Shown here: one piece after another, positions 1-64,000 of the stretch
Numbering within the stretch: position 1 is the first letter of the stretch
Layout of the letters: each line of letters starts with the position of its first letter
Assembly (NCBI GenBank): GCA_015296085.1
Contig: DVDT01000005.1
Location: 62,001-126,000, forward strand
Length of the DNA: 64,000 nt
DNA from: Trichormus sp. M33_DOE_039
GTDB taxonomy: Bacteria > Cyanobacteriota > Cyanobacteriia > Cyanobacteriales > Nostocaceae
Direction: 5' to 3'
Notes under the pieces: model-generated
What the model saw: only the letters and a program-made list of their open reading frames with translations
Database searches by the model: none
What the model was told of the DNA's origin: nothing
Made by a program: the position numbers and the translations under genes

Positions 1-120
1 GAAATTGAAATTACGCCTAAAGGTATATTTTATGAAGTAGATATCACTGATGGAGAAACTGAGGAAGAATTATATTTCGATAGTCAAGGTAATCCTCAAA
101 TTGATTTGTATGAGGATTAA
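1..120 (+). CDS. C-terminal end of a small acidic, possibly PepSY-like protein (partial)
   Basis: The first 39 codons of the window form an open frame ending at TAA (118-120), with no start inside the window. The peptide is acidic and alternates short hydrophobic stretches with turns (ITPKGIFYEVDITDG, then ELYFDSQGNPQ). This looks like the last strands of the secreted PepSY-like domain, whose members often end in a 'yeFDsqGn' strand. The family call is an inference from a short tail. A hypothetical acidic protein is equally possible. Confidence 0.4.
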   Translation, partial: EIEITPKGIFYEVDITDGETEEELYFDSQGNPQIDLYED

Positions 121-214
121 TTTTAACCAGAAGGCAGAAGGGAGTCTGCAATGTTTTATAGCCAAACATCAAAGGTGTCTTTCCTCTAGACACGCTACTT
201 CCCACCCTGTGGTT

Positions 215-405
215 CTGACTTTTCACGGGATCTGGAAAACCCCTCTCCAAACCTCTCACGCCAGTTGCTACAAGTCGGAAAAGCCGCCCAACGCACTGGC
301 TCCCCTACAAGGAGAGAGGCTTTAATTTTCCCCCTTCCCTGGTAGGGAAGGAGGTTAGGGGGGTTAGGTTTTGCGTTAACTTTTCCACATAACGTGAAAA
401 GTCAG
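215..405. repeat. MITE-like dispersed repeat, copy 1 (13-bp terminal inverted repeats)
   Basis: The element is bounded by CTGACTTTTCACG (215-227) and its exact reverse complement CGTGAAAAGTCAG (393-405). The interior has 'cccctctccaaacctctc', 'aaggagagaggctttaatt', and 'ccttccct...agggaagg' followed by 'ggttaggtttt'. Related copies lie at 32774-32923 and, partial and inverted, at 57938-58025. This copy is split internally by a second short repeat (about 260-300, 'gctacaagtcgg...'). A related 'gctacaagtcggg' follows at about 440. It has no coding capacity, so it is probably a non-autonomous element. The intergenic stretch 121-509 holds only this and related repeats. Confidence 0.75.
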
Positions 406-509
406 CCCTGTGGATAGGCTGCGCCTCCGTAAAGAAAGCCAGCTACAAGTCGGGAAACCTCTTTCGGCAGTTCCTTCCGGCGGAAACGGTGGAAAATTAA
501 TAGCTAGCT

Positions 510-1430
510 TTACCAATCATCTGCTTCAGACTGCCGCTCAATTTGCGCGATCGCTAGTTTTGCTAAAACTCGCACCACTTGCTGCTCATCATTGAGTAAT
601 GCTTGTAAAGGTTCTAAAGCAGTGCGATCGCCAATTTTACCCAAAGAGTTAATCGCTGCTTTTCTCACATCTAAGTCGGTATCTTGAATTGCCAAAATTA
701 AATGGGGTACAGCAGGCAAATGATTTACCTGTCCCAATGCAGCTGCTGCTTCGGTACGAATCAAAGGTTCTGGGTCAGTCAAAGCCGAAACTAAAAGATT
801 ACAGGACTTTTCATCAGACTGTTCTTGTGCCACATGACCCAACGCACCAATCACCGCACAGCGGACATCTACTGAAGCGTCATTCAACGCCTTGTACAAA
901 TAATCTGCGGCTTCAGAACCAATAAACGCCAACGCCCAAGCTGCATGACCTTTAATATCCTCTGGTTGATTTGATGCTAGGACATCCAGCAAACTCGGTA
1001 CAGCCGCTTCTCCAGTTCTGGCAAGTGCGCCCACAGATGAACCTTTGACAACTGTATCTTTATCATTCAGGAAGGCATAGAGCAAGTTAGGTACGGCTTT
1101 CGGGTCAGCGATAATAGTCAGGGTTTTAGCTGCTGCTCGACGCACAACGACGTTACTATGATTAGCCAAAGCGTCTAATAGAAAAGGGGTGGCAATTTCG
1201 CCGATTTCTCCTAATGTTTCTGCAAACCGCAACCGTACTAGACCACGTGGATCTCCTAAACCTTCAACCAACTGTTTGAGTAATTGGTCGGTGGCTTCAA
1301 ACGTACCCATCGTAATCTGCTCATTTACCCTCTCAATCAGGGCATCGTTCTCCGATTGAATTTGCTCTGTCTTAACTGGCACGACTGGCTCATCCATTGT
1401 TGCAGGTTGGGAGTTAAGCGAGTGATTCAT
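510..1430 (-). CDS. cpeF: CpeF/MpeV-type HEAT-repeat phycobilin lyase
   Basis: The 306-residue protein has an acidic, Gln/Glu-rich N-terminal segment (about 1-55). Six to seven HEAT/E-Z repeats follow, with typical phrases such as LVRLRFAETLGEIG, VVVRRAAAKTLTIIADPKAV, VVKGSSVGALARTGE and IKGHAAWALAFIGSEA. HEAT lyases of the CpcE/F, CpeY/Z and CpeF/MpeV families attach bilins to phycobiliprotein cysteines. The length and the 'IADPKAVPNL..AFLNDKDTVVKGSSVGALARTGEA' type of repeat fit CpeF/MpeV, which in Fremyella joins the doubly linked phycoerythrobilin to beta-phycoerythrin. That function is family knowledge. The exact substrate here is inferred. The ATG is preceded by an AGGAA-type site. The gene lies upstream of and divergent from the sulfur-poor cpc operon, in a window that also has pebA/pebB. 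Confidence 0.65.
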   Translation of the reverse strand: MNHSLNSQPATMDEPVVPVKTEQIQSENDALIERVNEQITMGTFEATDQLLKQLVEGLGDPRGLVRLRFAETLGEIGEIATPFLLDALANHSNVVVRRAAAKTLTIIADPKAVPNLLYAFLNDKDTVVKGSSVGALARTGEAAVPSLLDVLASNQPEDIKGHAAWALAFIGSEAADYLYKALNDASVDVRCAVIGALGHVAQEQSDEKSCNLLVSALTDPEPLIRTEAAAALGQVNHLPAVPHLILAIQDTDLDVRKAAINSLGKIGDRTALEPLQALLNDEQQVVRVLAKLAIAQIERQSEADDW

Positions 1431-1607
1431 CAGAAATTCCTTATTGAGTGCAATGGTTCAATCTAAATGAGTCGGTAGACAAAAACACAACTATTTGAAG
1501 AAAGATAAACTAGGCTAAAACCCTCTTCTCTTCTGCCTACCCTGCGGGAACGCTGGCACGTAGCTTGCTCTTGCTTCCCTGAAGGGGTAATGCCTTCTGT
1601 CTTCTCC

Positions 1608-1847
1608 TTAATTACCGGAGGAGAGAGCAGTTTGACGCTCGCGGAGAGCCTGAATTTGAGCATCAATTTGAGCCAGATTTGGCTCTAAATAAGCCATAGC
1701 TTGTGCTTTCATGACTTTAGCTCGCTGCGCCATAGATAGGGTGTCATTCACCAATCTTTCGCGATATTGTTCTAACTCGGCAATAATTGCGGTTAATTCT
1801 TCAGGGGTGGCCTGTTCGATGGAGTTGACTTCTTGACTATCAGCCAT
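1608..1847 (-). CDS. small coiled-coil hypothetical protein (79 aa)
   Basis: This 79-residue protein is highly charged and Gln/Glu/Ala-rich. It is predicted to be almost wholly helical, with two heptad-like stretches (about 14-45 and 55-75, e.g. LAQIDAQIQALRERQ). It has no signal peptide, membrane span or cysteine. It sits 177 bp upstream of the CpeF-type lyase on the same strand, so the two may be co-transcribed. That would suggest a small accessory of phycobiliprotein maturation, but no function can be read from the sequence. The start ATG at 1847 has only a weak AG-rich upstream site. Confidence 0.6.
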   Translation of the reverse strand: MADSQEVNSIEQATPEELTAIIAELEQYRERLVNDTLSMAQRAKVMKAQAMAYLEPNLAQIDAQIQALRERQTALSSGN

Positions 1848-1977
1848 ATTTGTTGTTTTTCCTAAACGCGATTAAAAAAGGTCTGATTTTAAAGTTGTGT
1901 ATTTGATCTTCTCAGATCGCGTCACCAATGAGCAAACGCGATCGCGCACACTTTGCAAATTAGTATGAAACAAAATC

Positions 1978-2364
1978 TCAATCAATGTCGCCAAAATACT
2001 CTCGGATACCAGAAATCTTCTCGCCTGTGATATCGAAGGAGATAATATTGCGACCTTGAAAGGGTTGTTGGCGAATAGTTCCCTGTGTAGCAAATTCAAG
2101 TGTGACAGTAGTTGCATTACTAGTGATGCGATCGGGGGGACTGAATAGGAGGCGATCGCCTGTTACCGTTCGTGTCTTTAGTCTGGTAATCAGCTGTTGT
2201 TTATCCTCATATGTAAAATCTGTGTCTCGCTGCTTCCCTACCGGCAGCCAGAAAACCACGTCTTCGGTCAGCATCTCAATGAAGGGCTGAAAATTTCCAG
2301 TTGCCCATCCTTGAGCTAGATAATCGAAGGCTTGTCGGGCAGTCTTAAGATTTTTACCCTCCAT
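1978..2364 (-). CDS. SnoaL/NTF2-like protein (128 aa)
   Basis: The 128-residue protein has the pattern of an NTF2-like (SnoaL/ketosteroid-isomerase) fold. An N-terminal helix pair (ARQAFDYLAQGWATGNFQPF) is followed by ML.EDVVFWLPVG and then by alternating strands ending in ISFDITGEKISGIREYFG. Such proteins bind small hydrophobic ligands or act as isomerases/hydrolases. The family does not predict the ligand. It lies 130 bp upstream of the 79-aa gene on the same strand and is the first gene of the leftward group that diverges from cpcB3. The ATG is preceded by GGGAAG. Confidence 0.7.
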   Translation of the reverse strand: MEGKNLKTARQAFDYLAQGWATGNFQPFIEMLTEDVVFWLPVGKQRDTDFTYEDKQQLITRLKTRTVTGDRLLFSPPDRITSNATTVTLEFATQGTIRQQPFQGRNIISFDITGEKISGIREYFGDID

Positions 2365-3233
2365 TTGCTTCCCTACATAGCTACCGCGATTGAATATTAT
2401 AGCGGTTTAGGGGGTTTTGCGTACTCCTCAGTTAACTGACTTACACTCACAGCTAGGGCAGAAATATTCAAAACAGTGTAAATACCTCTTGAAAGCGAGG
2501 AATTGCAAAAGTTTATTTCTTCATTCATAGAGGGGATATCGCTACCATCTCATAATTTACAATCAGCCTTTTAATAGAGGACTTTTTTTATTACAGTTTG
2601 TAAATTTCTTAATAAAAAATGTAATCGTGATTTCTTTTTTTCTATTTTTTTAGTGTTGCCGAATACATTTTATGACGATAAAAATAATTTCTTATCTAAA
2701 AATTCAATGTTTAGAATTATTTAATAATCACTTCGTAAATGAAATTTTTATTAATTTTAGAGAGTTCAAAAAAAATATCGGAAACAATATTTTCTTTTTC
2801 AATAAGGGTTTATGGATTTTCAGTTATTACTGAATTGAATTTTTAATCAATAATAATAAACAGTATATTTATCCAAAAAAATATAATCGATTCTGTTTGT
2901 ATAGTATTAAAATATTTTCTCAATACTTCTTAACAAAAAAGATATACGAAGCAGTATATAAAAATATTTTGTAAGGGTTAAAAGAAAAACAAAGAAAATG
3001 AATCCTCAAGCTAAGAGAGAATTCATTGCTCTTGATAATGACAGTAATACTTCACAGAAATGAAGGATTACTTAGTTTTTCTCATCAAAGTTATGCCATT
3101 GAAAAATAGAAGTTTGACTTTGCTTAGACATAATGCTCTGTTTGATAAAAAGTTAAAAACTCAATTTTTCAATTCCTGACTGAACCCCTCAATCAATAAT
3201 TCCCAATTAATCAAAATTTAGGAGATTAAAACT
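2365..3233. promoter_or_regulatory. long AT-rich intergenic region upstream of the sulfur-poor cpc operon
   Basis: This is 869 bp with no convincing gene. It is very AT-rich from about 2570 to 2990 and lies between divergent genes. It must contain the cpcB3 promoter and leader. A possible 21-codon upstream reading frame (2998-3063) has no clear ribosome site. The cpcB3 start is preceded by TTTAGGAGATT, a good Shine-Dalgarno. The size and composition suggest complex regulation. In Calothrix the equivalent operon is induced by sulfur limitation, but no specific operator could be recognised here. Confidence 0.5.
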
Positions 3234-3755
3234 ATGGTGCAGGATGCTTTTTCCAGAGTTGTTTCCCAAGCTGACACAAGAGGAGACTATCTGAGCGATA
3301 ACCAGTTAGATGCTCTCATCGCTTTAGTTAAAGACGGTAACAAGCGTGTTGATGTTGTTAACCGGATTTCTAGCAATGCTTCTGCGATCGTTGCTAATGC
3401 AGCTCGTTCGTTGTTTGCAGAACAACCTGCATTAATCGCACCCGGTGGGAATGCTTATACAAGCCGTCGTGCTGCTGCTTGTGTGCGTGATTTGGAAATC
3501 ATCCTTCGCTATGTCACCTACGCAATTTTTGCGGGTGATGCTAGCGTTCTTGATGACCGGGCTCTCAACGGATTACGGGAAACCTACTTGGCCTTGGGAA
3601 CTCCTGGTGCTTCTGTAGCAGTTGGTATTCAAAAATTAAAAGAAGCTTCCATTGCTATTGCTAGTGACCCCAACGGTATTACTCGTGGTGATTGCAGCAA
3701 TCTCATTGCAGAAGTTGCATCCTATTTTGATCGCGCCGCAGCCGCAGTTGCTTAA
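3234..3755 (+). CDS. cpcB3: sulfur-poor phycocyanin beta subunit (cpc3 type)
   Basis: This is a full-length phycocyanin beta chain (173 aa) of the globin-like phycobiliprotein fold. It forms the alpha-beta disks of phycobilisome rods. The two bilin-binding cysteines are present (Cys in AAACVRDLE, the beta-84 site, and in TRGDCSNL, the beta-155 site). The motif [19 protein letters not shown] and the conserved Asn are intact. The start Met is the only methionine, and the usual non-chromophore Cys of DDRCLNG is Ala (DDRALNG). The paralogue at 9651-10169 has seven Met and three Cys. This matches the sulfur-sparing PC3 beta chain known from Calothrix PCC 7601. It has a strong RBS (TTAGGAGA), is first in its operon, and is followed by cpcA3 after 118 bp. 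Confidence 0.95.
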
Positions 3756-3774
3756 CCCTCATTTGTCACTCTAT

Positions 3775-3832
3775 TAGACCTCTTGCATTAAAGCCAAATC
3801 AGGCTAAAACAGCGATTTTTGCAAGAAGTCTA
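3775..3832 (+). promoter_or_regulatory. intercistronic hairpin between cpcB3 and cpcA3
   Basis: The arms TAGACCTCTTGCA (3775-3787) and TGCAAGAAGTCTA (3820-3832) pair at 12 of 13 positions around a 32-nt loop. The hairpin lies in the spacer between two genes that must be made in equal amounts. An mRNA-processing or stabilising role is therefore more likely than termination, since no clean T-run follows. The role is inferred. Confidence 0.5.
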
Positions 3833-3873
3833 TTCCACCAATTTTTTTAAGAGAAATTAGGAGAAATTCTTCC

Positions 3874-4365
3874 ATGACCAAAACACCCTTAACTGAAGCA
3901 GTAGTTGCAGCTGATTCCCAAGGTCGTTTTTTGGGTAGCACCGAAATCCAGGTTGCATTCGGTCGTTTCCGTCAAGCATCTGTCAGCTTAGAAGCAGCAA
4001 AAACACTTTCCAAAAAAGCATCTAGCTTGGCTGAAGGTGCTGCGAATGCTGTTTACCAAAAGTTCCCCTACACCACCACCACACAAGGCTCTAACTACGC
4101 CTCTTCCCAAACAGGAAAAGACAAATGTGTTCGCGACATTGGCTATTACCTGCGGATTATTACTTACGGATTAGTTGTGGGTGGTACAGGCCCCATCGAT
4201 GATTATTTGATTGCTGGCTTGGCTGAAATCAATCGTACCTTTGAACTATCTCCTAGCTGGTACATTGAAGCTCTCAAATATATCAAAGCGAATCATGGTT
4301 TAACTGGTGATCCTGCTGTAGAAGCAAACTCCTACATTGATTATGTAATCAATGCTCTGAGCTAG
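3874..4365 (+). CDS. cpcA3: sulfur-poor phycocyanin alpha subunit (cpc3 type)
   Basis: This is a phycocyanin alpha chain (163 aa) with the alpha-84 bilin cysteine in [14 protein letters not shown] and the usual KTPLTEAV N terminus and [11 protein letters not shown] terminus. It contains one Met (the start) and one Cys (the chromophore site). The paralogue at 9069-9557 carries three Met and two Cys. Where the paralogue has MITYCLV, TSMQG and LRM, this copy has IITYGLV, TTTQG and LRI. It pairs with CpcB3 in rod hexamers. The bilin would be attached by CpcE/CpcF, encoded downstream in convergent orientation. The RBS is TTAGGAGAAA. Identification is by sequence. Induction under sulfur limitation is known for the Calothrix homologue and inferred here. 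Confidence 0.95.
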
Positions 4366-4858
4366 TACAGACCAGTGTCAATACAGCAGCGAGTGCTGAG
4401 TTGATTAAGCAGATAAGCTTTGCAGTTTTGTGTAACAAGGATAAGGAAAATGATTTGGTAATTGTGCCATCGATATGAATTGAATTACCAGATAATTTTC
4501 AGTCGTCTGTAGTGCTGTTACACCAAACTGGATGTTAAGTTTGCAGCCGTAAAATGTTGCAATTTTGCAAAAGCGTCGAGCATTTGCGTGGTAAGTTGGG
4601 AAAGTTTTTATACTGGCTTAATAATGTGTTAGAAGTCTATTTTAATTGGCTGAAACTCTTATTTCGCCAGTGTTGACGACCTTCCAACTTATTACGCAAG
4701 GCTTTTTCTTAGATAAGGAAAAATTTTGAAAAGTTGTTAATTAAATTTTCAATTTTGAATTCCCTAAAAGAGTTGAATTTTTTGTAACTTTAATTTTCAC
4801 AAATTCTGAGATTGATTCTGATTTTGAGAAATTTTCAACATAAGGAACAGGTCAGATT
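4366..4858. other. 493-bp gap inside the cpc3 operon with a possible relic of another phycobiliprotein gene
   Basis: No functional gene is visible between cpcA3 and the first linker gene. On the minus strand, ATG at 4583 is followed by codons for MLDAFAK, the start of a phycobiliprotein beta chain, and then loses all similarity. The 17-mer TTTTGCAAAAGCGTCGA here (4563-4579) is identical to the start of the cpcB paralogue at about 10150. Two flanking words, TTGGGAAAGTTT (4596-4607) and TTTCGCCAGTG (4662-4672), also recur upstream of that paralogue (10297-10308 and 10242-10252). Inverted arms GTAAGTTGGGAAAG and CCTTCCAACTTATTAC (about 4591 and 4680) could form a long hairpin. A separate promoter or attenuator for the linker genes is plausible. 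Confidence 0.45.
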
Positions 4859-5674
4859 ATGGCAGCGTTAACAGAAGCAAGCCGATTAGGAATCCGTCCG
4901 TTCGCAGACAGTACAAAAGCTGAATTGCGCTTTGTGAAAACGCCAGAGGAAGTACAGTCAGTTATTTGGGCTGTATATCGTCAAGTTTTAGGTAATGAGC
5001 ATCTGTTTGAAAGCGAGCGACTGTCTAGTGCTGAATCACTTTTACATCAGGCGCAGATTACAGTGCGGGATTTTGTGCGGGCGATCGCTCTATCAGAACT
5101 TTATAAACAAAAGTTTTTCTACACCAACTCACAAGTTCGCTTTATTGAACTTAATTATAAGCATCTACTCGGTCGCGCTCCCTACGATGAATCCGAGATT
5201 GCTTACCACGTTGATCTATATAATTCTCAAGGTTACGAAGCCGAGATGAATTCTTACATTGATTCTGTAGAGTATCAACAAAGCTTTGGTGATGCCATAG
5301 TACCTAACTATCGAGGCTTTCAAACGACAATTGGACAAAAAACCGTAGGATTCCCCCATTTTTTCCAATTGTATCGAGGCTACGCCAATAGCGATCGCGC
5401 TCAAAATCAACCTCAAGGAAGATTAACTTGGGATTTAGGGAAAAACTTAGTATCTCCCATTTATCCTGCGGCTAGTGGTTCTTTAACCGGAGTTACCACA
5501 GGGAATCGGGGTGGTAATACCTATCGGATTCGTGTGACACAAGCCGCTGCCGCCAACTCCCCCCGAATTAGACAAAGCATTACAGAAGTAGTTGTCCCAT
5601 TCGATCAGTTATCGAATCGCTTACAACAACTAAATCGCCAAGGAGGCAAAGTCATCAGTATTGACCTTTCATAA
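4859..5674 (+). CDS. cpcH3: phycocyanin rod linker, sulfur-poor (CpcH3 type)
   Basis: The 271-residue rod linker has an N-terminal linker domain (PBS_linker_poly, about 20-150) with [33 protein letters not shown] and [18 protein letters not shown] basic spacer rich in Gly/Thr follows. The C terminus is a CpcD-type domain (about 218-271, YRIRVTQ...IREV...[13 protein letters not shown]). It joins phycocyanin hexamers in the rod and tunes their absorption. It has no Cys and only two Met (the start and one in EAEMNSY), where ordinary rod linkers carry more. It is the first of two tandem linkers that share the near-identical segment [21 protein letters not shown] long 493-bp gap separates it from cpcA3. 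Confidence 0.92.
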
Positions 5675-5787
5675 AATTCCAGAACTGACGCAACAAACTT
5701 TGGACATGGGGCATAGCAAATTGGTTAATTTTCCCCGCCCTATGCCCAGCCCCAGTTTTTTAAGTTGTTCACCTAGGAGACTTTTCG

Positions 5788-6654
5788 ATGGCTATTACAA
5801 CAGCCGCATCCAGACTCGGAACTTCTGCATTTAGTAATGCTGCTGCGATTGAATTACGTTCCAATGCTACTCAAGCAGAGATTACACTGGTAATTGCTGC
5901 TATTTATCGCCAAGTTCTAGGTAATGATTATTTACTGCAATTTGAACGGCTAAAGGGTTTGGAATCGCTTCTCAGCAATAGAAATATTACGGTACAAGAA
6001 TTTGTCAGACAGTTAGCAAAATCGGATCTATACAAATCAAAGTTTTTTTCTAATAACTTTCATAGCCGATTTACAGAACTCAATTACAAACATCTGCTCG
6101 GTCGCGCTCCCTATGATGAATCTGAGATAGCCTATCATTTGGATTTATATCAAAACCAAGGATACGAGGCTGATATTGATTCATATATTGACTCCATCGA
6201 ATATCAGAGCAATTTCGGCGATAATATAGTGCCTTATTATCGGGGATTTTCAACTCAAGCTGGGCAGAAAACTGTCGGCTTTACCCGAATTTTTCAACTT
6301 TATCGCGGTTATGCAACTAGCGATCGCTCCCAAATTCCCGGAAAGTCTGCGCGTTTGGCGAGTGAATTAGCAAAAAATAGTGCAACATCAGTTATTGCAC
6401 CTGCGGGTAGTAACAATGGTTTTGCTTATCGTCCTGCCCCCAGAGGACAAACTCCCAGCAGTGCGTTTCAAGGCTCACAAGCTTTTGGTCAAGGACGACT
6501 TTATCGTGTTGAAGTCGCTAGTATTTCTCAACCGGGCTATCCCAAGGTACGCCGTATCAACCAAGCTGCGATTATTCCCTACGAAGAACTATCTAATTAT
6601 TTTCAACAAGTTCAGCGTCGGAACGGCAAAATTGCCACCATCACGCCACTTTAG
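5788..6654 (+). CDS. cpcI3: phycocyanin rod linker, sulfur-poor (CpcI3 type)
   Basis: This is the second rod linker (288 aa), with the same layout as its upstream neighbour: linker domain (about 20-150, [45 protein letters not shown]), spacer, and CpcD domain (about 232-288, YRVEVASIS...[10 protein letters not shown]). The only methionine is the start, and there is no cysteine. The two genes are close enough (113 bp) to be a tandem duplication that has diverged. The RBS is CTAGGAGAC. Linkers of this pair set rod length. Which one is proximal or distal cannot be read from the sequence. Confidence 0.92.
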
Positions 6655-6803
6655 GGACTTCCAACTAAAAAAATATACAATCGCTTTGGTAAGCAGGGGG
6701 AGCAGGGGAAGCAGGGGAGAAAGAAGAATACAATGATCATCTTTGCTCTGACCCATTGAATAATTTATTTTCTGAAAGTCCCTTAATAAGTTAGGACATC
6801 AAC
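6655..6803. repeat. spacer with short tandem repeat (GCAGGGGA-type)
   Basis: The spacer between the second linker gene and cpcD3 carries an imperfect tandem repeat (about 6693-6722) of the cyanobacterial STRR class (gggggagcaggggaagcagggga). No gene is seen. The cpcD3 start at 6804 has only a weak ribosome site. Confidence 0.6.
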
Positions 6804-7016
6804 ATGGTTTATCAAAATCGTAGCTTTCAGCTTGAAGTATCGGGTCTACATCAAAATGAGGTAACTGATCAAAACAATTACCCGATTCGCTCTAGTGCCA
6901 GTGTGTTGATTACAGTACCTTTTAGCCGATTTAATCAAGAACTCCAACGAATTAACCGTTTGGGTGGGAAAGTTGTCAATATTCAACCATTAACTTTGCA
7001 AATCGAAGAAAGTTAG
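6804..7016 (+). CDS. cpcD3: small rod-capping linker CpcD, sulfur-poor
   Basis: The 70-residue protein consists of a single CpcD domain (FQLEVSGLHQNEV...VLITVPFSRFNQELQRINRLGGKVVNIQPL). It caps the core-distal end of the rod. The usual family length is 70-85 aa. The start Met is its only sulfur residue. It is the last gene of the forward cpc operon. A perfect palindrome 35 bp downstream separates it from the convergent cpcF. Confidence 0.92.
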   Translation: MVYQNRSFQLEVSGLHQNEVTDQNNYPIRSSASVLITVPFSRFNQELQRINRLGGKVVNIQPLTLQIEES

Positions 7017-7050
7017 TGATCTGTCGTGCATCTAACTTGTAAATATTTTC

Positions 7051-7081
7051 TTGTTGACAGTTAACAGTTAACTGTCAACAA
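7051..7081. terminator. perfect palindrome between convergent cpcD3 and cpcF
   Basis: TTGTTGACAGTTAAC and its exact complement GTTAACTGTCAACAA flank a single A (15-bp arms, 31 bp total). It is built from the TTGACAG/CTGTCAA heptamer seen elsewhere (29636-29680). It sits between two convergent 3' ends and may work as a bidirectional terminator, although there is no long T-run. Confidence 0.65.
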
Positions 7082-7117
7082 ACCTCATAAATAACTGTGT
7101 AATTTAAAAAGCGAAAT

Positions 7118-7936
7118 TTATTCCTCGGTGTTGTGAGCGATTGACACTGCTAGTTCCCGATAGCGGCGCGGATCACCTTCTGCAAATACTAGACGTTCCT
7201 GACCCTTACGCTCATAAAGTTTCTCTAGAATCATCTGCCAATCTGTAGCAGACAGTGGTGAAGGTTGATCTTCAATCTCAGGTGAGTGCATCAGTGTCTC
7301 AGCTTGGAGTTGCTGTTGTGCCATGCACGCACGCGCCCGGACTGCCCAACTGCTATCGTTGTTTAGTATCTGCTCTAATTGAGCCTGGATTTGCGATCGC
7401 CATTCTGTGTAGCTGGGAGCGATCGCATTTGCTAGGGCTTGTAATCCTACAACAGCAGAGTAGCGTACCACCCATTCATCATCTTGCTGTGCCACAAATA
7501 GGAGAGCTTCCAAAGCTTCTTCTTGGGCAATTTCCAATAAATCTTCTGGAAACCAGTGCCACTTCATCATTCCCAAGCCCCTAGCGGCTGCCCGTCGGAC
7601 ACTTAAGGCAAAGTCAGCGGTGGCAACTCCCAATAAGGTAACTAATCCTCTAGGATCACCAATGCCAGCTAGGGCGCGGATTGCCCAAGCTCTTGCTGTG
7701 TAGTTGTGGCGATCAAGTTGCTCTAGTAATGGGGGAACTGCTGGCTCTCCCAGTTGAATTAACCCGTCAACTGCTGCTACTGCTGCTCCCGGATTGTTAT
7801 AGCTGAGGGCTGCAATCAAGGTTGGAATAGCTCCTTCTAGACGAGCCGCCGCCAAGTTCTGCACTGCTTCTAACAAAAGACTAGAAGAATCTGCGGCTTC
7901 TACAGCCCGAATTAAGGAGGAAAGGTGATCGGCCAT
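7118..7936 (-). CDS. cpcF: phycocyanobilin lyase subunit CpcF
   Basis: The HEAT-repeat protein (272 aa) forms with CpcE the heterodimeric lyase that attaches phycocyanobilin to Cys-84 of CpcA. Signature phrases are SLIRAVEAADSSSLLLEAVQNLAAARLEGAIP, NNPGAAVAAVDGLIQLGE, NYTARAWAIRALAGIGDPRGL and FALSVRRAAARGLG. The first 215 or so residues match the usual CpcF. A C-terminal extension (about 220-272, containing DWQMILEKLYERKGQERLVF and GDPRRYRELAVSIAHN) looks longer than in many homologues and is not made of HEAT repeats. It follows cpcE by 59 bp on the same strand. It is not depleted in Met/Cys, as expected for a low-abundance enzyme. Confidence 0.9.
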   Translation of the reverse strand: MADHLSSLIRAVEAADSSSLLLEAVQNLAAARLEGAIPTLIAALSYNNPGAAVAAVDGLIQLGEPAVPPLLEQLDRHNYTARAWAIRALAGIGDPRGLVTLLGVATADFALSVRRAAARGLGMMKWHWFPEDLLEIAQEEALEALLFVAQQDDEWVVRYSAVVGLQALANAIAPSYTEWRSQIQAQLEQILNNDSSWAVRARACMAQQQLQAETLMHSPEIEDQPSPLSATDWQMILEKLYERKGQERLVFAEGDPRRYRELAVSIAHNTEE

Positions 7937-7995
7937 AGGAATGAGGGGAGGTATAATTGCTACCTTCTATATTTTAATGTCTTCAGGCTTGACTG

Positions 7996-8823
7996 TTACA
8001 ACAATTCATCCATCAAGGTCATGACTTTGATTGCCCCTGGCGATATCTCTAGGGGTGTGGTGAGTTGTAGTTGTGCCTCTAATACACCTTTCAAGGAGAT
8101 CAGCTTGAGGCTATTTTCTGCGAGAGTCTGGGCGATCGCATCCGCTGCTGGTAAATATCCAATCGCGCCTAAATCTGCTAATACAGCTCGTCGCAACTGC
8201 AAATCATCGTTAGCGAGGGCTTGCACTAAGCGATCGCCATATTGACTAGCAAGTTGGGGGTCAGGCGTGAGCTGATACATAGCACGTGCTGCGGCAAATT
8301 GCACACGGGGGACAAAATGATCGAGAAAAGGCAGAATATCAGGAATTGCATTTTGTGCGCCAAGAGTTCCCAAGGCTTCTAGAATCGCATCAAAGGGTTG
8401 AGCCAGTTGGGGCGGTTCTGGTGCGGGTAATGTGCCGGGAACTTTGTCGTTAAGTAGCTCGATCAATCTGGGAATACAGGATAAATCCCCCAACATTTCC
8501 AAAGATTGAGCGGCTGCTTCCCGGACGTAGAAATCCGAACATTCTAACGAGCGCATTAAAGCTGGAACAGCTCGTTTGTCTCCTAATTTCCCTAAAGCTC
8601 TAGCTGCATTGCGCCGCAGAGGATAACCACCTGCATCTGTGCGATCATCTTCATCTTCTAAGGAGGTAATTAAGACATCGATCGCTTCCGGCTCGTTCAC
8701 CCGAAACCGTCCCAACCACCAAGCAGCATAGACCCGTAATCCCAAATCTTCACCCTGAAGATTGGCGATCGCCTGTTCTACCGTTAATGAACTATCGCTT
8801 TGAATCTCAGATGCTTCATCCAT
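7996..8823 (-). CDS. cpcE: phycocyanobilin lyase subunit CpcE
   Basis: The 275-residue HEAT-repeat protein is the CpcE half of the alpha-84 phycocyanobilin lyase. Characteristic segments are LTVEQAIANLQGEDLGLRVY, AAWWLGRFRVNEPEAIDVLI, GGYPLRRNAARALGKLGDKR and FYVREAAAQSLEMLGDLSCI. It stands downstream of the minus-strand cpcB-cpcA, separated by a hairpin and a long heptamer-repeat stem. This arrangement fits low-level read-through from a very strong operon. Because the sulfur-poor CpcA3 also keeps Cys-84, the same lyase probably serves both alpha chains (inference). The ATG at 8823 lies in a typical context. Confidence 0.93.
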   Translation of the reverse strand: MDEASEIQSDSSLTVEQAIANLQGEDLGLRVYAAWWLGRFRVNEPEAIDVLITSLEDEDDRTDAGGYPLRRNAARALGKLGDKRAVPALMRSLECSDFYVREAAAQSLEMLGDLSCIPRLIELLNDKVPGTLPAPEPPQLAQPFDAILEALGTLGAQNAIPDILPFLDHFVPRVQFAAARAMYQLTPDPQLASQYGDRLVQALANDDLQLRRAVLADLGAIGYLPAADAIAQTLAENSLKLISLKGVLEAQLQLTTPLEISPGAIKVMTLMDELL

Positions 8824-8862
8824 AACTATTAATTGGGAGAGGCTTGATTATGTCTTGGAGTT

Positions 8863-8980
8863 GAAGGGGTGTAAGGGTGTAGGGGTGTAAGAGTGTAAGG
8901 GTATAGAGGATGTTTAACATCTACACCCCTATATTCCTATACCCCTATACCCCTATACCCTTACACCCCCATACCCCTTC
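8863..8980. repeat. long STRR inverted repeat between cpcA and cpcE
   Basis: Heptamer-type repeats (gggtgta / tacaccc, with variants gggtata / tataccc) run outward from a centre near 8921. The outer ends GAAGGGGT (8863-8870) and ACCCCTTC (8973-8980) are exactly complementary. The transcript could fold into an imperfect stem of about 50 bp per side. The same heptamer family recurs at about 12513, 30003, 56473, 58055 and 60170. Confidence 0.7.
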
Positions 8981-8994
8981 TCGTAAACATAGCA

Positions 8995-9054
8995 ATGCCC
9001 GGAGGAGTAAACAAAAACTAACCTGAGTCAGCAATTGCATACCCCTCCGGGCAT
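8995..9054 (-). terminator. hairpin downstream of cpcA
   Basis: The 11-bp perfect arms ATGCCCGGAGG (8995-9005) and CCTCCGGGCAT (9044-9054) enclose a 38-nt loop. They start 15 bp after the cpcA stop. No T-run follows on the minus strand, so this may be a partial terminator or an RNA-processing/stabilising hairpin. It would leave some transcript to continue into cpcE-cpcF. Confidence 0.65.
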
Positions 9055-9068
9055 AGAACTATCGCTAA

Positions 9069-9557
9069 TTAGCTTAATGCGTTGATAGCGTAGTCGATGT
9101 AGGAGTTTGCTTCAACAGCAGGATCACCGCTCAAACCGTGGTTAGCTTTGATGTACTTGAGAGCTTCAACGTACCAGCTAGGAGACAAATCGAAGGTACG
9201 GTTGATTTCAGCAATACCACTGATGAGGTAGTCATCCAATGGGCCTGTACCACCAACAACTAAGCAGTAGGTGATCATCCGCAAGTAGTAGCCGATGTCA
9301 CGTACACACTTGTCTTTACCTGTTTGGGTAGAAGCGAAGTTAGGCCCTTGCATGGAGGTGGTGTAAGGGAATTTTTGGTAAACTGCGTTAGCAGCACCAG
9401 AAGCCAAGCTAGAGGACTTTTCGGTCAAAGCTTTAGCTGCTTGGATGCTAGCTGAAGCTTGACGAAAACGACCAAAAGCGATTTGAATTTCGGTGGAGCT
9501 GAGGAAACGACCTTGGGAATCAGCAGCTGCTACTGCTTCGGTTAGAGGGGTTTTCAT
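9069..9557 (-). CDS. cpcA: phycocyanin alpha subunit (ordinary composition)
   Basis: This is a phycocyanin alpha chain (162 aa) with the bilin cysteine in [15 protein letters not shown]. It is very close to CpcA3 but keeps three Met and two Cys ([15 protein letters not shown]). The start at 9557 (MKTPLTEAV) is chosen because it matches the family N terminus and is preceded by GGAGAG. A longer frame upstream would add 24 unlikely residues. It forms rod disks with the CpcB encoded 93 bp upstream. No linker genes follow. The next genes are cpcE and cpcF. It may be a constitutive or light-regulated set, but which of these cannot be decided from the sequence. Confidence 0.95.
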
Positions 9558-9650
9558 TGTGGGATTCTCTCCAAATAATCTTGTTTTAAGGATTTTATTG
9601 ATCACTCGAAACCGCTTGTGGCGGATCAAATCAATGGCTAAGTGGCTTTA

Positions 9651-10169
9651 TTAAGCAACTGCTGATGCAGCCTTATCAAAGTAGCTAGCTACTTCAGCCA
9701 TCAAAGCAGAGCAGTCACCACGGGTAATACCATTGGTATCACCAGCGATCGCCAATGCAGCATCCTTCATTTTTTGAACGCCAACTGCTACAGAAGCACC
9801 AGGAGTTCCCAAAGCCAAGTAGGTTTCTTTCAAACCGTTGAGGCAGCGATCATCTAAAACACTAGCGTCACCAGCAAAGATTGCGTAGGTGATGTAGCGC
9901 AGGATGATTTCCATGTCGCGCAAGCAAGCAGCCATACGACGGCTTGTGTAAGCATTTCCACCAGGTGCGATTAATGCAGGCTGTTCTGCGAACAATGCAC
10001 GAGCTGCATTTGCAACGATTGTAGAAGCATTGCTGGTGATGCGGTTTACAGTGTCCATGCGCTTGTTGCCATCTGCAACCATCGCACTCAAGGCATCTAG
10101 TTGAGAAGTGGTGAGATAGTCACCGCGTGCGTCAGCTTGGGAAACCACTTTTGCAAAAGCGTCGAACAT
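9651..10169 (-). CDS. cpcB: phycocyanin beta subunit (ordinary composition)
   Basis: This is a 172-residue phycocyanin beta chain with bilin cysteines at beta-84 (MAACLRDME) and beta-155 (TRGDCSAL). The usual extra Cys in DDRCLNG is also present. It has seven Met and three Cys, against one and two in CpcB3. The start at 10169 (MFDAFAKVV) is favoured by TTAGGAGA upstream and by the family N terminus. An in-frame TTG three codons earlier is rejected. It is the first gene of the leftward cpcB-cpcA-(cpcE-cpcF) group. Confidence 0.95.
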
Positions 10170-10647
10170 AAACGTCAATCTCCTAATGGATTTATTCGAG
10201 TCTGGTTCAGGTTACAGCCAAACTGGATTCAGCTCAAATGCTTTCGCCAGTGGATGACAACCCTTGAAATGCTTCCTGATCTTCCAGTCGGGAAGCTTGG
10301 GAAAGTTTACATTTCTTTAATAGTCGGAGAACTTAACTCATGCAGATGACTGAGTAAATCTCATCCAATCTTGTCTGTAAGTTTTCCATTACTTTGTTTA
10401 TACTATGTCGTTGGATCGATGTTTATTACAAATTGCAAACACTTGTTTCGCTTTAGGAAGTCTACCAATATAGGTGTATTGCCTATCTGGTAAAGCTTTC
10501 AAGCCCTAAAATGCCAAATTCAGCTTAATGAAACGACATCAATTTGGTGAAAATTTGTCCAGGAATATTGCACCAAAGAAATCTGAGCAACAAGTATTAA
10601 GAAATATTGCAAATATGAATGGCAGGGAACAGGGGAGTGGTAAACCT
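10170..10647 (-). promoter_or_regulatory. cpcB promoter and leader region
   Basis: The 478-bp gap between pebB and cpcB on the same strand has no credible gene. It contains the words TTTCGCCAGTG (10242-10252) and TTGGGAAAGTTT (10297-10308), shared with the gap inside the cpc3 operon. CTTCCAGTCGGGAAG (10281-10295) is a near-palindrome. It must hold the promoter and a long leader of the cpcBA mRNA. No -10/-35 pair is assigned. Confidence 0.45.
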
Positions 10648-11397
10648 CTACTCGCTGGTAACAAGCAATTTTCGTTCCAGGTCAAATAAGAAGCCGTGAA
10701 TATACTCCTCCGTCCACTCAGCACCATAAAAGCGAGTAAACATTCCTCTGGCTGGGTCTTTCTCCGCTCGATAGCGTAGATAACGCAGTTGCGCCTGTTC
10801 AATTTCTTTTAAAGACTGAGTGTCAGTAATGGGTTCTGCCTGCTCCACAAAATCCAGATAAGCCTGGAGATAGTCTTTAAAAGCAGCAAAAACATGAGTT
10901 TCTACGACTTCCGTTTGTTGCGTACGAGTCCAGAGAAACGCAGGTGAGAAAAAAGGTTGGGCTTCGGCGGGAAAGTCACCTCCCCAGGGTAAATGCTGCT
11001 GATGTGACTGAAAAATTGGCAGGATAGGCTGGGTATACTTTGCCTGATACATCGGATCATCCCGAAATAGAGGCTGCATATCCAAAGCAATCAAGTGACC
11101 TCCCGGCAAAGTAACTAAATCTGCGCCAAAAAAGGGCAAATCGTAGTTTAAATGCGGAAAAATCACGAAATTTAATACCTGGAGTGAATTTCCTCCCTGG
11201 ACATGAGCCGCTCGGATTTGGCGGAGTTTAAGAGATTGATAGGCGTGGCTAGTCGTCAAAACCTCTTCCTGATGTTTGCCTTTACCTACTGTTGCTTGCT
11301 TTGACTCAAATCCGGCAGGAATTGGATAAGGGCGCAAATCCAAACGTTGCTGCAAAAGCGCGATCGCATAATCTAAAAACGGTTGATAGAGAGTCAC
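10648..11397 (-). CDS. pebB: phycoerythrobilin:ferredoxin oxidoreductase
   Basis: This ferredoxin-dependent bilin reductase (249 aa from the GTG start) converts 15,16-dihydrobiliverdin to phycoerythrobilin. Family marks include YPIPAGFE near the N terminus, [45 protein letters not shown] and [20 protein letters not shown]. The GTG at 11397 gives [12 protein letters not shown], the usual PebB start, and has GAAGGGA just upstream. The longer TTG start at 11418 lies in an 'attttgaattttgaa' repeat and is rejected. It follows pebA and completes the two-step pathway from biliverdin, so the organism should carry phycoerythrin or phycoerythrocyanin-type pigments. Confidence 0.93.
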
Positions 11398-11508
11398 GTC
11401 CCTTCGCTCCGACTTCAAAATTCAAAATACCCTACGGGTTCGCGCAGCGTTCCGCAGGAAAGGCTTGCGCCTACAAAATTCAAAATGACTACTGATGACT
11501 ATTGACTT
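11398..11508. repeat. repeat-filled pebA-pebB spacer
   Basis: The short gap is made of dispersed repeats: 'ttcaaaattcaaaat' copies and a GC-rich piece 'ctacgggttcgcgcagcgtt' with its imperfect complement. Pieces of the same type occur near 1540 and 13250. No gene is seen. Confidence 0.5.
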
Positions 11509-12240
11509 TTATTTGCCAGCCTTAGCTGCTAAAGGCACAGCATCCTCAAACAAAAATTCATGTAAAAATTTTTCTGACCATTCATGACCAAAATAGCTAC
11601 TGAACAAACCGGATGCTGGATCACGGTCTGCACTGTATTGGTCGTAATCCTTTTGAGCTTTGACAATCCGTTGAATGTCTGACTGATCATTCAGAGGTTG
11701 GGCGGCTTCTAGCATTTGCCAGTATAAATTCAAATAATCTTTGAAAGCTTCAAATACCCGCGTTTTCACAGTTTCGGCATCAGTTTTAGCGAACAACAGA
11801 TATTTTGAAAAATACTGATTAGCATCATAAAACTTCATTTCCAGATCTTGTGCCAAGTCTGGATATTTCTCATGCAATGCCTGCAACGGTTGGATATATT
11901 TTTTTAGATAAGCTTCATCCTGAAATAAAGGTTGGAAATCCATCACAATCAGGTTTTTGACCTGACCAAAAGACAGAAAATCGATACCAAGTAAGGGCAA
12001 CTCATAATAGTGGCTAGGATAAATCACACTATTCATGATTTGTGCGCTTGCACCTGCATCAATGTAGGTATAACGAATTTTTCGCAATTCAGGACATTGA
12101 TAACACCAGCTTTGAATTGTCGCAGGGTTTCTACCGCGATCACTGACCTTATATTCTAGTCCCGGTGGAATTGGGCGACTCTGTAATGTAAACCGTTGCA
12201 AAAGCGATTGTTCCAGATGCTCAAGAAAGCACTTATACAT
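11509..12240 (-). CDS. pebA: 15,16-dihydrobiliverdin:ferredoxin oxidoreductase
   Basis: This 243-residue ferredoxin-dependent bilin reductase carries out the first reduction of biliverdin IX-alpha to 15,16-dihydrobiliverdin. Shared FDBR blocks are IPPGLEYK, MNSVIYPSHYYELPLLGIDFL, LIVMDFQPLF, RVFEAFKDYLNLYW and DPASGLFSSYFGHEWSEKFLHEFLF. These are parallel to those of pebB downstream, which takes over the intermediate. The ATG at 12240 is in the normal family position. pebA-pebB adjacency is typical of phycoerythrin-making cyanobacteria. Confidence 0.94.
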   Translation of the reverse strand: MYKCFLEHLEQSLLQRFTLQSRPIPPGLEYKVSDRGRNPATIQSWCYQCPELRKIRYTYIDAGASAQIMNSVIYPSHYYELPLLGIDFLSFGQVKNLIVMDFQPLFQDEAYLKKYIQPLQALHEKYPDLAQDLEMKFYDANQYFSKYLLFAKTDAETVKTRVFEAFKDYLNLYWQMLEAAQPLNDQSDIQRIVKAQKDYDQYSADRDPASGLFSSYFGHEWSEKFLHEFLFEDAVPLAAKAGK

Positions 12241-12634
12241 AAGATTTATAGATTCATCTGCCTTAACCTCTGAGAATAAGGGATTCCCTGACGACTAGTC
12301 TCAAATATGTTAAACAAAGTAACGATCCTTAACGTGATCAATTAATTTGAGATTTTTTAGCAATTTTTGATGCCCACCAGTGAGCGTCCTACTTCTGAGC
12401 GTAGGTTGAAAGCTATGGAGATTGTGTTATCTGTTTATTGCTATTCCCATTCCCCATTCCCCCTTTCCTAACAGGTGTAGGTTTTTTGCGCTTTGCCTAT
12501 AAGACACTGTTTTAGGGTGTAAGGGTGTAGGGGTGTAGGGGTGGATGAAAATATCATTCTGTCGTTAGTTTGATAGTCATCACTCACTGCTCTATTAAAA
12601 ACCTACAGCTGTAAGTTCCCCATTCCCTCTGACT
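12241..12634. other. intergenic region between the CpeS-type gene and pebA
   Basis: No gene is seen in this 394 bp. It contains STRR heptamers (gggtgta, about 12513-12543) and 'attccccattcccc' repeats. The pebA promoter presumably lies in the 12241-12400 part, but no motif is assigned. Confidence 0.5.
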
Positions 12635-13222
12635 CTACACGGATGCCCTAGACAAATTGTGTTGCACCATTTTTGCTAAATTTGTCTCAGTTAAATAGCG
12701 GCGTTCGGAGCAGTAAGTCATCAAATACACACCATTCATCATTCGCACCGTGCTGACTCGCACTCGAAAATCATCCGTCATAAACCAGCAGCGTTCTTGT
12801 CCTTGGTTGCTCTCATATTCGGTATCGATGGTTAAAATACCGTCTTTCCCAAACCAGTAGCGGCTGACCACGGGAATTCTTTCTACATAACCTTGATTAC
12901 GTAGCAATTTTCCTGATTGTCCAGTCTCATCATCAGGTACATCAATTAACACAGCTGCTTGATCGGGATTGGGTTCTCGATCATCCTCATGTTCTTGCCA
13001 CATAAAGCTAGCTCCACCATTGGCTTTGATGGGATTGATGTTTTGCTGTTCACAAATGGCTTGGACTCGTGGGTCATCCCCTGTAATCACATTTACATAG
13101 AGCTTTGATTCTCCCGACTGATCCGCCACCGTATCAAAGTGATGTACTGTGCGTTGCGTAAACCAGACCCCTTCACTTTTACGGAAAAATTCCATCATCG
13201 TCATTGGTGGTAAAAATTGCAT
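12635..13222 (-). CDS. cpeS: CpeS/CpcS-family phycobiliprotein lyase
   Basis: The 195-residue protein has the lipocalin-like CpcS/CpeS fold. The helix-strand entry (MEFFRKSEGVWFTQRTVHHF) precedes beta strands including YVERIPVVSRYWFGKDGILTI, QERCWFMTDDFRVRVSTVRM and VYLMTYCSERRYL. Members attach bilin to Cys-84-type sites on alpha or beta phycobiliproteins. Position beside pebA/pebB suggests a phycoerythrobilin-handling member, but several paralogues (CpeS, CpeU, CpcS) look alike, so the symbol is provisional. The first ATG (13222) is taken. ATGs at 13204 and 13198 are possible, and none has a strong ribosome site. Confidence 0.75.
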   Translation of the reverse strand: MQFLPPMTMMEFFRKSEGVWFTQRTVHHFDTVADQSGESKLYVNVITGDDPRVQAICEQQNINPIKANGGASFMWQEHEDDREPNPDQAAVLIDVPDDETGQSGKLLRNQGYVERIPVVSRYWFGKDGILTIDTEYESNQGQERCWFMTDDFRVRVSTVRMMNGVYLMTYCSERRYLTETNLAKMVQHNLSRASV

Positions 13223-13428
13223 AAAAGAATTTTAGATTTTAGATTTTGGATTTTGCGGAAATTTGCTACGCGGGGCTTTCCCCAGTAAAGCAAACCTTCC
13301 TAGAGGAAATTTTAGATAGAAATAATACTAAGCTTTAACAATCAACATTTATCAGTAAACGCTTAACCTGCTTGATTTGTAGATGGGTCGCGGTACAATA
13401 CCCCTAAATAATCTCACGATTTCAACCC
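13223..13428. promoter_or_regulatory. divergent promoter gap with short inverted repeat
   Basis: This gap lies between the divergent lyase and pentapeptide genes. It contains 'tttgctacgcggggctttccccagtaaagcaaa' (13261-13293), in which TTTGCT and AGCAAA can pair around GGGGCTTTCCCC. It is similar to the small dispersed hairpins of this genome. No promoter is assigned. Confidence 0.4.
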
Positions 13429-14247
13429 ATGATCAGCAAGGAGACTTACAAGACACCCCAAGACGTTTTGGCTGTCCTCAAGATAGGACTGACTTTGGCT
13501 CAGGAAGACTTGTATCAATTTAATCTCAGTGGATTTGATTTACCAAAAGCTAATTTGCATCAAGCCACTTTGATTCGCGCCAATCTCAGCCAAGCGAATC
13601 TCAGTGAAGCGGATCTGAGTCAAGCAGACTTACGAGGAGCGGATCTGAGGCAAGCTATTTTGCGGGACGCTAATTTACAAGCAGCGTGTTTGTATCGAGC
13701 TGATTTGAGTGGGGCAGATTTACGGGGAGCTAATTTATCGGATATTAAGTTGCTAGGCGCAAGGTACGATAGTCACACCCTTTTCCCAGAAGGCTTTATC
13801 TACAAATCCTCTGGAGCGATCGGCCCGAATGCGAATTTAAACGGGGCGCAGCTCAATACAGCTAATTTGCGTCATGTAGATTTGCAGGGTGCAAGTTTGT
13901 TGGGGGCATATTTGGGAGGTGCTGATTTGACTCTTGCTAATCTCCAAGGAGCGCGATTGAGTCAAGCAGACTTGCGAAAGGCCTGTTTGACGGGAGCATT
14001 TTTACGTAATGCTCGGTTAAATGGGGTGAATTTGGCTGGGGCAGATTTGCGAGCCGCAGATATGACTGGTGTTGAATTTGAGCAGTTTGAAAGTATTGCT
14101 GGAGCAGATTTCAGCCATGTTCAAGGGCTGAGTGATGAAATGAGATCGCGCCTCCTCAGCCAGCCTGCACAAGAGTTAGACACGCCCCACGCGTTAACCC
14201 GAAAAACTACAAGAGCCAGCCTAGAAAGTCTATCTACTAAGATTTAG
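13429..14247 (+). CDS. pentapeptide-repeat protein (272 aa)
   Basis: After about 35 residues with a short helical segment (DVLAVLKIGLTLAQEDLYQF), A(D/N)LXX repeats form two right-handed quadrilateral beta-helix runs (about 38-110 and 135-225). They are separated by a loop with YDSHTLFPEGFIY, an insert often seen in cyanobacterial members. The tail is unstructured and Thr/Ser-rich. No signal peptide or membrane span is seen. The family is abundant in cyanobacteria and mostly of unknown function. It lies in the phycobilisome island, but nothing in its sequence ties it to phycobilins. Its 3' end overlaps the convergent 68-aa gene by 11 bp. Confidence 0.85.
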   Translation: MISKETYKTPQDVLAVLKIGLTLAQEDLYQFNLSGFDLPKANLHQATLIRANLSQANLSEADLSQADLRGADLRQAILRDANLQAACLYRADLSGADLRGANLSDIKLLGARYDSHTLFPEGFIYKSSGAIGPNANLNGAQLNTANLRHVDLQGASLLGAYLGGADLTLANLQGARLSQADLRKACLTGAFLRNARLNGVNLAGADLRAADMTGVEFEQFESIAGADFSHVQGLSDEMRSRLLSQPAQELDTPHALTRKTTRASLESLSTKI

Positions 14248-14443
14248 TTGCTATCCAATCTTTCTTAAGCAGTGCCAAAAAAGTCGCAATCCCTTTAGAA
14301 AATCCAGGTGGATCTGGTAAAACATACTGCGGGAAATCTTCATAGGGTCGCCACTGCTCTGACGAATTATGCCGCAAGTACAATACTCGATCAACCCCTT
14401 CCAATTTCCAGAGCATTTGACCGCCAGTGGGAATTTCCGCCAT
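14237..14443 (-). CDS. small hypothetical protein (68 aa)
   Basis: This is a 68-residue protein with a Trp/Tyr-rich first half (MLWKLEGVDRVLYLRHNSSEQW) and a helical, basic tail (FLALLKKDW). A strong Shine-Dalgarno (ATAGGAGAAAG) sits just upstream of the ATG at 14443, which is the main reason to accept it as real. An overlapping frame from 14463 lacks such a site. It overlaps the end of the convergent pentapeptide gene. No family is recognised. Confidence 0.65.
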   Translation of the reverse strand: MAEIPTGGQMLWKLEGVDRVLYLRHNSSEQWRPYEDFPQYVLPDPPGFSKGIATFLALLKKDWIATKS

Positions 14444-14731
14444 GTCTTTCTCCTATGGTGCAAATATAAATACTCAGTAACAATTGACTATTGTCCAATT
14501 CTGCCAATCTAAATATTAAATTCTGTAAGCATCGTTACAATAAATCTAGACTTTTGTGTCGAATTACTGTAAGCGTGTAGATACATTATAGAAATATCTC
14601 ACTCAGCGAGGTATGACTGAGAGGAGTATTTTTTGCTCTGGCGATCGCAATTATGGAGTGACGACAGGTTACAGGTTACAGGGGAAGCAGAGGAGAAAAA
14701 CCAATTACTCCTACTCAGCACTCAGTACTCC

Positions 14732-15391
14732 TCACGGGATTAAATCTTCCATTGCTGCTCCCACAACACGGTAATCAACATCCTGTCTCAGTTCCGCTAG
14801 AGCTGCTTTAGCTGCGGGGTGATCAAAATTTTTCAAGGCATAGGCAACCCGTACCCGAATATATTCAAACTCAGAATTTTTAAGGGTTAGAAGTTGAGAT
14901 AAAGCCGCTTCCGACTGGCGAGAATTTACCAACGCTCCCAACGCATCCACAGATGCTTCTTGTACTGCGGTATCTTCTCCTGCTATTCCCAAAACACAAA
15001 TTTCTAGTACTTCTTCAGGACAATCCATCTCTACCAACGCGGCTAGAATGCTACGACGCACCAACCAATGATCATCGCGTACAAATGTCTGCACTAAATG
15101 AGAAGCCGAAATTCTACCAAACAAAGACAGCGAATTAGCCGCTTCTGCCCGCACATTAGGTGTGTTGTCCAACTTCATGATTTGCAGGAGAGCAGCAAAG
15201 GATTCAGATGTTTTTTGCTTGCCCAACTCCCTAGCTACAAAAGTCCGCACCAGAAATTCAGGGTCTTGAATATGGCGGCTGAGTAAAGGCACAGCAACAT
15301 CAGTTGGATAATCTTGAAGGGCAGAGATGGCCTTGAGACGGTATTGAAAATCGGTATTTTGCAGATTGGTTTCGATTTGATTGAGATCCAT
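14732..15391 (-). CDS. HEAT-repeat protein, phycobilin-lyase-like (219 aa)
   Basis: It is built entirely of five to six HEAT/PBS-lyase repeats (YRLKAISALQDYPTDVAVPLL, LVRTFVARELGKQKT, VRAEAANSLSLFG, WLVRRSILAALVEM, VQEASVDALGALV, IRVRVAYALKNFDHP). The length of 219 resembles CpeZ, PecF and NblB-type proteins. Its place among pebAB and lyase genes suggests a role in bilin attachment, chaperoning or phycobilisome turnover, but the subtype cannot be decided. It follows the DUF1838 gene by 66 bp on the same strand, probably in one operon. Confidence 0.7.
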   Translation of the reverse strand: MDLNQIETNLQNTDFQYRLKAISALQDYPTDVAVPLLSRHIQDPEFLVRTFVARELGKQKTSESFAALLQIMKLDNTPNVRAEAANSLSLFGRISASHLVQTFVRDDHWLVRRSILAALVEMDCPEEVLEICVLGIAGEDTAVQEASVDALGALVNSRQSEAALSQLLTLKNSEFEYIRVRVAYALKNFDHPAAKAALAELRQDVDYRVVGAAMEDLIP

Positions 15392-15457
15392 ATCAATAAG
15401 AAATAGGGCTGTAGGGGTACGAGGGTGTAGACAAGAACAACTAATTACTAATGATTT

Positions 15458-16249
15458 CTATTCTGCAATGGGAAAGCTTTCTCCACTTAGGTAAGCAGCA
15501 AAGTGTTGCTTAAAATATAGCGTACTTGTCATATTTGGCTCATCGCTGTGGTCGGGGGTAAATTCATAAATTGGGACTTGTTCACGAATTAGTTGAATTA
15601 AATTGGGATGCAGTTGTTCAAAGTGATCAACACGAGCTGTTGTAGTCTCAAATCGCAAGCGGGCTGGATGACCATAACCCAGTTTCATCCAAGGTAGCCA
15701 GGGACAATTTCGCGCCCACTTTGCAGGAGGCAGATGAGTTACTCCTGGACGGCCAATGTGGCTGGTGAAATACTCTGTCCCATGAAAGGTTTCACCAGGA
15801 CAATAGTCTCTGTACTTGGCATCTGCTGCTAATGGATGTGGATAAGTCAGGGGGATTTCTACGACAGAGGTCACATAATCTTGTCCTTGAGGAATTACCG
15901 TTAGCTTCGGTCGGACAGATCCTTGTACGATGCGATTGGCAATATGTACGATTGGTACGGCAGGACGGGTGGAGTCGGGTTGCCATGTGTGCAGGATGGC
16001 TTGGGTCTGTGGATCACAAAATAGACCTAACTCTCGATTAATCCGATAACCCACTTGCTCAAACTCAGGATTGGGACGCATGAAAACCTTGGTAGCATTC
16101 ATCCCGATAATCGAGAATAATTTCTGCCACTCCCCATCGCCTGACTCTTGCCACCAGACTTCCCCCTCCCAACGGTAGTAAAGTTGCTGGCCATGATATT
16201 TTCTATAGAAATCTAGATTATTAAATGTGTAGTCTTCTGAATTATTCAT
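15458..16249 (-). CDS. DUF1838-family protein
   Basis: This is a 263-residue soluble protein without signal peptide or transmembrane span. Marks resembling the DUF1838 family include YYRWEGEVWWQESGDGEWQKLF, the VGYRINRELGLFCDPQT segment with LHTWQP, and a Pro/Trp/His-rich centre (WARNCPWLPWMKLGYGHPARL). The biochemical role is not known. It sits directly upstream of a HEAT lyase-like gene, which suggests work on phycobiliproteins or bilins, as with other DUF1838 genes near pigment clusters (from memory, inference). The ATG at 16249 is in normal context. Confidence 0.65.
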   Translation of the reverse strand: MNNSEDYTFNNLDFYRKYHGQQLYYRWEGEVWWQESGDGEWQKLFSIIGMNATKVFMRPNPEFEQVGYRINRELGLFCDPQTQAILHTWQPDSTRPAVPIVHIANRIVQGSVRPKLTVIPQGQDYVTSVVEIPLTYPHPLAADAKYRDYCPGETFHGTEYFTSHIGRPGVTHLPPAKWARNCPWLPWMKLGYGHPARLRFETTTARVDHFEQLHPNLIQLIREQVPIYEFTPDHSDEPNMTSTLYFKQHFAAYLSGESFPIAE

Positions 16250-16362
16250 GGTTTCTCAAGAAACTACCACTACAGTGTTACTAATACTAATAGAATTATT
16301 TGCCATAGCCCTGATTAAAATTTGCCAGGGGTTCTAACTTTTAGCCAGTCGATTTATACGTT

Positions 16363-16944
16363 ATGACTCAGCCACAATTGAGTGACAAGGTTCGCGAACT
16401 GATCCAGAAGTCGCGGATTGTCAGTTTTGCTACTTGGGACAACACCCATCCCCCAGAAGCGATTCAGCGATTCCAGGCGGCAGATGACGAGGGACGCTAC
16501 CTGACGGACGAAGATTTACAGCAAATACAACAGCTTGCACCCTCAACTACAGCACTGATTGCCGTCACTCAGAATCTACGCGATCGCGTCACTGAAATCG
16601 TTGATGAAGCCAGAACCGATGTATTGGCTAAATTTCCCGATATCACTCAACCTGGTGGTGGACTTTACCCGCCAGCTAGAGCAGATGCTTGCTGGCGTGA
16701 TTTTTGGCACTTCTTGCGCTGTATTACTTATGGTATAGCTGGTCAGCATACTGACTACACAAGCACTGAGGGATTACATTATATGCAATTATTGTATAAA
16801 GAATTACAAGTGCCGCTCGATGCAATGGTAGTCGGACTAGAAGGAATCAAAGCAGCCAGTTTAAAGCGAGTCAAACTAGAGCAGCAAGCAACCCTTGCTC
16901 CCTATTTCGATCATTTGATTGAGCAATTAAAGCAATTTCGCTAA
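16363..16944 (+). CDS. divergent phycobiliprotein-like protein (193 aa)
   Basis: This is a phycobilisome-fold protein that is neither a phycocyanin nor an allophycocyanin subunit. The N-terminal 65 residues are unusual (VRELIQKSRIVSFATWDNTH), then the globin-like region follows. Landmarks are IQRFQAADDEGRYLT (as in AADSQGRFL), VTQNLRDRVTEIVDEARTDVLAKFPDITQPGG (as in the NA..LFAEQP..IAPGG block) and RADACWRDFWHFLRCITYGIAG. In the last, the Cys corresponds to the alpha-84 bilin site. It may therefore bind a bilin and act as a sensor, chaperone or breakdown factor. The gene converges on an NblB-like gene, and the two 3' ends overlap by 18 bp. Confidence 0.8.
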   Translation: MTQPQLSDKVRELIQKSRIVSFATWDNTHPPEAIQRFQAADDEGRYLTDEDLQQIQQLAPSTTALIAVTQNLRDRVTEIVDEARTDVLAKFPDITQPGGGLYPPARADACWRDFWHFLRCITYGIAGQHTDYTSTEGLHYMQLLYKELQVPLDAMVVGLEGIKAASLKRVKLEQQATLAPYFDHLIEQLKQFR

Positions 16945-17604
16945 CTTTTGTAGCGATCGCATGGCGGCTTCTGCGACCAAGGGATTACTATCTTGCTGTA
17001 AGCCGTCTAGAGCGGCTTGGCTTTGAGCAACAGGAAGATTACCCAAGGCTTCTGCTAACCGTTTCCGCAGCATCCAATCATCTGCATTCACAAACAGCAA
17101 CAGACGATCAATCACATTAACAACGCCAATCTCACCCAGAGCCATGATTGCTGCTTCTTGCAGTAAGGGATTATGACTATCCAAGGCTTCTAGTAAAACT
17201 GCTTGAGCTTGGACATCTTTTAAATTGCCCAAAGCCACCGCCGCACTAAACTGCACTAACCAGCTAGTATCTTCATAAAAAGCATGACGCAGAGGAGCTA
17301 AAGCTTGCTGATCCTCTAAATATCCTAAAGCCCCAGCCGCCATTGCCCTGACATTATAATCTGGGTCAGACTCCAATACACTGACTAAAATTGACCGATT
17401 TTCAGGAGTTTGTTTAATACCCAGAGAAAAGGCCGCCATACCACGAATCTGGACATTCTCATCATTGATAGCTTGTTTGATGAGAGGATAAGCATCTTGA
17501 ACTGGCATAGTCTCTTTTTGCAGTTCAATCATGGCTAAAATGCGATCGCTCACATTTGAGCTATTCAACTGTGCGGCAATTTGTTCGAGGCTGGGTTGGT
17601 TCAT
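16927..17604 (-). CDS. NblB-like HEAT-repeat protein
   Basis: The 225-residue protein has about six HEAT repeats (VQIRGMAAFSLGIKQTPENR, YNVRAMAAGALGYLEDQQAL, WLVQFSAAVALGNLKDVQA, LLQEAAIMALGEIGVVN, WMLRKRLAEALGNLPVA). The order and length fit the group annotated as NblB. These are lyase homologues involved in phycobilisome degradation during nutrient stress, thought to remove or handle bilins. This is family knowledge. Assignment to NblB rather than another lyase-like protein is an inference. It faces the divergent phycobiliprotein gene, with an 18-bp overlap of their ends. Confidence 0.65.
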   Translation of the reverse strand: MNQPSLEQIAAQLNSSNVSDRILAMIELQKETMPVQDAYPLIKQAINDENVQIRGMAAFSLGIKQTPENRSILVSVLESDPDYNVRAMAAGALGYLEDQQALAPLRHAFYEDTSWLVQFSAAVALGNLKDVQAQAVLLEALDSHNPLLQEAAIMALGEIGVVNVIDRLLLFVNADDWMLRKRLAEALGNLPVAQSQAALDGLQQDSNPLVAEAAMRSLQKLAKLL

Positions 17605-17910
17605 GGTTGTATCACGTCACTCTCAATCACCCAATAAGTTTGGGAAATAATTGATTGTGGCAAACATAGGGTATTAGCCCTGGTAATTCTTAAGAATTTA
17701 ACACAGAGTTACGCCTCCACTCCAATTAGCAGCATTTCTCACGCTTCTTGCTGAAAATGGCATTAACCGCTAACTTTTGGATTCACGATTTTGGACTGAG
17801 TGCAATCCAAAATCCAAAATTCGACATTGCTGAATTGAGGGATGATCACAACTTAATAAAATTTCTCCCCCTGCTGATCTAAATTAATCTGTGATGTCAA
17901 CCTAAAATTC
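17605..17910. other. intergenic region
   Basis: No gene is seen. It contains STRR-like 'aatccaaaatccaaaattc' (about 17805-17822). It presumably holds the promoter of the NblB-like gene and the 3' region of slt. Confidence 0.4.
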
Positions 17911-20112
17911 TTACTCCCCAGCCCCCGGTAGTTTGGGATGCTGTGTTGAATATTTAGCCACCAAATTGGAAATCTCTGGGTTATACAGCCGCAGATAATT
18001 CCAATAGTTACCAAATACTTGCCGGACGTAATTTCTGGTTTCATCAAAAGGAATGGACTCTACAAACTCATCTGGATCTTGATTGGGGAGAGTTTTTAAC
18101 CATCGGGAAACGTTGCCGGGGCCAGCATTGTAACTGGCGATCGCTAACATGGAATTATTGTTATATTGCTCATGGGTGTAATTTAAGTACCATGTTCCCA
18201 GCATGATGTTATCGTTGGGGTTTTCTAAATCAAGGGTCTTGCTATCTACTTGAATTTTCGACGCTATCCATTTACCTGTATCTGGCATCACCTGCATTAA
18301 GCCAGTCGCACCAGCCACAGATTTAATTTTTGACTCAAACCGTGACTCTTGACGCATTAAAGCTGTCACCAATAACGGATTAAGTTGTCTCTGTGATGAC
18401 CATTTCTCAATTGTTTGTAGGTAGGGAAAGGGATAACGAGCTTGCCAGTAGATAATCTGTTTGCTCAATTCCTGATAATCGGCTTGTTCTTCTGGGGTTT
18501 CCCTATCTTCTAATTTAGAAATGAAATTAATCCCAGAAAGATTTTCGCCCCGTGCTAGCCGCATCAACCCTTCTGTAAATTGTTCTGCGACTGTGGGCTG
18601 CTGTTTGTTGACATATTCTGCTTCCCATTGCAGCCAAGCGTCTCGGTCTTGTCCCAACAGATACAATTCCTTAAAGCTGTCTGAACCAGCAGTGGGAACA
18701 GGACGTTGACGGGGAACTACTTCTGGCTGGAGTTGGCGGACGTTAGTAAAGTCCCCGACATTCAAACCCAACATATTCGCCGATCGCCAGGCATAGTAAG
18801 ACTGGGGAAAATGGGTAATCACATACTCATAAGCGGCTTTTGCCTCTTGTTCTTTACCCAAGTTATTCGCCCATTTACCCACCCAAAAACCGGCTCTGGG
18901 AGCTAAGATGCTGTCTGGGTTTTCGGTGACAATTGGTCTAGCCCATTTCCAAGCTGTCACATAATCCCTGGTTTTGGCTTTTTCTTGGGCCATCTTCCAA
19001 CGATATTCGGCCGCTTCATCAGACTTACTGTACTGAGTGATGAGTTGTTGCCAAGTCTTTTGCGCTGATTGATTATCCTTAAGAGCTTGGAAAATTTGGG
19101 CTTTCTTGACTACAGCTTGACTGCCTTGCTCTGGGAATTTCACAATCACGCGGTCAAGATAAGGTAAAGCATCTTTGTTGGTTTTCGCCATCTCCGCTAA
19201 ACGCAACAAACCTAAACCGGTTTCCTTCGCTTCCGGGAATTGCTGTACCAGTTGATTATAAGTAGCGATCGCTTTTTCTCTATCTTTCCCACCAACTTGC
19301 AATCCCCGCCCCTGACGGTAGAGGTTACGGGCAGTTTTAGGTGCGTTAGCATAAGCAACCGCCGCTTTGGTAAATTGATTATTTTCCCAGTAAGCTGTCC
19401 CAATGGTTTCCCAGTCTGCTGGCTTTAGACCTGACTGTTTGACGAGTTGATCTAATACTCCTACTGTTCCAGGCTGATTATAGGCATATTTAGCCAAAAT
19501 TAACTGTAATTGGGGCTGATTGGGATTTTCTTGCAGACGCTTCCTGATGATTTCCCAGGTGAGGGGATGGGAAGGAAATTGAGCGATCGCCATATCATGT
19601 AGCTGTGGTTGAGCAATCAGATACTTGGCTTTCACCGCCGCCGCTTCCTGAGGATACTGTTTTAATACCTGTCGCCGCAAATCAGAAGCTTTACCATCTG
19701 CGCCTAAAAGATCCTGCGCTTGGGCTTGCTTAAGTAAAATATAAGGCGCAATGACAGGGTAATCTTTTTCTAGCCCTGTCAACAGTTCCAGAGCTTTTTG
19801 ACCTTGTTTTGTGTCTATATAATCACTCGCCAACAGATAACGCGCCCGTTCTCTGTCTGGTGAACGACCATTTTGGGCAATTTCTGCTAGTTGGGCGGCT
19901 CTTTCTGCTGGAGATTGTGATATTAATGGGAACACAGATGACTTGACTTTGCTGGCATCAGATGACTGATCTGGCTGACTTTGTGAAATATTCAGCCATT
20001 GCCCCAAAGATTTGCCAATCTCCGGTGCAGATACCATCGCCCCAGCAGAAAAGGCAAACAGTGCTGCGCCAGCAATCAAGGTAATTTGTTTTTGTTGTAG
20101 TTTCTTCAGCAT
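17911..20112 (-). CDS. slt: soluble lytic murein transglycosylase with TPR superhelix
   Basis: The 733-residue exported protein has an N-terminal signal/anchor segment (about 9-30, ITLIAGAALFAFSAGAMVSA). A long helical TPR-like region (about 60-560) is followed by a C-terminal SLT (lysozyme-like) domain (about 575-720). The domain has the catalytic Glu in ALMRQESRF, then GATGLMQVMPDTG, GTWYLNYTHEQY and IASYNAGPGNVSRW. It cleaves peptidoglycan between MurNAc and GlcNAc to give 1,6-anhydro products and acts in the periplasm in wall turnover. It is monocistronic. The ATG at 20112 lies directly before the signal segment. Confidence 0.93.
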   Translation of the reverse strand: MLKKLQQKQITLIAGAALFAFSAGAMVSAPEIGKSLGQWLNISQSQPDQSSDASKVKSSVFPLISQSPAERAAQLAEIAQNGRSPDRERARYLLASDYIDTKQGQKALELLTGLEKDYPVIAPYILLKQAQAQDLLGADGKASDLRRQVLKQYPQEAAAVKAKYLIAQPQLHDMAIAQFPSHPLTWEIIRKRLQENPNQPQLQLILAKYAYNQPGTVGVLDQLVKQSGLKPADWETIGTAYWENNQFTKAAVAYANAPKTARNLYRQGRGLQVGGKDREKAIATYNQLVQQFPEAKETGLGLLRLAEMAKTNKDALPYLDRVIVKFPEQGSQAVVKKAQIFQALKDNQSAQKTWQQLITQYSKSDEAAEYRWKMAQEKAKTRDYVTAWKWARPIVTENPDSILAPRAGFWVGKWANNLGKEQEAKAAYEYVITHFPQSYYAWRSANMLGLNVGDFTNVRQLQPEVVPRQRPVPTAGSDSFKELYLLGQDRDAWLQWEAEYVNKQQPTVAEQFTEGLMRLARGENLSGINFISKLEDRETPEEQADYQELSKQIIYWQARYPFPYLQTIEKWSSQRQLNPLLVTALMRQESRFESKIKSVAGATGLMQVMPDTGKWIASKIQVDSKTLDLENPNDNIMLGTWYLNYTHEQYNNNSMLAIASYNAGPGNVSRWLKTLPNQDPDEFVESIPFDETRNYVRQVFGNYWNYLRLYNPEISNLVAKYSTQHPKLPGAGE

Positions 20113-20489
20113 GGGTACTCGCTGAAAAGTGCCGATAAATTTCCTGCAACTCTAGCATTACTTGCCATGAGTGTAATCACCTCTTCACTAGAGATTTCTC
20201 ATTTTAGGAAAAATCTGTCAGATTATCGATGTTAGCAGGTTTGAGCATGATAGCTCACCGAGGTTGGGGCAGAGTAGCTGTATTTGATTTAAGAAGGTAG
20301 AAGGCAGTCCCAATGAGGCAAGTTTCACAGTCAAACATGAAAATAGCTTGATTCCCCTGTATCACTTGCTCCTTCTGCTATTTCCAATTAGAAGGGAAGA
20401 GAGTTTTAGCTTAGTTTATATCTGTTTACGTAGTTGTTTTTTACCTTAAAAATATTTAAATGTGACAGGCAGCAAGACGGCTATCTTTG
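20113..20489. other. divergent intergenic region
   Basis: No gene is seen in about 377 bp between slt and the 181-aa membrane protein. It contains 'aagaaggtagaaggcagt', a short repeat fragment. It should contain promoters for both sides. None is assigned. Confidence 0.4.
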
Positions 20490-21032
20490 ATGCAATTCAT
20501 ACCTTTGAGTGAAACTTTAAGAATATTTAAGAGCGTGATTGCAAAAAGCTACTTTCACCGACAAGCTATGGAATTTACACTCTCAAGCCATCTGAAGATG
20601 AAACAAACATCAAATGGGTATATGTTTGCGATCGCTTTAACTTTTGGATTCGGTCTAGTATATCTATCTTGTGGAGATCATGCCGTTCTCACCTGCGATC
20701 GCACTCAAAATCAGTGTCAGTTGGTGAAAAAAAATTTTTGGCGATCGCTATCGCAGGATTTTCCCATTCAAGATTTGCAAAAATCTGAAGAAATATTTCC
20801 AGGTGGTGAAGCATTACCTTATGTAAAAATCTACACATCACGAGGAGAAATTGATTTAGAAAGTTGGTCAAACTTTAGTATTAATGAGATTCAAGCCTTT
20901 GTGAACGAACCCACACAAAAACTTTTGAATATTAAAACTTATCCTTGGTCTTCTTGGTGGTCTGGGGCAATATACATAGGATTAAGCTTCTGGGGTTGTT
21001 TAATATCTCGAATTCATGAGGTAAAAAAGTAG
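20490..21032 (+). CDS. hypothetical membrane protein (about 180 aa)
   Basis: This protein has two hydrophobic spans. One lies at about 45-61 (YMFAIALTFGFGLVYLS) and a second, Trp-rich one at the C terminus (about 155-173, WSGAIYIGLSFWGCLIS). Between them is a soluble loop with a Cys pair (VLTCDRTQNQCQLV) and alternating strands (PYVKIYTSRGEIDLESW), as in small PH-like membrane proteins of cyanobacteria. The start is placed at ATG 20490. A TTG one codon earlier also fits, and ATG 20568 would remove a poorly supported leader. Function is unknown. Confidence 0.6.
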   Translation: MQFIPLSETLRIFKSVIAKSYFHRQAMEFTLSSHLKMKQTSNGYMFAIALTFGFGLVYLSCGDHAVLTCDRTQNQCQLVKKNFWRSLSQDFPIQDLQKSEEIFPGGEALPYVKIYTSRGEIDLESWSNFSINEIQAFVNEPTQKLLNIKTYPWSSWWSGAIYIGLSFWGCLISRIHEVKK

Positions 21033-21337
21033 GTTTATAAGCATTTCTATGCTCTAAATTTAGAGCCTTTCAAATTATATTTTCCGCTAGCTAAAACTAT
21101 TATCGGTTGTTTTGCAGGGTGATACCGTTTCTTAATGAAGATACGCTTTATTCTGTACTGTAGAGACTTTGCATGCAACGTCTCTACATCATTGATTTGG
21201 TGTAACTTCATAGAGAATTGGTATGAGATTATCTTTCCATGCCTGCCCAGGAAATTTAGCTGGCAGAAATTGACGTTAAGATGTAGCTCAATTTACTAAG
21301 CAACGGCTCAACGTCCTGCTACTCCTAACGTTACTTT
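21033..21337. other. intergenic region with short inverted repeats
   Basis: No gene is seen. 'gatgtagagacgttgcatgcaaagtctctac' is present in inverted form (about 21161-21190): CTGTAGAGACTTTGCATGCAA pairs with the following CGTCTCTAC. This is a common cyanobacterial dispersed hairpin. Confidence 0.5.
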
Positions 21338-22603
21338 TTAACGTCTTGCTAGTTCTGGAGTTTTACCTTTTAAACCGATCATTAATTTGAGCATAAAGAC
21401 TTTCAGCATAGGTACGCGTTGCATAAACCATAAACCTAAGCGACGCACAAAAACCACTGGCGGAAATTGATTAGAAAACACCCGATCTAACAAATCGGTA
21501 AAGCCTAAAATTGTCAGATTCTCTTTTTGTCGCCAACGTTCGTAACGTTTGAGTACTTGAAGATTACCAATATCTTCGCCTGATTGATGTGCCGCTTGAA
21601 TAACTTGTGCTAAGGACGCTACATCCCGAATGCCTAAATTTAGCCCTTGTCCGCCTACAGGATGGCAATTGTGGGCGGCATCGCCTACTAAAGCCAAGCG
21701 GGGAAGGACATAACGATCGCTTTGCATTAGTTGCACTTGAAACACAAAGCGATCGCCTAGTAATTCTAATTTGCCCATCTGATCGCCAAATCGGCGGCTG
21801 AGTTCTTGTAAAAATTGTTCGTCATCTAAAGCACACAAAGCTTGGGCTTCGGCATGGGGTGCTGTCCAAACGATGCGGCAACGATTCTCCGGCAAGGGTA
21901 AAATCGCAAACGGGCCACTCGTCCAAAATCTTTCATAAGCGGTATCATTGTGGGGTTTTTCGGGGTTGACAAAAGCCACAATGCAAGATTGCCAATACTT
22001 CCAGCCGTGAGTTTTAATGCCAGCAGCTTGGCGAATTGGCGATCGCGATCCATCTGCCGCTACAAGTAATTTACTCTTGACTGTTTTTACTTGTTCAGCA
22101 ATTTTAATATTTATAACTACTTCATCCGATTGATACTTTGTACTGACCACCTCAGCCGGACAAAGATAAGTCACATTCGGGCAATTATGGACAAACTCTT
22201 GTAGAGGTTCTAGCAGTGCTTGGTGTTCTGCTACATAACCTAATTCTGGGGTGTCTTGACCTATATCTTTGGTTTCAAACTCCACCACATCAGGATAATC
22301 AGCATCAGATAAACGAACGTGGCGATATTTGGCAATTCTCGGCAAAATTTTATCCCAAATGCCAATTCCTTTGTAAATCTGTGCTGACAGCATATGAACT
22401 GCGTAGGCTTGTCCTTTGGTGACTGCTAGTGATGTGACTTTAGCCTCAATCAGCAGGATATTCAAGCCAGAATCTTTCAAAGCCGCAGCCAAAGTTAAGC
22501 CGACAATTCCACCACCGACAATGACCAAATCATAGTCATACCCCGGTAATTCTGGCGGTGTGGGTTGAGAAGAAGTAGTTTGATTAAACTGCGTTAAGAC
22601 CAT
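21338..22603 (-). CDS. UbiH/UbiF-type FAD-dependent aromatic-ring hydroxylase
   Basis: This is a class A flavin monooxygenase (421 aa). It has the N-terminal Rossmann FAD site (DLVIVGGGIVGLTLAAAL, about 25-42, then LLIEA), the DG motif (LLVAADGSRSPIRQAAGI) and the second FAD motif ALVGDAAHNCHPVGGQGLNLGIRD. These are the UbiH/COQ6 signatures. Cyanobacteria lack ubiquinone, and members of this family are thought to serve plastoquinone or related prenylquinone synthesis. The exact hydroxylation here is not known. It ends with a short hydrophobic stretch that may touch the membrane. It stands alone between intergenic gaps. Confidence 0.85.
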   Translation of the reverse strand: MVLTQFNQTTSSQPTPPELPGYDYDLVIVGGGIVGLTLAAALKDSGLNILLIEAKVTSLAVTKGQAYAVHMLSAQIYKGIGIWDKILPRIAKYRHVRLSDADYPDVVEFETKDIGQDTPELGYVAEHQALLEPLQEFVHNCPNVTYLCPAEVVSTKYQSDEVVINIKIAEQVKTVKSKLLVAADGSRSPIRQAAGIKTHGWKYWQSCIVAFVNPEKPHNDTAYERFWTSGPFAILPLPENRCRIVWTAPHAEAQALCALDDEQFLQELSRRFGDQMGKLELLGDRFVFQVQLMQSDRYVLPRLALVGDAAHNCHPVGGQGLNLGIRDVASLAQVIQAAHQSGEDIGNLQVLKRYERWRQKENLTILGFTDLLDRVFSNQFPPVVFVRRLGLWFMQRVPMLKVFMLKLMIGLKGKTPELARR

Positions 22604-22877
22604 TGTGAAGAGAAGTTAAGCAATTTTATTTATTATTTTGACGCGATCGCCCCCATTAAAGCAAGTGACATTGAAAGGTAAAAGGTAAAAGGCAAAACAA
22701 AAGAATCGTTTAAGCTGTGGCGCATGGAAGAAAGCAAATGATACCGTTGGCAAATTCTCCAAATACTCAAACGATAGTCATGATTAGTTCTGTGGATAAA
22801 ACAATCAAACCTGGAATGGTTGGCGCATGAGTTGAAGTATGGTTTGGGAGAAAATCACAAGAGAGTAGATCCTTTCT
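22604..22877. other. divergent intergenic region
   Basis: No gene is seen in this 274 bp. It includes 'aaaggtaaaaggtaaaaggcaaaa' (about 22674-22697), an AAAGGTA-type short tandem repeat. Promoters for the hydroxylase and the kinase are expected here. Confidence 0.45.
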
Positions 22878-24293
22878 ATGATTGGTAAAATTTTAGGCGA
22901 GCGATACGAAATTCGGCAGGAATTCGGAAAAAAGGCTGGACGACAGACACTATTAGCGAAAGATTTGGTAACTAATGGATTAGTAGTGATAAAGTTACTC
23001 TCTTTTACCAATGACTTTGAATGGGATTCACTCAAGCTGTTTGAACGAGAAGCCAACACCTTAAAGTCTTTGTCACATCCCCTGATCCCTCGCTATTTAG
23101 ATTATTTTGAGGTAAATTTACCTACTATCAAAGGATTTGCTCTTGTCCAAACTTATATCCCTGCCCAAACTTTAGAACAATATTTACAAGCTGGTCGAAC
23201 TTTTACAGAAGCCGAACTCAAGGAGATAGCTTCATCAGTTCTCTCTATTCTCATTTATCTACATGGACTCAATCCACCTGTTATTCACCGTGACATCAAG
23301 CCTAGCAATATTTTATTAGGGGAGCGTTCTGGTAATAGTGTTGGTCAAGTTTATCTGGTAGATTTTGGTTCTGTGCAAACAGCTAAAGCAGCAGAAGTTG
23401 GAACAAGAACTGTAGTAGGAACTTATGGCTATATGCCACTGGAGCAATTTGGTGGACGTACAGTAGAAGCCTCTGATCTTTATAGTTTAGGCACAACGTT
23501 AATTTACTTAGTAACGGGTACTCACCCAGCAGATTTACCTCAAAAAGATTTTCGCATTCAGTTTGAGCAAGCAGCTCATTGCAATTCTGGACTAACCACT
23601 TGGTTGAAGTGGATGACAGAACCTAGTTTGGAAAAGCGTCTGACTTCTGCGAAGCAAGCACTTGCAGCTTTAGATGAAATGAAACAGCAAAGTTCTAGAA
23701 CTTTAATTGCTAACCGACGAACTCGTATTAAAATTCAACTGACAAAAATTAAACTTCATAAAAATGAGGATGTTCTGGAAATTATCATTCCACCGAATGT
23801 TTCTTTCTACAAGATGTTTAAAGTTTTTTGTATTTTCTCAGTGACGATAATAATAATTTTGCCTTTAATTTTAACTCTTTCCGATATTTTTACAATCTCT
23901 TCTTTTCTCATTCTTATAACGATTTTGGGTTTTTCATTATATGGCTTATGTGAGAATATTTTTGATTTATTTGGATACATTCGACTGCTTATAGATAGGC
24001 AAACAATCACCTTAACCTACAAGTTATTTGGGGTTATATTTTATCGTCGTCAGTCATCACGTCGAGACATTTACAGCATTTCTAAACTGGTGTACATTCC
24101 GAGACACTTTACAGAAACGAGTCGTGGACAAGCTGAAAAGCCAGCCACATTAGAGATTTGGGCAGGGGCAAAAAAATATCAACTGAGTATTTCTAGTAAT
24201 AGAGTCAGAACTCAAGTTGAAATTGAATGGTTAGTCAATGAAATAAGTGACTGGTTAGGGATAGACATAACAAATGTAAGAGTGGACATCTAG
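22878..24293 (+). CDS. serine/threonine protein kinase with C-terminal membrane domain
   Basis: The 471-residue protein has a Hanks-type kinase domain (about 1-265). It shows a Gly-rich entry (ILGERYEIRQEFGKKAG), the Lys in VVIKLLSF, the catalytic loop VIHRDIKPSNILL and YLVDFGSV (DFG). The activation/P+1 part is TVVGTYGYMPLEQFGG. A basic linker leads to two transmembrane helices (about 310-355), then a PH-like C-terminal part (TLTYKLFGVIFYRRQSSRRDI, LEIWAGAKKYQLSI). This layout is common in Nostoc kinases that act as membrane-tethered signalling proteins. Substrate and stimulus are unknown. It starts divergently from the UbiH-like gene and is followed by cysE after 51 bp. Confidence 0.9.
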   Translation: MIGKILGERYEIRQEFGKKAGRQTLLAKDLVTNGLVVIKLLSFTNDFEWDSLKLFEREANTLKSLSHPLIPRYLDYFEVNLPTIKGFALVQTYIPAQTLEQYLQAGRTFTEAELKEIASSVLSILIYLHGLNPPVIHRDIKPSNILLGERSGNSVGQVYLVDFGSVQTAKAAEVGTRTVVGTYGYMPLEQFGGRTVEASDLYSLGTTLIYLVTGTHPADLPQKDFRIQFEQAAHCNSGLTTWLKWMTEPSLEKRLTSAKQALAALDEMKQQSSRTLIANRRTRIKIQLTKIKLHKNEDVLEIIIPPNVSFYKMFKVFCIFSVTIIIILPLILTLSDIFTISSFLILITILGFSLYGLCENIFDLFGYIRLLIDRQTITLTYKLFGVIFYRRQSSRRDIYSISKLVYIPRHFTETSRGQAEKPATLEIWAGAKKYQLSISSNRVRTQVEIEWLVNEISDWLGIDITNVRVDI

Positions 24294-24344
24294 AACGATA
24301 TGATGGGAGGGTAGCTTGTTGTACTTTCCGAGGGTGCTATCCCG

Positions 24345-25112
24345 ATGCTCTCTACACTACGTGCTGATTTTCGTATCATCTTTGAACGTGACCCAGCTGC
24401 TCGTAACTGGCTGGAGGTCTTGTTTTGTTACCCCGGTTTACAAGCCCTAATGTTTCATCGGATCGCTCACGGGCTGCACAGTATTGGTCTTCCTTTTATC
24501 CCCCGTCTGATTTCTCATATAGCTCGGTTTTTGACTGGTATCGAAATTCACCCAGGTGCAACCATCGGACAGGGTGTATTTATCGACCACGGTATGGGGG
24601 TAGTAATTGGAGAGACAGCGATCATCGGTAATTATGCCTTGATTTATCAAGGTGTCACTTTAGGAGGAACTGGTAAAGAAAGCGGCAAACGCCACCCTAC
24701 TTTGGGCGAAAATGTCGTTGTCGGGGCTGGTGCTAAAGTATTAGGCAATCTTCTCATCGGTAATAATGTCCGCATTGGTGCTGGATCTGTTGTGTTGCGG
24801 GATGTTCCTTCAGATTGCACAGTTGTAGGGATACCTGGTCGGATTGTTTATCGCTCAGGAGTGCGGGTTGCACCTCTAGAACACAACAACTTGCCAGACT
24901 CAGAAGCGGAAGTAATTCGCGCTTTGGTAAATAGAATTGAAGCCCTGGAAGAGCAAATAAACACTCTACAGCGTCAACAGTCTACTGATAAAACTCCCGT
25001 TTTGGTGAGTTACGTAGTTAAAAACGGTGAAAATTTCCCAGATGATTCTGCTCCTATATGTAGTCTTCGAGATAAAGCAATACAGCAGTTTTTAGATGGA
25101 GCAGGGATTTAA
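24345..25112 (+). CDS. cysE: serine O-acetyltransferase
   Basis: CysE (255 aa) makes O-acetylserine, the carbon skeleton for cysteine. It has the N-terminal SAT helical segment ([23 protein letters not shown]) and a left-handed beta-helix of hexapeptide repeats (about 65-165). The active-site segment is [43 protein letters not shown]-like, with the conserved His and Gly runs. A C-terminal coiled-coil and tail (about 185-255) extend beyond bacterial CysE. It is near the kinase gene but probably transcribed on its own. It is 17 kb from the sulfur-poor cpc operon, so no functional link is claimed. Confidence 0.95.
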
Positions 25113-25175
25113 CAAATTGGGCAATGGGGATTGGGGACTGGGTGAAAAATACCTCCTCATCGTCCCTACAGCCCT

Positions 25176-25757
25176 CTAAGGATTAATCTCTTCAGTAGAC
25201 CATACTTCGTTTTCTTCACGCCAGTAAAGGCGGCGGTTTTGCGGTTCACCACGTAATTCTAAATGGTCTACTTGTATGGGGTCTAGTAAAAGTAGGCAAA
25301 AATTGGATACTGGTTGATGTGGATCAGGTGGCGGCGGCTCAAAAGCTGCTTTTTCTGCTTTGGGTTCGCTAGGATGCGGCCAAGCAAATTGTAAACGTGC
25401 AGCATCACTTAATTCTTGCCACATAGCTATCCGGGCAGGTTGGAGATGAGGGTGGGATTCATCACTACCGACCAAAGTCAAGTTACCAGCGATGCGAAAT
25501 TGTTCTCTTGTGTTGGGAAAATACCAACAAGCTTCTGCCCAAGGTTGCTGCTGTATCTGGTTGATTTTATCGCTACGGCTATCAGTAATAAATTTTAGCT
25601 GGTTGCTATCTGCTAAAAAACCACGAAAGACTACGGTACGATTAGCAGGACGACCGTTAGCTTTGACTGTTGCTAGTTGCAGGTAACGGGCGTAAACAAG
25701 GCTACGGTTGCGGTGGAGGGCATGGGCGATCGCACTTCTCCAAGGAGCTAGTGACAT
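25176..25757 (-). CDS. pyridoxamine 5'-phosphate oxidase-related flavin protein (Alr4036 type)
   Basis: The 193-residue FMN-binding split-barrel protein has SLAPWRSAIAHALHRNRSL, RYLQLATVKANGRPANRTVVFRGF and RSDKINQIQQQPWAEACWYFP. It ends with LLLLDPIQVDHLELRGEPQNRRLYW. The Alr4036 subgroup is conserved in cyanobacteria and its substrate is not established. It need not be the true PdxH. The start at 25757 gives the family N terminus. An upstream TTG (25811) adds 18 residues and is less likely. It converges with cysE. Confidence 0.82.
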   Translation of the reverse strand: MSLAPWRSAIAHALHRNRSLVYARYLQLATVKANGRPANRTVVFRGFLADSNQLKFITDSRSDKINQIQQQPWAEACWYFPNTREQFRIAGNLTLVGSDESHPHLQPARIAMWQELSDAARLQFAWPHPSEPKAEKAAFEPPPPDPHQPVSNFCLLLLDPIQVDHLELRGEPQNRRLYWREENEVWSTEEINP

Positions 25758-26103
25758 GATTAACTTTTGTTGCGATTTATCCAGACCAAGATCTAGCGCA
25801 AAGTAGGACAATTGGCAATCTTTTAGTTAAATCTAATTGTTTGATAGTGCCAAGTGTTTATTTGAATTGCCATCGGAGACAAGCTAAATTTTCCCCATAC
25901 CCATGATTTTGATATTTCAATACTGTTAATAATTGCAACTCAGTATATAAACTTCCTGAGTAGGAAAAGTCATTATACATCATAAATATATGTTGCAATT
26001 TGCACAGTCTGACATAGCGTAAAGTGGAAAAATTTTCAAGCTTTTTTCCTCAATCTACTTGGCGTATAGTCGTAATCTGTTCACAAGCAACAATACTTTT
26101 TCT
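25758..26103. promoter_or_regulatory. divergent promoter region of nrdJ
   Basis: The 346-bp gap upstream of nrdJ is AT-rich and without repeats or genes. No cobalamin-riboswitch core could be recognised. Promoters for both neighbours are expected here. Confidence 0.4.
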
Positions 26104-29100
26104 ATGGTTCGAGAGCTGGAAATCAAACGTCAGGGTGCAAGGTTTCCCGAAACCGCACCAGCTGCAAATCCTGTATTTTTTAGAACTTATAGCCGCCGTA
26201 CAGAGGCGGGTTTAAGAGAAACTTGGGATGAAGTGTGCGATCGCACTATCCAAGGTTTAGTGGAGTTAGGTAAACTGACTCCCCAAGAAGCCGCTATTTT
26301 AGAAAAAACCCAGCGTAACTTACAAGCCCTACCCAGTGGGCGTTGGTTGTGGGTAGGCGGTACAGATTGGATTAACAAATCCAAAAACTTTTCCGGCGCG
26401 TATAATTGCACCTCTACTAATCTGCGAGACTGGAACGCCTTCGGGTTAATGATGAATCTCGCCATGATGGGTTGCGGGACGGGAGCAGTTATAGAACCAC
26501 AGTATATTAATCAACTGCCTCCCATCCGTAATCGTCTCCATGTAACTGTACACGGGGATGTTGGTAATACAGCAAAAGAATTACGTCGTGAATATACACA
26601 AACCCATATAGAAGGTAACAGCGTTACTATTCATGTCGGAGATAGTCGAGAAGGTTGGGTGGCATCCTACCAAACCTTATTGGAACTTTCTACAGATGAA
26701 AGATTTACTGAGGAAGTACAAGTAATAGTTGACGTTAGCGATGTCCGCCAAGCTGGGGAAACCCTCAAAGGTTTTGGTGGAGTGGCGAATCCAGTGAAAT
26801 TACCTGGACTATATCAGCGTTGTGCCTCTATTCTCAATAAAGCTGTTGGTAGACAATTAACTTCTGTAGAATGCTGTCTATTAATTGACGAAGCGGCTGT
26901 AACAATTGTTGCTGGTAATATTCGCCGTTGTCTCCCAGAGGATGCTTTAGTTCATACATCCCAAGGTTTAGTTCCCATTCGGGATGTACAAGTGGGTGAT
27001 TTGGTGCAAACACCTTTAGGATTTCGGCGAGTCGTAGATAAATTTGACCAAGGCTTGCAAGATGTCTACGAACTTGAAACCAATGCTACTTACCCCAGAG
27101 CAACTTTGAACCATCGCCAAGCCGTGCTAGCCGATGCTAAGGGTGGCATTGTTTGGAAATATTTTAATAGTTTGGTGGCAGGCGATCGCCTACTGCACAA
27201 CAAGCAAGTTTTACCAGGCACAGTTACCCATTTACCACCTGATTTTACGGAATCTCGACCCTCTCAAAGTCGCACAGCTAAAACTTTTGTTGTTCCCGAA
27301 CTCACTGCGGAAGTAGCTTGGCTCATTGGGTTTACTCATGGTGATGGCTATGTAGCTCTTGGTCGCAATAAATACGATAAACCCTATGGTCGTATTGAGT
27401 GGTCAATGAACAGCTTGGATGCACAACTCACAAGTAGAATGCAAGCCAAAATTGATACTGCTTTAGCTTTATTTGGCTTGAGTGCTGTTCACACCATTAC
27501 TAAAGGCGAAAACACAGCCAAATCTATCTGTTCATCAATTCGCCTAGCTGAGTATTTTCATCGTTACATCAAACAGCCTAATATTCCTCTCACAGTTCCT
27601 AGCTTCATTTTGCAAGGTTCAGTAGATATTCGGGCTGCTTACCTGGCGGGTTTAATGGACAGCGATGGCGGTGTCAATAACCGACCTCCTCATTTAGTAA
27701 CCTCAGTTTATCGGTCATTTATCAGACAAGTCAGCGTAGTGCTATCTAGTTTGGGTATTGCTGGCAGACTTACTACAACTTATCCACAAAATTCCAGTTG
27801 GCAAGTTAAGTACAACTTGACAATTCCTGCCCTCAAGGAGCGTTATAACAGCCTCATTGCGCCCCACTCAGCTAAAGGTGAACTACGGCGAGGTTTGAAG
27901 ATGTATGGTTTCACCGTTCCTGGTGTAATCATGCGGGAAGCTTACACCTACAGCGAAATGCGGGAGATGGGTTTTCAAGGTTCTCGGACTGTAGATGCCA
28001 ATTATGAACGTTACATTGCTGAGGCAGATATTTCCTTAGATATTCCCGTCACTGTTAAAGGTTTGGGCAGTTACGATCATGTCCAAACTTATGATATTGA
28101 AGTGGAAGAAGCCCACTGTTTCTACTGCGATGGATACTTAACGCATAACAGTGCCGGAATGCGTCAGTTCATATCTGATGATGAACAAGGCGCAACTGCC
28201 AAAGATAATCTCTGGCAACAAGATGAAAATGGCAACTGGCGCATAGATCCTGAGCGCGATGCTTTACGTATGGCGAACCACACCAGAGTGTTTCACCGCA
28301 AGCCAACCCTAGAAGAATGTATTAATGCTGTACGTAAGCAATATTACAGTGGTGAGGGTGCAATTCAGTGGGCTGGAGAAGCTGTTGCTAGAGCTAACTG
28401 TGATTTGTTAACTACACAAGCGTTGAAAGCTGATTTTATCAAAGCTTACGAAAAAGGGACAGCTAAAGATTGGTTAAAAGAACGCCATCCTCATCTGGAT
28501 GCTGATGAACTAGAGCATCGTTTGGCTCGTTATGGTTTAAATCCTTGTGGAGAAATTATAGGTAGTGACTTCCACTGTAATTTATCTGAAATTCACCTTA
28601 ATCAAATTGATCCATTTAACCATAAAGAACAAGAGGAAGCTTTCACTGCTGGGGCGTTATCTGTAGCGTCACTTTTAAATCATCAATTCCAAGAACAACG
28701 CTATCAATATAGTCGGGAATTAGACCCAATTGTTGGGGTTTCTTTTACTGGTTTATTTGATTTCTTTGTCCATGCTTTTGGTGTGGATTGGTTGCGGTGG
28801 TGGGAAGCAGGCAGACCTGAAACACCTCAAGGATTGGCATTTAAACACCGGGAAGCAGAATATTTAACCTCTTGGAAAGAAATTGTGCAGCGTGTGGTGT
28901 GGGATTATTGCGATCGCCACAATATCAAACGCCCAAATCGTTGCACAACTGTCCAACCCAGTGGCACAAAATCGCTATTAACTGGTGCTAGTCCCGGATG
29001 GCATCCCCCCAAAGCGCAACGCTTTATTCGCCGGATTACTTGCCGTAAAAATGATCCAGTGGCTTTGGCTTGTCTGGAGTACGGTTACAGCATTATTCCT

Positions 29101-29622
29101 TCCCAATCAGATAAAGATGAACAGGGGAATTTACTCAATGATCCCTTTGATCCCAGAGTCACCGAATGGCTAGTAGAAATTCCTGTGGCTGTATCTTGGG
29201 CTGATTTACCGGGTGCTGATGTAATTGATATCAGCAAATTTAATGCGATCGCTCAAATGGATTTCTATATGCAGGTGCAGAAATTCTATGTAACTCACAA
29301 CACCTCTGCCACTATCGAGTTAAGAGAACACGAAGTGGAAACTTTGGGAACTCGCATTTGGGAAGCGATTCAAAATGATGAAGGTTACATGAGTGCTGCA
29401 CTACTAGCTAGATTTGACGATCATCAAACCTTCCCCCGTTTGCCATTTGAGCCTATCTCCAAACAGGAGTATGAGCAGATGATGCAAGCCGTAGCAGCAC
29501 GCCGCAAAACCGATGATTTCTACACTGTCTTAAGTCGCTACGACTTTGGCGATTTAATGGAAGTCGGCCCAGCAGGCTGTGACTCTGATAAGTGCATGAT
29601 GCCTGAACAAAGTCCGAATTAA
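26104..29622 (+). CDS. nrdJ: adenosylcobalamin-dependent (class II) ribonucleotide reductase with intein
   Basis: This B12-dependent ribonucleoside-triphosphate reductase makes deoxyribonucleotides. The start at ATG 26104 (MVRELEIKRQGARFPETAPAANPVFFRT) fits the family. A TTG at 26059 would add 15 residues. The reductase reads through TDWINKSKNFSGAYNCTSTN, MMNLAMMGCGTGAVIEP and AGNIRR. It is then interrupted by a 407-residue intein and resumes at SAGMRQFISDDEQGA, NPCGEI, the TTVQPSGTKSLLTGASPG loop and the C-terminal redox cysteines CDSDKCMMP. Without the intein the enzyme is about 765 aa, normal for this family. An intact splice site predicts a functional enzyme. Confidence 0.95.
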   Translation: MVRELEIKRQGARFPETAPAANPVFFRTYSRRTEAGLRETWDEVCDRTIQGLVELGKLTPQEAAILEKTQRNLQALPSGRWLWVGGTDWINKSKNFSGAYNCTSTNLRDWNAFGLMMNLAMMGCGTGAVIEPQYINQLPPIRNRLHVTVHGDVGNTAKELRREYTQTHIEGNSVTIHVGDSREGWVASYQTLLELSTDERFTEEVQVIVDVSDVRQAGETLKGFGGVANPVKLPGLYQRCASILNKAVGRQLTSVECCLLIDEAAVTIVAGNIRRCLPEDALVHTSQGLVPIRDVQVGDLVQTPLGFRRVVDKFDQGLQDVYELETNATYPRATLNHRQAVLADAKGGIVWKYFNSLVAGDRLLHNKQVLPGTVTHLPPDFTESRPSQSRTAKTFVVPELTAEVAWLIGFTHGDGYVALGRNKYDKPYGRIEWSMNSLDAQLTSRMQAKIDTALALFGLSAVHTITKGENTAKSICSSIRLAEYFHRYIKQPNIPLTVPSFILQGSVDIRAAYLAGLMDSDGGVNNRPPHLVTSVYRSFIRQVSVVLSSLGIAGRLTTTYPQNSSWQVKYNLTIPALKERYNSLIAPHSAKGELRRGLKMYGFTVPGVIMREAYTYSEMREMGFQGSRTVDANYERYIAEADISLDIPVTVKGLGSYDHVQTYDIEVEEAHCFYCDGYLTHNSAGMRQFISDDEQGATAKDNLWQQDENGNWRIDPERDALRMANHTRVFHRKPTLEECINAVRKQYYSGEGAIQWAGEAVARANCDLLTTQALKADFIKAYEKGTAKDWLKERHPHLDADELEHRLARYGLNPCGEIIGSDFHCNLSEIHLNQIDPFNHKEQEEAFTAGALSVASLLNHQFQEQRYQYSRELDPIVGVSFTGLFDFFVHAFGVDWLRWWEAGRPETPQGLAFKHREAEYLTSWKEIVQRVVWDYCDRHNIKRPNRCTTVQPSGTKSLLTGASPGWHPPKAQRFIRRITCRKNDPVALACLEYGYSIIPSQSDKDEQGNLLNDPFDPRVTEWLVEIPVAVSWADLPGADVIDISKFNAIAQMDFYMQVQKFYVTHNTSATIELREHEVETLGTRIWEAIQNDEGYMSAALLARFDDHQTFPRLPFEPISKQEYEQMMQAVAARRKTDDFYTVLSRYDFGDLMEVGPAGCDSDKCMMPEQSPN
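26929..28149 (+). mobile_element. LAGLIDADG-type intein inside nrdJ
   Basis: The in-frame insert of 407 codons begins with Cys (CLPEDALVHTSQGLVPIRD, block A). It continues with TYPRATLNHRQAVLA (block B, with the Thr-x-x-His-type His). It has two dodecapeptide endonuclease motifs, WLIGFTHGDGYVALG and YLAGLMDSDGGVNN. It ends with YDIEVEEAHCFYCDGYLTHN before a Ser (the +1 nucleophile, AGT 28150). Removal rejoins GNIRR to SAGMRQF, a conserved reductase motif. Such elements self-splice and can home through their endonuclease. Both acidic catalytic positions (HGDG and DSDG) are present, so homing activity is possible. It is of the RIR class known in Anabaena/Nostoc. Confidence 0.95.
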
Positions 29623-29629
29623 AAGTCTT

Positions 29630-29687
29630 GGTTGTCGTTAACTGTTGACTGTTGACTGTTGACTGTTGACAGTTAACTGAAACCAAG
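29630..29687. repeat. TGTTGAC heptamer repeat with flanking inverted arms after nrdJ
   Basis: Four or more tandem TTGACTG units lie between GTTAACTG and CAGTTAAC, and outside these between CTTGGTT and AACCAAG. The structure is a hairpin with a tandem-repeat loop just after the nrdJ stop and may serve as terminator. The same word makes the palindrome at 7051-7081 and a repeat inside cobB. Confidence 0.65.
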
Positions 29688-29751
29688 CCGAATTTCCACG
29701 TTACGATTAGTAAATAAATCCTAATTTTCGCAAAAATTGTAGGAGAGTCTA

Positions 29752-29967
29752 ATGTTCATCGATGAATTGTCACCAATATTTAAGCAACTGACTCAACATC
29801 CAGCTTCTTTTTTTGGGGGGTTTGTCTCTGGTGTGCTGCGACTCAACCTTGCAGATGATCCTGTCAAAAGTTGGTTAAATAAGCAATTAGACACTAGTTA
29901 TCCATCCCAAACAACTGAAGCCCGTAACGGCAAAGCTACCGGGCCACAGTCAATCACAATTGACTAA
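29752..29967 (+). CDS. conserved small hypothetical protein (71 aa)
   Basis: The 71-residue protein starts MFIDELSPIFKQLTQHPASFFGGFVSGVLRLNL, with one mildly hydrophobic Gly-rich segment (FFGGFVSGVL). It is followed by DDPVKSWLNKQL and a polar tail. A good ribosome site (TAGGAGAG) precedes the ATG. It looks like one of the short conserved cyanobacterial proteins without known function. It is probably a gene of its own downstream of nrdJ. Confidence 0.65.
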   Translation: MFIDELSPIFKQLTQHPASFFGGFVSGVLRLNLADDPVKSWLNKQLDTSYPSQTTEARNGKATGPQSITID

Positions 29968-30040
29968 AATCAAAACTGAACCGAAAGACTCTTCAACGTG
30001 GAGGGTGTAAGATTTTGAAACCCTACACCCCCACACCCTA

Positions 30041-32626
30041 CTACAGCCAATTACCCACCAACACATAAGCAGCCCAATAAGCAGGGCGACTGTAGTTAGG
30101 ATACGTTTCTAGTAATTTAACTTGAGCGCGACGTAGGGCTTCGGCTTTACTGACTTTACGCGTCACTAATTCACGGTAAAATTCACCAACTAAAATAGCC
30201 GTAGATTGATCATTAATATGCCACAGTGAAGCAACGGTACTGCGTGCGCCTGCTTTAATGGATGCGCCAGCTAAACCTAATGTGGCGCGGTTGTCTCCTG
30301 TGGCGGTTTGGCAAGCACTTAAAACCAATAATTCTAAGATTTGCGCGCTAGTTTCACTCTGGGTGCGGAGTAACTGATCAAATTGCAAAACGTTAATGAA
30401 ACCATCAGTGGCTAAAATAAATGTATCTTCTGGGCGTGAACTGAATTGTCCGTGAGTGGCTAAATGTAAGACGTTAAAAGGAATAGTATTAACGTTTTTT
30501 TCGAGACTTTTGCTAGTAAAGTCTTGGTCTAGCAACTTTTTAGTAGATGCTGCGGTTTGAGTAATCAAGTCAAATTCTAAGTTGATTCCTGGTAAGGGGG
30601 GAAATCCGGGAAACTCTGGCGGTGGTTGGACTAAACCCGCAGCCAGTACACTTACAGGTTTTTGCGCTAACGGTTGCGGTGTCAATAACTGAAGCCCTAA
30701 ACTTAGAGCGATCGCATATTTTTCTACCAGATATTTCTCACCGTCGTAAAGCGCGCCTAGTGGTATATTTCGTAATGCGCCATCTAGTACAAATACTAGG
30801 GTATCAACTTTACTGGTGGCTAAATCCGATGTAATGGGTTGAATTAACCAGTTATAAACTTCTTGGGAAAGGGCTTTGACTTCTTCATCTCTATCTGGTT
30901 CTAAAATATACTCGCGTAGTTCTCCCAAGGTGCGCTCAACTTCTACCTGCGATTTGTTGACTGTATAATGGCGCAGTGGTTGCTGCGGAATTTTCACAAT
31001 GATGTGGAGTTGTTCCGGGAGAATAATCGGATAGAGGATAGCAGTGTTGGGATTTTCCGCATCTACTATTCGATCTAACAACACCTTCTGTCCTTGCAGA
31101 CAGGCTTCGCGGAAAAAGTTATCGAGTTCGGCTAACTGTAAGGCTTCTATGCGGGTTCTGGCTTTCTCTAAGGTTTGGATGTCGGGTGTTTTGCCAGAAT
31201 TTTGCAACAGTAAAGCCACCGACTCACGATAAATTGGTTCTACATTGTCACGGAAATTAAATTGAATATCTTGATTGACTGCTACTAAATCAGTCCGCAG
31301 TAAATTTAATGTTTCTACAGCTGCATCATAGGCAGCGATCGCTACTGTAAAATTACTTTGGGCTTTGAATAATCTACCTAATTGCCATTGCCACAAATAA
31401 GCAATTTCCGGTGCGTTGCTAGTTTGCGCTAACATCAAAGCCTGTTGAGTCAGATTAATCGCCTCAGTCAATTGTTGTGTTTTTTCATACAAATTTCCCA
31501 AATTACCCAAAGCAAAAGCTTCGGCGCGAATATCATCTAAACTCCGGGCTTGTTGTACGGATGTAGCCAAAAGTGGAGCAATTTGCGATTTGGGAGCATT
31601 TAAAGTGTCTAAACTGTGCGCTAAGTTAATCCGGGTGTAAATTGATGGGCGTGAGGGCGGGAGTTGTGCAAGCTGAGATTGAATTTCAGGGATTAAAGTT
31701 TGTGCGGTTGATAATTTTTTTTCCTCAATGAGTAAATTTAGATGATTGAGGCGGGCTTGCAGTTTAGTTAGGGGTGAAGGTGATATATCAAAGGTTTGTT
31801 GGTAAAATGCGATCGCCTGGGTAATTTGTTGTTGACTCCGTGCATTATTACCTAAACTGAGCAAGCTTAAAGCTATATTTTCCGGTGATTTTAATCTTTG
31901 GTGAATCGCTAAACTTTCTTCTAAAGCCAGTCGAGATTTTTTCAAATCTCCCACATTTTCTAATGTATTACCAAGAGACAATAAAACTGCTGCCTTTGCT
32001 AAAGAATCACCTTGAGATCCTAAAGTTTTATTTACCTGTTCTAGTTTCTCGATGGCTTGGAGATTAAAGCCTTGATTGCGTAATGCTTGCGCTTGTGAAA
32101 TGAGCGACTGAGCAACACCATTTTTATCATCTATTTTGGTGTAAAAATTTTCCGTTTGTTTCCAAGTATTAAGAGCTAATTCTGGTTTCCCTGTCAACAG
32201 ATATAATCGGGCTTGAATATCTAAAGTTTGAGCTAAGACAGATAAATTTTTATTGGTTGTTAATCTTTTGGGAAATCCTTGTAAATCTAAACTATTAGTA
32301 ATAGCTAACTGGGCTTGTTGCCAATCACCAAGTTGTTGATAAGCTAGAGAAAGATTACTTAAAGCCACAGCTTGTTTTAAAGTATCTCCCTGCTGTTGAT
32401 ATTCTGAAATTGCTTGTTGTAAAACCTTTACAGCATCAGTAAATCTACCATTTTCATATAATGTTTGACTATCAGCAATTTTAGATTGTGAATCTTGAAT
32501 AATTATCTTTTGTTGATAACTACTTGCTAAAACTGGAGTCACCAAAATACATATAAATATAGTAAAAACAGCCAAAAAACAAAAATTTACAATTTTCCTA
32601 TTGTTATATTTTGTATGTTTCACCAC
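30041..32626 (-). CDS. TPR-CHAT protein (caspase-like protease family), exported
   Basis: The 861-residue protein has an N-terminal hydrophobic signal or anchor (about 10-35, VNFCFLAVFTIFICILVTPVLA). Ten or so TPR repeats follow (about 48-440). A C-terminal CHAT domain (about 560-861) has the His of LHLATHGQF (His725) and the Cys of LSACQTATG (Cys772), the catalytic pair of separase/caspase-like peptidases. CHAT proteases are known in Craspase (TPR-CHAT) and other prokaryotic systems. Here the protein is probably periplasmic, and its target is unknown. The GTG start has GGGAGGGGG upstream. It lies downstream of DUF1822 and the sigma-like gene on the same strand, with a repeat-filled 320-bp gap. 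Confidence 0.88.
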   Translation of the reverse strand: MVKHTKYNNRKIVNFCFLAVFTIFICILVTPVLASSYQQKIIIQDSQSKIADSQTLYENGRFTDAVKVLQQAISEYQQQGDTLKQAVALSNLSLAYQQLGDWQQAQLAITNSLDLQGFPKRLTTNKNLSVLAQTLDIQARLYLLTGKPELALNTWKQTENFYTKIDDKNGVAQSLISQAQALRNQGFNLQAIEKLEQVNKTLGSQGDSLAKAAVLLSLGNTLENVGDLKKSRLALEESLAIHQRLKSPENIALSLLSLGNNARSQQQITQAIAFYQQTFDISPSPLTKLQARLNHLNLLIEEKKLSTAQTLIPEIQSQLAQLPPSRPSIYTRINLAHSLDTLNAPKSQIAPLLATSVQQARSLDDIRAEAFALGNLGNLYEKTQQLTEAINLTQQALMLAQTSNAPEIAYLWQWQLGRLFKAQSNFTVAIAAYDAAVETLNLLRTDLVAVNQDIQFNFRDNVEPIYRESVALLLQNSGKTPDIQTLEKARTRIEALQLAELDNFFREACLQGQKVLLDRIVDAENPNTAILYPIILPEQLHIIVKIPQQPLRHYTVNKSQVEVERTLGELREYILEPDRDEEVKALSQEVYNWLIQPITSDLATSKVDTLVFVLDGALRNIPLGALYDGEKYLVEKYAIALSLGLQLLTPQPLAQKPVSVLAAGLVQPPPEFPGFPPLPGINLEFDLITQTAASTKKLLDQDFTSKSLEKNVNTIPFNVLHLATHGQFSSRPEDTFILATDGFINVLQFDQLLRTQSETSAQILELLVLSACQTATGDNRATLGLAGASIKAGARSTVASLWHINDQSTAILVGEFYRELVTRKVSKAEALRRAQVKLLETYPNYSRPAYWAAYVLVGNWL

Positions 32627-32946
32627 TCCCCCTCCCTTCAGAAAACATTTTAAATATTAAGTTTTGTAGTGAAGATTTCAGTCCTCTCGGCGAGATGCTC
32701 CGCGAACAAAGAAGGACTAAAGTCCTTACTACAAACTCAATTACAATCATTGGTTTACATCGAATTACTGATTCTGACTTTTCTTTTCACAGGATCTAAA
32801 AACCCCTCTCCAAACCTCTCCCCTGCAAGGAGAGAGGCTTTGATTCTTGCTCCCCTTCCCTCACAGGGAAGGGGTTGGGGGTTAGGTTTAACGTTAACTT
32901 TTCCAAATAGCGCGAAAAGTCAGTTACTGATTGACTTTTGACTAAT
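32627..32946. repeat. two nested/adjacent dispersed inverted-repeat elements
   Basis: 32666-32732 has arms GTAGTGAAGATTTCAGTCCT and AGGACTAAAGTCCTTACTAC (17 of 20 paired), split by a small insert 'ctcggcgagatgctccgcgaac'. 32774-32923 is copy 2 of the MITE-like element described at 215-405, with ends CTGACTTTT and AAAAGTCAG. A related element with the first type of arms lies at 60440-60489. No gene is seen. Confidence 0.7.
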
Positions 32947-34101
32947 TTAAAACCGTAAAATTTCTCGCTCATATTCTTCAGGTAATGGTGTAACTTCCCA
33001 AACTAAGCTTTCACCTGGTTCTAACATTACTTCCACATATAATTGTTCTACAGGTGTTGTGGCTATATCCTCATTGTGAGGAAATGGTTTTAAATCCTCT
33101 GTGAGCAATCTGAGTTGAAATCCTACAGGAATCATGTCTTCTGGATTTACACTGCGTAATTCAAAACGCCAAATTTCTGCTTCTTCATTCCTAATAGGAA
33201 AAATCAGTAATTTATAAGTATTACTGTTGATTGATATTTGGCGAGATAAAAATAAATTGGTGGTGTTTTCACTCCTAGTTCTAAAAGCAAAGTTAGAATT
33301 AAACTCTAAACGTTGCCAACCAAGTATTTGAGCAAAATTGCTTACACCTTCTTCAAGCCATTGCCCTATTGATTTGGGTTGTGTCAATCCTTGGCGCAAT
33401 TCATACAAAAGTTGTCGCCAACCACCATGAGCCATTAACGCACCCCAAAGTGAAAAAGGAACTTCTAGACGGGGAAATTTTATATCTGTATTACCTAATC
33501 TTTGGAGTAAATTTTCAGCTTGATTTTGAGACAAGTTTTGTAGAGGAGAAACTGAAGCACGCGTGATTTCTTCAGGAGAAAATTGGCGAGTTACCCAAAG
33601 GATATTCAAGTCAGAAATTAACTGCTCAGATGCTAAACTGTAAGTGCGATCGCTTGCTTCATAAACCCCTAAACTTTTAATTTGTTGATGAGTTGTATAA
33701 CCAAAAACTCGCACCCAGCCTTCATCTGAATTGAACTGCACAGCCAAGTAATAGTCAGCCACCCACTCAGGAATGTCTACCCATTCTTGAGGTACACGCA
33801 ATTCATCTACATCCATTGCTAGGGTAGGAATCAGCACTAAACGAGAGTTATCAAAACTTATAGCAGTACCGTTAACTACTTCCCAAATACTCGGTAGAGC
33901 AGCTCTATTAGGATGTACTCTAGCATTTGGTGCAATTTCCGCTTGTAACCAATCTAAAAATGTGATTGAACACATTTGATTGATCAAAGCACGCTGATTA
34001 GCACCAGACGTAGAGTAGTTATGCTCTAGATTTGATGATGTCTGCACCACTTCTAGAACCAAGTCATTATCAACAGCGAAACCCACAGCAGTATCAAACA
34101 T
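32947..34101 (-). CDS. DUF1822-family protein
   Basis: The 384-residue soluble protein has no membrane span. Typical features of DUF1822 proteins are FLDWLQAEIAP, WEVVNGTAISFDNSRLVLIPT, ELRVPQEWVDIPEWVADYYLAVQ and the C-terminal LLTEDLKPFPHNEDIA and VEVMLEPGESLVWEVTPLP. Its function is unknown. It starts 4 bp after the stop of the sigma-70-like gene, so the two are translationally close and clearly one operon. In heterocystous cyanobacteria such pairs recur next to CHAT genes (from memory). Confidence 0.8.
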   Translation of the reverse strand: MFDTAVGFAVDNDLVLEVVQTSSNLEHNYSTSGANQRALINQMCSITFLDWLQAEIAPNARVHPNRAALPSIWEVVNGTAISFDNSRLVLIPTLAMDVDELRVPQEWVDIPEWVADYYLAVQFNSDEGWVRVFGYTTHQQIKSLGVYEASDRTYSLASEQLISDLNILWVTRQFSPEEITRASVSPLQNLSQNQAENLLQRLGNTDIKFPRLEVPFSLWGALMAHGGWRQLLYELRQGLTQPKSIGQWLEEGVSNFAQILGWQRLEFNSNFAFRTRSENTTNLFLSRQISINSNTYKLLIFPIRNEEAEIWRFELRSVNPEDMIPVGFQLRLLTEDLKPFPHNEDIATTPVEQLYVEVMLEPGESLVWEVTPLPEEYEREILRF

Positions 34102-34105
34102 AATC

Positions 34106-35266
34106 TCAAGAGGTTCTATAGTAATTTTTCAGCCATTCTTCTAGACTTTGACTTACGGCATCCAGTACGACGGATGTAGGGGAGATATGCAAATTATCAA
34201 TGCTCCACTGCGTTAGGGTGGTAAGTAATGAGCGTTTAACGCTGCTAAGACGGCGAGAGACTGTATATTGCTTAATTTCTAGCTGTTGGGCGATTTGTTG
34301 TTGAGTTAGCTTCTGCTCATAATAAACTTGTAGTAATTTTTGAGACTGAATATCTAACGCTGCTAAAGCATTAATCAAAACTTGATTTAATTGTGATTGT
34401 TGTGTTTGTCTGGTTTTAGCTTCCTCTTGGGCGATCATTTCTGTCAGTAACGATGCGGGTAAATCTGCGGGTAATGTATCTAATAAATTACCTGATTCTT
34501 GCCCATTAAACGGAGCATCAACAGACACAAACTTGGGGTAAAGAAAATCTCGTACAGCTTTAGCGCAGGTACTCAGCCATTGTTCCAAAGTTTCTGGAGT
34601 CAGTTGACTCAAACTTTGTCTATTATAAAGCTGAGTAATTGCCTGCCATGTCGCAGTATCTGGTTTTCCCAACTGACGGATAGTTTGGCTCTCACTGGTG
34701 TACAGTTCCTTAAAACATTCCCAAGCTAAGACATAACTGTTGACGATTTGACTATTAAAACCAGCATTTTCTAAGGAATTTACCAACCGTTTCCGACTAA
34801 TTTTATGCAGTAATGCCCAGTCAGTGCAGATATCTGCTTCCTTGACTAGACGTAGTGAGTCTTTGAGAAAACGCTCAAAAGCATATTCTGCATAGCTTTT
34901 TAAGCTTGTACTGTATTCAGGATTAAAATTTCTGAGAATTTTATGAACACAGGAAATAGCAATCTGAAAACAATCAGCTAGAGAAAATTGGCTGCTAAAG
35001 TTGATAGTTATTTTTCTCGCAACCCAGTAGCATACCTCTTGCAAATAAGCCGAAATATGTCCTACTGCTAGAGGGTTGGATTCTATTTGCCAGATTTTGT
35101 ACCAGTAAAGCACCCAAAAATTATCAGATGTTTGTTGAGGGTATGTTTCTAAGCATTTTTTTATACTTCGCTGTAGTTTACTATCTGTTACCCAAATGCT
35201 GAACCTATCTGCATCAAACTGCACAAAGGTAGAGAAGATTTCAATAATGCCCTGTCGGGGTTGCAT
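34106..35266 (-). CDS. sigma-70-like transcription factor
   Basis: The 386-residue protein has a diverged sigma region 2 in the middle (SYAEYAFERFLKDSLRLVKE). Its C-terminal region 4 helix-turn-helix (about 300-345) reads ALDIQSQKLLQVYYEQKLTQ, then QQIAQQLEIKQYTVSRRLSS. The N-terminal 150 residues are not a standard sigma domain. It is probably an alternative sigma factor or a derivative that steers transcription of this locus. The following DUF1822 gene (4 bp downstream) is a candidate partner, e.g. an anti-sigma or receptor-coupled protein, but this is a guess. It is transcribed away from the lanthipeptide precursor gene, 219 bp apart. Confidence 0.75.
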   Translation of the reverse strand: MQPRQGIIEIFSTFVQFDADRFSIWVTDSKLQRSIKKCLETYPQQTSDNFWVLYWYKIWQIESNPLAVGHISAYLQEVCYWVARKITINFSSQFSLADCFQIAISCVHKILRNFNPEYSTSLKSYAEYAFERFLKDSLRLVKEADICTDWALLHKISRKRLVNSLENAGFNSQIVNSYVLAWECFKELYTSESQTIRQLGKPDTATWQAITQLYNRQSLSQLTPETLEQWLSTCAKAVRDFLYPKFVSVDAPFNGQESGNLLDTLPADLPASLLTEMIAQEEAKTRQTQQSQLNQVLINALAALDIQSQKLLQVYYEQKLTQQQIAQQLEIKQYTVSRRLSSVKRSLLTTLTQWSIDNLHISPTSVVLDAVSQSLEEWLKNYYRTS

Positions 35267-35485
35267 GAAATTTACGTGAGTATAGAAAATTTAGAATTTA
35301 CGAGTTTCTACTTAATTGTAATACACAGCATTCCAGGTAACTTCTACATTTTTCCCAAAAAATTTTTTTACTAGGTGCATAAACCCGGAAAGGCATCGTA
35401 GAGACTCCCAGGAAGACGAAAGCACAAGGGTTACTTCCTGAAGCCAAAAGTCTCTAAAAAACATCAAAAAGTAGGAGAAAAATAA
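35267..35485 (+). promoter_or_regulatory. promoter/structured leader of the lanthipeptide operon
   Basis: The divergent 219-bp gap contains nested inverted arms: TAGAGACT (35399-35406) with AGTCTCTA (35449-35456), and inside them CAGGAAG (35409-35415) with CTTCCTG (35434-35440). It ends 17 bp before the ribosome site (GTAGGAGA). This forms a two-tier hairpin in the leader RNA. A riboswitch or regulatory hairpin is possible, but no known class was recognised. Confidence 0.55.
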
Positions 35486-35791
35486 ATGTCTAAACAACAA
35501 GTTGTGGAATTTTTCCAAGCAGCTGCCAAGGATGAAGTATTAACAGAAAAAGTCAAGTTTGCGACTAGCCCATCAACAATGATAGCGATCGCTGTCGAGT
35601 ACGGCTATGAGTTCACTGAAGACGAACTGCTGCAATTTGAACTAGAACGTCGGCAAACTCAGGGTGGGATCGAAGAATTATCTGATCGGCAGATGGAAGC
35701 AGTTGCAGGTGGCGGACTAATAGTATTTGGTCTGTGCTTGGACACACACCGTACCCATATAGGTACAAAAGACCCAGGTCGGTGTTGCTAA
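35486..35791 (+). CDS. lanthipeptide precursor with Nif11-type leader
   Basis: This is a 101-residue peptide. Residues 1-70 are a Nif11-like leader (VVEFFQAAAKDEVLTEKVKF, then ELLQFELERRQ and ELSDRQMEAVAGGG) ending in a Gly-Gly cleavage site at 75-76. The core (77-101) is GLIVFGLCLDTHRTHIGTKD followed by PGRCC. It has three Thr, three Cys and no Ser, so up to three methyllanthionine rings could form. The LanM and C39 exporter genes follow directly. The ribosome site is GTAGGAGA. The final peptide's activity is unknown. Confidence 0.9.
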   Translation: MSKQQVVEFFQAAAKDEVLTEKVKFATSPSTMIAIAVEYGYEFTEDELLQFELERRQTQGGIEELSDRQMEAVAGGGLIVFGLCLDTHRTHIGTKDPGRCC

Positions 35792-35888
35792 CAGAACTGA
35801 GCTTGAGGTAGGTCTTCCAGGGCTTCAATATTTGCAATATCGAAATGATATATAGCCCTAATTACCTGCTACTAAGCATCAAGTTAAG

Positions 35889-35938
35889 GCCAGCCTGCAT
35901 AGTATTTTCACTAGTGATACTTGCTGGCTGGTTTTTCT
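35889..35938 (+). terminator. Rho-independent-type terminator between precursor and LanM genes
   Basis: CCAGCC(T)GCA(T)AGTAT (35890-35905) pairs with the downstream GATACTTGCTGGCTGG (35916-35931) and is followed by TTTTTCTTC. The stem has a GC core and a U-rich tail. A partial terminator here would keep the precursor mRNA abundant and the synthetase mRNA low. Confidence 0.75.
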
Positions 35939-36007
35939 TCATCCTAAAAATTCCGAATTATATAAACAAATTCTTCTAAACTCTTTCTCTGCATTTAGGT
36001 TAATAAA

Positions 36008-39000
36008 ATGACAGTAAATCAGTCTGAGCTAAACAAAATTATTACCCAAGCTAGTTCTCTATCCGAATGTCTTAGTAATCGATTGTACAAGTTTGACACA
36101 GATGAAAAACATGAACAAAAAGCTAATCTATACCTAAATCGCTGGTGTCAAGTCGTTGCCCAAGGAAACTGGGACAAGTTTCACAAACGTCTGCATTGGG
36201 ATGGATTGGATATCAATATAGTACGTTCAGTTCTAGAAACTACCCATATTGTAGATAGTTCATCTCTACCTGTATGGGCGCAAACATTAACAGAAATTAT
36301 TCAAATTGCCTCAGAATTTACTGTTGAAGATCAATCTAATATTCCTATTGATCCGCACGAGCCACTACTATTTGAAGATATTCTGTTACCTGCTATCGCT
36401 GTAGGGCGGCAAAAATTATTAACTTGTCTGGGATCTGCGGTATTGTCTTCAGATTATTTACCTTTAGAACTGCTTGACAAAAAAGCTTACCTCAGTCTGG
36501 AACGCAACTTGCTTCAACAGCTAGTGAATCTTTGTGAGAAAACCCTAGTATTGGAATTTTCTCGTTTTCGTCCCTTTGGACATAGCTTTGTCAACTTACT
36601 CGAAAAACAGACAAATGGTTCTCCTAGCAAGACTCATTACAATGCTTTTGTGCAGAATCTTCTGCAAGATGGACTGATGACTTTTTTCCAGAAATATCCA
36701 GTGCTGGGCAAATTAGTGGCAACTGCGATTGATTTCTGGGTGGAAGCGACAGTGGAATTTTTGCAACGTTTACAGGCAGATTTATCTGAAATTCAGCAAT
36801 TATTTCCATGTGAGCCGATTACCCAATTAGGAAAAGTCAGAGAAATCAAACCTGCTTTATCTGATCCTCATCATCGAGGACGAACTGCGATCGCTATCAC
36901 CTTTGAGTCTGGGTTAAAACTCATCTATAAACCCAAAGATTTAGGTTTAGAAGTTGCCTATAACCAGTTTTTAGAATGGTGCAATCAGCGAGAGATGCCT
37001 TTATCTTTGAAAGTCCTCAATGTACTCAATCGTCAGGGTTATGGCTGGGTTGAATATGTAGAACACTTACCTTGTGCAGATGAAGCAGCAGCACAACGCT
37101 TTTATCAACGTGCGGGGATGCTACTGTGCCTGCTGTACGTCCTACAGGGGACTGATTGCCATAACGAAAATCTTATTGCTAGTGGCGAACATCTGATGCT
37201 GGTAGATATGGAAACTCTATTGCATCATGAAGCCAGAGTCATGGAAGTCTCCCCAGAAGCCCAGGAAGCACAAGCTGCAACTATGCAACAACATTGGGAT
37301 TTAGTTCTCCGTACAGGACTGTTACCTCGTTGGGACTTTAGTCCAGACAACCGTATTGCCTATGATATTAGTGGTTTAGGGAATATCGATCCTCAGCAAA
37401 CACCTAGGCGTGTGTCCTATTGGAAGTTTATAAACACAGATGAGATGCACCTGGGGTATAAGACAGCCACGATGCCAATCCAGAAAAATGTCCCAATTTT
37501 AGATGGAGTGGCGTTGTCTCCTAATGACTACCTTGAGGATTTGGTTGCAGGATTTCAGCAGATGTATCTCTTTCTCAGAGAGCAACGTCAAGCATTGCTG
37601 GCAACTGATAGCCCCTTAACAAAGCTACAAGGGCAGCGAATAAGGTTTGTTTTTCGTGCCACTCAAGTATATGGAATACTTTTACAAAAGACTCTTGCTC
37701 CAGAATTCCTTCAAAGTGGAATTGACCGGAGTATTGAACTGGATATCCTGAGTCGAGCGTTTCTCATAGCTCAGGATAAGCCGAATGCTTGGTCAATTTT
37801 GCATTCAGAACTGAGGGCAATGGAACAGTTAGATGTTCCTTATTTTGCAGCTAGTTCTGACAGCGATGCCTTAACTATTGGACTAACGCAACCCATCGAA
37901 AAATACTTTCAAGCACCCAGCTACGATCAAGTTGTCTCTCGGTTGCAAAGACTGGATCAGGTAGATTTAGCCCAGCAAGTAGCCGTTATTCAGGGGGCTT
38001 TTTATGCCAGAGTCGCACAGACACCTAGAAGCGAAACAGCAAATACAGTCAAAGAGGTGCAGATTTCACAAATTAATGCTTTAACATCTGAAAAATTGCT
38101 CCAACACTCAGAAGCGATCGCTCAAGAAATTCAAGCACGAGCAATTACCGGAACAGATGGTAGCATTCACTGGATTGGTTTAGCCTATCTCTCTGATGCC
38201 GACCGCTTTCAGCTGCAACCCTTAGATGCCAGTCTCTTCAATGGCAATTGTGGTATTGCGATATTTTTGTCAGCTTTGGATTATGTCAGGGGTAATACTC
38301 AGTTCCGCAATTTAATCTTGGGTGCTTTACAGCCTGTCAGGAAATTATTGCAGATATCTGATGCACAGTTAGCGCAAAGATTTACTAGCTCTATTGGCAT
38401 TGGTGGAGCTATGGGACTAGGTTCAATTATCTATTCTTTAGTGAAAATTAGTCAATTTCTCAAAGAACCATCGTTATTAGAAGATGCTCAACGAGCAGCG
38501 CAGGCGATCGCACCCGAACTCATTGCTGCCGATACAAAGTTTGATCTCCTCGCTGGATCTGCGGGAGCGATTCTCGGATTGTTGACACTTTATCGCCAAA
38601 CAGCAGATTTGGCAGTATTAGAAAAAGCAATAGCCTGCGGTCAACATTTGCTAGAGCATCAGATCAGTGTTGGGGGTTCACCCAAAGCCTGGATAAATTT
38701 TGCAGATCGGCCGTTAACGGGTTTCTCTCACGGCGCGGCTGGCATTTCCTACGCCTTATTACAACTGTATGCAGTCACAGATGACTGGGCTTATTTCCAG
38801 GCAGCTCAAGAGGGAATTCTTTATGAAAGCAGTGTATTCTCGAAAAAAGCTGCCAATTGGCCAGATTTTCGCAATGCAGAACCTGTATTTATGGCTACTT
38901 GGTGTCACGGTGCGCCGGGAATTGGTTTGGCAAGATTGGGTGGTTTGTCTATTTTAGAAACAGAAGAGATTCATCAGGATATAGACATAGCGTTGCAGAC

Positions 39001-39298
39001 AACCCAGAAATATGGTTTGCAGAATGTTGACCATCTTTGTTGCGGTAATTTTGGTCGCATGGAAGTTTTGCTGGTGGCTGCAAAAAAACTAGGGCAGGAA
39101 AGTTTACGAACCGTTGCTCAACAACAAGCTGCTTGGGTAGTTGCAAGAGCCGAACAAATGAGTGCCTATCAACTATTTCCTAATTTGCCTAGCCACGTTT
39201 TTAGTCCAAGTTTCTTTCAAGGCAACTCTGGAATTGGCTACGAATTGCTGCGATTAGCTTACCCGGATGTACTGCCCTCAGTGCTGCTTTGGGAGTAA
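36008..39298 (+). CDS. lanM: class II lanthipeptide synthetase LanM (ProcM-like CCG type)
   Basis: The 1096-residue enzyme dehydrates Thr of the core peptide and cyclises it onto Cys. The N-terminal dehydratase/kinase-like domain (about 1-650) shows LKLIYKPKDLGLEVAYNQFL, GTDCHNENLIASGEHLMLVD and ETLLHHE. The C-terminal LanC-like cyclase (about 740-1096) has NGNCGIAIFL, GFSHGAAGISYALL, the zinc site ATWCHGAPGIG (Cys966) and DHLCCGNFGR (Cys1011-Cys1012). The last motif is CCG, not the CHG of most LanM/NisC proteins, as in ProcM, which uses three Cys ligands and tolerates many substrates. The ATG follows after the terminator. Confidence 0.93.
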   Translation: MTVNQSELNKIITQASSLSECLSNRLYKFDTDEKHEQKANLYLNRWCQVVAQGNWDKFHKRLHWDGLDINIVRSVLETTHIVDSSSLPVWAQTLTEIIQIASEFTVEDQSNIPIDPHEPLLFEDILLPAIAVGRQKLLTCLGSAVLSSDYLPLELLDKKAYLSLERNLLQQLVNLCEKTLVLEFSRFRPFGHSFVNLLEKQTNGSPSKTHYNAFVQNLLQDGLMTFFQKYPVLGKLVATAIDFWVEATVEFLQRLQADLSEIQQLFPCEPITQLGKVREIKPALSDPHHRGRTAIAITFESGLKLIYKPKDLGLEVAYNQFLEWCNQREMPLSLKVLNVLNRQGYGWVEYVEHLPCADEAAAQRFYQRAGMLLCLLYVLQGTDCHNENLIASGEHLMLVDMETLLHHEARVMEVSPEAQEAQAATMQQHWDLVLRTGLLPRWDFSPDNRIAYDISGLGNIDPQQTPRRVSYWKFINTDEMHLGYKTATMPIQKNVPILDGVALSPNDYLEDLVAGFQQMYLFLREQRQALLATDSPLTKLQGQRIRFVFRATQVYGILLQKTLAPEFLQSGIDRSIELDILSRAFLIAQDKPNAWSILHSELRAMEQLDVPYFAASSDSDALTIGLTQPIEKYFQAPSYDQVVSRLQRLDQVDLAQQVAVIQGAFYARVAQTPRSETANTVKEVQISQINALTSEKLLQHSEAIAQEIQARAITGTDGSIHWIGLAYLSDADRFQLQPLDASLFNGNCGIAIFLSALDYVRGNTQFRNLILGALQPVRKLLQISDAQLAQRFTSSIGIGGAMGLGSIIYSLVKISQFLKEPSLLEDAQRAAQAIAPELIAADTKFDLLAGSAGAILGLLTLYRQTADLAVLEKAIACGQHLLEHQISVGGSPKAWINFADRPLTGFSHGAAGISYALLQLYAVTDDWAYFQAAQEGILYESSVFSKKAANWPDFRNAEPVFMATWCHGAPGIGLARLGGLSILETEEIHQDIDIALQTTQKYGLQNVDHLCCGNFGRMEVLLVAAKKLGQESLRTVAQQQAAWVVARAEQMSAYQLFPNLPSHVFSPSFFQGNSGIGYELLRLAYPDVLPSVLLWE

Positions 39299-39356
39299 AA
39301 GTCAATTTTAATTATCACCCTGTTTGACCATCTGCATTCGTTTGCAATTCCTTTCT

Positions 39357-41594
39357 ATGAAATCCATAAACTACCAGCTTGTTAAACAACATAGTGAAGA
39401 AGATTGCGGTGCTGCCAGTCTTGCTTCCGTTGCCAAATATCATGGCAAAACTTTCACCATTAACTACATTAGAGAAACTGTAGGCACTGGGCAACAAGGA
39501 ACGACATTACTAGGATTAAAACAAGGAGCAGAAGCTCTGGGTTTCAATGCACGGGCAGTAAAAGTACCTTGGGAAGTTTTCAATCAAAAAACCATTCCCC
39601 TGCCAGCTATCATCCATTGGAAAGGTGATCATTGGGTAGTTTTGTATGGCAAACAGGGCAAGAAATACGTAATTGCTGACCCAGGTGCAGGCATCCTTTA
39701 TCTAGATGAAAAGTCATTTTTAAAAGCATGGACAAACGGGATCATGCTCCTGCTAGAACCAGATCCAGTCCGTTTTTTTACTCAAGCAGATGAACAAGAG
39801 AAAATTGGCGGTTTGAGACGTTTCCTGGGGCGTATTTGGCCTTATCGTGCCATTCTGGGTCAAACCTTATTGCTCAACTTGGTTTTAGGTCTGCTTTCCT
39901 TGGCTTCTCCCTTTTTATTGCAAATTCTCACCGATGACGTACTAGTTCGTGGAGATACTGAACTGCTTACTAGCGTTGCCATTGGCGTTATTGCCATGCA
40001 CGTAGTCAGCAGTAGCCTACGGTTAGCGCAATCAAATCTCGTTGCACATTTTGCCCAACGTCTACAACTAGGATTAATTTTTGAATTCGGACGACAAATT
40101 CTCCGCTTACCTTTAAGTTACTATGAATCCCGGCGCAGTGGCGAAATTGTCAGTCGCCTTGAAGATATTCAACAAATTAACCAGTTAATTTCCCAAGTCG
40201 TTGTGAGTCTGCCTAGCCAAATGTTTATCGCTTTGGTTTCATTAGGCTTGATGCTGTTTTATAGTATCAAACTTACAGTGTTGGCTGGTGCGATCGCTCT
40301 TTTGATGACGCTCTCAACAGTAGTTTTCTTGCCTACCCTACAACAAAAAATTCGCAGTGTTTTGATTTTATCAGCCGAAAATCAAGGGGTTTTGGTGGAA
40401 ACCTTTAAAGGTGCTATGACTTTAAAAACTACTGGTGCTGCTCCGCAATTCTGGGAAGAATTCCAGAGCCGATTTAGTCGTCTGGCTAACTTTACCTTCC
40501 GCACTATTCAAATTGGCATTGTCAACGGCATCTTCTCAAGTTTAGTATCTAGCATCGGCAACATTGCTTTGATCTGGTTTGGCAGCACTTTAGTAATTCG
40601 ACAGGAATTATCTATTGGGATGCTTCTGGCATTTAATAGCATGAATGGTAACTTTACCAGCTTTATTCAAACTACTATTAACTTTGTTGATGAATTTACC
40701 CGTGCCAAAACTGCTACTCAACGCCTCACGGAAGTCATTGACGCTACCCCAGAAACTCTAGATCATCATCAAAAGCCTTGGGTAAAAATTCAGGGCAACG
40801 CAGACATCACTTGTACTCACCTCAATTTCCATCATGCAGGTAGAGTTGACCTGCTGGAAGATTTTTCCCTGACTATTCCTGGTGGGAAAGTAATTGCCCT
40901 AATTGGTAAATCTGGCTGTGGTAAAAGCACTCTGGCTAAATTGATTGCAGGTTTATATCAACTCCCATCTGGGAATATTCGCTTTGGTATTTATAATCTG
41001 GAAGACCTTTCTTTAGACTGCCTGCGCCAACAAGTGGTGCTAGTGCCGCAAGACGCACACTTTTGGAGTCGGTCGATTATGGAAAACTTCCGTTTAGGTT
41101 CGCCTCACATTACCTTCGAGCAGATTGTGCAAGCTTGCCAGATTACTGGGGCTGACGAGTTTATTAGTAATCTCCCTGACAAATATCAAACGGTATTAGG
41201 AGAATTTGGTGCGAATCTCTCAGGTGGACAACGGCAGAGATTAGCGATCGCTAGAGCAATTGTTAATAATCCACCAGTGCTAATTTTAGATGAATCTACC
41301 GGCGCACTCGACCCAGTTAGTGAAGCCCAAGTTTTAAGCCAGTTGCTCACTCATCGCCAAGGTCAAACCACGATTTTAATTAGCCACCGTCCCAAAGTTA
41401 TCCAGCAAGCTGATTGGATTGTCATGCTCTCACAAGGAAAACTGAAAATTCAAGGTTCTCCAGAGTCTCTGTATCATCAAGCTGGTGAGCATTTAGACTT
41501 TCTTGATGGTGTGGATTTATCGAGAGTCGATGGTTTTGGCAAAAATCCCGCCAAATCTCATCTGAATGGAACTTCTCTCACCAGCATTCGCTAA
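39357..41594 (+). CDS. lanT: C39-peptidase ABC transporter (LanT/PCAT type)
   Basis: The bifunctional exporter (745 aa from ATG 39357) removes the leader after Gly-Gly and pumps the mature peptide across the membrane. The C39 peptidase (about 1-140) has the Cys of QHSEEDCGAASLASVAKYHG and the His/Asp of GDHWVVLYG and YVIADPGAG. Six transmembrane segments follow (about 155-450). The ATPase (about 490-725) has GKSGCGKST (Walker A), LSGGQRQRLAIARAI (signature) and VLILDESTGALD (Walker B). An upstream in-frame ATG (39324) adds 11 residues, but the family begins near MKSINYQLV. It acts with the downstream HlyD-like protein. Confidence 0.94.
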   Translation: MKSINYQLVKQHSEEDCGAASLASVAKYHGKTFTINYIRETVGTGQQGTTLLGLKQGAEALGFNARAVKVPWEVFNQKTIPLPAIIHWKGDHWVVLYGKQGKKYVIADPGAGILYLDEKSFLKAWTNGIMLLLEPDPVRFFTQADEQEKIGGLRRFLGRIWPYRAILGQTLLLNLVLGLLSLASPFLLQILTDDVLVRGDTELLTSVAIGVIAMHVVSSSLRLAQSNLVAHFAQRLQLGLIFEFGRQILRLPLSYYESRRSGEIVSRLEDIQQINQLISQVVVSLPSQMFIALVSLGLMLFYSIKLTVLAGAIALLMTLSTVVFLPTLQQKIRSVLILSAENQGVLVETFKGAMTLKTTGAAPQFWEEFQSRFSRLANFTFRTIQIGIVNGIFSSLVSSIGNIALIWFGSTLVIRQELSIGMLLAFNSMNGNFTSFIQTTINFVDEFTRAKTATQRLTEVIDATPETLDHHQKPWVKIQGNADITCTHLNFHHAGRVDLLEDFSLTIPGGKVIALIGKSGCGKSTLAKLIAGLYQLPSGNIRFGIYNLEDLSLDCLRQQVVLVPQDAHFWSRSIMENFRLGSPHITFEQIVQACQITGADEFISNLPDKYQTVLGEFGANLSGGQRQRLAIARAIVNNPPVLILDESTGALDPVSEAQVLSQLLTHRQGQTTILISHRPKVIQQADWIVMLSQGKLKIQGSPESLYHQAGEHLDFLDGVDLSRVDGFGKNPAKSHLNGTSLTSIR

Positions 41595-41614
41595 TCTCTA
41601 CCAAGAAAACTTTT

Positions 41615-43111
41615 ATGCTTAGTCACTTTAATACAGACTCTTTGCCCCCAGTGCAGAACAATGAATTTCTGCCGCCGATTGGTAGTTGGACAAGAATAGG
41701 CAGTTTGTTACTCGTCGCTGGTATTGGGGGAGCGATCGCACTATCTTCGATAATCGAATATAGAGTTACTGTTCAAGGGCAAGCAATTATCCGCCCTACA
41801 GGAGAATTACGGCTCGTACAAGCAGCCACAGCAGGTCAAGTCACAAATGTCTTGGTCAAAGAAAATCAAGCGGTGAAAAAAGGAGATGTGTTAGCTACTA
41901 TTGATGACTCCCGTCTGCAAACTCAAAAAAGCCAATTGCAAAGCAATATCCAGCAAGCACGGCTGCAACTGCTGCAAATCGATGCCCAAATTCAAGCTTT
42001 AAATCGGCAAATTCAAGCGGAAACCGATCGCAAAAACCGTGTGGTGACTTCGGCTCAATCTGCATTCAGTCGCGCCCAACGCCATTATCAAGATCAGCGA
42101 ATTACTGCCCAAACGGAAGTAGAAGCAGCCCAGGCGAACTTAAAAAGAACGCAAAATGAATTGTCTCAAGCACAGGTGGAACTGCGTTCAGCCCGTGCGA
42201 ACCTCAAGTCAACAGAGGCGGCGTTGAGTGCAGCTCAAGCCAAACGCGATCGCTATCAACAGGTAGTTCAAGCAGGTGCTTTGTCTCTGAATCAATTAGA
42301 GGAAGTACAATTAGATGTTGCCCAACAAAAACAAGCAGTTGAGATGCGACGAGCTGCGGTAGAGTCCCAACAGCAAATTATTGCCCAACGACAACAAACT
42401 GTAGCCGCAGAGCAAGCAAAACTGCGCCGCGCTCATGCTGTTCTCAATCCGATTGATGCCGAAGTAGCGATCGCTAAAGAGACTATCGCCCAAGAAATTG
42501 CTAGTGGTCAAGCCACCCTCGCCACCCTTAAGCGCGAATGGGAAGCTCTGTTCCAGCAGCGATTACAAATTAAAAATCAGCTCCAGCGTGACACTAGCGA
42601 ACTACAACAAATCGAAAGGGATATCGCACAGACTCAGATAACAGCGATCGAAGACGGGATTATCTCTCAACTCAACCTGCGAAACCCCGGTCAATCGGTG
42701 CGTCAGGGTGAGGAAATTGCTCAAATTGTCCCTAGCCATGCTCCCTTAGTCATCAAAGCCGCAGTTTCCCCTGATGATGTGAGTAAGTTGGCAAAAGGCC
42801 AAGAAGTACAGATGCGAGTTTCTGCCTGTCCCTATCCTGACTACGGTACTCTTAAAGGTTTTGTTAGTCAGATTTCTGAAGATACGATCAAATCTCCAGG
42901 AAATCAGTTTACGTCTACAGTCGCTAATGCTTCCATCCCCGCGAGTTCTGTTTACGAGGTAACGATACTCCCAGAAAGTTTTTTATTGGGGAGAAACAAT
43001 CATCAATGTCATATTCAGCCAGGAATGCAGGGACGAGCTGATATTATTTCTCGCAAAGAAACAGTCCTGAAATTCATGCTGAGGAAAGTGAGGTTAATTA
43101 CTGACTGGTAA
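41615..43111 (+). CDS. HlyD-family membrane fusion protein for peptide export
   Basis: This is a 498-residue adaptor of ABC peptide exporters. It has an N-terminal cytoplasmic tail and one transmembrane helix (about 29-47, LLLVAGIGGAIALSSIIEY). A biotinyl-lipoyl half (VTVQGQAIIRPTGELRLVQA and VLVKENQAVKKGDVLATID) precedes a long Gln/Ala-rich coiled-coil hairpin (about 105-340). The second half carries GIISQLNLRNPGQSVRQGEEI and AVSPDDVSKLAKGQEV. It connects the C39-ABC exporter to an outer-membrane channel, not encoded here (a chromosomal TolC would be used). The start is 20 bp after the transporter stop, in the same operon. Confidence 0.93.
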   Translation: MLSHFNTDSLPPVQNNEFLPPIGSWTRIGSLLLVAGIGGAIALSSIIEYRVTVQGQAIIRPTGELRLVQAATAGQVTNVLVKENQAVKKGDVLATIDDSRLQTQKSQLQSNIQQARLQLLQIDAQIQALNRQIQAETDRKNRVVTSAQSAFSRAQRHYQDQRITAQTEVEAAQANLKRTQNELSQAQVELRSARANLKSTEAALSAAQAKRDRYQQVVQAGALSLNQLEEVQLDVAQQKQAVEMRRAAVESQQQIIAQRQQTVAAEQAKLRRAHAVLNPIDAEVAIAKETIAQEIASGQATLATLKREWEALFQQRLQIKNQLQRDTSELQQIERDIAQTQITAIEDGIISQLNLRNPGQSVRQGEEIAQIVPSHAPLVIKAAVSPDDVSKLAKGQEVQMRVSACPYPDYGTLKGFVSQISEDTIKSPGNQFTSTVANASIPASSVYEVTILPESFLLGRNNHQCHIQPGMQGRADIISRKETVLKFMLRKVRLITDW

Positions 43112-43711
43112 TAAGCACTCTTTATTTTTACTTTTACTTTTGCCTGTTTGTACTAAGTGCATAAGAATTCAAAGCGATCGTAGTAAGGCTCAGATTGAAG
43201 GTTCAATTAGATAACAAAGCTAAGTGCTGAGTAAAATCATGATGGATTATCTTTCAATGGGATCTCATTAACATCCCAGAAAACAAATTTGGCGATTTTT
43301 CTACTTTTGATGATATGGGAATCCGATTTGATGTGGAGAAATAATCTAAGTATATGTAGGGTGCGTTACGGCTTACGCCTAACACACCCAAAGCTTTAGG
43401 CTAGGTGCCATACTCTCGCTGCTAACACACCCTAAACATCTACGTATTTATTCAAAAATCAATTAGGAATCCTATATTCAATTCAACTATGACTGTTAGT
43501 TAACCTGATAATTAATAGTTACTTTCCTATCCTCTTTCTCTGTGACGATAGCAGTGTATCGTCTGAGATAATTTCTATAGTTTTATCAAGTTTTTTATCT
43601 AAAAATCAGCCAAACATAGTAGAAATACATAAGTGTGTGGTTTAATTTAAACTATAGCACTAAACAATACCCGATTAATAGAGTGAGCAATATAATTCAG
43701 GAGGTTTTGAG
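43112..43711. other. 600-bp intergenic region with REP-like repeat
   Basis: No gene is seen. 43356-43443 holds a REP-like inverted repeat: GTAGGGTGCGTTACGG, then CCTAACACACCC, and later AACACACCCTAAACATCTAC. The rest is AT-rich and likely carries the promoter of the next gene, which has a strong CAGGAGG ribosome site. Confidence 0.55.
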
Positions 43712-44509
43712 ATGAATTTTATTGACATAAAGAAAATTCTAGAAGCAACGTTTGTTATCAGTTATATCTTGCTCATGACAAACAACCCGGTAGCAGCACA
43801 AATGAATGGAAGCAACTACTCTAGGGGTAGTAATGTTCCAGATATGAGCTTTGATTTAATTTTTCGGAAAAGTAATGGAACAACTATTCAAGATTCATCA
43901 ATAGGTAATACTTCAGGATTATTTGTGGGGGCTATTCAAAACTTTAGCTATCTTGGTAATCCTGTTCCTAACCCTAGTGGTATTGCGTCCTTGAGTTTCG
44001 ATTTTACTAACGCTAATCTTAGTACAACTTTAATTGACACGACCGTTAGATATACAATAATCGCAAAACAACCATTTGAATTAATTGATTCTATAGCAGG
44101 CTCATCTACTACAATTAATCCGAATCCTGTTTTTACTTTTGGTGTAGATGTTACCAATTTCAGTCCAGAAAACAAACTAAAAGCAGTAAATGATTTACAA
44201 TACATCACCGAAAATAATTTGTTTGCTATTAGTAGTTTGGAATCTCAAAGCTTTTCTATGAAGACCTTTAATGGTATAAAATTAGGTATCGCTACTGGGG
44301 ACTTAGTAATAACAGAAATTAGCAACCCTCCCATTCAGGAATTAAGTTTAAATAATGATTTGTTTGCTCGTACTAGTTTATCTCAGGGGTTAGAAATATC
44401 AGCAAGCTCTAATCAAACTATCCCAGAATCTAATGTAAATATTGGTTTGCTTACCTTGGGTTTATTTGGTACTACCACAATTTTAAAACGTAAGTCATGG
44501 CAAAATTGA
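43712..44509 (+). CDS. exported PEP-CTERM-like protein (265 aa)
   Basis: An N-terminal signal (about 10-30, ATFVISYILLMTNNPVAAQ) is followed by a beta-rich extracytoplasmic body with few charged residues. The C terminus (about 238-265) is a sorting-like tail, IPESNVNIGLLTLGLFGTTT, then ILKRKSWQN. It resembles a PEP-CTERM signal (motif, hydrophobic helix, basic end), but the motif is PES, not PEP. A surface or exopolysaccharide-associated role is the usual family guess. It lies 37 bp upstream of the large haemagglutinin-type gene in the same direction, so co-transcription is likely. Confidence 0.6.
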   Translation: MNFIDIKKILEATFVISYILLMTNNPVAAQMNGSNYSRGSNVPDMSFDLIFRKSNGTTIQDSSIGNTSGLFVGAIQNFSYLGNPVPNPSGIASLSFDFTNANLSTTLIDTTVRYTIIAKQPFELIDSIAGSSTTINPNPVFTFGVDVTNFSPENKLKAVNDLQYITENNLFAISSLESQSFSMKTFNGIKLGIATGDLVITEISNPPIQELSLNNDLFARTSLSQGLEISASSNQTIPESNVNIGLLTLGLFGTTTILKRKSWQN

Positions 44510-44546
44510 TGCCCTAATTATCTGAAAGTAAATACATTATAAGGTT

Positions 44547-47327
44547 ATGTATCTATCACCCCTCAGATTTTGGTTGATTGGTGGAATCCTATTAAATTTA
44601 TTCAGTCCTTATCTAGTATTAGCACAAATTATTCCAGATAATACATTACCTAATAATTCTGTTGTTTTACCCAATTGCACCACCTGCGAAATCACGGGTG
44701 GTACTACAGTAAACGGCAATCTTTTTCACAGCTTTGAATTATTTTCTATACCTACAAATGGTATTGCTTATTTTAATAACTCCTCAAATATTACTAATAT
44801 TATTAGCCGGATTACAGGTAATTCAATATCAAAAATTGATGGCTTAATTCTTGCCAATAACCAAGCTAATTTATTTCTGATTAATCCTAATGGAATTATA
44901 TTTGGTGTAAATGCCTCGTTAAATATTGGTGGTTCTTTTATAGCAAGTACATCGAGTAGTATCAACTTTGATGACAGCAGTAAATTCAGTGCTATAGATA
45001 GCTCAACTCAACCTCTTTTAACTATTAATACTCCTATTGGTTTAGAGTTTGGCAACTCTAATGCTACTATTATTAATCAATCACAAGCCAGTCCCAACGG
45101 ATTGGTCAATTTTGTTGGTCTACCTGTAGGTTTACAAGTACAACCTGGTAGGACACTAGCTTTAATAGGTGGGAACTTAATCATAGAAGGTGGAAATCTC
45201 ACAGCAGAAGCAGGAAGAATTGAATTAGGAAGCGTTGCAGCTAATAATCTAGTCAATTTAATTACTACTAACCAAGGTTGGGCTTTTGATTACAAAAACA
45301 TACAAGAATATCAAGACATTAATATAACCAAGGGAACAAGTATTGATACTAGCGGACTTCAAAGTGGCGACATTCAAATTCAAGGGAGGGGCGTCAGATT
45401 AAATGATGGGAGTCAATTAATTTCTCTTGCTGTTCAAGATGGTAACGCTGGGAATTTAAAAATTACTGCTTCCGAATCAGTTGAATTGTTAGGAGTAGGG
45501 GCTTTTGCTGATGGAGGATTTTTCCCTACAGGAATTTTCGCCCAAGTCTATGAACAAGCAACCGGAGAGAGGGCGAATCTGACAGTGACAACAAAAAGAT
45601 TAATTCTTCAAGATGGAGGAACGATATCGACGAACACTTTCGGTATAGGTAGTAGTTTAGATTTGAATATTCAAGCTACAGAATCGGTAGAAATTTTAGG
45701 AACTGCACCAGATGGATCATTTCCTAGCACTTTGTCTGCTCAGGTTGGGAGTCCTTTCGATCAAGAGGTAATAGGTGCAGGGGGTAAGATTACAATTAAT
45801 ACTGGCAAATTAGTTATTCAAAATGGTGGACAGGTCTCAGCTGCAACCTTTGCTAGAGGTCGTGCTGGAGATATCAATGTATCAGCTACAGAAATTGAGA
45901 TAGCAGGAACAGCACCAAATCAAACTATTATTGCTCCCAGTGGTTTGTTTGCACAGGTTGAAGAAGGAGCAAGAGGCGATGCTGGAAATTTACTTATTTC
46001 AACTACATATTTAAAACTATTAGACGGCGCACAAATTTCTACAGCCGCCAGAACAGGAGGAAAAGGGGGAAACCTAATTATAAATGCCTCAGAATCTCTG
46101 AATTTAAGTGGATTTGCGCCAGATGCCTCTATCAATTTAGGGAGAAGTGGAATTTTTGTTTCTGCTGAACTAGGAGCAACTCGTGATGCAGGAGAATTAC
46201 AAATTACTACCGAACAGTTAATAGTTGAGAATGGTGCAGAGATATCAGCAAACAATTTCGGTTCTGGTAAAGGAGGAACTGCCATCCTCAATGTTCAGCA
46301 ACTAATTGTTAGTAATGGCGGAGAAGTTAGAGCCAGGTCTTTTGCTGGAGGTTCAGGAGGAGAATTAATTATCAATGCCAATGAAGTTGTAGAAATTACA
46401 GGTTCAGGAAGTATTGATTCACAGAATTTTCCCAGTGCTTTGTCTACTTCCGGTGAAGGAATTGGTAAAGCTGGCAATTTATTTATCAATACTCCAAATT
46501 TAAATATTAGTGACGGTGCAGTGGTCACTGTGAGTGCCATAGGTACTGGCGAAGCAGGTAACTTAATAGCTAGAGCGAACACCATTCAACTCAACCAAGG
46601 TAAACTCACAGCCGAAACCAATGCAGGTGCGGGTGCAAATATTAGGCTGGAAGATTTAAAACTGTTGGTGTTGCAAAATCAAAGTCTCATTTCTGCTCAG
46701 GCTTTTAATAATGCCAACGGTGGTAATATCACCATTGATGCACCTGATGGTTTTATCGTCGCTACCACCAATCAAAATAATGATATTGTAGCCAATGCTT
46801 TTCAAGGACAAGGCGGCAATATTAACATCAATGCTCGGAGTATTTTTAATTTAGAACAACGCCCATCAACTCCCCCTAATAACACCAACGATATTGATGC
46901 TAGTTCCCAGTTTGGTTTAACAGGTACAGTTACAATTAACACTCCTGATGTAGATCCTAGTCGTGGCTTGGTACAATTACCTGACAATTTAACTGATGCG
47001 TCGCAACAAATTATTTCTAGTTGTAACCCTGGCAGTCAAGCCAGACGTAGTTCCTTTACTGTAACAGGAAGAGGAGGAATTGCCCGCAGCCCCATAGAAC
47101 CATTTCAAGGTGAAGTATCTACAGCACGATGGATTACATTAGATACAATAAGTGAGCCTCAAAACCGTAATGTGAACCATAAAATTCTTCCCTCTCCCAC
47201 ATCTCAAATAGTCGAGGCACAAGGCTGGGTTTTCGATAAAAGTGGTACTGTATCTTTAGTAGCTCAACTCCCCAATGTCACCCCTCCTGGTATGTCTATT
47301 TCTCATACTGCTTGTGCATTGAAATAA
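44547..47327 (+). CDS. filamentous haemagglutinin-type secreted beta-helix protein
   Basis: The 926-residue protein has a signal peptide (about 8-26, FWLIGGILLNLFSPYLVLAQ). A TPS (two-partner secretion) domain with ANLFLINPNGIIFGVNASLN and SFELFSIPTNGIAYF spans about 30-260. A long right-handed beta-helix of loosely repeated units follows (GNLKITASESVELLG, GKITINTGKLVIQNGGQVSA, AGNLLISTTYLKLLDGAQIS). A Cys-containing C-terminal part (QQIISSCNPGSQARR) comes last. Such proteins are secreted through an outer-membrane TpsB pore and serve adhesion or contact. No TpsB gene is visible in this window. It is followed by the CHAT-CHASE2 and DUF928 genes. Confidence 0.87.
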   Translation: MYLSPLRFWLIGGILLNLFSPYLVLAQIIPDNTLPNNSVVLPNCTTCEITGGTTVNGNLFHSFELFSIPTNGIAYFNNSSNITNIISRITGNSISKIDGLILANNQANLFLINPNGIIFGVNASLNIGGSFIASTSSSINFDDSSKFSAIDSSTQPLLTINTPIGLEFGNSNATIINQSQASPNGLVNFVGLPVGLQVQPGRTLALIGGNLIIEGGNLTAEAGRIELGSVAANNLVNLITTNQGWAFDYKNIQEYQDINITKGTSIDTSGLQSGDIQIQGRGVRLNDGSQLISLAVQDGNAGNLKITASESVELLGVGAFADGGFFPTGIFAQVYEQATGERANLTVTTKRLILQDGGTISTNTFGIGSSLDLNIQATESVEILGTAPDGSFPSTLSAQVGSPFDQEVIGAGGKITINTGKLVIQNGGQVSAATFARGRAGDINVSATEIEIAGTAPNQTIIAPSGLFAQVEEGARGDAGNLLISTTYLKLLDGAQISTAARTGGKGGNLIINASESLNLSGFAPDASINLGRSGIFVSAELGATRDAGELQITTEQLIVENGAEISANNFGSGKGGTAILNVQQLIVSNGGEVRARSFAGGSGGELIINANEVVEITGSGSIDSQNFPSALSTSGEGIGKAGNLFINTPNLNISDGAVVTVSAIGTGEAGNLIARANTIQLNQGKLTAETNAGAGANIRLEDLKLLVLQNQSLISAQAFNNANGGNITIDAPDGFIVATTNQNNDIVANAFQGQGGNININARSIFNLEQRPSTPPNNTNDIDASSQFGLTGTVTINTPDVDPSRGLVQLPDNLTDASQQIISSCNPGSQARRSSFTVTGRGGIARSPIEPFQGEVSTARWITLDTISEPQNRNVNHKILPSPTSQIVEAQGWVFDKSGTVSLVAQLPNVTPPGMSISHTACALK

Positions 47328-47338
47328 GAGAATTTTTT

Positions 47339-47496
47339 ATGCGGCGAGATTCGATTTTTCACAAACTATTTCAACAATATCCCTCGTTGTTATTTGAATT
47401 ATTGGTTTACTTTTGCCTGTTCTGGAAGATTTGAGCGAAGCACTGTTAGACTTTATCAGTGTGGCGGATTTGTATTCTTGGTTAAAAGCACGATAA
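47339..47496 (+). pseudogene. remnant of an Rpn/DUF2887-DUF4351 family gene
   Basis: ATG 47339 starts MRRDSIFHKLFQQYPSLLFE, the usual beginning of Rpn/DUF2887 (PD-(D/E)XK, transposase-like) proteins. It then leaves the reading frame. From 47407, in another frame, the sequence reads LLPVLEDLSEALLDFISVAD, then LYSWLKAR and a stop at 47494-47496, the usual DUF4351 end of the same family. A central part of roughly 200 residues is missing. This is an internally deleted gene relic. It reads over into the region just upstream of the CHAT-CHASE2 gene. Confidence 0.75.
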
Positions 47497-47533
47497 ATTA
47501 GTTTGTCCAGCAAAACAATCAGCTAAACTGCAA

Positions 47534-49897
47534 GTGTTGTCTTTGGGGAAGTTAGTAATTTTAAAGTTAGGTACAGGGAGTTTTGAGGCAGGATTTTCTG
47601 TAACTCTGCAAATCGGTGATGAAAATGCCCGACCTATTGTAGAAATTACTGGTGAATTACCGCCAAACCCAGAAATTCCCCTTTATTATCATCAATGGCA
47701 GTCTATTTACCGTTCACTTGAATTTTCAGGTCGTCCCATAGGTATTCCCAAGCCATCAAAACCAAGACCTGACAGGGAAGATTGTCAAAAAGCTGCTATT
47801 AATTTGCAAGTTTGCTTAAATACTTGGTTAGCTGCTGCGTCTTTTCGTCCCATCCGCGAAAAGTGGCTAGAAAAACTTCTCCCAGAAGATCAAATTCGTG
47901 TTCTACTACAAACCAATGACTTGAGATTGCAAAAACTCCCTTGGCATTTGTGGGATTTATTAGAACGCTATCCCAAGGCTGAAATTGCTCTGAGTGCGCC
48001 TAGTTATGAACAAGTTAGTCGCAACTCTCCCCCTCAATCTCAGGTAAAAGTTTTAGCTATTTTGGGTAATAGTCAAGGAATTGATATTCAAGCTGATGGT
48101 CAGCTGCTGCAAGAATTACCCCATGCCAATACTACTTTCTTAGTTGAGCCATCCAGTCAAGACCTGACTGACCAATTATGGGAACAAGACTGGCAGATTT
48201 TGTTTTTCGCTGGTCATAGTGCTACCGATAAAAATGGTGATGTCGGGAAAATCTATATTAATCAGACAGAAAGTTTAACAATTAGTCAGTTAAAGTATGC
48301 TTTGCGGAAAGCAGTAGAAAGAGGATTACATCTGGCAATTTTTAACTCCTGTGATGGTTTGGGTTTGGCGCGGGAGTTTGCTGATTTGCAGATACCCCAA
48401 ATTATTGTCATGCGTGAACCTGTTCCTGATGTGGTGGCGCAAGCATTTCTAAAGTATTTTTTAGCGGCTTTTGCTTGTGGTCAATCTTTATACATGGCAA
48501 TTAGAGAGGCGCGGGAGCGATCGCAAAGTCTAGAAACTCAATTTCCCTGTGCAACTTGGTTGCCTGTAATCTACCAAAATCCGGCAGTTATACCTCTATT
48601 CTGGCAAGAATTATATGTCAATCATAATAGTCATAAAGTCACCTCTACAGCTAAAATTACTGACACTCGACATATAAATCTGCAACAATCTTGGCTTGTT
48701 TTAATACTTAACAGTGTTGTGATTACAGCATTTTTAATGGGAGTACGCTATTTTGGTTTATTGCAATCATGGGAGTTGATGGCATTTGATCACCTGCTAC
48801 GTCTGCGTCCCCAGGAAAAACCAGACTCTCGCATTCTAGTAATTACTATCACTGAGGAAGATGTGCAAGCCCAATCTGCTGATAGGCGTGGGTCTTTATC
48901 AGATGAGGCTTTAGATCAATTGTTGGCAAAATTAGAGGTGTATCAACCGCGAGTAATCGGTTTAGATATATACCGAGATTATACTGTCAAGCCAGCTTAT
49001 CCAGAGTTAGCAGAACGGATGAAAAAAAGCGATCGCTTTGTGGGAGTATGTCAAGTTAGCGACCCTCAATCTGGTAAACCAGGGGTCAAACCACCACCAG
49101 AAGTCTCTGCTGATGCTCTCGGTTTTAGTGATATTGTTTTAGACTCTGATCATGTTGCTCGCCGCCATCTGTTGGCGTTGACTCCTCCGCCTTCATCTCC
49201 CTGTACTGCACCTTATGCTTTAAATGTACAGTTGACTCTACGTTATCTCTACGGGAAAGGTATTAACCTCCAATTTACCCCCGATGGAGCGTGGCAACTA
49301 GGAAAACTGACATTCAAACCAATCGAGGCACACACTGGAGGCTATCAGGGGACTGATGCTCTAGGACACCAAATTTTACTCAATTATCGCTCATCCCCGA
49401 CCATCGAAGCGATCGCACCCAGCATTACCCTCAAACAAGCCCTCACTAGTAATCTACCAGCCGATGCTGTCAAAGACCGCATAGTTATCATCGGCACGAC
49501 AGCCGAAAGTTTTCGTGATTATTCTTTGACTCCCTACACTTCCCCCCAAGGAAAAGCACAGGAAATCGCAGGCGTATTTTTACAAGCGCAAATGGTGAGT
49601 CAATTATTAAGTGCCGCTTTAGATGGACGGCCTCTATTATGGAGTTTATCTATCTGGAGTGAGGCAATATGGATTTGGGGTTGGGCTATTTGTGGTGGTT
49701 TGCTGGCGGCTTATTTGCGACAGTTGACTACTTTAGGTTTGGCTGGTGGAGTCACTGGTTTAAGTTTATATAGCACTTGCTTGATCCTGTTAATACTATA
49801 CAGTTGTTGGCTACCTTTAGTGCCGGCAGCGATCGCTTTAGGAAGTAGTCCAGTAATTTTTGTAGCTATGATGAAATATCTCAGAAACAAAGCTTAA
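47534..49897 (+). CDS. CHAT-CHASE2 membrane protein
   Basis: The 787-residue protein has two modules. The N-terminal half (about 1-360) is a CHAT-type caspase-like domain with His228 (LFFAGHSATD) and Cys273 (IFNSCDGLG). After a transmembrane helix (about 395-412), a CHASE2 extracytoplasmic sensor (about 415-700) shows LLQSWELMAFDHLLRLRP, RILVITITEEDV, VIGLDIYRDY and RIVIIGTTAESF. Three more transmembrane helices end the chain (about 715-785). It could couple an outside signal to an inside protease. The start is uncertain (GTG 47534 or TTG 47543). No ATG fits, perhaps because of the gene relic just upstream. Confidence 0.85.
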   Translation: MLSLGKLVILKLGTGSFEAGFSVTLQIGDENARPIVEITGELPPNPEIPLYYHQWQSIYRSLEFSGRPIGIPKPSKPRPDREDCQKAAINLQVCLNTWLAAASFRPIREKWLEKLLPEDQIRVLLQTNDLRLQKLPWHLWDLLERYPKAEIALSAPSYEQVSRNSPPQSQVKVLAILGNSQGIDIQADGQLLQELPHANTTFLVEPSSQDLTDQLWEQDWQILFFAGHSATDKNGDVGKIYINQTESLTISQLKYALRKAVERGLHLAIFNSCDGLGLAREFADLQIPQIIVMREPVPDVVAQAFLKYFLAAFACGQSLYMAIREARERSQSLETQFPCATWLPVIYQNPAVIPLFWQELYVNHNSHKVTSTAKITDTRHINLQQSWLVLILNSVVITAFLMGVRYFGLLQSWELMAFDHLLRLRPQEKPDSRILVITITEEDVQAQSADRRGSLSDEALDQLLAKLEVYQPRVIGLDIYRDYTVKPAYPELAERMKKSDRFVGVCQVSDPQSGKPGVKPPPEVSADALGFSDIVLDSDHVARRHLLALTPPPSSPCTAPYALNVQLTLRYLYGKGINLQFTPDGAWQLGKLTFKPIEAHTGGYQGTDALGHQILLNYRSSPTIEAIAPSITLKQALTSNLPADAVKDRIVIIGTTAESFRDYSLTPYTSPQGKAQEIAGVFLQAQMVSQLLSAALDGRPLLWSLSIWSEAIWIWGWAICGGLLAAYLRQLTTLGLAGGVTGLSLYSTCLILLILYSCWLPLVPAAIALGSSPVIFVAMMKYLRNKA

Positions 49898-49942
49898 ACA
49901 TCTTTCTTCCTAGGAATTAGCCCCTATTTGCTAAACAATATC

Positions 49943-50809
49943 ATGAACAACTGTTTGCGAAAATTATCAGCCATCCCAATCTTTTTAATCAGCAAAAAGA
50001 GAAAAAGAAATTTATTTTTCTCTTTTTTGCCTTGTACAGTGATGGTATTAATCGGGAGTATATCTTACTCAATACCCATTGCAGCCCAGTCAGTCGCTAC
50101 TGTGCCAACCATAATCAAATTTACCCCGCCGCCACCACCACCAAACCGGGGTGCAGTAGGTAGTCGTAAGGGGGCGGCAAGTCGTCTTGGTGGTTGCACT
50201 CCAGACAATCAAACAGTCACAGCTTTAGTACCGATATATCAACAAACTGTGAGTGAACAGCAAAATATTGTAGTTCCTATCACGAAAGTTTGGGGTTTAA
50301 CTAATGCAGAACGTCCCCACTTATTCTTTTTTGTACCCTACGAAAAATCATCTATTACTCATGTGGAGTTTGTTTTCAAAGCCCTAAAAAATAATCAAAG
50401 CCAAACCTTATACCGTACTTCCTTAAATCCACCAGATAATCCCGGTATTATTCAAGTTAATATCCCTGAAAGTGTAGCTGCATTACAAGCAGGAACAATG
50501 TATCATTGGTTTTTCAAAGTCAGAGTTAAATGCAATCCGCAACAGCCAACACAACTAGATTACGCGGAAGGCTGGATACAACGTATTCCCCAAAATACCA
50601 CTTTAACAACACAGTTAAATTCTGCAACACCATCACAAAAAGTAGCACTGTATGCAGCAAACGGTATTTGGTATGATGTGCTGAAGACTTTAGCTGAATT
50701 GCGTTTTGCTCAACCTCAAGATCAAACTCTTTCACAACAGTGGGCAAACTTGCTCAATTCAGTCGGTTTAGAGGCGATCGCTAATCAACCCATAATCTAT
50801 AAAAAATGA
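49943..50809 (+). CDS. DUF928-family exported protein
   Basis: This is a 288-residue protein (ATG 49943, with a TTG five codons earlier also open). A basic start and signal segment (about 28-48, FLPCTVMVLIGSISYSIPIA) are followed by a Pro-rich stretch (PPPPPPNRGAVG). The DUF928 domain has KVWGLTNAERPHLFFFVPYE, GIIQVNIPES and GTMYHWFFKVRVKCN. It ends with a helical part (SQKVALYAANGIWYDVLKTL). In cyanobacteria DUF928 genes commonly lie next to CHASE2/CHAT and haemagglutinin-type genes, as here. Function is unknown. It begins 45 bp after the CHAT-CHASE2 gene, probably in one operon. Confidence 0.82.
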   Translation: MNNCLRKLSAIPIFLISKKRKRNLFFSFLPCTVMVLIGSISYSIPIAAQSVATVPTIIKFTPPPPPPNRGAVGSRKGAASRLGGCTPDNQTVTALVPIYQQTVSEQQNIVVPITKVWGLTNAERPHLFFFVPYEKSSITHVEFVFKALKNNQSQTLYRTSLNPPDNPGIIQVNIPESVAALQAGTMYHWFFKVRVKCNPQQPTQLDYAEGWIQRIPQNTTLTTQLNSATPSQKVALYAANGIWYDVLKTLAELRFAQPQDQTLSQQWANLLNSVGLEAIANQPIIYKK

Positions 50810-51342
50810 AGTCGGAAGTATTAACTTTTTTCTTAAGCAAGCTAGCAATAGCGTCTCGCAGAGAAGTACGATTTTGGGGCTTTACCTTTTGATAACAAAG
50901 TAGCTAGAGCCAAATTACATGGCAGATGTTAACTGAGTACGTTACAAAATCTCAATCTTAAAATTGATTTTCTAAATGGAATAACAGAAATCCAAATTTT
51001 TGGTAAAACTCTTATGGTGTGAGGAATTTACATTATTCTCTGGCGAGTTTAGCATCAAAGAGCTAACTAGATTTTTGTCGTCTACATAACATATAAGACT
51101 TGCTAATTGTATTTTATTAAGAGTTTGTAAAATCTCTTACTTTGAAAAATTGCACAATCAGTTATCATATGAGCGTATGCGTCAGTTCAGCCGCAGGGAA
51201 GGCTTAGTTGAAGATAACGCTAGTAATATGAATGCTGCCCTACAACAATTGCCATCTGTGACTTAAACAAGACTATGCAAGCTTTGCAATCTGTTTTATC
51301 GCTGAACTAGTCGCTTTGTTTTTGACAATTACGTGATCCCAC
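50810..51342. promoter_or_regulatory. 533-bp upstream region of the RNA-binding protein gene
   Basis: No gene is supported. Small frames such as 51177-51266 (29 codons) lack a ribosome site. The region carries a 'cgcagggaaggc'-type short repeat. Cold-induced RNA-binding protein genes of cyanobacteria have long leaders, so part of this may be transcribed leader, but no structure was assigned. Confidence 0.4.
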
Positions 51343-51627
51343 ATGACTATCTACGTTGGAAATCTCTCTTACCGCGCTACCGAAGCAGACTTAAAAGCCG
51401 TATTTGCAGACTACGGCGAAGTCAAAAGAGTTGTTTTGCCTACCGACCGTGAAACTGGTCGGATGCGTGGTTTTGCTTTTGTTGAAATGAATGAAGATGC
51501 CCAAGAAGACGCAGCTATCACTGAGCTAGATGGTGCGGAATGGATGGGTCGTCAACTGAGAGTCAACAAAGCCAAACCGCGAGAAGATAACCGACGAGGT
51601 GCTTGGACGAAAAAACAAGAATTTTAG
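51343..51627 (+). CDS. RRM-domain RNA-binding protein (Rbp type)
   Basis: The 94-residue protein has a single RNA-recognition motif: RNP2 (TIYVGNLSY) and RNP1 (RGFAFVEM), with the spacing ATEADLKAVFADYGEVKRVVLP. A short basic tail (KAKPREDNRRGAWTKKQEF) without the Gly-rich extension follows. Cyanobacterial Rbp proteins bind RNA and several are cold-induced, acting as RNA chaperones. Others help localise mRNA. Which class this one belongs to is not clear. A 38-bp palindrome follows about 100 bp downstream. Confidence 0.92.
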   Translation: MTIYVGNLSYRATEADLKAVFADYGEVKRVVLPTDRETGRMRGFAFVEMNEDAQEDAAITELDGAEWMGRQLRVNKAKPREDNRRGAWTKKQEF

Positions 51628-51728
51628 GCAGAAAGCTAATCATAGCAGTTTTATTTAAATTGGACAACATCCCTCAGTATGAATTAGTCCTCTGAGGTGT
51701 TGAAGAGTCCACAAAGATATTTTTCACC

Positions 51729-51766
51729 GTCTGAGTAATGAAAAAATATTTTTTCATTACTCAGAC
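51729..51766. terminator. 38-bp perfect palindrome downstream of the RRM gene
   Basis: Left arm GTCTGAGTAATGAAAAAAT (51729-51747) is followed at once by its exact reverse complement ATTTTTTCATTACTCAGAC (51748-51766). The cruciform or hairpin has A/T-rich ends near the centre and is the likely 3' end of the rbp transcript in both directions. The rest of the gap (51628-52303) has no gene. It should contain the fbp promoter. Confidence 0.75.
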
Positions 51767-52303
51767 AACTACGATTGGCAAGAAAAATATGTTTCTTGAC
51801 TAAACTCTGAAGAAATTATCTCTTCACTGTGCAAAGGCTAAGGTGTTAAACAATTTTGGCGGGAAAATTTTAGATTCAAGGGCTTGATTCATAGACTGTT
51901 TGAGAAGTTGGCAACCAAAATACTTACTTCCCATTGGTATGCTTGTTAGCAATACTCAGTCATCATGAACTCATTACTGAGTATTAATCTGAGTGGTTAT
52001 GTGTAGCGCGGAATCTTTATTAACTCGTCGGATTTTTTTGACAGATAATTTAATTTAGAAAATTACTGAAAATATTTGGACTTTAGGTAATATTAGACAC
52101 TAAGTAGGGTAACTGTAACTCAATTTTCCCTAAAGGCGATCGCCCCAAGCATAGCAGCCAGAAAAATTCATTTCTTTAGTTTATCTAAAATCACATCTAA
52201 GTTATCAAATTACCTTTCTAAGATAGAGGCAGCAGCTATAAGTTGCGATATTCTAACTGACTTACCCCACGATAAAACAGCCAGTCTCTAGGGAGTACAC
52301 AAA

Positions 52304-53353
52304 ATGACTAAAGCGTCAGAATCTTTAGATTTGTCTATGAACGACGCTCAAGACAAAAGTTTAGATCGTGATTGCACAACACTATCAAGGCACGTACTAC
52401 AGCAACTTCAAAGTTTCTCTCCAGATGCACAAGATTTAAGCGCGCTGATGAATCGGATTGCTTTAGCTGGCAAACTCATTTCCCGTCACATGAGCCGTGC
52501 AGGTTTGATGGAAGGTGTTCTCGGATTTACAGGGGATGTGAACGTGCAAGGCGAATCCGTCAAAAAGATGGATGTCTATGCTAATGACGTATTCATTTCT
52601 GTGTTTAAGCAAAGTGGCTTAGTTTGTCGCCTAGCGTCTGAAGAAATGGAGCAACCCTACTATATTCCCGAAAACTGCCCCATCGGTCGCTATACCTTAC
52701 TGTATGACCCCATTGATGGTTCATCCAATACTGACATTAACTTAAGTTTGGGTTCTATCTTTTCGATTCGTCAACAAGAAGGAGACGATATTGATGGCCA
52801 AGCTAAAGACCTCCTGACCAACGGACGTAAGCAAATTGCTGCGGGTTACATCCTTTACGGGCCAAGCACGATGCTGGTTTACACCATTGGGACAGGTGTT
52901 CATTCCTTTACCCTTGATCCCAGTTTAGGAGAATTTATCCTCACCGAAGAAAACATCCGCATTCCCAACCACGGTGCTGTTTACAGCGTTAATGAAGGTA
53001 ACTTTTGGCAATGGGAAGAATCCTTCCGAGAATACATTCGTTACGTCCATCGTACAGAAGGTTACACAGCACGTTACAGTGGCGCAATGGTAAGTGATAT
53101 ACACAGAATTTTAGTACAAGGTGGTGTATTCCTTTACCCAGGCACAATTCAAAAACCAGAAGGAAAATTGCGCTTGTTATATGAAACTGCTCCCCTGGCT
53201 TTTTTGATGGAACAAGCTGGTGGTCGTGCTACTACAGGCTTAGTAGAGATATTAGACGTAGTACCAACAAAACTACATCAACGCACCCCATTAATTATTG
53301 GTAGCAAAGAGGATGTCGCCAAGGTAGAGTCGTTTATTCAGAATGGTCATTGA
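52304..53353 (+). CDS. fbp: fructose-1,6-bisphosphatase, class I
   Basis: FBPase (349 aa) removes the C1 phosphate of fructose-1,6-bisphosphate in gluconeogenesis and the Calvin cycle. It has the metal-binding motif [20 protein letters not shown], the early EEME segment in [17 protein letters not shown], the sugar-phosphate end [20 protein letters not shown] and [12 protein letters not shown]. It starts the fbp-tal-zwf-opcA group known from Nostoc, which feeds the oxidative pentose phosphate pathway in the dark and in heterocysts. Confidence 0.96.
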
Positions 53354-53593
53354 GGAGGCAGGGGGCTAATCAATTCAAAATTCAAAATTCAAAATTCAAA
53401 ATTGAAGAATTGATGAATCAGCACTCAGCACTTTCTGTAACAATTTTTGGATGTCCATGAGAGATTATCTCAGCTGGCCGATGTCATAAGTGATTGGCGA
53501 AGCAACAATGCAAAAGTCCCCACTAAAGTTTTGACTTTGATGGGCTTGGTCAAATTCACTTAGAAACATCATTCACGGAGTCAAATAATAGTT
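53354..53593. repeat. fbp-tal spacer with ATTCAAA tandem repeat
   Basis: 53372-53404 carries about four tandem (ATTCAAA) units, an STRR of the type common in this window. No gene is seen. The remainder may contain an internal promoter for tal. Confidence 0.55.
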
Positions 53594-54739
53594 ATGACCA
53601 CCAATCATCTATTAGAAATTAAACAATACGGCCAAAGTATTTGGATGGATAATTTGAGCCGTGACATTATTCAATCAGGGGAACTCCAAAATCTAGTTGA
53701 AAATCAAGGAATTTGTGGCATTACCTCGAATCCAGCGATTTTTGAAAAAGCCATTGCGGATAATGCGATTTATGATGCTGATATTGAAGCAGGTATTGAG
53801 GCAAAATTACCCACATACAAAATTTATGAATCCCTGGTGTTTGCAGATATCCGTAATGCTTGTGATATTTTGCACCCTGTATATGAAGCCTCCAATAGAC
53901 AAGATGGTTATGTGAGTATCGAAGTACCACCTACCATTGCCCATGATACCCAAGCAACAATCAATGAAGCTCGGCGTTATTTCCAAGAAATTGGCCGGGA
54001 AAATATCATGATTAAAATCCCTGGAACAGAAGCTGGGTTGCCAGCTGTAGAACAGGTCATAGCTGAGGGTATTAATGTTAATATCACCTTGCTATTTTCT
54101 GTGCAAAGCTACATCAACACAGCTTGGGCATATATTCGAGGCTTAGAAAAACGAGTGGCAGAGGGTAAAGATATTAGCACAATAGCCTCTGTAGCTAGCT
54201 TTTTCTTAAGTCGTATTGATAGCAACATTGACGGCAAAATCGATGCCAAATTGCAACGAGGTGTTGATGATATTAATTTAGAAGCAAGACTCAGAGCCGT
54301 CAAAGGTAAAGTAGCGATCGCAAATGCAAAGATTGCTTATCAAGAGTACAAAAAAATTATTGAGAGCGATCGCTGGCAAGCCCTAGCCAGCAAAGGTGCA
54401 AAAGTGCAAAGATTACTGTGGGCCAGCACCAGCACCAAAGACCCCAACTACAGCGATGTCATGTACGTTGATGAGTTAATTGGCCGAGATACCGTCAACA
54501 CCCTACCACCAGGGACAATTACCGCCTGTGCTGAACATTGTCATGTCGCTAATCGTCTAGAAACAGGAGTAGATGAAGCTTATCAGCTAATAGAAAGCCT
54601 CAAAGACCCTGACATCAATATCAATCTCAATGCTGTTATGGATGAACTGTTAAGCGAAGGTATTAACAAATTTGTCCAACCTTTCCAGTCCTTAATGAAC
54701 TCTTTAGAGCGCAAAGTCAAGCTATTGTCACCAGTATAA
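53594..54739 (+). CDS. tal: transaldolase
   Basis: Transaldolase (381 aa) moves the dihydroxyacetone unit between sugar phosphates in the non-oxidative pentose phosphate pathway. The typical start is QYGQSIWMDNLSRDIIQSGE and CGITSNPAIFEKAI. The Schiff-base Lys lies in IMIKIPGTEAGLPAV, with VNITLLFSVQSY after it. C-terminal blocks are VQRLLWASTSTKDPNYSDV and MYVDELIGRDTVNTLPPGTI. The length is that of the cyanobacterial type. It is the second gene of the group and lies 240 bp after fbp. Confidence 0.95.
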   Translation: MTTNHLLEIKQYGQSIWMDNLSRDIIQSGELQNLVENQGICGITSNPAIFEKAIADNAIYDADIEAGIEAKLPTYKIYESLVFADIRNACDILHPVYEASNRQDGYVSIEVPPTIAHDTQATINEARRYFQEIGRENIMIKIPGTEAGLPAVEQVIAEGINVNITLLFSVQSYINTAWAYIRGLEKRVAEGKDISTIASVASFFLSRIDSNIDGKIDAKLQRGVDDINLEARLRAVKGKVAIANAKIAYQEYKKIIESDRWQALASKGAKVQRLLWASTSTKDPNYSDVMYVDELIGRDTVNTLPPGTITACAEHCHVANRLETGVDEAYQLIESLKDPDININLNAVMDELLSEGINKFVQPFQSLMNSLERKVKLLSPV

Positions 54740-54897
54740 GGACTGGGGACTAGGGATTAGTGACTGGGGACTAGGAAGAAGCAGAGGGGCAGAGGAGCAA
54801 AGGAGAACTCTTTTATGCCCAATTCCTAATTCCCAGTACCCAGTACCCAATCCTCGATCCCCAATCCCCACCCTCCCACCTAGAATCGAAAACTGAT
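54740..54897. repeat. STRR-filled tal-zwf spacer
   Basis: The gap is made largely of tandem units GGGGACT/GGATTAG-like (54741-54780), GAGGGGCAGAGGAGCAAAGG-like, and later CCCAGTA, CCCAATC and CCCCAAT units (54825-54880). It holds no gene. It is an example of repeat insertion exactly at gene borders. Confidence 0.6.
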
Positions 54898-56427
54898 ATG
54901 GTTAGTCTCCTAGAAAATCCCTTGCGCGTTGGTCTACAACAACAAGGGATGCCCGAACCTCAAATCATCGTCATCTTTGGCGCGTCTGGTGATTTAACCT
55001 GGCGCAAACTCGTCCCTGCACTGTACAAATTACGCAAGGAACGACGCATTCCCCCAGAAATTACAATTGTCGGTGTGGCGCGTCGTGAATGGAGTCACGA
55101 ATACTTCCGCGAACAAATGCGGAAAGGGATGGAAGAGGCTCACGGCGGTGTTGATCCCGAAGAACTCTGGCAAGATTTCTCTCAAGGTCTGTTCTACTGT
55201 CCAGGAGACATAGATAATCCTGAAAGTTACCACAAGCTGAAAAACCTCTTAAGCGAATTAGACCAGCAACGAGGCACAAGAGGTAACAGAATGTTCTACC
55301 TCTCCGTTGCGCCTAACTTCTTTCCTGAAGCCATCAAACAACTAGGCACAGCCGGAATGCTAGACGACCCCTACAAACATCGTCTAGTCATTGAAAAACC
55401 CTTTGGTCGCGACTTAGCATCAGCCCAAAGTCTCAACACAGTAGTCCGCAAATATTGCCAAGAAAACCAAGTTTATCGCATCGACCACTACTTGGGTAAA
55501 GAAACCGTTCAAAACCTGTTGGTCTTCCGTTTCGCCAACGCCATTTTTGAACCCTTATGGAATCGTCAATTTGTTGACCACGTACAAATTACCGTCGCAG
55601 AAACCGTAGGTGTAGAAGACCGGGCTGGCTACTATGAACAATCCGGCGCACTGCGGGATATGCTGCAAAACCACTTGATGCAGCTTTACTGTCTCACGGC
55701 AATGGAAGCACCCAACTCAATGGATGCCGACAGTATCCGCACAGAAAAAGTGAAAGTTTTACAAGCCACACGTTTAGCCGATGTACATAACCTGACACGT
55801 TCAGCTATACGCGGACAATACAGCGGAGGCTGGATGAAAGGACAGCAAGTCCCAGGGTATCGGCAAGAACCAGGAGTGAATCCCAATTCCACCACCCCGA
55901 CCTATGTGGCAATGAAGTTCATGGTAGATAACTGGCGTTGGCAAGGTGTTCCTTTCTATCTGCGGACTGGTAAGCGGATGCCGAAAAAAGTCAGTGAAAT
56001 TTCCATCCACTTCCGCGACGTTCCTTCCCGAATGTTTCAATCCGCCGCTCAACAAAGAAACGCCAACATTTTGGCGATGCGGATTCAGCCGAATGAAGGA
56101 ATTTCTCTCCGTTTTGATGTCAAAATGCCAGGGGCAGAATTCCGTACCCGTTCTGTAGATATGGATTTTAGCTATGGTTCTTTTGGGATCGCCGCTACTT
56201 CTGATGCGTACGATCGCCTATTCCTAGATTGTATGATGGGCGATCAAACATTATTCACTCGTGCTGACGAAGTAGAAGCAGCTTGGCAAGTAGTCACCCC
56301 TGCCCTTTCCGTTTGGGATGCACCCGCTGATCCCGCCGTTGTTCCCCAATACGAAGCAGGTACTTGGGAACCCGCAGAAGCAGAACTTTTGATTAATCAA
56401 GACGGTCGTCGCTGGCGCAGATTGTAG
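54898..56427 (+). CDS. zwf: glucose-6-phosphate 1-dehydrogenase
   Basis: G6PDH (509 aa) opens the oxidative pentose phosphate pathway by oxidising glucose-6-phosphate with NADP. The Rossmann site is [20 protein letters not shown]. The substrate-binding Lys/His block is [20 protein letters not shown]. The structural NADP region includes [19 protein letters not shown]. In heterocystous cyanobacteria this enzyme is the main route of reductant for nitrogenase and is controlled by OpcA, encoded next. It begins after a repeat-filled gap. Confidence 0.96.
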
Positions 56428-56559
56428 GACTGGGGACTGGGGACTGGGGACTGGGAATAGGTATTGCTTTTTCCCCTACACCCCTACACCCCTATACCCC
56501 TACACCCCTACACCCCACTCCCTGAATTCAAACTGATCACTGACATCATCACAACTACT
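56428..56559. repeat. STRR block between zwf and opcA
   Basis: Tandem GGGGACT units (56428-56458) follow the zwf stop directly. Tandem CCCCTACA/CCCCTATA units then run from 56473 to 56517. The second block is translated in the long open frame but lies upstream of the proper opcA start (56560). Confidence 0.65.
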
Positions 56560-57936
56560 ATGACTTCCCAAGCCCCAACTATTTTTTCACTACAAGCCCC
56601 CAAGGATATTTCGCTCACAGAAATCGAAGCGGAACTCAACCAAATTTGGCAAAGCTACGGCATCACTGGCGAAGATGGCGCATTACCTGCGGCTACTCGT
56701 GCTACTACCTTTACTTTAGTAGTTTACGAACCAGAAGAAACCCAATATCTGTTAGCATCTTTGGGATTTTATCATGGCCCAATTGACGGGATTTTAGGCC
56801 CCCAGACAGATACAGCTTTGCGGCGAGTGCAAATCAAATATGGGCTTACAGAAACAGGTACAGCTACACCTGAAACCCTAGCTAAACTCCGCGAAGAATT
56901 TGCGAAACGTCAAGGTAATGGAGTTACAGGAGAAACTAACGGCATCCTTCCTCATAGTTTCAGTGCTAACAGCCCCAGAATTGCCGACGAGATAGCTCTG
57001 CGTAACCCTTGCCGTATTATTGCCTTATGTCCAATTGCTGGTGAAGATGAAGGTGTGAAAGCGCAAGTTTCTGCTTACTGCCCCATTCAAAAGCAATCTT
57101 CCAGCACATTGATTTGCTGTGAATACATTACCTTGAGTGGTACTACCGCCGCTTTAGAACGGATAGGTGGAATGATTCCGGCATTATTGATTGGTGGTTT
57201 GCCCAAGTTTCTGTGGTGGAAAGCGACACCAGACCCCAACAACGTGCTGTTTAAACGACTGGCGGCGGTTTGCAATAATGTCATCGTTGATTCTTGCAAT
57301 TTTAACGAGCCAGAAACTGATTTAATCAGCTTACAAGAGTTAGTAGAAATCGGTGTACCTTTAGCTGATTTGAACTGGCGTAGACTTTCCGCATGGCAAG
57401 AATTGACTGCCGAAGCTTACGATCCTCCTCATCGCCGTGCCGCTTTAGGAGAAATTGACCGAGTGACACTGGATTATGAAAAAGGCAACCCAGCCCAAGC
57501 CTTACTATTTTTGGGTTGGTTGGCAAGTCGCTTGCAATGGCAACCAGTTTCCTATCAAAAAGAAAGTGGCGATTATGATATTACTCGCATTCGCTTTGTT
57601 GCCCAAAACCAACGACAAGTGGAAGCAGAATTAGCTGGCGTTCCCGTTGCGGATGTAGGTGAGATTATGGGTGATTTGATTGCCCTACGTTTGAGTTCTA
57701 CTAATGCTCAAGCAGACTGTGGTACTGTCATTTGCTCTGAGACAGGCGGTTGTATGCGGATGGAAACCCACGGTGGCGCACAATCTGCGGGTTTATTCCA
57801 ACAGGTGAGTTCTTTATCTGAGCAAAAAGCAGAAGCTTTACTCAGTCAACAAGTACAACGCTGGGGTCGTGAGGCATTATTTGAAGAAAGTCTCGCAGTA
57901 ATTGGACAAGTGTTGAAGTCTGGAGTGAACAATTAA
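56560..57936 (+). CDS. opcA: G6PDH assembly/activator protein OpcA
   Basis: OpcA (458 aa from ATG 56560) activates and helps assemble glucose-6-phosphate dehydrogenase. Identifying segments are LTEIEAELNQIWQSYG, PCRIIALCPIAGEDE, ALLIGGLPKFLWWKATPDPNN, NVIVDSCNFNEPETD and ALLFLGWLASRLQWQPVSY. A peptidoglycan-binding-like insert (about 55-115, LASLGFYHGPIDGILGPQTD, TALRRVQIKYGL) lies near the N terminus. It is an odd but real part of the frame. The farther upstream start (56464) is rejected because it would translate tandem repeats. It is the last gene of the group. Confidence 0.93.
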   Translation: MTSQAPTIFSLQAPKDISLTEIEAELNQIWQSYGITGEDGALPAATRATTFTLVVYEPEETQYLLASLGFYHGPIDGILGPQTDTALRRVQIKYGLTETGTATPETLAKLREEFAKRQGNGVTGETNGILPHSFSANSPRIADEIALRNPCRIIALCPIAGEDEGVKAQVSAYCPIQKQSSSTLICCEYITLSGTTAALERIGGMIPALLIGGLPKFLWWKATPDPNNVLFKRLAAVCNNVIVDSCNFNEPETDLISLQELVEIGVPLADLNWRRLSAWQELTAEAYDPPHRRAALGEIDRVTLDYEKGNPAQALLFLGWLASRLQWQPVSYQKESGDYDITRIRFVAQNQRQVEAELAGVPVADVGEIMGDLIALRLSSTNAQADCGTVICSETGGCMRMETHGGAQSAGLFQQVSSLSEQKAEALLSQQVQRWGREALFEESLAVIGQVLKSGVNN

Positions 57937-57937
57937 T

Positions 57938-58025
57938 CTGACCTTTCACGTTATGTATAAAAGCTAACGTGAAACCTAACCCCCTAACCCCCTTCCCTGC
58001 TAGGGAAGGGGGAAAAATTAAAGCC
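57938..58025 (-). repeat. partial copy 3 of the MITE-like element
   Basis: From CTGACCTTTCACG (57938-57950), the sequence runs as the inverse of the right half of the element at 215-405. It includes the 'cctaacccccttccct...agggaagg' hairpin and 'ttaaagcc'. The other end is missing. STRR units (accctta, about 58067-58082) follow. Confidence 0.65.
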
Positions 58026-58070
58026 AATTATGTTGTACAAATTTGAACAATAGGGGTATATTCAAAACCC

Positions 58071-60383
58071 TTACACCCTTAACTTAAAACCTAACCTTCC
58101 ATTGACTGGATCAAAAAGTACATTGTATCGGTCAAATAATGCCATCCCACTATTCGTCACCATTGGTTGGTCTAACTGCGGAGAAACATTGACATTCCAC
58201 ACATTAAAGCCGTTGCGGTTGCCTGGAGCGACGCTGTAATCAAAAACACGCGGAATTGATAACTTCACCGTATTTTTTGCAGTTAGTCTCCCCGGTTTGA
58301 GTTTACCCATCAACGAAGCAGATTTAAAATCAACAAAACTGCTACTCATTCCAGAGTCAACAGCCATTCTGGCATTACAGCTATTTTTCATGGAACTATT
58401 GGCGATCGCTAAACAAACTCCATTCAGTCTAGAGTCCCATCTGTTACCAGGAATTCCATTGATCGCAGATTGCTGATTCAGAGTAGCTAGTTTGAAACCT
58501 ACTCGATTGTTTGCTGTTAAACCAATCATCAGGCTACTGTTGCTACTACTACGATTTCCCACCACAATAAATCCGTTGCTTAAATTTCCTGGAAGCTTTC
58601 TCAAGGGATTATAGGGAAGGGCGCGTTCTGCATAATTGACACCGATGATACCAGGGAACGGTGTGCCACTTTTGGCAGAACAATTAGGCTTTTGGGGAAT
58701 ACATTGGCGACTAGTAACTATTTGTACAGGAACAGGTTCTTCAGTTGAAATCAAGCCAAACTGGACATTAGCGTAAACTAAATCACCTTCTAAGACAGTA
58801 CCATCATTTAATACTTCCCTGACTTTTTGACCAGTCTGTTGAATAGGAGCATTGCCTAAAAACTCTCTAGGAACTCTTAGTCCAGCCGAGCCTGTATCCA
58901 AGAGAACCCTACTAGGCCGACCATTTGCCACGGCTACTTCTAAAAAATAACCACTTGCGCCTCGTGGATATAAAGGTAGTGATATAGTCTCAAAACTGGG
59001 TTTACGCGGTCTAATTTGAGAGGTATCGCGAACGACGGGAGTGGGAAACATTTGCTGAAATGCGGCTTGGCGTTGCTCCACTGATTCTGATCCAAATTCC
59101 CACAGACTTTCATAATAGAAAAAGACTGCACCTAAACCGCGTTCTCTTGCAGCTCTGACTTGAGACTGAATTTGTGAGATGGAAACTGGGCGATTTCTCA
59201 ACCCAGTCATAATTCCGATACCAGTAGGTATTAATTGTTGTGTTTCTATAATTTCTGGAGTGATAATTGTACTGACAAAACTTTGTAAATCATTGCGGTA
59301 AACCTGGACTACCAACTCATCCACAACGCCTAGCCGTACCCAATTGAGCCAATCTTGGAGTTGAAATTTGTAAGCAAAGTCATAGTAATTAGGAGAAACC
59401 GCAAAAATTGCATTGGGTTTTATGGCTTTCACAGCTTGATTTAGCCGCACCATAAAAGCTGTGATTTTATCTGCACGCCATCGCATCCATGCTTGAGCTT
59501 GAGGATTAGGCGGTGGGGGATTACCAGTTTCTTGAGTATAGAGGTTAATTGTGTATTTGTCGTAGCCAAAATCCACAGGTAAACTCATGTGGTCATCAAA
59601 TTGAATCCCATCAGCGTTATATTTGGTGATGATTTCCACCACAAGGTCAGTAATAAACTGCTGTACTTCTGGGTGAAAGGGGTTCAGCCATGCTACCTCA
59701 CCAGCAGCCGAAATCGAAGTTTGAGTACCATCCCGCTTTTGTGTCAACCAGTCTGGATGTTGTGAAGCCAGTTCTGATGTTAAAGGAGCCATGAAACCAA
59801 ACTCAAACCAAGGTATTGCTAATAATCCTTGATTGCGCGCTTGACTAATCACATCTGCAATCACATCTTGGCCTTCTGTCCCTCTGAAGAAAAAAGGGAT
59901 ATCCAAACGCTGCATTACCGCACTGGGATATTTTGTATAACCATCATTCCAAACCACCGGATAAACCGTGTTAAAGTTCAACCGCTGCAATTGGGATAAT
60001 GTTTCCTGCACCTTAGCGCGATTTCTGAGAATGTCAAAGTCATTATTTGTCAGCCACACACCACGAATTTCTTGAGTTGGTGACTGGGGTAGTTGAGCAA
60101 TTGCGGGAGTGAAGTTCGACAGCAGCAAGGTTGTCGCAAACGATAGGGCAAATAATATGGTGAGAAGGATGTAGGGGTGTGGGGGTGTAGGGGAGGCAGT
60201 TGCGTGGGGGGGTTTCCCGACTTGAGCAAACTGCCGTGTGTAGGGAAAAATGACATTTTTGGTGATGAAACTTTTTGTTCTGATGCTACCTAGAAAAATG
60301 GAAGGTAATTGTTGGAGTATGGATAGTAATTTGGTTAACCAAGCGGTAACTCTGATGCTTTTGGTTGGGAATGAAATTGGCAT
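58071..60383 (-). CDS. glycosyl-hydrolase (GHL10) protein fused to a pepsin-like aspartic protease domain
   Basis: The 770-residue exported protein has a hydrophobic signal/anchor (about 70-97, YILLTILFALSFATTLLLSN). A GHL10 (family-10-like, TIM-barrel) domain (about 105-450) has EIRGVWLTNNDFDIL, NTVYPVVWNDGY and DGIQFDDHMSLP. The C-terminal part (about 480-770) looks like a bilobal aspartic protease. It has LLDTGSAGLRV (Asp496), MAVDSGMSSSF (Asp676, 180 residues later as in pepsin) and GMALFDRYNVLFDPVNGRLGF at the end. It may trim or remodel extracellular glycans and proteins. The first 60 residues include translated STRR units, so the true start is uncertain. Confidence 0.82.
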   Translation of the reverse strand: MPISFPTKSIRVTAWLTKLLSILQQLPSIFLGSIRTKSFITKNVIFPYTRQFAQVGKPPHATASPTPPHPYILLTILFALSFATTLLLSNFTPAIAQLPQSPTQEIRGVWLTNNDFDILRNRAKVQETLSQLQRLNFNTVYPVVWNDGYTKYPSAVMQRLDIPFFFRGTEGQDVIADVISQARNQGLLAIPWFEFGFMAPLTSELASQHPDWLTQKRDGTQTSISAAGEVAWLNPFHPEVQQFITDLVVEIITKYNADGIQFDDHMSLPVDFGYDKYTINLYTQETGNPPPPNPQAQAWMRWRADKITAFMVRLNQAVKAIKPNAIFAVSPNYYDFAYKFQLQDWLNWVRLGVVDELVVQVYRNDLQSFVSTIITPEIIETQQLIPTGIGIMTGLRNRPVSISQIQSQVRAARERGLGAVFFYYESLWEFGSESVEQRQAAFQQMFPTPVVRDTSQIRPRKPSFETISLPLYPRGASGYFLEVAVANGRPSRVLLDTGSAGLRVPREFLGNAPIQQTGQKVREVLNDGTVLEGDLVYANVQFGLISTEEPVPVQIVTSRQCIPQKPNCSAKSGTPFPGIIGVNYAERALPYNPLRKLPGNLSNGFIVVGNRSSSNSSLMIGLTANNRVGFKLATLNQQSAINGIPGNRWDSRLNGVCLAIANSSMKNSCNARMAVDSGMSSSFVDFKSASLMGKLKPGRLTAKNTVKLSIPRVFDYSVAPGNRNGFNVWNVNVSPQLDQPMVTNSGMALFDRYNVLFDPVNGRLGFKLRV

Positions 60384-60439
60384 TACTCTCTAAATATTTA
60401 TACTTAGATGAATGAGATTAATTTAATCTATTCAAGTTT

Positions 60440-60489
60440 GTAGTAAGGACTTTAGTCCTGATTTTTCTGAAGACTAAAGTCCTCACTAC
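60440..60489. repeat. GTAGTAAGGACTTTAGTC inverted-repeat element
   Basis: Arms GTAGTAAGGACTTTAGTCC and AGACTAAAGTCCTCACTAC pair at 17 of 19 positions across a short loop. It is the same family as at 32666-32732. It lies in the divergent gap between the protease-fusion gene and cobB. Confidence 0.7.
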
Positions 60490-60593
60490 GAACGTGACGC
60501 AACTAATAGGTAAGTAGTGCCAAGTCAGAATTATGTATGCTTTAAGATTCAAGGGTGGAATATTTGATAAGTAAAGACTTAACCTGATTTTTT

Positions 60594-62033
60594 ATGGCTG
60601 TAGTTATTGCTGGGGAACGTAGTGGAGTGGGCAAAACAACAATTACGCTCACTCTTTTAGCATCTCTATGTCGGCGTGGTGCTGAGGTGCAATCTTTTAA
60701 AGTTGGGCCAGATTATATTGACCCGATGTTTCATAGTTACGTCACAGGTCGTGCTTGTCGTAATTTAGACCCAGTACTAACTTCAGAAGCTTACGTTCGT
60801 CAGTGTTTTGCTCTTCACCTGCAAAAAAGTGAATATGCTTTAGTTGAGGGGGTGATGGGGTTGTTTGATGGAGTTAAGGGGGCTGGGGAAGAATATCAAC
60901 AGTCAACAGTCAACAGTCACTACTCACCACTCACAACTGATTTTGCTAGTACAGCGCACATTGCACGACTGTTAGATTTACCTGTGGTGTTGGTGATTGA
61001 TTGTAGCCGTCTGTCTGGTTCTGTGGCAGCGATCGCTCACGGTTACTGCACATTTGACCCCAGAATTAAAATAGCCGGTTTAGTGCTGAATCGTGTAGGC
61101 AGCGATCGCCATCTTTCTCTCTTAAAAGATGCTCTCAAACCCCTTCAATTACCCATCCTTGGGGTTTTACGTCGTCAAGATAACATTACCATACCCGATC
61201 GCCATTTGGGTCTAATCCCTACCGCAGAACTCCCCGAATTAGATGCAGTGATTGATCGCCTCGCTGATTTAGGTGATACTTGCTTCGATTGGCAAACTTT
61301 ATTACCGTTGTTGGAGAATGGGGACTGGGGACTGGGGACTGGGGACAAGGTAGAAGTTCTTCCCCATGCCCAACACCCAATGCCTGTTAAAATTGCTGTG
61401 GCACGCGATCGCGCTTTTAATTTTTACTATCAAGATAATTTAGATATTCTAGAAAATTTAGGTGCGGAATTAGTTTTTTGGAGTCCTTTAACGGATCAAG
61501 AATTACCTCCAGATGTGCAGGGAATGTATTTTGGCGGTGGTTTTCCAGAGGTATTTTCTCAACAATTAGCGGCTAATAATAACGCTCGTGAAAGTGTTAA
61601 ACAAGCTATTTTAGACGGAATGCCCACAATAGCAGAGTGTGGGGGTTTAATGTATTTATGTGAGCAAATCATTGATTTTGAGGGTAAATCTTGGCCGATG
61701 GTGGGAATATTGCCTACATCAGCAGCAATGGATAAAAAGTTGACTTTGGGTTATCGTCGGGCTGTATATTTGCAAGATAATTTATTAGTTGAAGCAGGCT
61801 CAAATCTATATGGACATGAGTTTCATCGTTCTCATATCATCTCAAATTGTGAACAGCCTTTATTTACAACTTATCGCTTCGATGTCGAGGAAAATTTAGG
61901 GTTTGAGGGATGGTGTTCACCAAAAAATATTCATGCTTCCTACATTCATCTGCACTGGGGAAACAGTTTAGAAATTCCTCAAAATTTTCTACAACAATGT
62001 CTAAACTTTAAATATCTCAACTCAAAATGTTAA
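60594..62033 (+). CDS. cobB: cobyrinic acid a,c-diamide synthase
   Basis: CobB/CbiA (479 aa) amidates cobyrinic acid in cobalamin synthesis. An ATP-binding domain (VVIAGERSGVGKTTITLTLL and FKVGPDYIDPMFHSYVTGR) is followed by a glutaminase-like domain with MYFGGGFPEVFSQQLA and the nucleophile Cys of MPTIAECGGLMYLCE. Two in-frame heptamer-repeat inserts are read through: (CAACAGT)x3 at 60897-60919 (residues about 102-115, QQSTVNSHYSPLTT) and (GGGGACT)x3 at 61320-61346 (about 243-251, GDWGLGTGD). Both fall in loops, so the enzyme may still work. It supplies B12 needed by the class II reductase of this organism. Confidence 0.93.
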   Translation: MAVVIAGERSGVGKTTITLTLLASLCRRGAEVQSFKVGPDYIDPMFHSYVTGRACRNLDPVLTSEAYVRQCFALHLQKSEYALVEGVMGLFDGVKGAGEEYQQSTVNSHYSPLTTDFASTAHIARLLDLPVVLVIDCSRLSGSVAAIAHGYCTFDPRIKIAGLVLNRVGSDRHLSLLKDALKPLQLPILGVLRRQDNITIPDRHLGLIPTAELPELDAVIDRLADLGDTCFDWQTLLPLLENGDWGLGTGDKVEVLPHAQHPMPVKIAVARDRAFNFYYQDNLDILENLGAELVFWSPLTDQELPPDVQGMYFGGGFPEVFSQQLAANNNARESVKQAILDGMPTIAECGGLMYLCEQIIDFEGKSWPMVGILPTSAAMDKKLTLGYRRAVYLQDNLLVEAGSNLYGHEFHRSHIISNCEQPLFTTYRFDVEENLGFEGWCSPKNIHASYIHLHWGNSLEIPQNFLQQCLNFKYLNSKC

Positions 62034-62528
62034 GCAATAAATTAATTCATCAGAAAGCTGACTTTTAATCAATTCAGCTTTCTGGTTAACTTTAATTAAA
62101 TTAAACCCTAGTCTTTCTACTACCTTACGGGAAGCTAGATTGTATTCGTTCACCGATGCGTATAAAGCGGAAAGCTGAAACCGTTTATTGGCTTCGTTAA
62201 TAGCCAATAAACAATAAATAGGTGCATATCCTCGCTTTTGAAAATCCACAAAGGTCATAAAGCCAATTTCTGCATATTGGTCATCAAAAATACCTATCTC
62301 CACTAGACCAACGTATTGATTTTGAGGAGTGACAGCAACCCATTTTAGCCAAACCATAGTTTCATTATCTGGTGATTTTTCTAAGGCTGCAAACTGGAAC
62401 TGTTGCTGAACTGCTAAAAGTGTGGGGATTGATTCTTCCAAATATTCATAAATTTTTGGGTTACTAATGTATGGATAAAGAATTTGCGCGTGCTGTTCTG
62501 TTACCTTTTCTAAACGCAAAACTACCAT
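62022..62528 (-). CDS. GNAT-family N-acetyltransferase
   Basis: The 168-residue protein of the RimJ/RimL-like GNAT group has LRLEKVTEQHAQILYPYI near the start, WVAVTPQNQYVGLVEIGIFD and AEIGFMTFVDFQKRGYAPIY (acetyl-CoA site region). It ends with SVNEYNLASRKVVERLGFNL. It probably transfers an acetyl group to an amine, protein or antibiotic. The substrate is unknown. Its 3' end overlaps the end of cobB by 12 bp, in convergent orientation. Confidence 0.85.
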   Translation of the reverse strand: MVVLRLEKVTEQHAQILYPYISNPKIYEYLEESIPTLLAVQQQFQFAALEKSPDNETMVWLKWVAVTPQNQYVGLVEIGIFDDQYAEIGFMTFVDFQKRGYAPIYCLLAINEANKRFQLSALYASVNEYNLASRKVVERLGFNLIKVNQKAELIKSQLSDELIYCLTF

Positions 62529-62546
62529 ATCTGCTGCCGTTAAAGA

Positions 62547-63488
62547 TTAATTTATATAAAATCCCAGATGATTAGCAACTGGGCGATCGCGCATTGGTAT
62601 TTTAGTATGGGTGGGAGCATTTAATATTTTTGGCTTCCCCTCTTTGTCTGGGTTTGCTACTACCAATGTAGTAGAACCTCCTCCATCGAGATTTATGGCA
62701 TTATAAACACCCAATTTTGTCATAAATTGGGTTAATTCTCTTTTAGTAAATCCTTCGCTATATAGTGGTTGTTTACCATCTACCAAAACTAACCACAATT
62801 TCTTACCTGCTTTGTCGGTAGCTGCAACTACTCTCGAATATGGTTTGTCGGTTGAGGAATTTGCATAAATATTTATTTTGGGTTTTCCTTGAAAAACTAA
62901 TACGTCATCTCCTGCTAGTCCTTGAATAGTATTTTTCGGACATTCTTCACCCCCTGGAATTTGGGCTTGATTGTTGTTATCAAAGCATAAAACATACCAA
63001 CTTGATTTTTGGCTGGTGTATATTTTATTATTAGAAATAGTTTGTCCTAATACCTTTGTCTTATCTCCACTGTGAGGATAATAATTCCACGGTGTTACCT
63101 CCCTAAAAGGATAAAAATAGCTCCCGTTGATTGCGAGTTTAACTTGAAATTCTTCGACAAATTCAGATGTTGTTCTCGCTTTGGTTTCATTGTCGATAAT
63201 TTCTTGTTCCTGGACTACGTTTTTTGCTAAATTCTCAATATCTGGAGTGACAAATGGTTTAATTCCTGGTGTATTTAAATCAATTGTCACGATATGAATG
63301 ATTACAGGACGTGGCTTTGACTCAATCAAACGCTGATAAACAATCCCTCGGAATAATTCTTGTTGTGTTTCGCTGCGGGGTGGACGACGAAAATGACCCC
63401 AACCATACATTAATATTGGTAAAGATAATAAAATAGTACCGACAATAAAGCAATAGTTAGGTGTTTTGGGAATATATCGCCATTGCAT
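62547..63488 (-). CDS. phosphodiester glycosidase-type (NAGPA) exported protein
   Basis: The 313-residue protein has an N-terminal membrane/signal segment (about 9-30, YCFIVGTILLSLPILMYGWG). A NAGPA/DUF2233-type domain follows, with INGSYFYPFREVTPWNYYP, AGKKLWLVLVDGKQPLYSEG and the catalytic-type YNAINLDGGGSTTLVV. Family members cleave phosphodiester-linked sugars or act on wall and capsule polymers. The start is set at ATG 63488. A TTG two codons upstream is also open. It is 18 bp upstream of the acetyltransferase gene on the same strand, so they may be cotranscribed. Confidence 0.86.
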   Translation of the reverse strand: MQWRYIPKTPNYCFIVGTILLSLPILMYGWGHFRRPPRSETQQELFRGIVYQRLIESKPRPVIIHIVTIDLNTPGIKPFVTPDIENLAKNVVQEQEIIDNETKARTTSEFVEEFQVKLAINGSYFYPFREVTPWNYYPHSGDKTKVLGQTISNNKIYTSQKSSWYVLCFDNNNQAQIPGGEECPKNTIQGLAGDDVLVFQGKPKINIYANSSTDKPYSRVVAATDKAGKKLWLVLVDGKQPLYSEGFTKRELTQFMTKLGVYNAINLDGGGSTTLVVANPDKEGKPKILNAPTHTKIPMRDRPVANHLGFYIN

Positions 63489-63549
63489 TGCCAAATTTGC
63501 TAATTTATTGGTAATTGGAAATTAATTTAATTTTATTCTAACCTGAGAA

Positions 63550-64000
63550 ATGGATAGTGATAATTTCAATTTTTGTCACCAAAATTTGCAAAATCGCTCA
63601 TTTAAAGCACTACAACTTCATGATGCAAATTTTAGCGGTGCTGATGTGCGTGGATGTGATTTTTCCCATGCACAATTACAAAGAGCTAATTTTGTGAAAG
63701 CGAAATTTGGTCAGTCACCTAGAATATTTCTGAGTTTGCGAATCACTGCATTCATTGTTTTATGCTTAACTTTTGTAGCAGTTAGCGAAATGGCGTTTGG
63801 CGTAATAGCAAACACTCCAGAAATACCGGCATGGTCATATACTAAAGCTCTAGTTATCAGCTTGGCAATTTCTGGAATAGGCGCAAGTTTGAGGAGAGTT
63901 TTTGCTCAAAAATCAAGCTTGGATAATTTAATTACAACTATATCAGGTGTGGCTTCAGCAGCATTAATTGGTTTTTATTATGGCGGTCTTCTACAAAATA
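63550..64000 (+). CDS. pentapeptide-repeat membrane protein (5' part)
   Basis: An open frame from ATG 63550 runs off the window end (150 codons). It begins with pentapeptide motifs (LQLHDANFSGADVRGCDFSH, LQRANFVKAKF, about 20-57), then two or three hydrophobic segments (RITAFIVLCLTFVAVSE, ALVISLAISGIGASL, ISGVASAALIGFYYGG). This resembles cyanobacterial proteins joining a short pentapeptide helix to a membrane domain. The start has no clear ribosome site. It is divergent from the NAGPA-type gene (61-bp gap). Confidence 0.7.
   Translation, partial: MDSDNFNFCHQNLQNRSFKALQLHDANFSGADVRGCDFSHAQLQRANFVKAKFGQSPRIFLSLRITAFIVLCLTFVAVSEMAFGVIANTPEIPAWSYTKALVISLAISGIGASLRRVFAQKSSLDNLITTISGVASAALIGFYYGGLLQN

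Follow-up and report, generated by a model that had tools for sequence, protein, structure and literature searches.

What does an operon for the most abundant antenna protein, almost free of sulfur amino acids, do in a cyanobacterium that also carries ordinary phycocyanin, and how far does the sulfur saving reach? The operon lies at 3234-7016 of the window, the whole 64,000-nucleotide stretch of Trichormus sp. M33_DOE_039 analysed here, where cpcB, cpcA, two linker genes and cpcD follow one another in a single direction. The features are as follows:

2922..3233, + strand: upstream region of cpcB3, candidate regulatory region; the closest relatives share a similar block at about 2922-2978; AGGAG lies before the start
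3234..3755, + strand: cpcB3, phycocyanin beta, 173 aa; no internal Met, Cys83 and Cys154 only; TIGR01339, 295.3 bits (cut-off 279.3)
3874..4365, + strand: cpcA3, phycocyanin alpha, 163 aa; no internal Met, Cys85 only; TIGR01338, 297.4 bits (cut-off 269.45)
4859..5674, + strand: rod linker, 271 aa; PF00427 and PF01383; Met130 the sole internal Met, no Cys
5788..6654, + strand: rod linker, 288 aa; PF00427 and PF01383; no internal Met, no Cys
6804..7016, + strand: cpcD3, rod-capping linker, 70 aa; NF058509, 102.2 bits (cut-off 80); no internal Met, no Cys
7118..7936, - strand: cpcF, alpha-Cys84 bilin lyase subunit of the ordinary set; NF058515; convergent with cpc3
7996..8823, - strand: cpcE, alpha-Cys84 bilin lyase subunit; NF058502
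9069..9557, - strand: ordinary cpcA, 162 aa; two internal Met plus the start, two Cys; M-KTPL start
9651..10169, - strand: ordinary cpcB, 172 aa; six internal Met plus the start, three Cys; M-FDAF start

The profile scores of CpcB3, CpcA3 and CpcD3 exceed the curated family cut-offs and place the operon in C-phycocyanin. In the I/H naming, the linkers at 4859..5674 and 5788..6654 would be of the cpcI3 and cpcH3 type; the one Met that persists in the former counts against full stripping. A recount of the translations agrees with the sequence-only reading of this locus, which had reported a single internal Met and three Cys, all bilin-binding, in the 965 aa of the five proteins. The bilin sites are Cys83 and Cys154 of CpcB3 and Cys85 of CpcA3, and Ala replaces the non-bilin Cys of ordinary CpcB. 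Against the other genes of the strain, the yardstick which that reading had proposed, the operon is poorer in Met and Cys than chance: among 263 ORFs chosen mechanically (100 aa or longer; the window plus 17 further stretches of its genome) the median is 2.63 Met+Cys per 100 aa, so that about 25 are expected for the operon and 4 are found. None of 12,957 random five-ORF sets of similar total length is as poor. Since phycobilisome linkers are low in Met and Cys in general, the genome's other linker-bearing cpc operon (contig C14) is the fairer yardstick; its B, A and two linkers hold 16 Met+Cys, versus 4 in cpc3 (Poisson P 0.0004). By a sequence count in which the start Met follows the aminopeptidase rule, an alpha-beta pair contains 3 sulfur atoms in cpc3, compared with 15 and 14 in the two ordinary pairs of the genome.

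The seven and three Met and three and two Cys given earlier for the ordinary CpcB and CpcA, start Met included, are likewise reproduced. The genome carries two ordinary cpcBA sets beside cpc3 (contig C14; window 9069-10169), not the one previously assumed. The normal Met/Cys content claimed for the adjacent lyases and bilin reductases is confirmed for CpcE (Met+Cys 5+2), CpcF (5+1) and PebA (4+3) and fails for PebB, which is low, with 3 Met and 0 Cys in 256 aa. The proposal that selection touches abundant products and no others oversimplifies: ApcA (4 Met), ApcB (4 Met) and RbcL (12 Met, 7 Cys), all abundant, are undepleted in this genome.

The cpc3 identity and its sulfur-sparing interpretation are well supported: CpcB3 sits within a Met-free clade of 32 rows (support 97* in one tree, 98* in another) with many Calothrix copies, and thus belongs to the same gene lineage as Calothrix cpc3, PCC 7601 itself being absent from the loci. 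Wherever a cpc3-type CpcB occurs in the genomes searched, at least one other CpcB accompanies it (25 of 25). The cpc3 operon of Calothrix/Tolypothrix sp. PCC 7601 is reportedly the subject of Mazel and Marliere 1989 and Gutu et al. 2011; it is known as a sulfur-depleted operon beside ordinary ones, like the one here, which differs in belonging to another strain and in adjoining, convergently, the ordinary cpcB-A-E-F cluster. On its sequence, the operon at 3234-7016 is well supported as a further member of this known sulfur-sparing type. In a passage of PMC4424289, Tolypothrix PCC 7601 is said to produce sulfur-amino-acid-depleted antenna proteins under low sulfate. A passage of PMC12269360 gives the cell-wall polypeptides of Chlamydomonas as an example of sulfur-sparing protein replacement; as in cpc3, a protein is swapped for a low-sulfur version, but the proteins and organisms are others, and excision of the start Met is unmentioned in that passage.

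The altered N-termini of CpcB3 and CpcA3, missed in the sequence-only interpretation, extend the saving. CpcB3 starts with M-V-QDAF, one residue longer than the ordinary M-FDAF, and CpcA3 with M-T-KTPL, one residue longer than the ordinary M-KTPL. Methionine aminopeptidase removes a start Met followed by a small uncharged residue (PMC1266368). Val and Thr are such residues, so the enzyme should remove the Met of both subunits, while subunits with the ordinary M-F and M-K starts should retain theirs; the start Met of CpcB3 and CpcA3 is accordingly predicted from the sequence to be excised and recycled. The GTG at codon 2 of cpcB3 is ruled out as an alternative start, because Met-free copies there also carry GTA, GTC, GTT, ACA and GCT, which points to conservation of the amino acid. 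Native-MS work (PMC13022049), whose calculated masses were compared with measured ones, treats the start Met as absent from ApcA, as retained in phycocyanin alpha and, in phycocyanin beta, as lost 0 to 1 times. Anabaena-type subunits in PDB 9w7k are listed without the start Met (TLDVF, VKTPIT), and nearly identical CpcB in PDB 22vh, 7eyd and 9w4j are listed with it.

Among 235 unique CpcB/CpcA pairs, identical pairs being counted once, both subunits have a small second residue in 48 of the 48 Met-free pairs, which span five lineages, and in 13 of the 187 others. For CpcB the residue is small in 48/48 without internal Met versus 0/118 with at least five; for CpcA, in 59/71 without Met versus 4/132 with at least two. 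Rod linkers have small second residues in depleted and ordinary operons alike and are thus uninformative. The 80 named loci are the best 80 of 153, picked for likeness to CpcB3, so that sample frequencies are not natural frequencies; 55 pairs newly drawn by a general family profile include no Met-free pair. Six rows among the 235 pairs are phycoerythrocyanin-like (the second pair of L196, and L268-L272, of which L271 was identified individually), and seven CpcB that lack a CpcA partner are left out (six Met-free with MV starts, one a 51% relative); among the six unpaired Met-free CpcB, L007 and L017 included, some are one gene entered twice. Six CpcB were left out of the general-profile draw, one of which (L317) re-entered paired as L341. 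The genome-wide search for CpcB copies covers 50 of the 80 loci (outside it are the depleted loci L004, L013, L019, L020, L025, L028 and L037), and one further list of loci comprises the best 20 only.

The operon is very probably a cpc3-type sulfur-sparing set, which would replace ordinary rods in low sulfate and extend the saving to the start Met. By analogy with Tolypothrix PCC 7601, a cell short of sulfate would make cpc3 rods instead of ordinary ones, and low sulfate would induce cpc3 in place of the ordinary set. Each alpha-beta pair would then cost three sulfur atoms, those of the three bilin-holding Cys, because the extra Val or Thr between Met and the old second residue would let the Met be excised and reused; in this the benefit to the cell would presumably lie. 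Upstream of cpcB3, the block at about 2922-2978 is similar across the closest copies in an alignment of six upstream regions, and a wider alignment of 18 regions contains no common regulatory element beyond AGGAG. A pattern built from the block has no match in the window, even at its own place, where the window copy differs in length. Promoter-like sites (5, versus a shuffle mean of 12.8) are fewer than in shuffles, terminator-like sites (5 versus 4.1) equally many, and no Rfam family is found within window positions 1-22000.

Replacement is not the only mode. The earlier proposal of a swap for a sulfur-cheap form agrees with the coexistence of ordinary sets in this genome, but in 23 of 23 genomes of a Nostoc lineage no phycocyanin other than the low-sulfur operon is found, and the same is seen in at least one Anabaena-type genome (G341), so that a swap is impossible there. 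(The labels 'Nostoc lineage', 'Anabaena-type' and 'picocyanobacterial' for G-numbered genomes are our own, from tree place or identity.) The sole-copy operons found in Nostoc/Desmonostoc include those of L033, L034, L070-L072, G176, G294 and G331; in the five L-numbered ones both rod linkers lack Met. Like cpc3, this operon has 0-1 internal Met in CpcB/CpcA, retained bilin Cys and a small second residue; unlike cpc3, it is the only phycocyanin found in its genome, has a CpcD with 2 Met and arose separately, at the main cpc locus. ApcA and ApcB were sought in 25 genomes (the sequences read do not include those of Met-free Nostoc G431, and two Pseudanabaena gave a distant paralogue only). Allophycocyanin alpha is Met-free in all six sole-copy Nostoc sequences read. 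ApcB of the low-sulfur Nostoc genomes gains an extra residue (M-QDAIT to M-A/S-QDAIT) and still has 1-3 internal Met; three cpc3 genomes in which ApcA has 1-2 Met carry that residue too. RbcL is at most weakly a further depleted protein, with 7-12 Met in seven Met-free Nostoc genomes versus 12-13 in three ordinary ones and 7-8 Cys in both.

A single ancestral eradication, spread from one cpc3 ancestor by transfer or gene conversion, would explain all Met-free copies at once. The first tree indeed groups Nostoc Met-free CpcB with cpc3, and the identity of three such CpcB is 0.81-0.86 with four cpc3 copies, against 0.81-0.83 with three Nostoc orthologues, so that they do not clearly side with their own lineage. 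Once variable Met/Cys columns and N-termini are removed, however, phycocyanin with at most one internal Met cannot be placed on the tree in fewer than five changes, each of them imposed by starred branches. An AU test on the 90-row set rejects one clade uniting every Met-free row (p 0.00025), although the group was defined with a tree already in view and the test makes no correction for that. The linkers place the Nostoc Met-free group within the Nostoc lineage (99*), its cpc genes share synteny, flanks included, with those of partly depleted Nostoc, its CpcA is 0.85-0.89 identical to Nostoc versus 0.76-0.83 to cpc3, and several Met sites carry different replacement residues in different lineages. 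A single origin is rejected on all these grounds and is very improbable. Every Met-poor lineage loses 7.5 to 8.0 Met and 1.1 to 2.1 Cys per pair, offset mainly by Leu and Ile.

Depletion might also protect the antenna against desiccation, light and reactive oxygen, sulfur saving being a by-product. Met and Cys are both prone to oxidation, and some sole-copy Nostoc are desiccation-tolerant, for example N. flagelliforme, which is among those found here (L048). Yet the other oxidation-prone residues do not fall jointly (per pair, Trp changes by 0 to +1, Tyr by -0.6 to +2.7 and His by -0.5 to +1.9), an extra residue that recycles Met fits sulfur saving better, and the low-sulfate production ascribed to PCC 7601 in the passage of PMC4424289 points the same way; oxidation protection is an unlikely main cause. 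Somewhat less unlikely, though still doubtful, is that the extra residue serves translation or protein stability, or marks lineages, Met excision being incidental. A large second residue is kept in 12 of 71 CpcA without internal Met, and a small one is already present in 20 of 56 CpcB with 3-4 Met and in a few CpcA (4 of 132) with at least two, so that Met loss and a small start residue are not always coupled. Independent contrasts of the two have means of 2.4-3.9 one way and 0.0 the opposite way, but are few and not significant alone (median p 0.125-0.5). Against this stand the presence of the small residue in both subunits of every Met-free pair, its absence from CpcB rich in Met, and the occurrence of the extra residue in CpcB, CpcA and ApcB with differing residues (V, T, A, S).

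In conclusion, phycocyanin has probably been stripped of sulfur at least five separate times, each stripping reaching the start Met through an added small residue, and permanently so in one Nostoc clade, where the sole phycocyanin and two rod linkers have 0-1 internal Met, allophycocyanin alpha has none, and almost only bilin Cys are left. The literature covered, outside which lay the primary cpc3 papers (1989, 2011), yielded no earlier account of the repeated stripping, the start-residue pattern or the sole-copy Nostoc mode. The comparison makes a familiar example of atom-level economy into a natural experiment with replicates, with several lineages and partly depleted copies beside Met-free relatives, and yields a prediction on the mature N-terminus of low-sulfur phycocyanin that is specific and cheap to test. 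Low-sulfur phycocyanin comes in two modes, as a spare copy or as the sole copy; in that Nostoc clade the second mode would make sulfur economy a standing trait of the antenna rather than an emergency swap.

The five cpc3 ORFs (window 3234-7016), read from the sequence alone as encoding 965 aa with one internal Met and three Cys, are borne out in that composition. In the translated ORFs, the sole internal Met is residue 130 of the first linker, and the only Cys are the three that bind bilin in CpcB and CpcA. In a profile search, CpcB, CpcA and CpcD all score above the cut-offs, and both linkers consist of PBS_linker_poly and a CpcD domain. Judged by 263 ORFs picked mechanically from this genome, the operon would be expected to hold about 25 Met and Cys, and random five-ORF sets are never as poor (0 of 12,957). 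The second linker-bearing cpc operon in the genome, on contig C14, has 16 Met and Cys in four proteins, versus 4 in cpc3.

The surrounding assembly (7.0 Mb, 116 contigs) contains three phycocyanin beta genes, together with phycoerythrin and allophycocyanin genes named by eye. The ordinary-set cpcF, cpcE, cpcA and cpcB lie on the opposite strand, convergent with cpc3. This layout recurs in Stenomitos (locus L007), Lyngbya HA4199 (L015) and Leptolyngbya FACHB-321 (L018), with 82-85% (CpcE) and 79-82% (CpcF) identity to the window proteins. A pigment gene island at 10648-17604 carries pebB, pebA, a CpeS-like lyase, a DUF1838 protein and HEAT-repeat proteins, with a divergent phycobilisome-domain protein inside it (16363-16944). 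Further along the window, a B12-dependent ribonucleotide reductase (26059-29622) is split by an intein-like insertion that carries LAGLIDADG homing-endonuclease domains; short tandem repeats with 7-8 bp units occupy 8867-8978, 29637-29679 and 56427-56516; and a lanthipeptide cluster is located at 35486-43111:

35486-35791, likely lanthipeptide precursor, 101 aa, with a GG motif and a tail with Cys/Thr
36008-39298, LanM-type synthetase (DUF4135 and LANC_like)
39324-41594, C39-peptidase ABC exporter of the cluster
41615-43111, HlyD-like protein, assigned by eye

Cpc3-type CpcB is present at 31 named loci, among the best 80 of 153, spanning 11 families and 7 orders from Nostocales to Chroococcales, including Microcystis. 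The Microcystis loci (L024-L028) carry a cpc3-type Met-free cpcBA, and the three genomes searched have another CpcB too. The cpc3 case itself is already known (PMC4424289, PMC12269360, PMC12016511); repeated origins, sole-copy use and start-Met excision as sulfur saving appear in none of the literature matches listed, a search outside which most subscription papers lie.

Origins were counted on a tree of 235 unique CpcB/CpcA pairs (quick search, SH-aLRT support), stripped of the N-termini and of every column ever holding a variable Met or Cys. Two of the 31 cpc3-type loci (L007, L017) are absent from the trees for want of a paired CpcA. Rows with no or one internal Met (50 in all) require five changes, all five forced by supported branches; the tree being unrooted, each may be a gain or a loss.

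Met-poor lineages (branch support in brackets)
1, cpc3 clade: 32 rows (97)
2, Nostoc/Desmonostoc: seven rows (99), within a 21-row lineage (98) with 14 partly depleted rows
3, Pseudanabaena biceps (L030): one of seven rows in its clade (100), the remaining six partly depleted
4, two Anabaena-type rows: L221 and L241
5, eight rows (96): from 8 or more of the 41 genomes in a single genus of family f18

In a 90-row set, a single clade of all Met-free rows is rejected (AU p 0.00025), as is a joint clade of cpc3 and P. biceps (p 0.0245). The Nostoc Met-free group is compatible with either the Nostoc or the cpc3 placement in this test; linkers, synteny and the larger trees put it with Nostoc. We take the f18 genomes to be picocyanobacteria. 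In their genus g105 (L340-L347, L351), a second, Met-free cpcBA accompanies other CpcB copies in no fewer than 8 of the 41 genomes.

The lineages differ in copy number. Among 49 genomes reached via the named loci and searched for CpcB (E up to 1e-60), at least two CpcB are found in 25/25 with a cpc3-type copy and in 4/4 Pseudanabaena, and a single one in 20/20 of the Nostoc lineage. Three more Nostoc-lineage genomes (99-100% complete, 5-7 contigs; E up to 1e-50) bring the latter to 23/23, eight of which hold a pair with no or one internal Met. G341, an Anabaena-type genome of the window's genus, has one phycocyanin and a phycoerythrocyanin-like gene; the second match in G100, also Anabaena-type, is similar to that of G341.

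Ordinary N-termini read M-F/L/Y-DAF in CpcB and M-KTPL in CpcA. Met-free copies are one residue longer: in CpcB, M-V/T/A comes first, then a large residue, then DAF or DVF, and CpcA begins M-T/S/A-KT or M-V-KTPI. A small second residue in both subunits marks 48/48 Met-free pairs versus 13/187 others (Fisher p 2e-38, for related rows with kinship ignored); independent contrasts of Met loss and start residue run in one direction, without significance. Considered alone, CpcA without internal Met lacks the small residue in 12 of 71 cases. Under the methionine aminopeptidase rule (PMC1266368), Met-free copies would lose the start Met. Native-MS calculations (PMC13022049, PMC12883523) count it as lost from ApcA and kept on phycocyanin alpha. 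PDB 9w7k gives Anabaena-type subunits without it, and the listings of nearly identical CpcB in 22vh, 7eyd and 9w4j include it. Predicted sulfur per alpha-beta pair is 3 in cpc3 versus 15 and 14 in the genome's two ordinary sets; 144 ordinary pairs average 15.1 (range 10-18).

Among other abundant proteins, ApcA of Met-free Nostoc has 0 Met in 6/6 examined; elsewhere the count is 4-6 across three ordinary genomes, 1-5 across four other cpc3 genomes and 4 in the genome of the window. Allophycocyanin alpha with 0 internal Met and 1 Cys occurs at L417-L422 and L426, in six Met-free Nostoc and one partly depleted genome. ApcB of Met-free Nostoc gains an extra Ala in 6/6, yet 1-3 internal Met remain. 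The extra residue is also seen in genomes G421, G426, G414, G341 and G100 and in cpc3 genomes G388, G389 and G398, and is absent from ApcB of the window's genome. RbcL shows no clear depletion.

At several sites the replacement residue differs by lineage (beta column 35: V/I, A/T, I, L); where partly depleted rows retain Met or Cys, the lineages mostly share one replacement. The non-bilin Cys of CpcB is Ala in 42/42 Met-poor rows counted (32, 7, 1 and 2 by lineage) and is kept in every partly depleted row of the same lineages (30/30) and every ordinary row (76/76). The eight f18 rows, outside this count, have three Cys in CpcB.

Every Met-poor lineage has lost 7.5-8.0 Met and 1.1-2.1 Cys per pair, offset chiefly by Leu and Ile. 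Trp, Tyr and His show no joint decrease, and nitrogen per residue is about equal (1.289-1.323 vs 1.292). These composition shifts point to sulfur and make it less likely that oxidisable residues are avoided in general.
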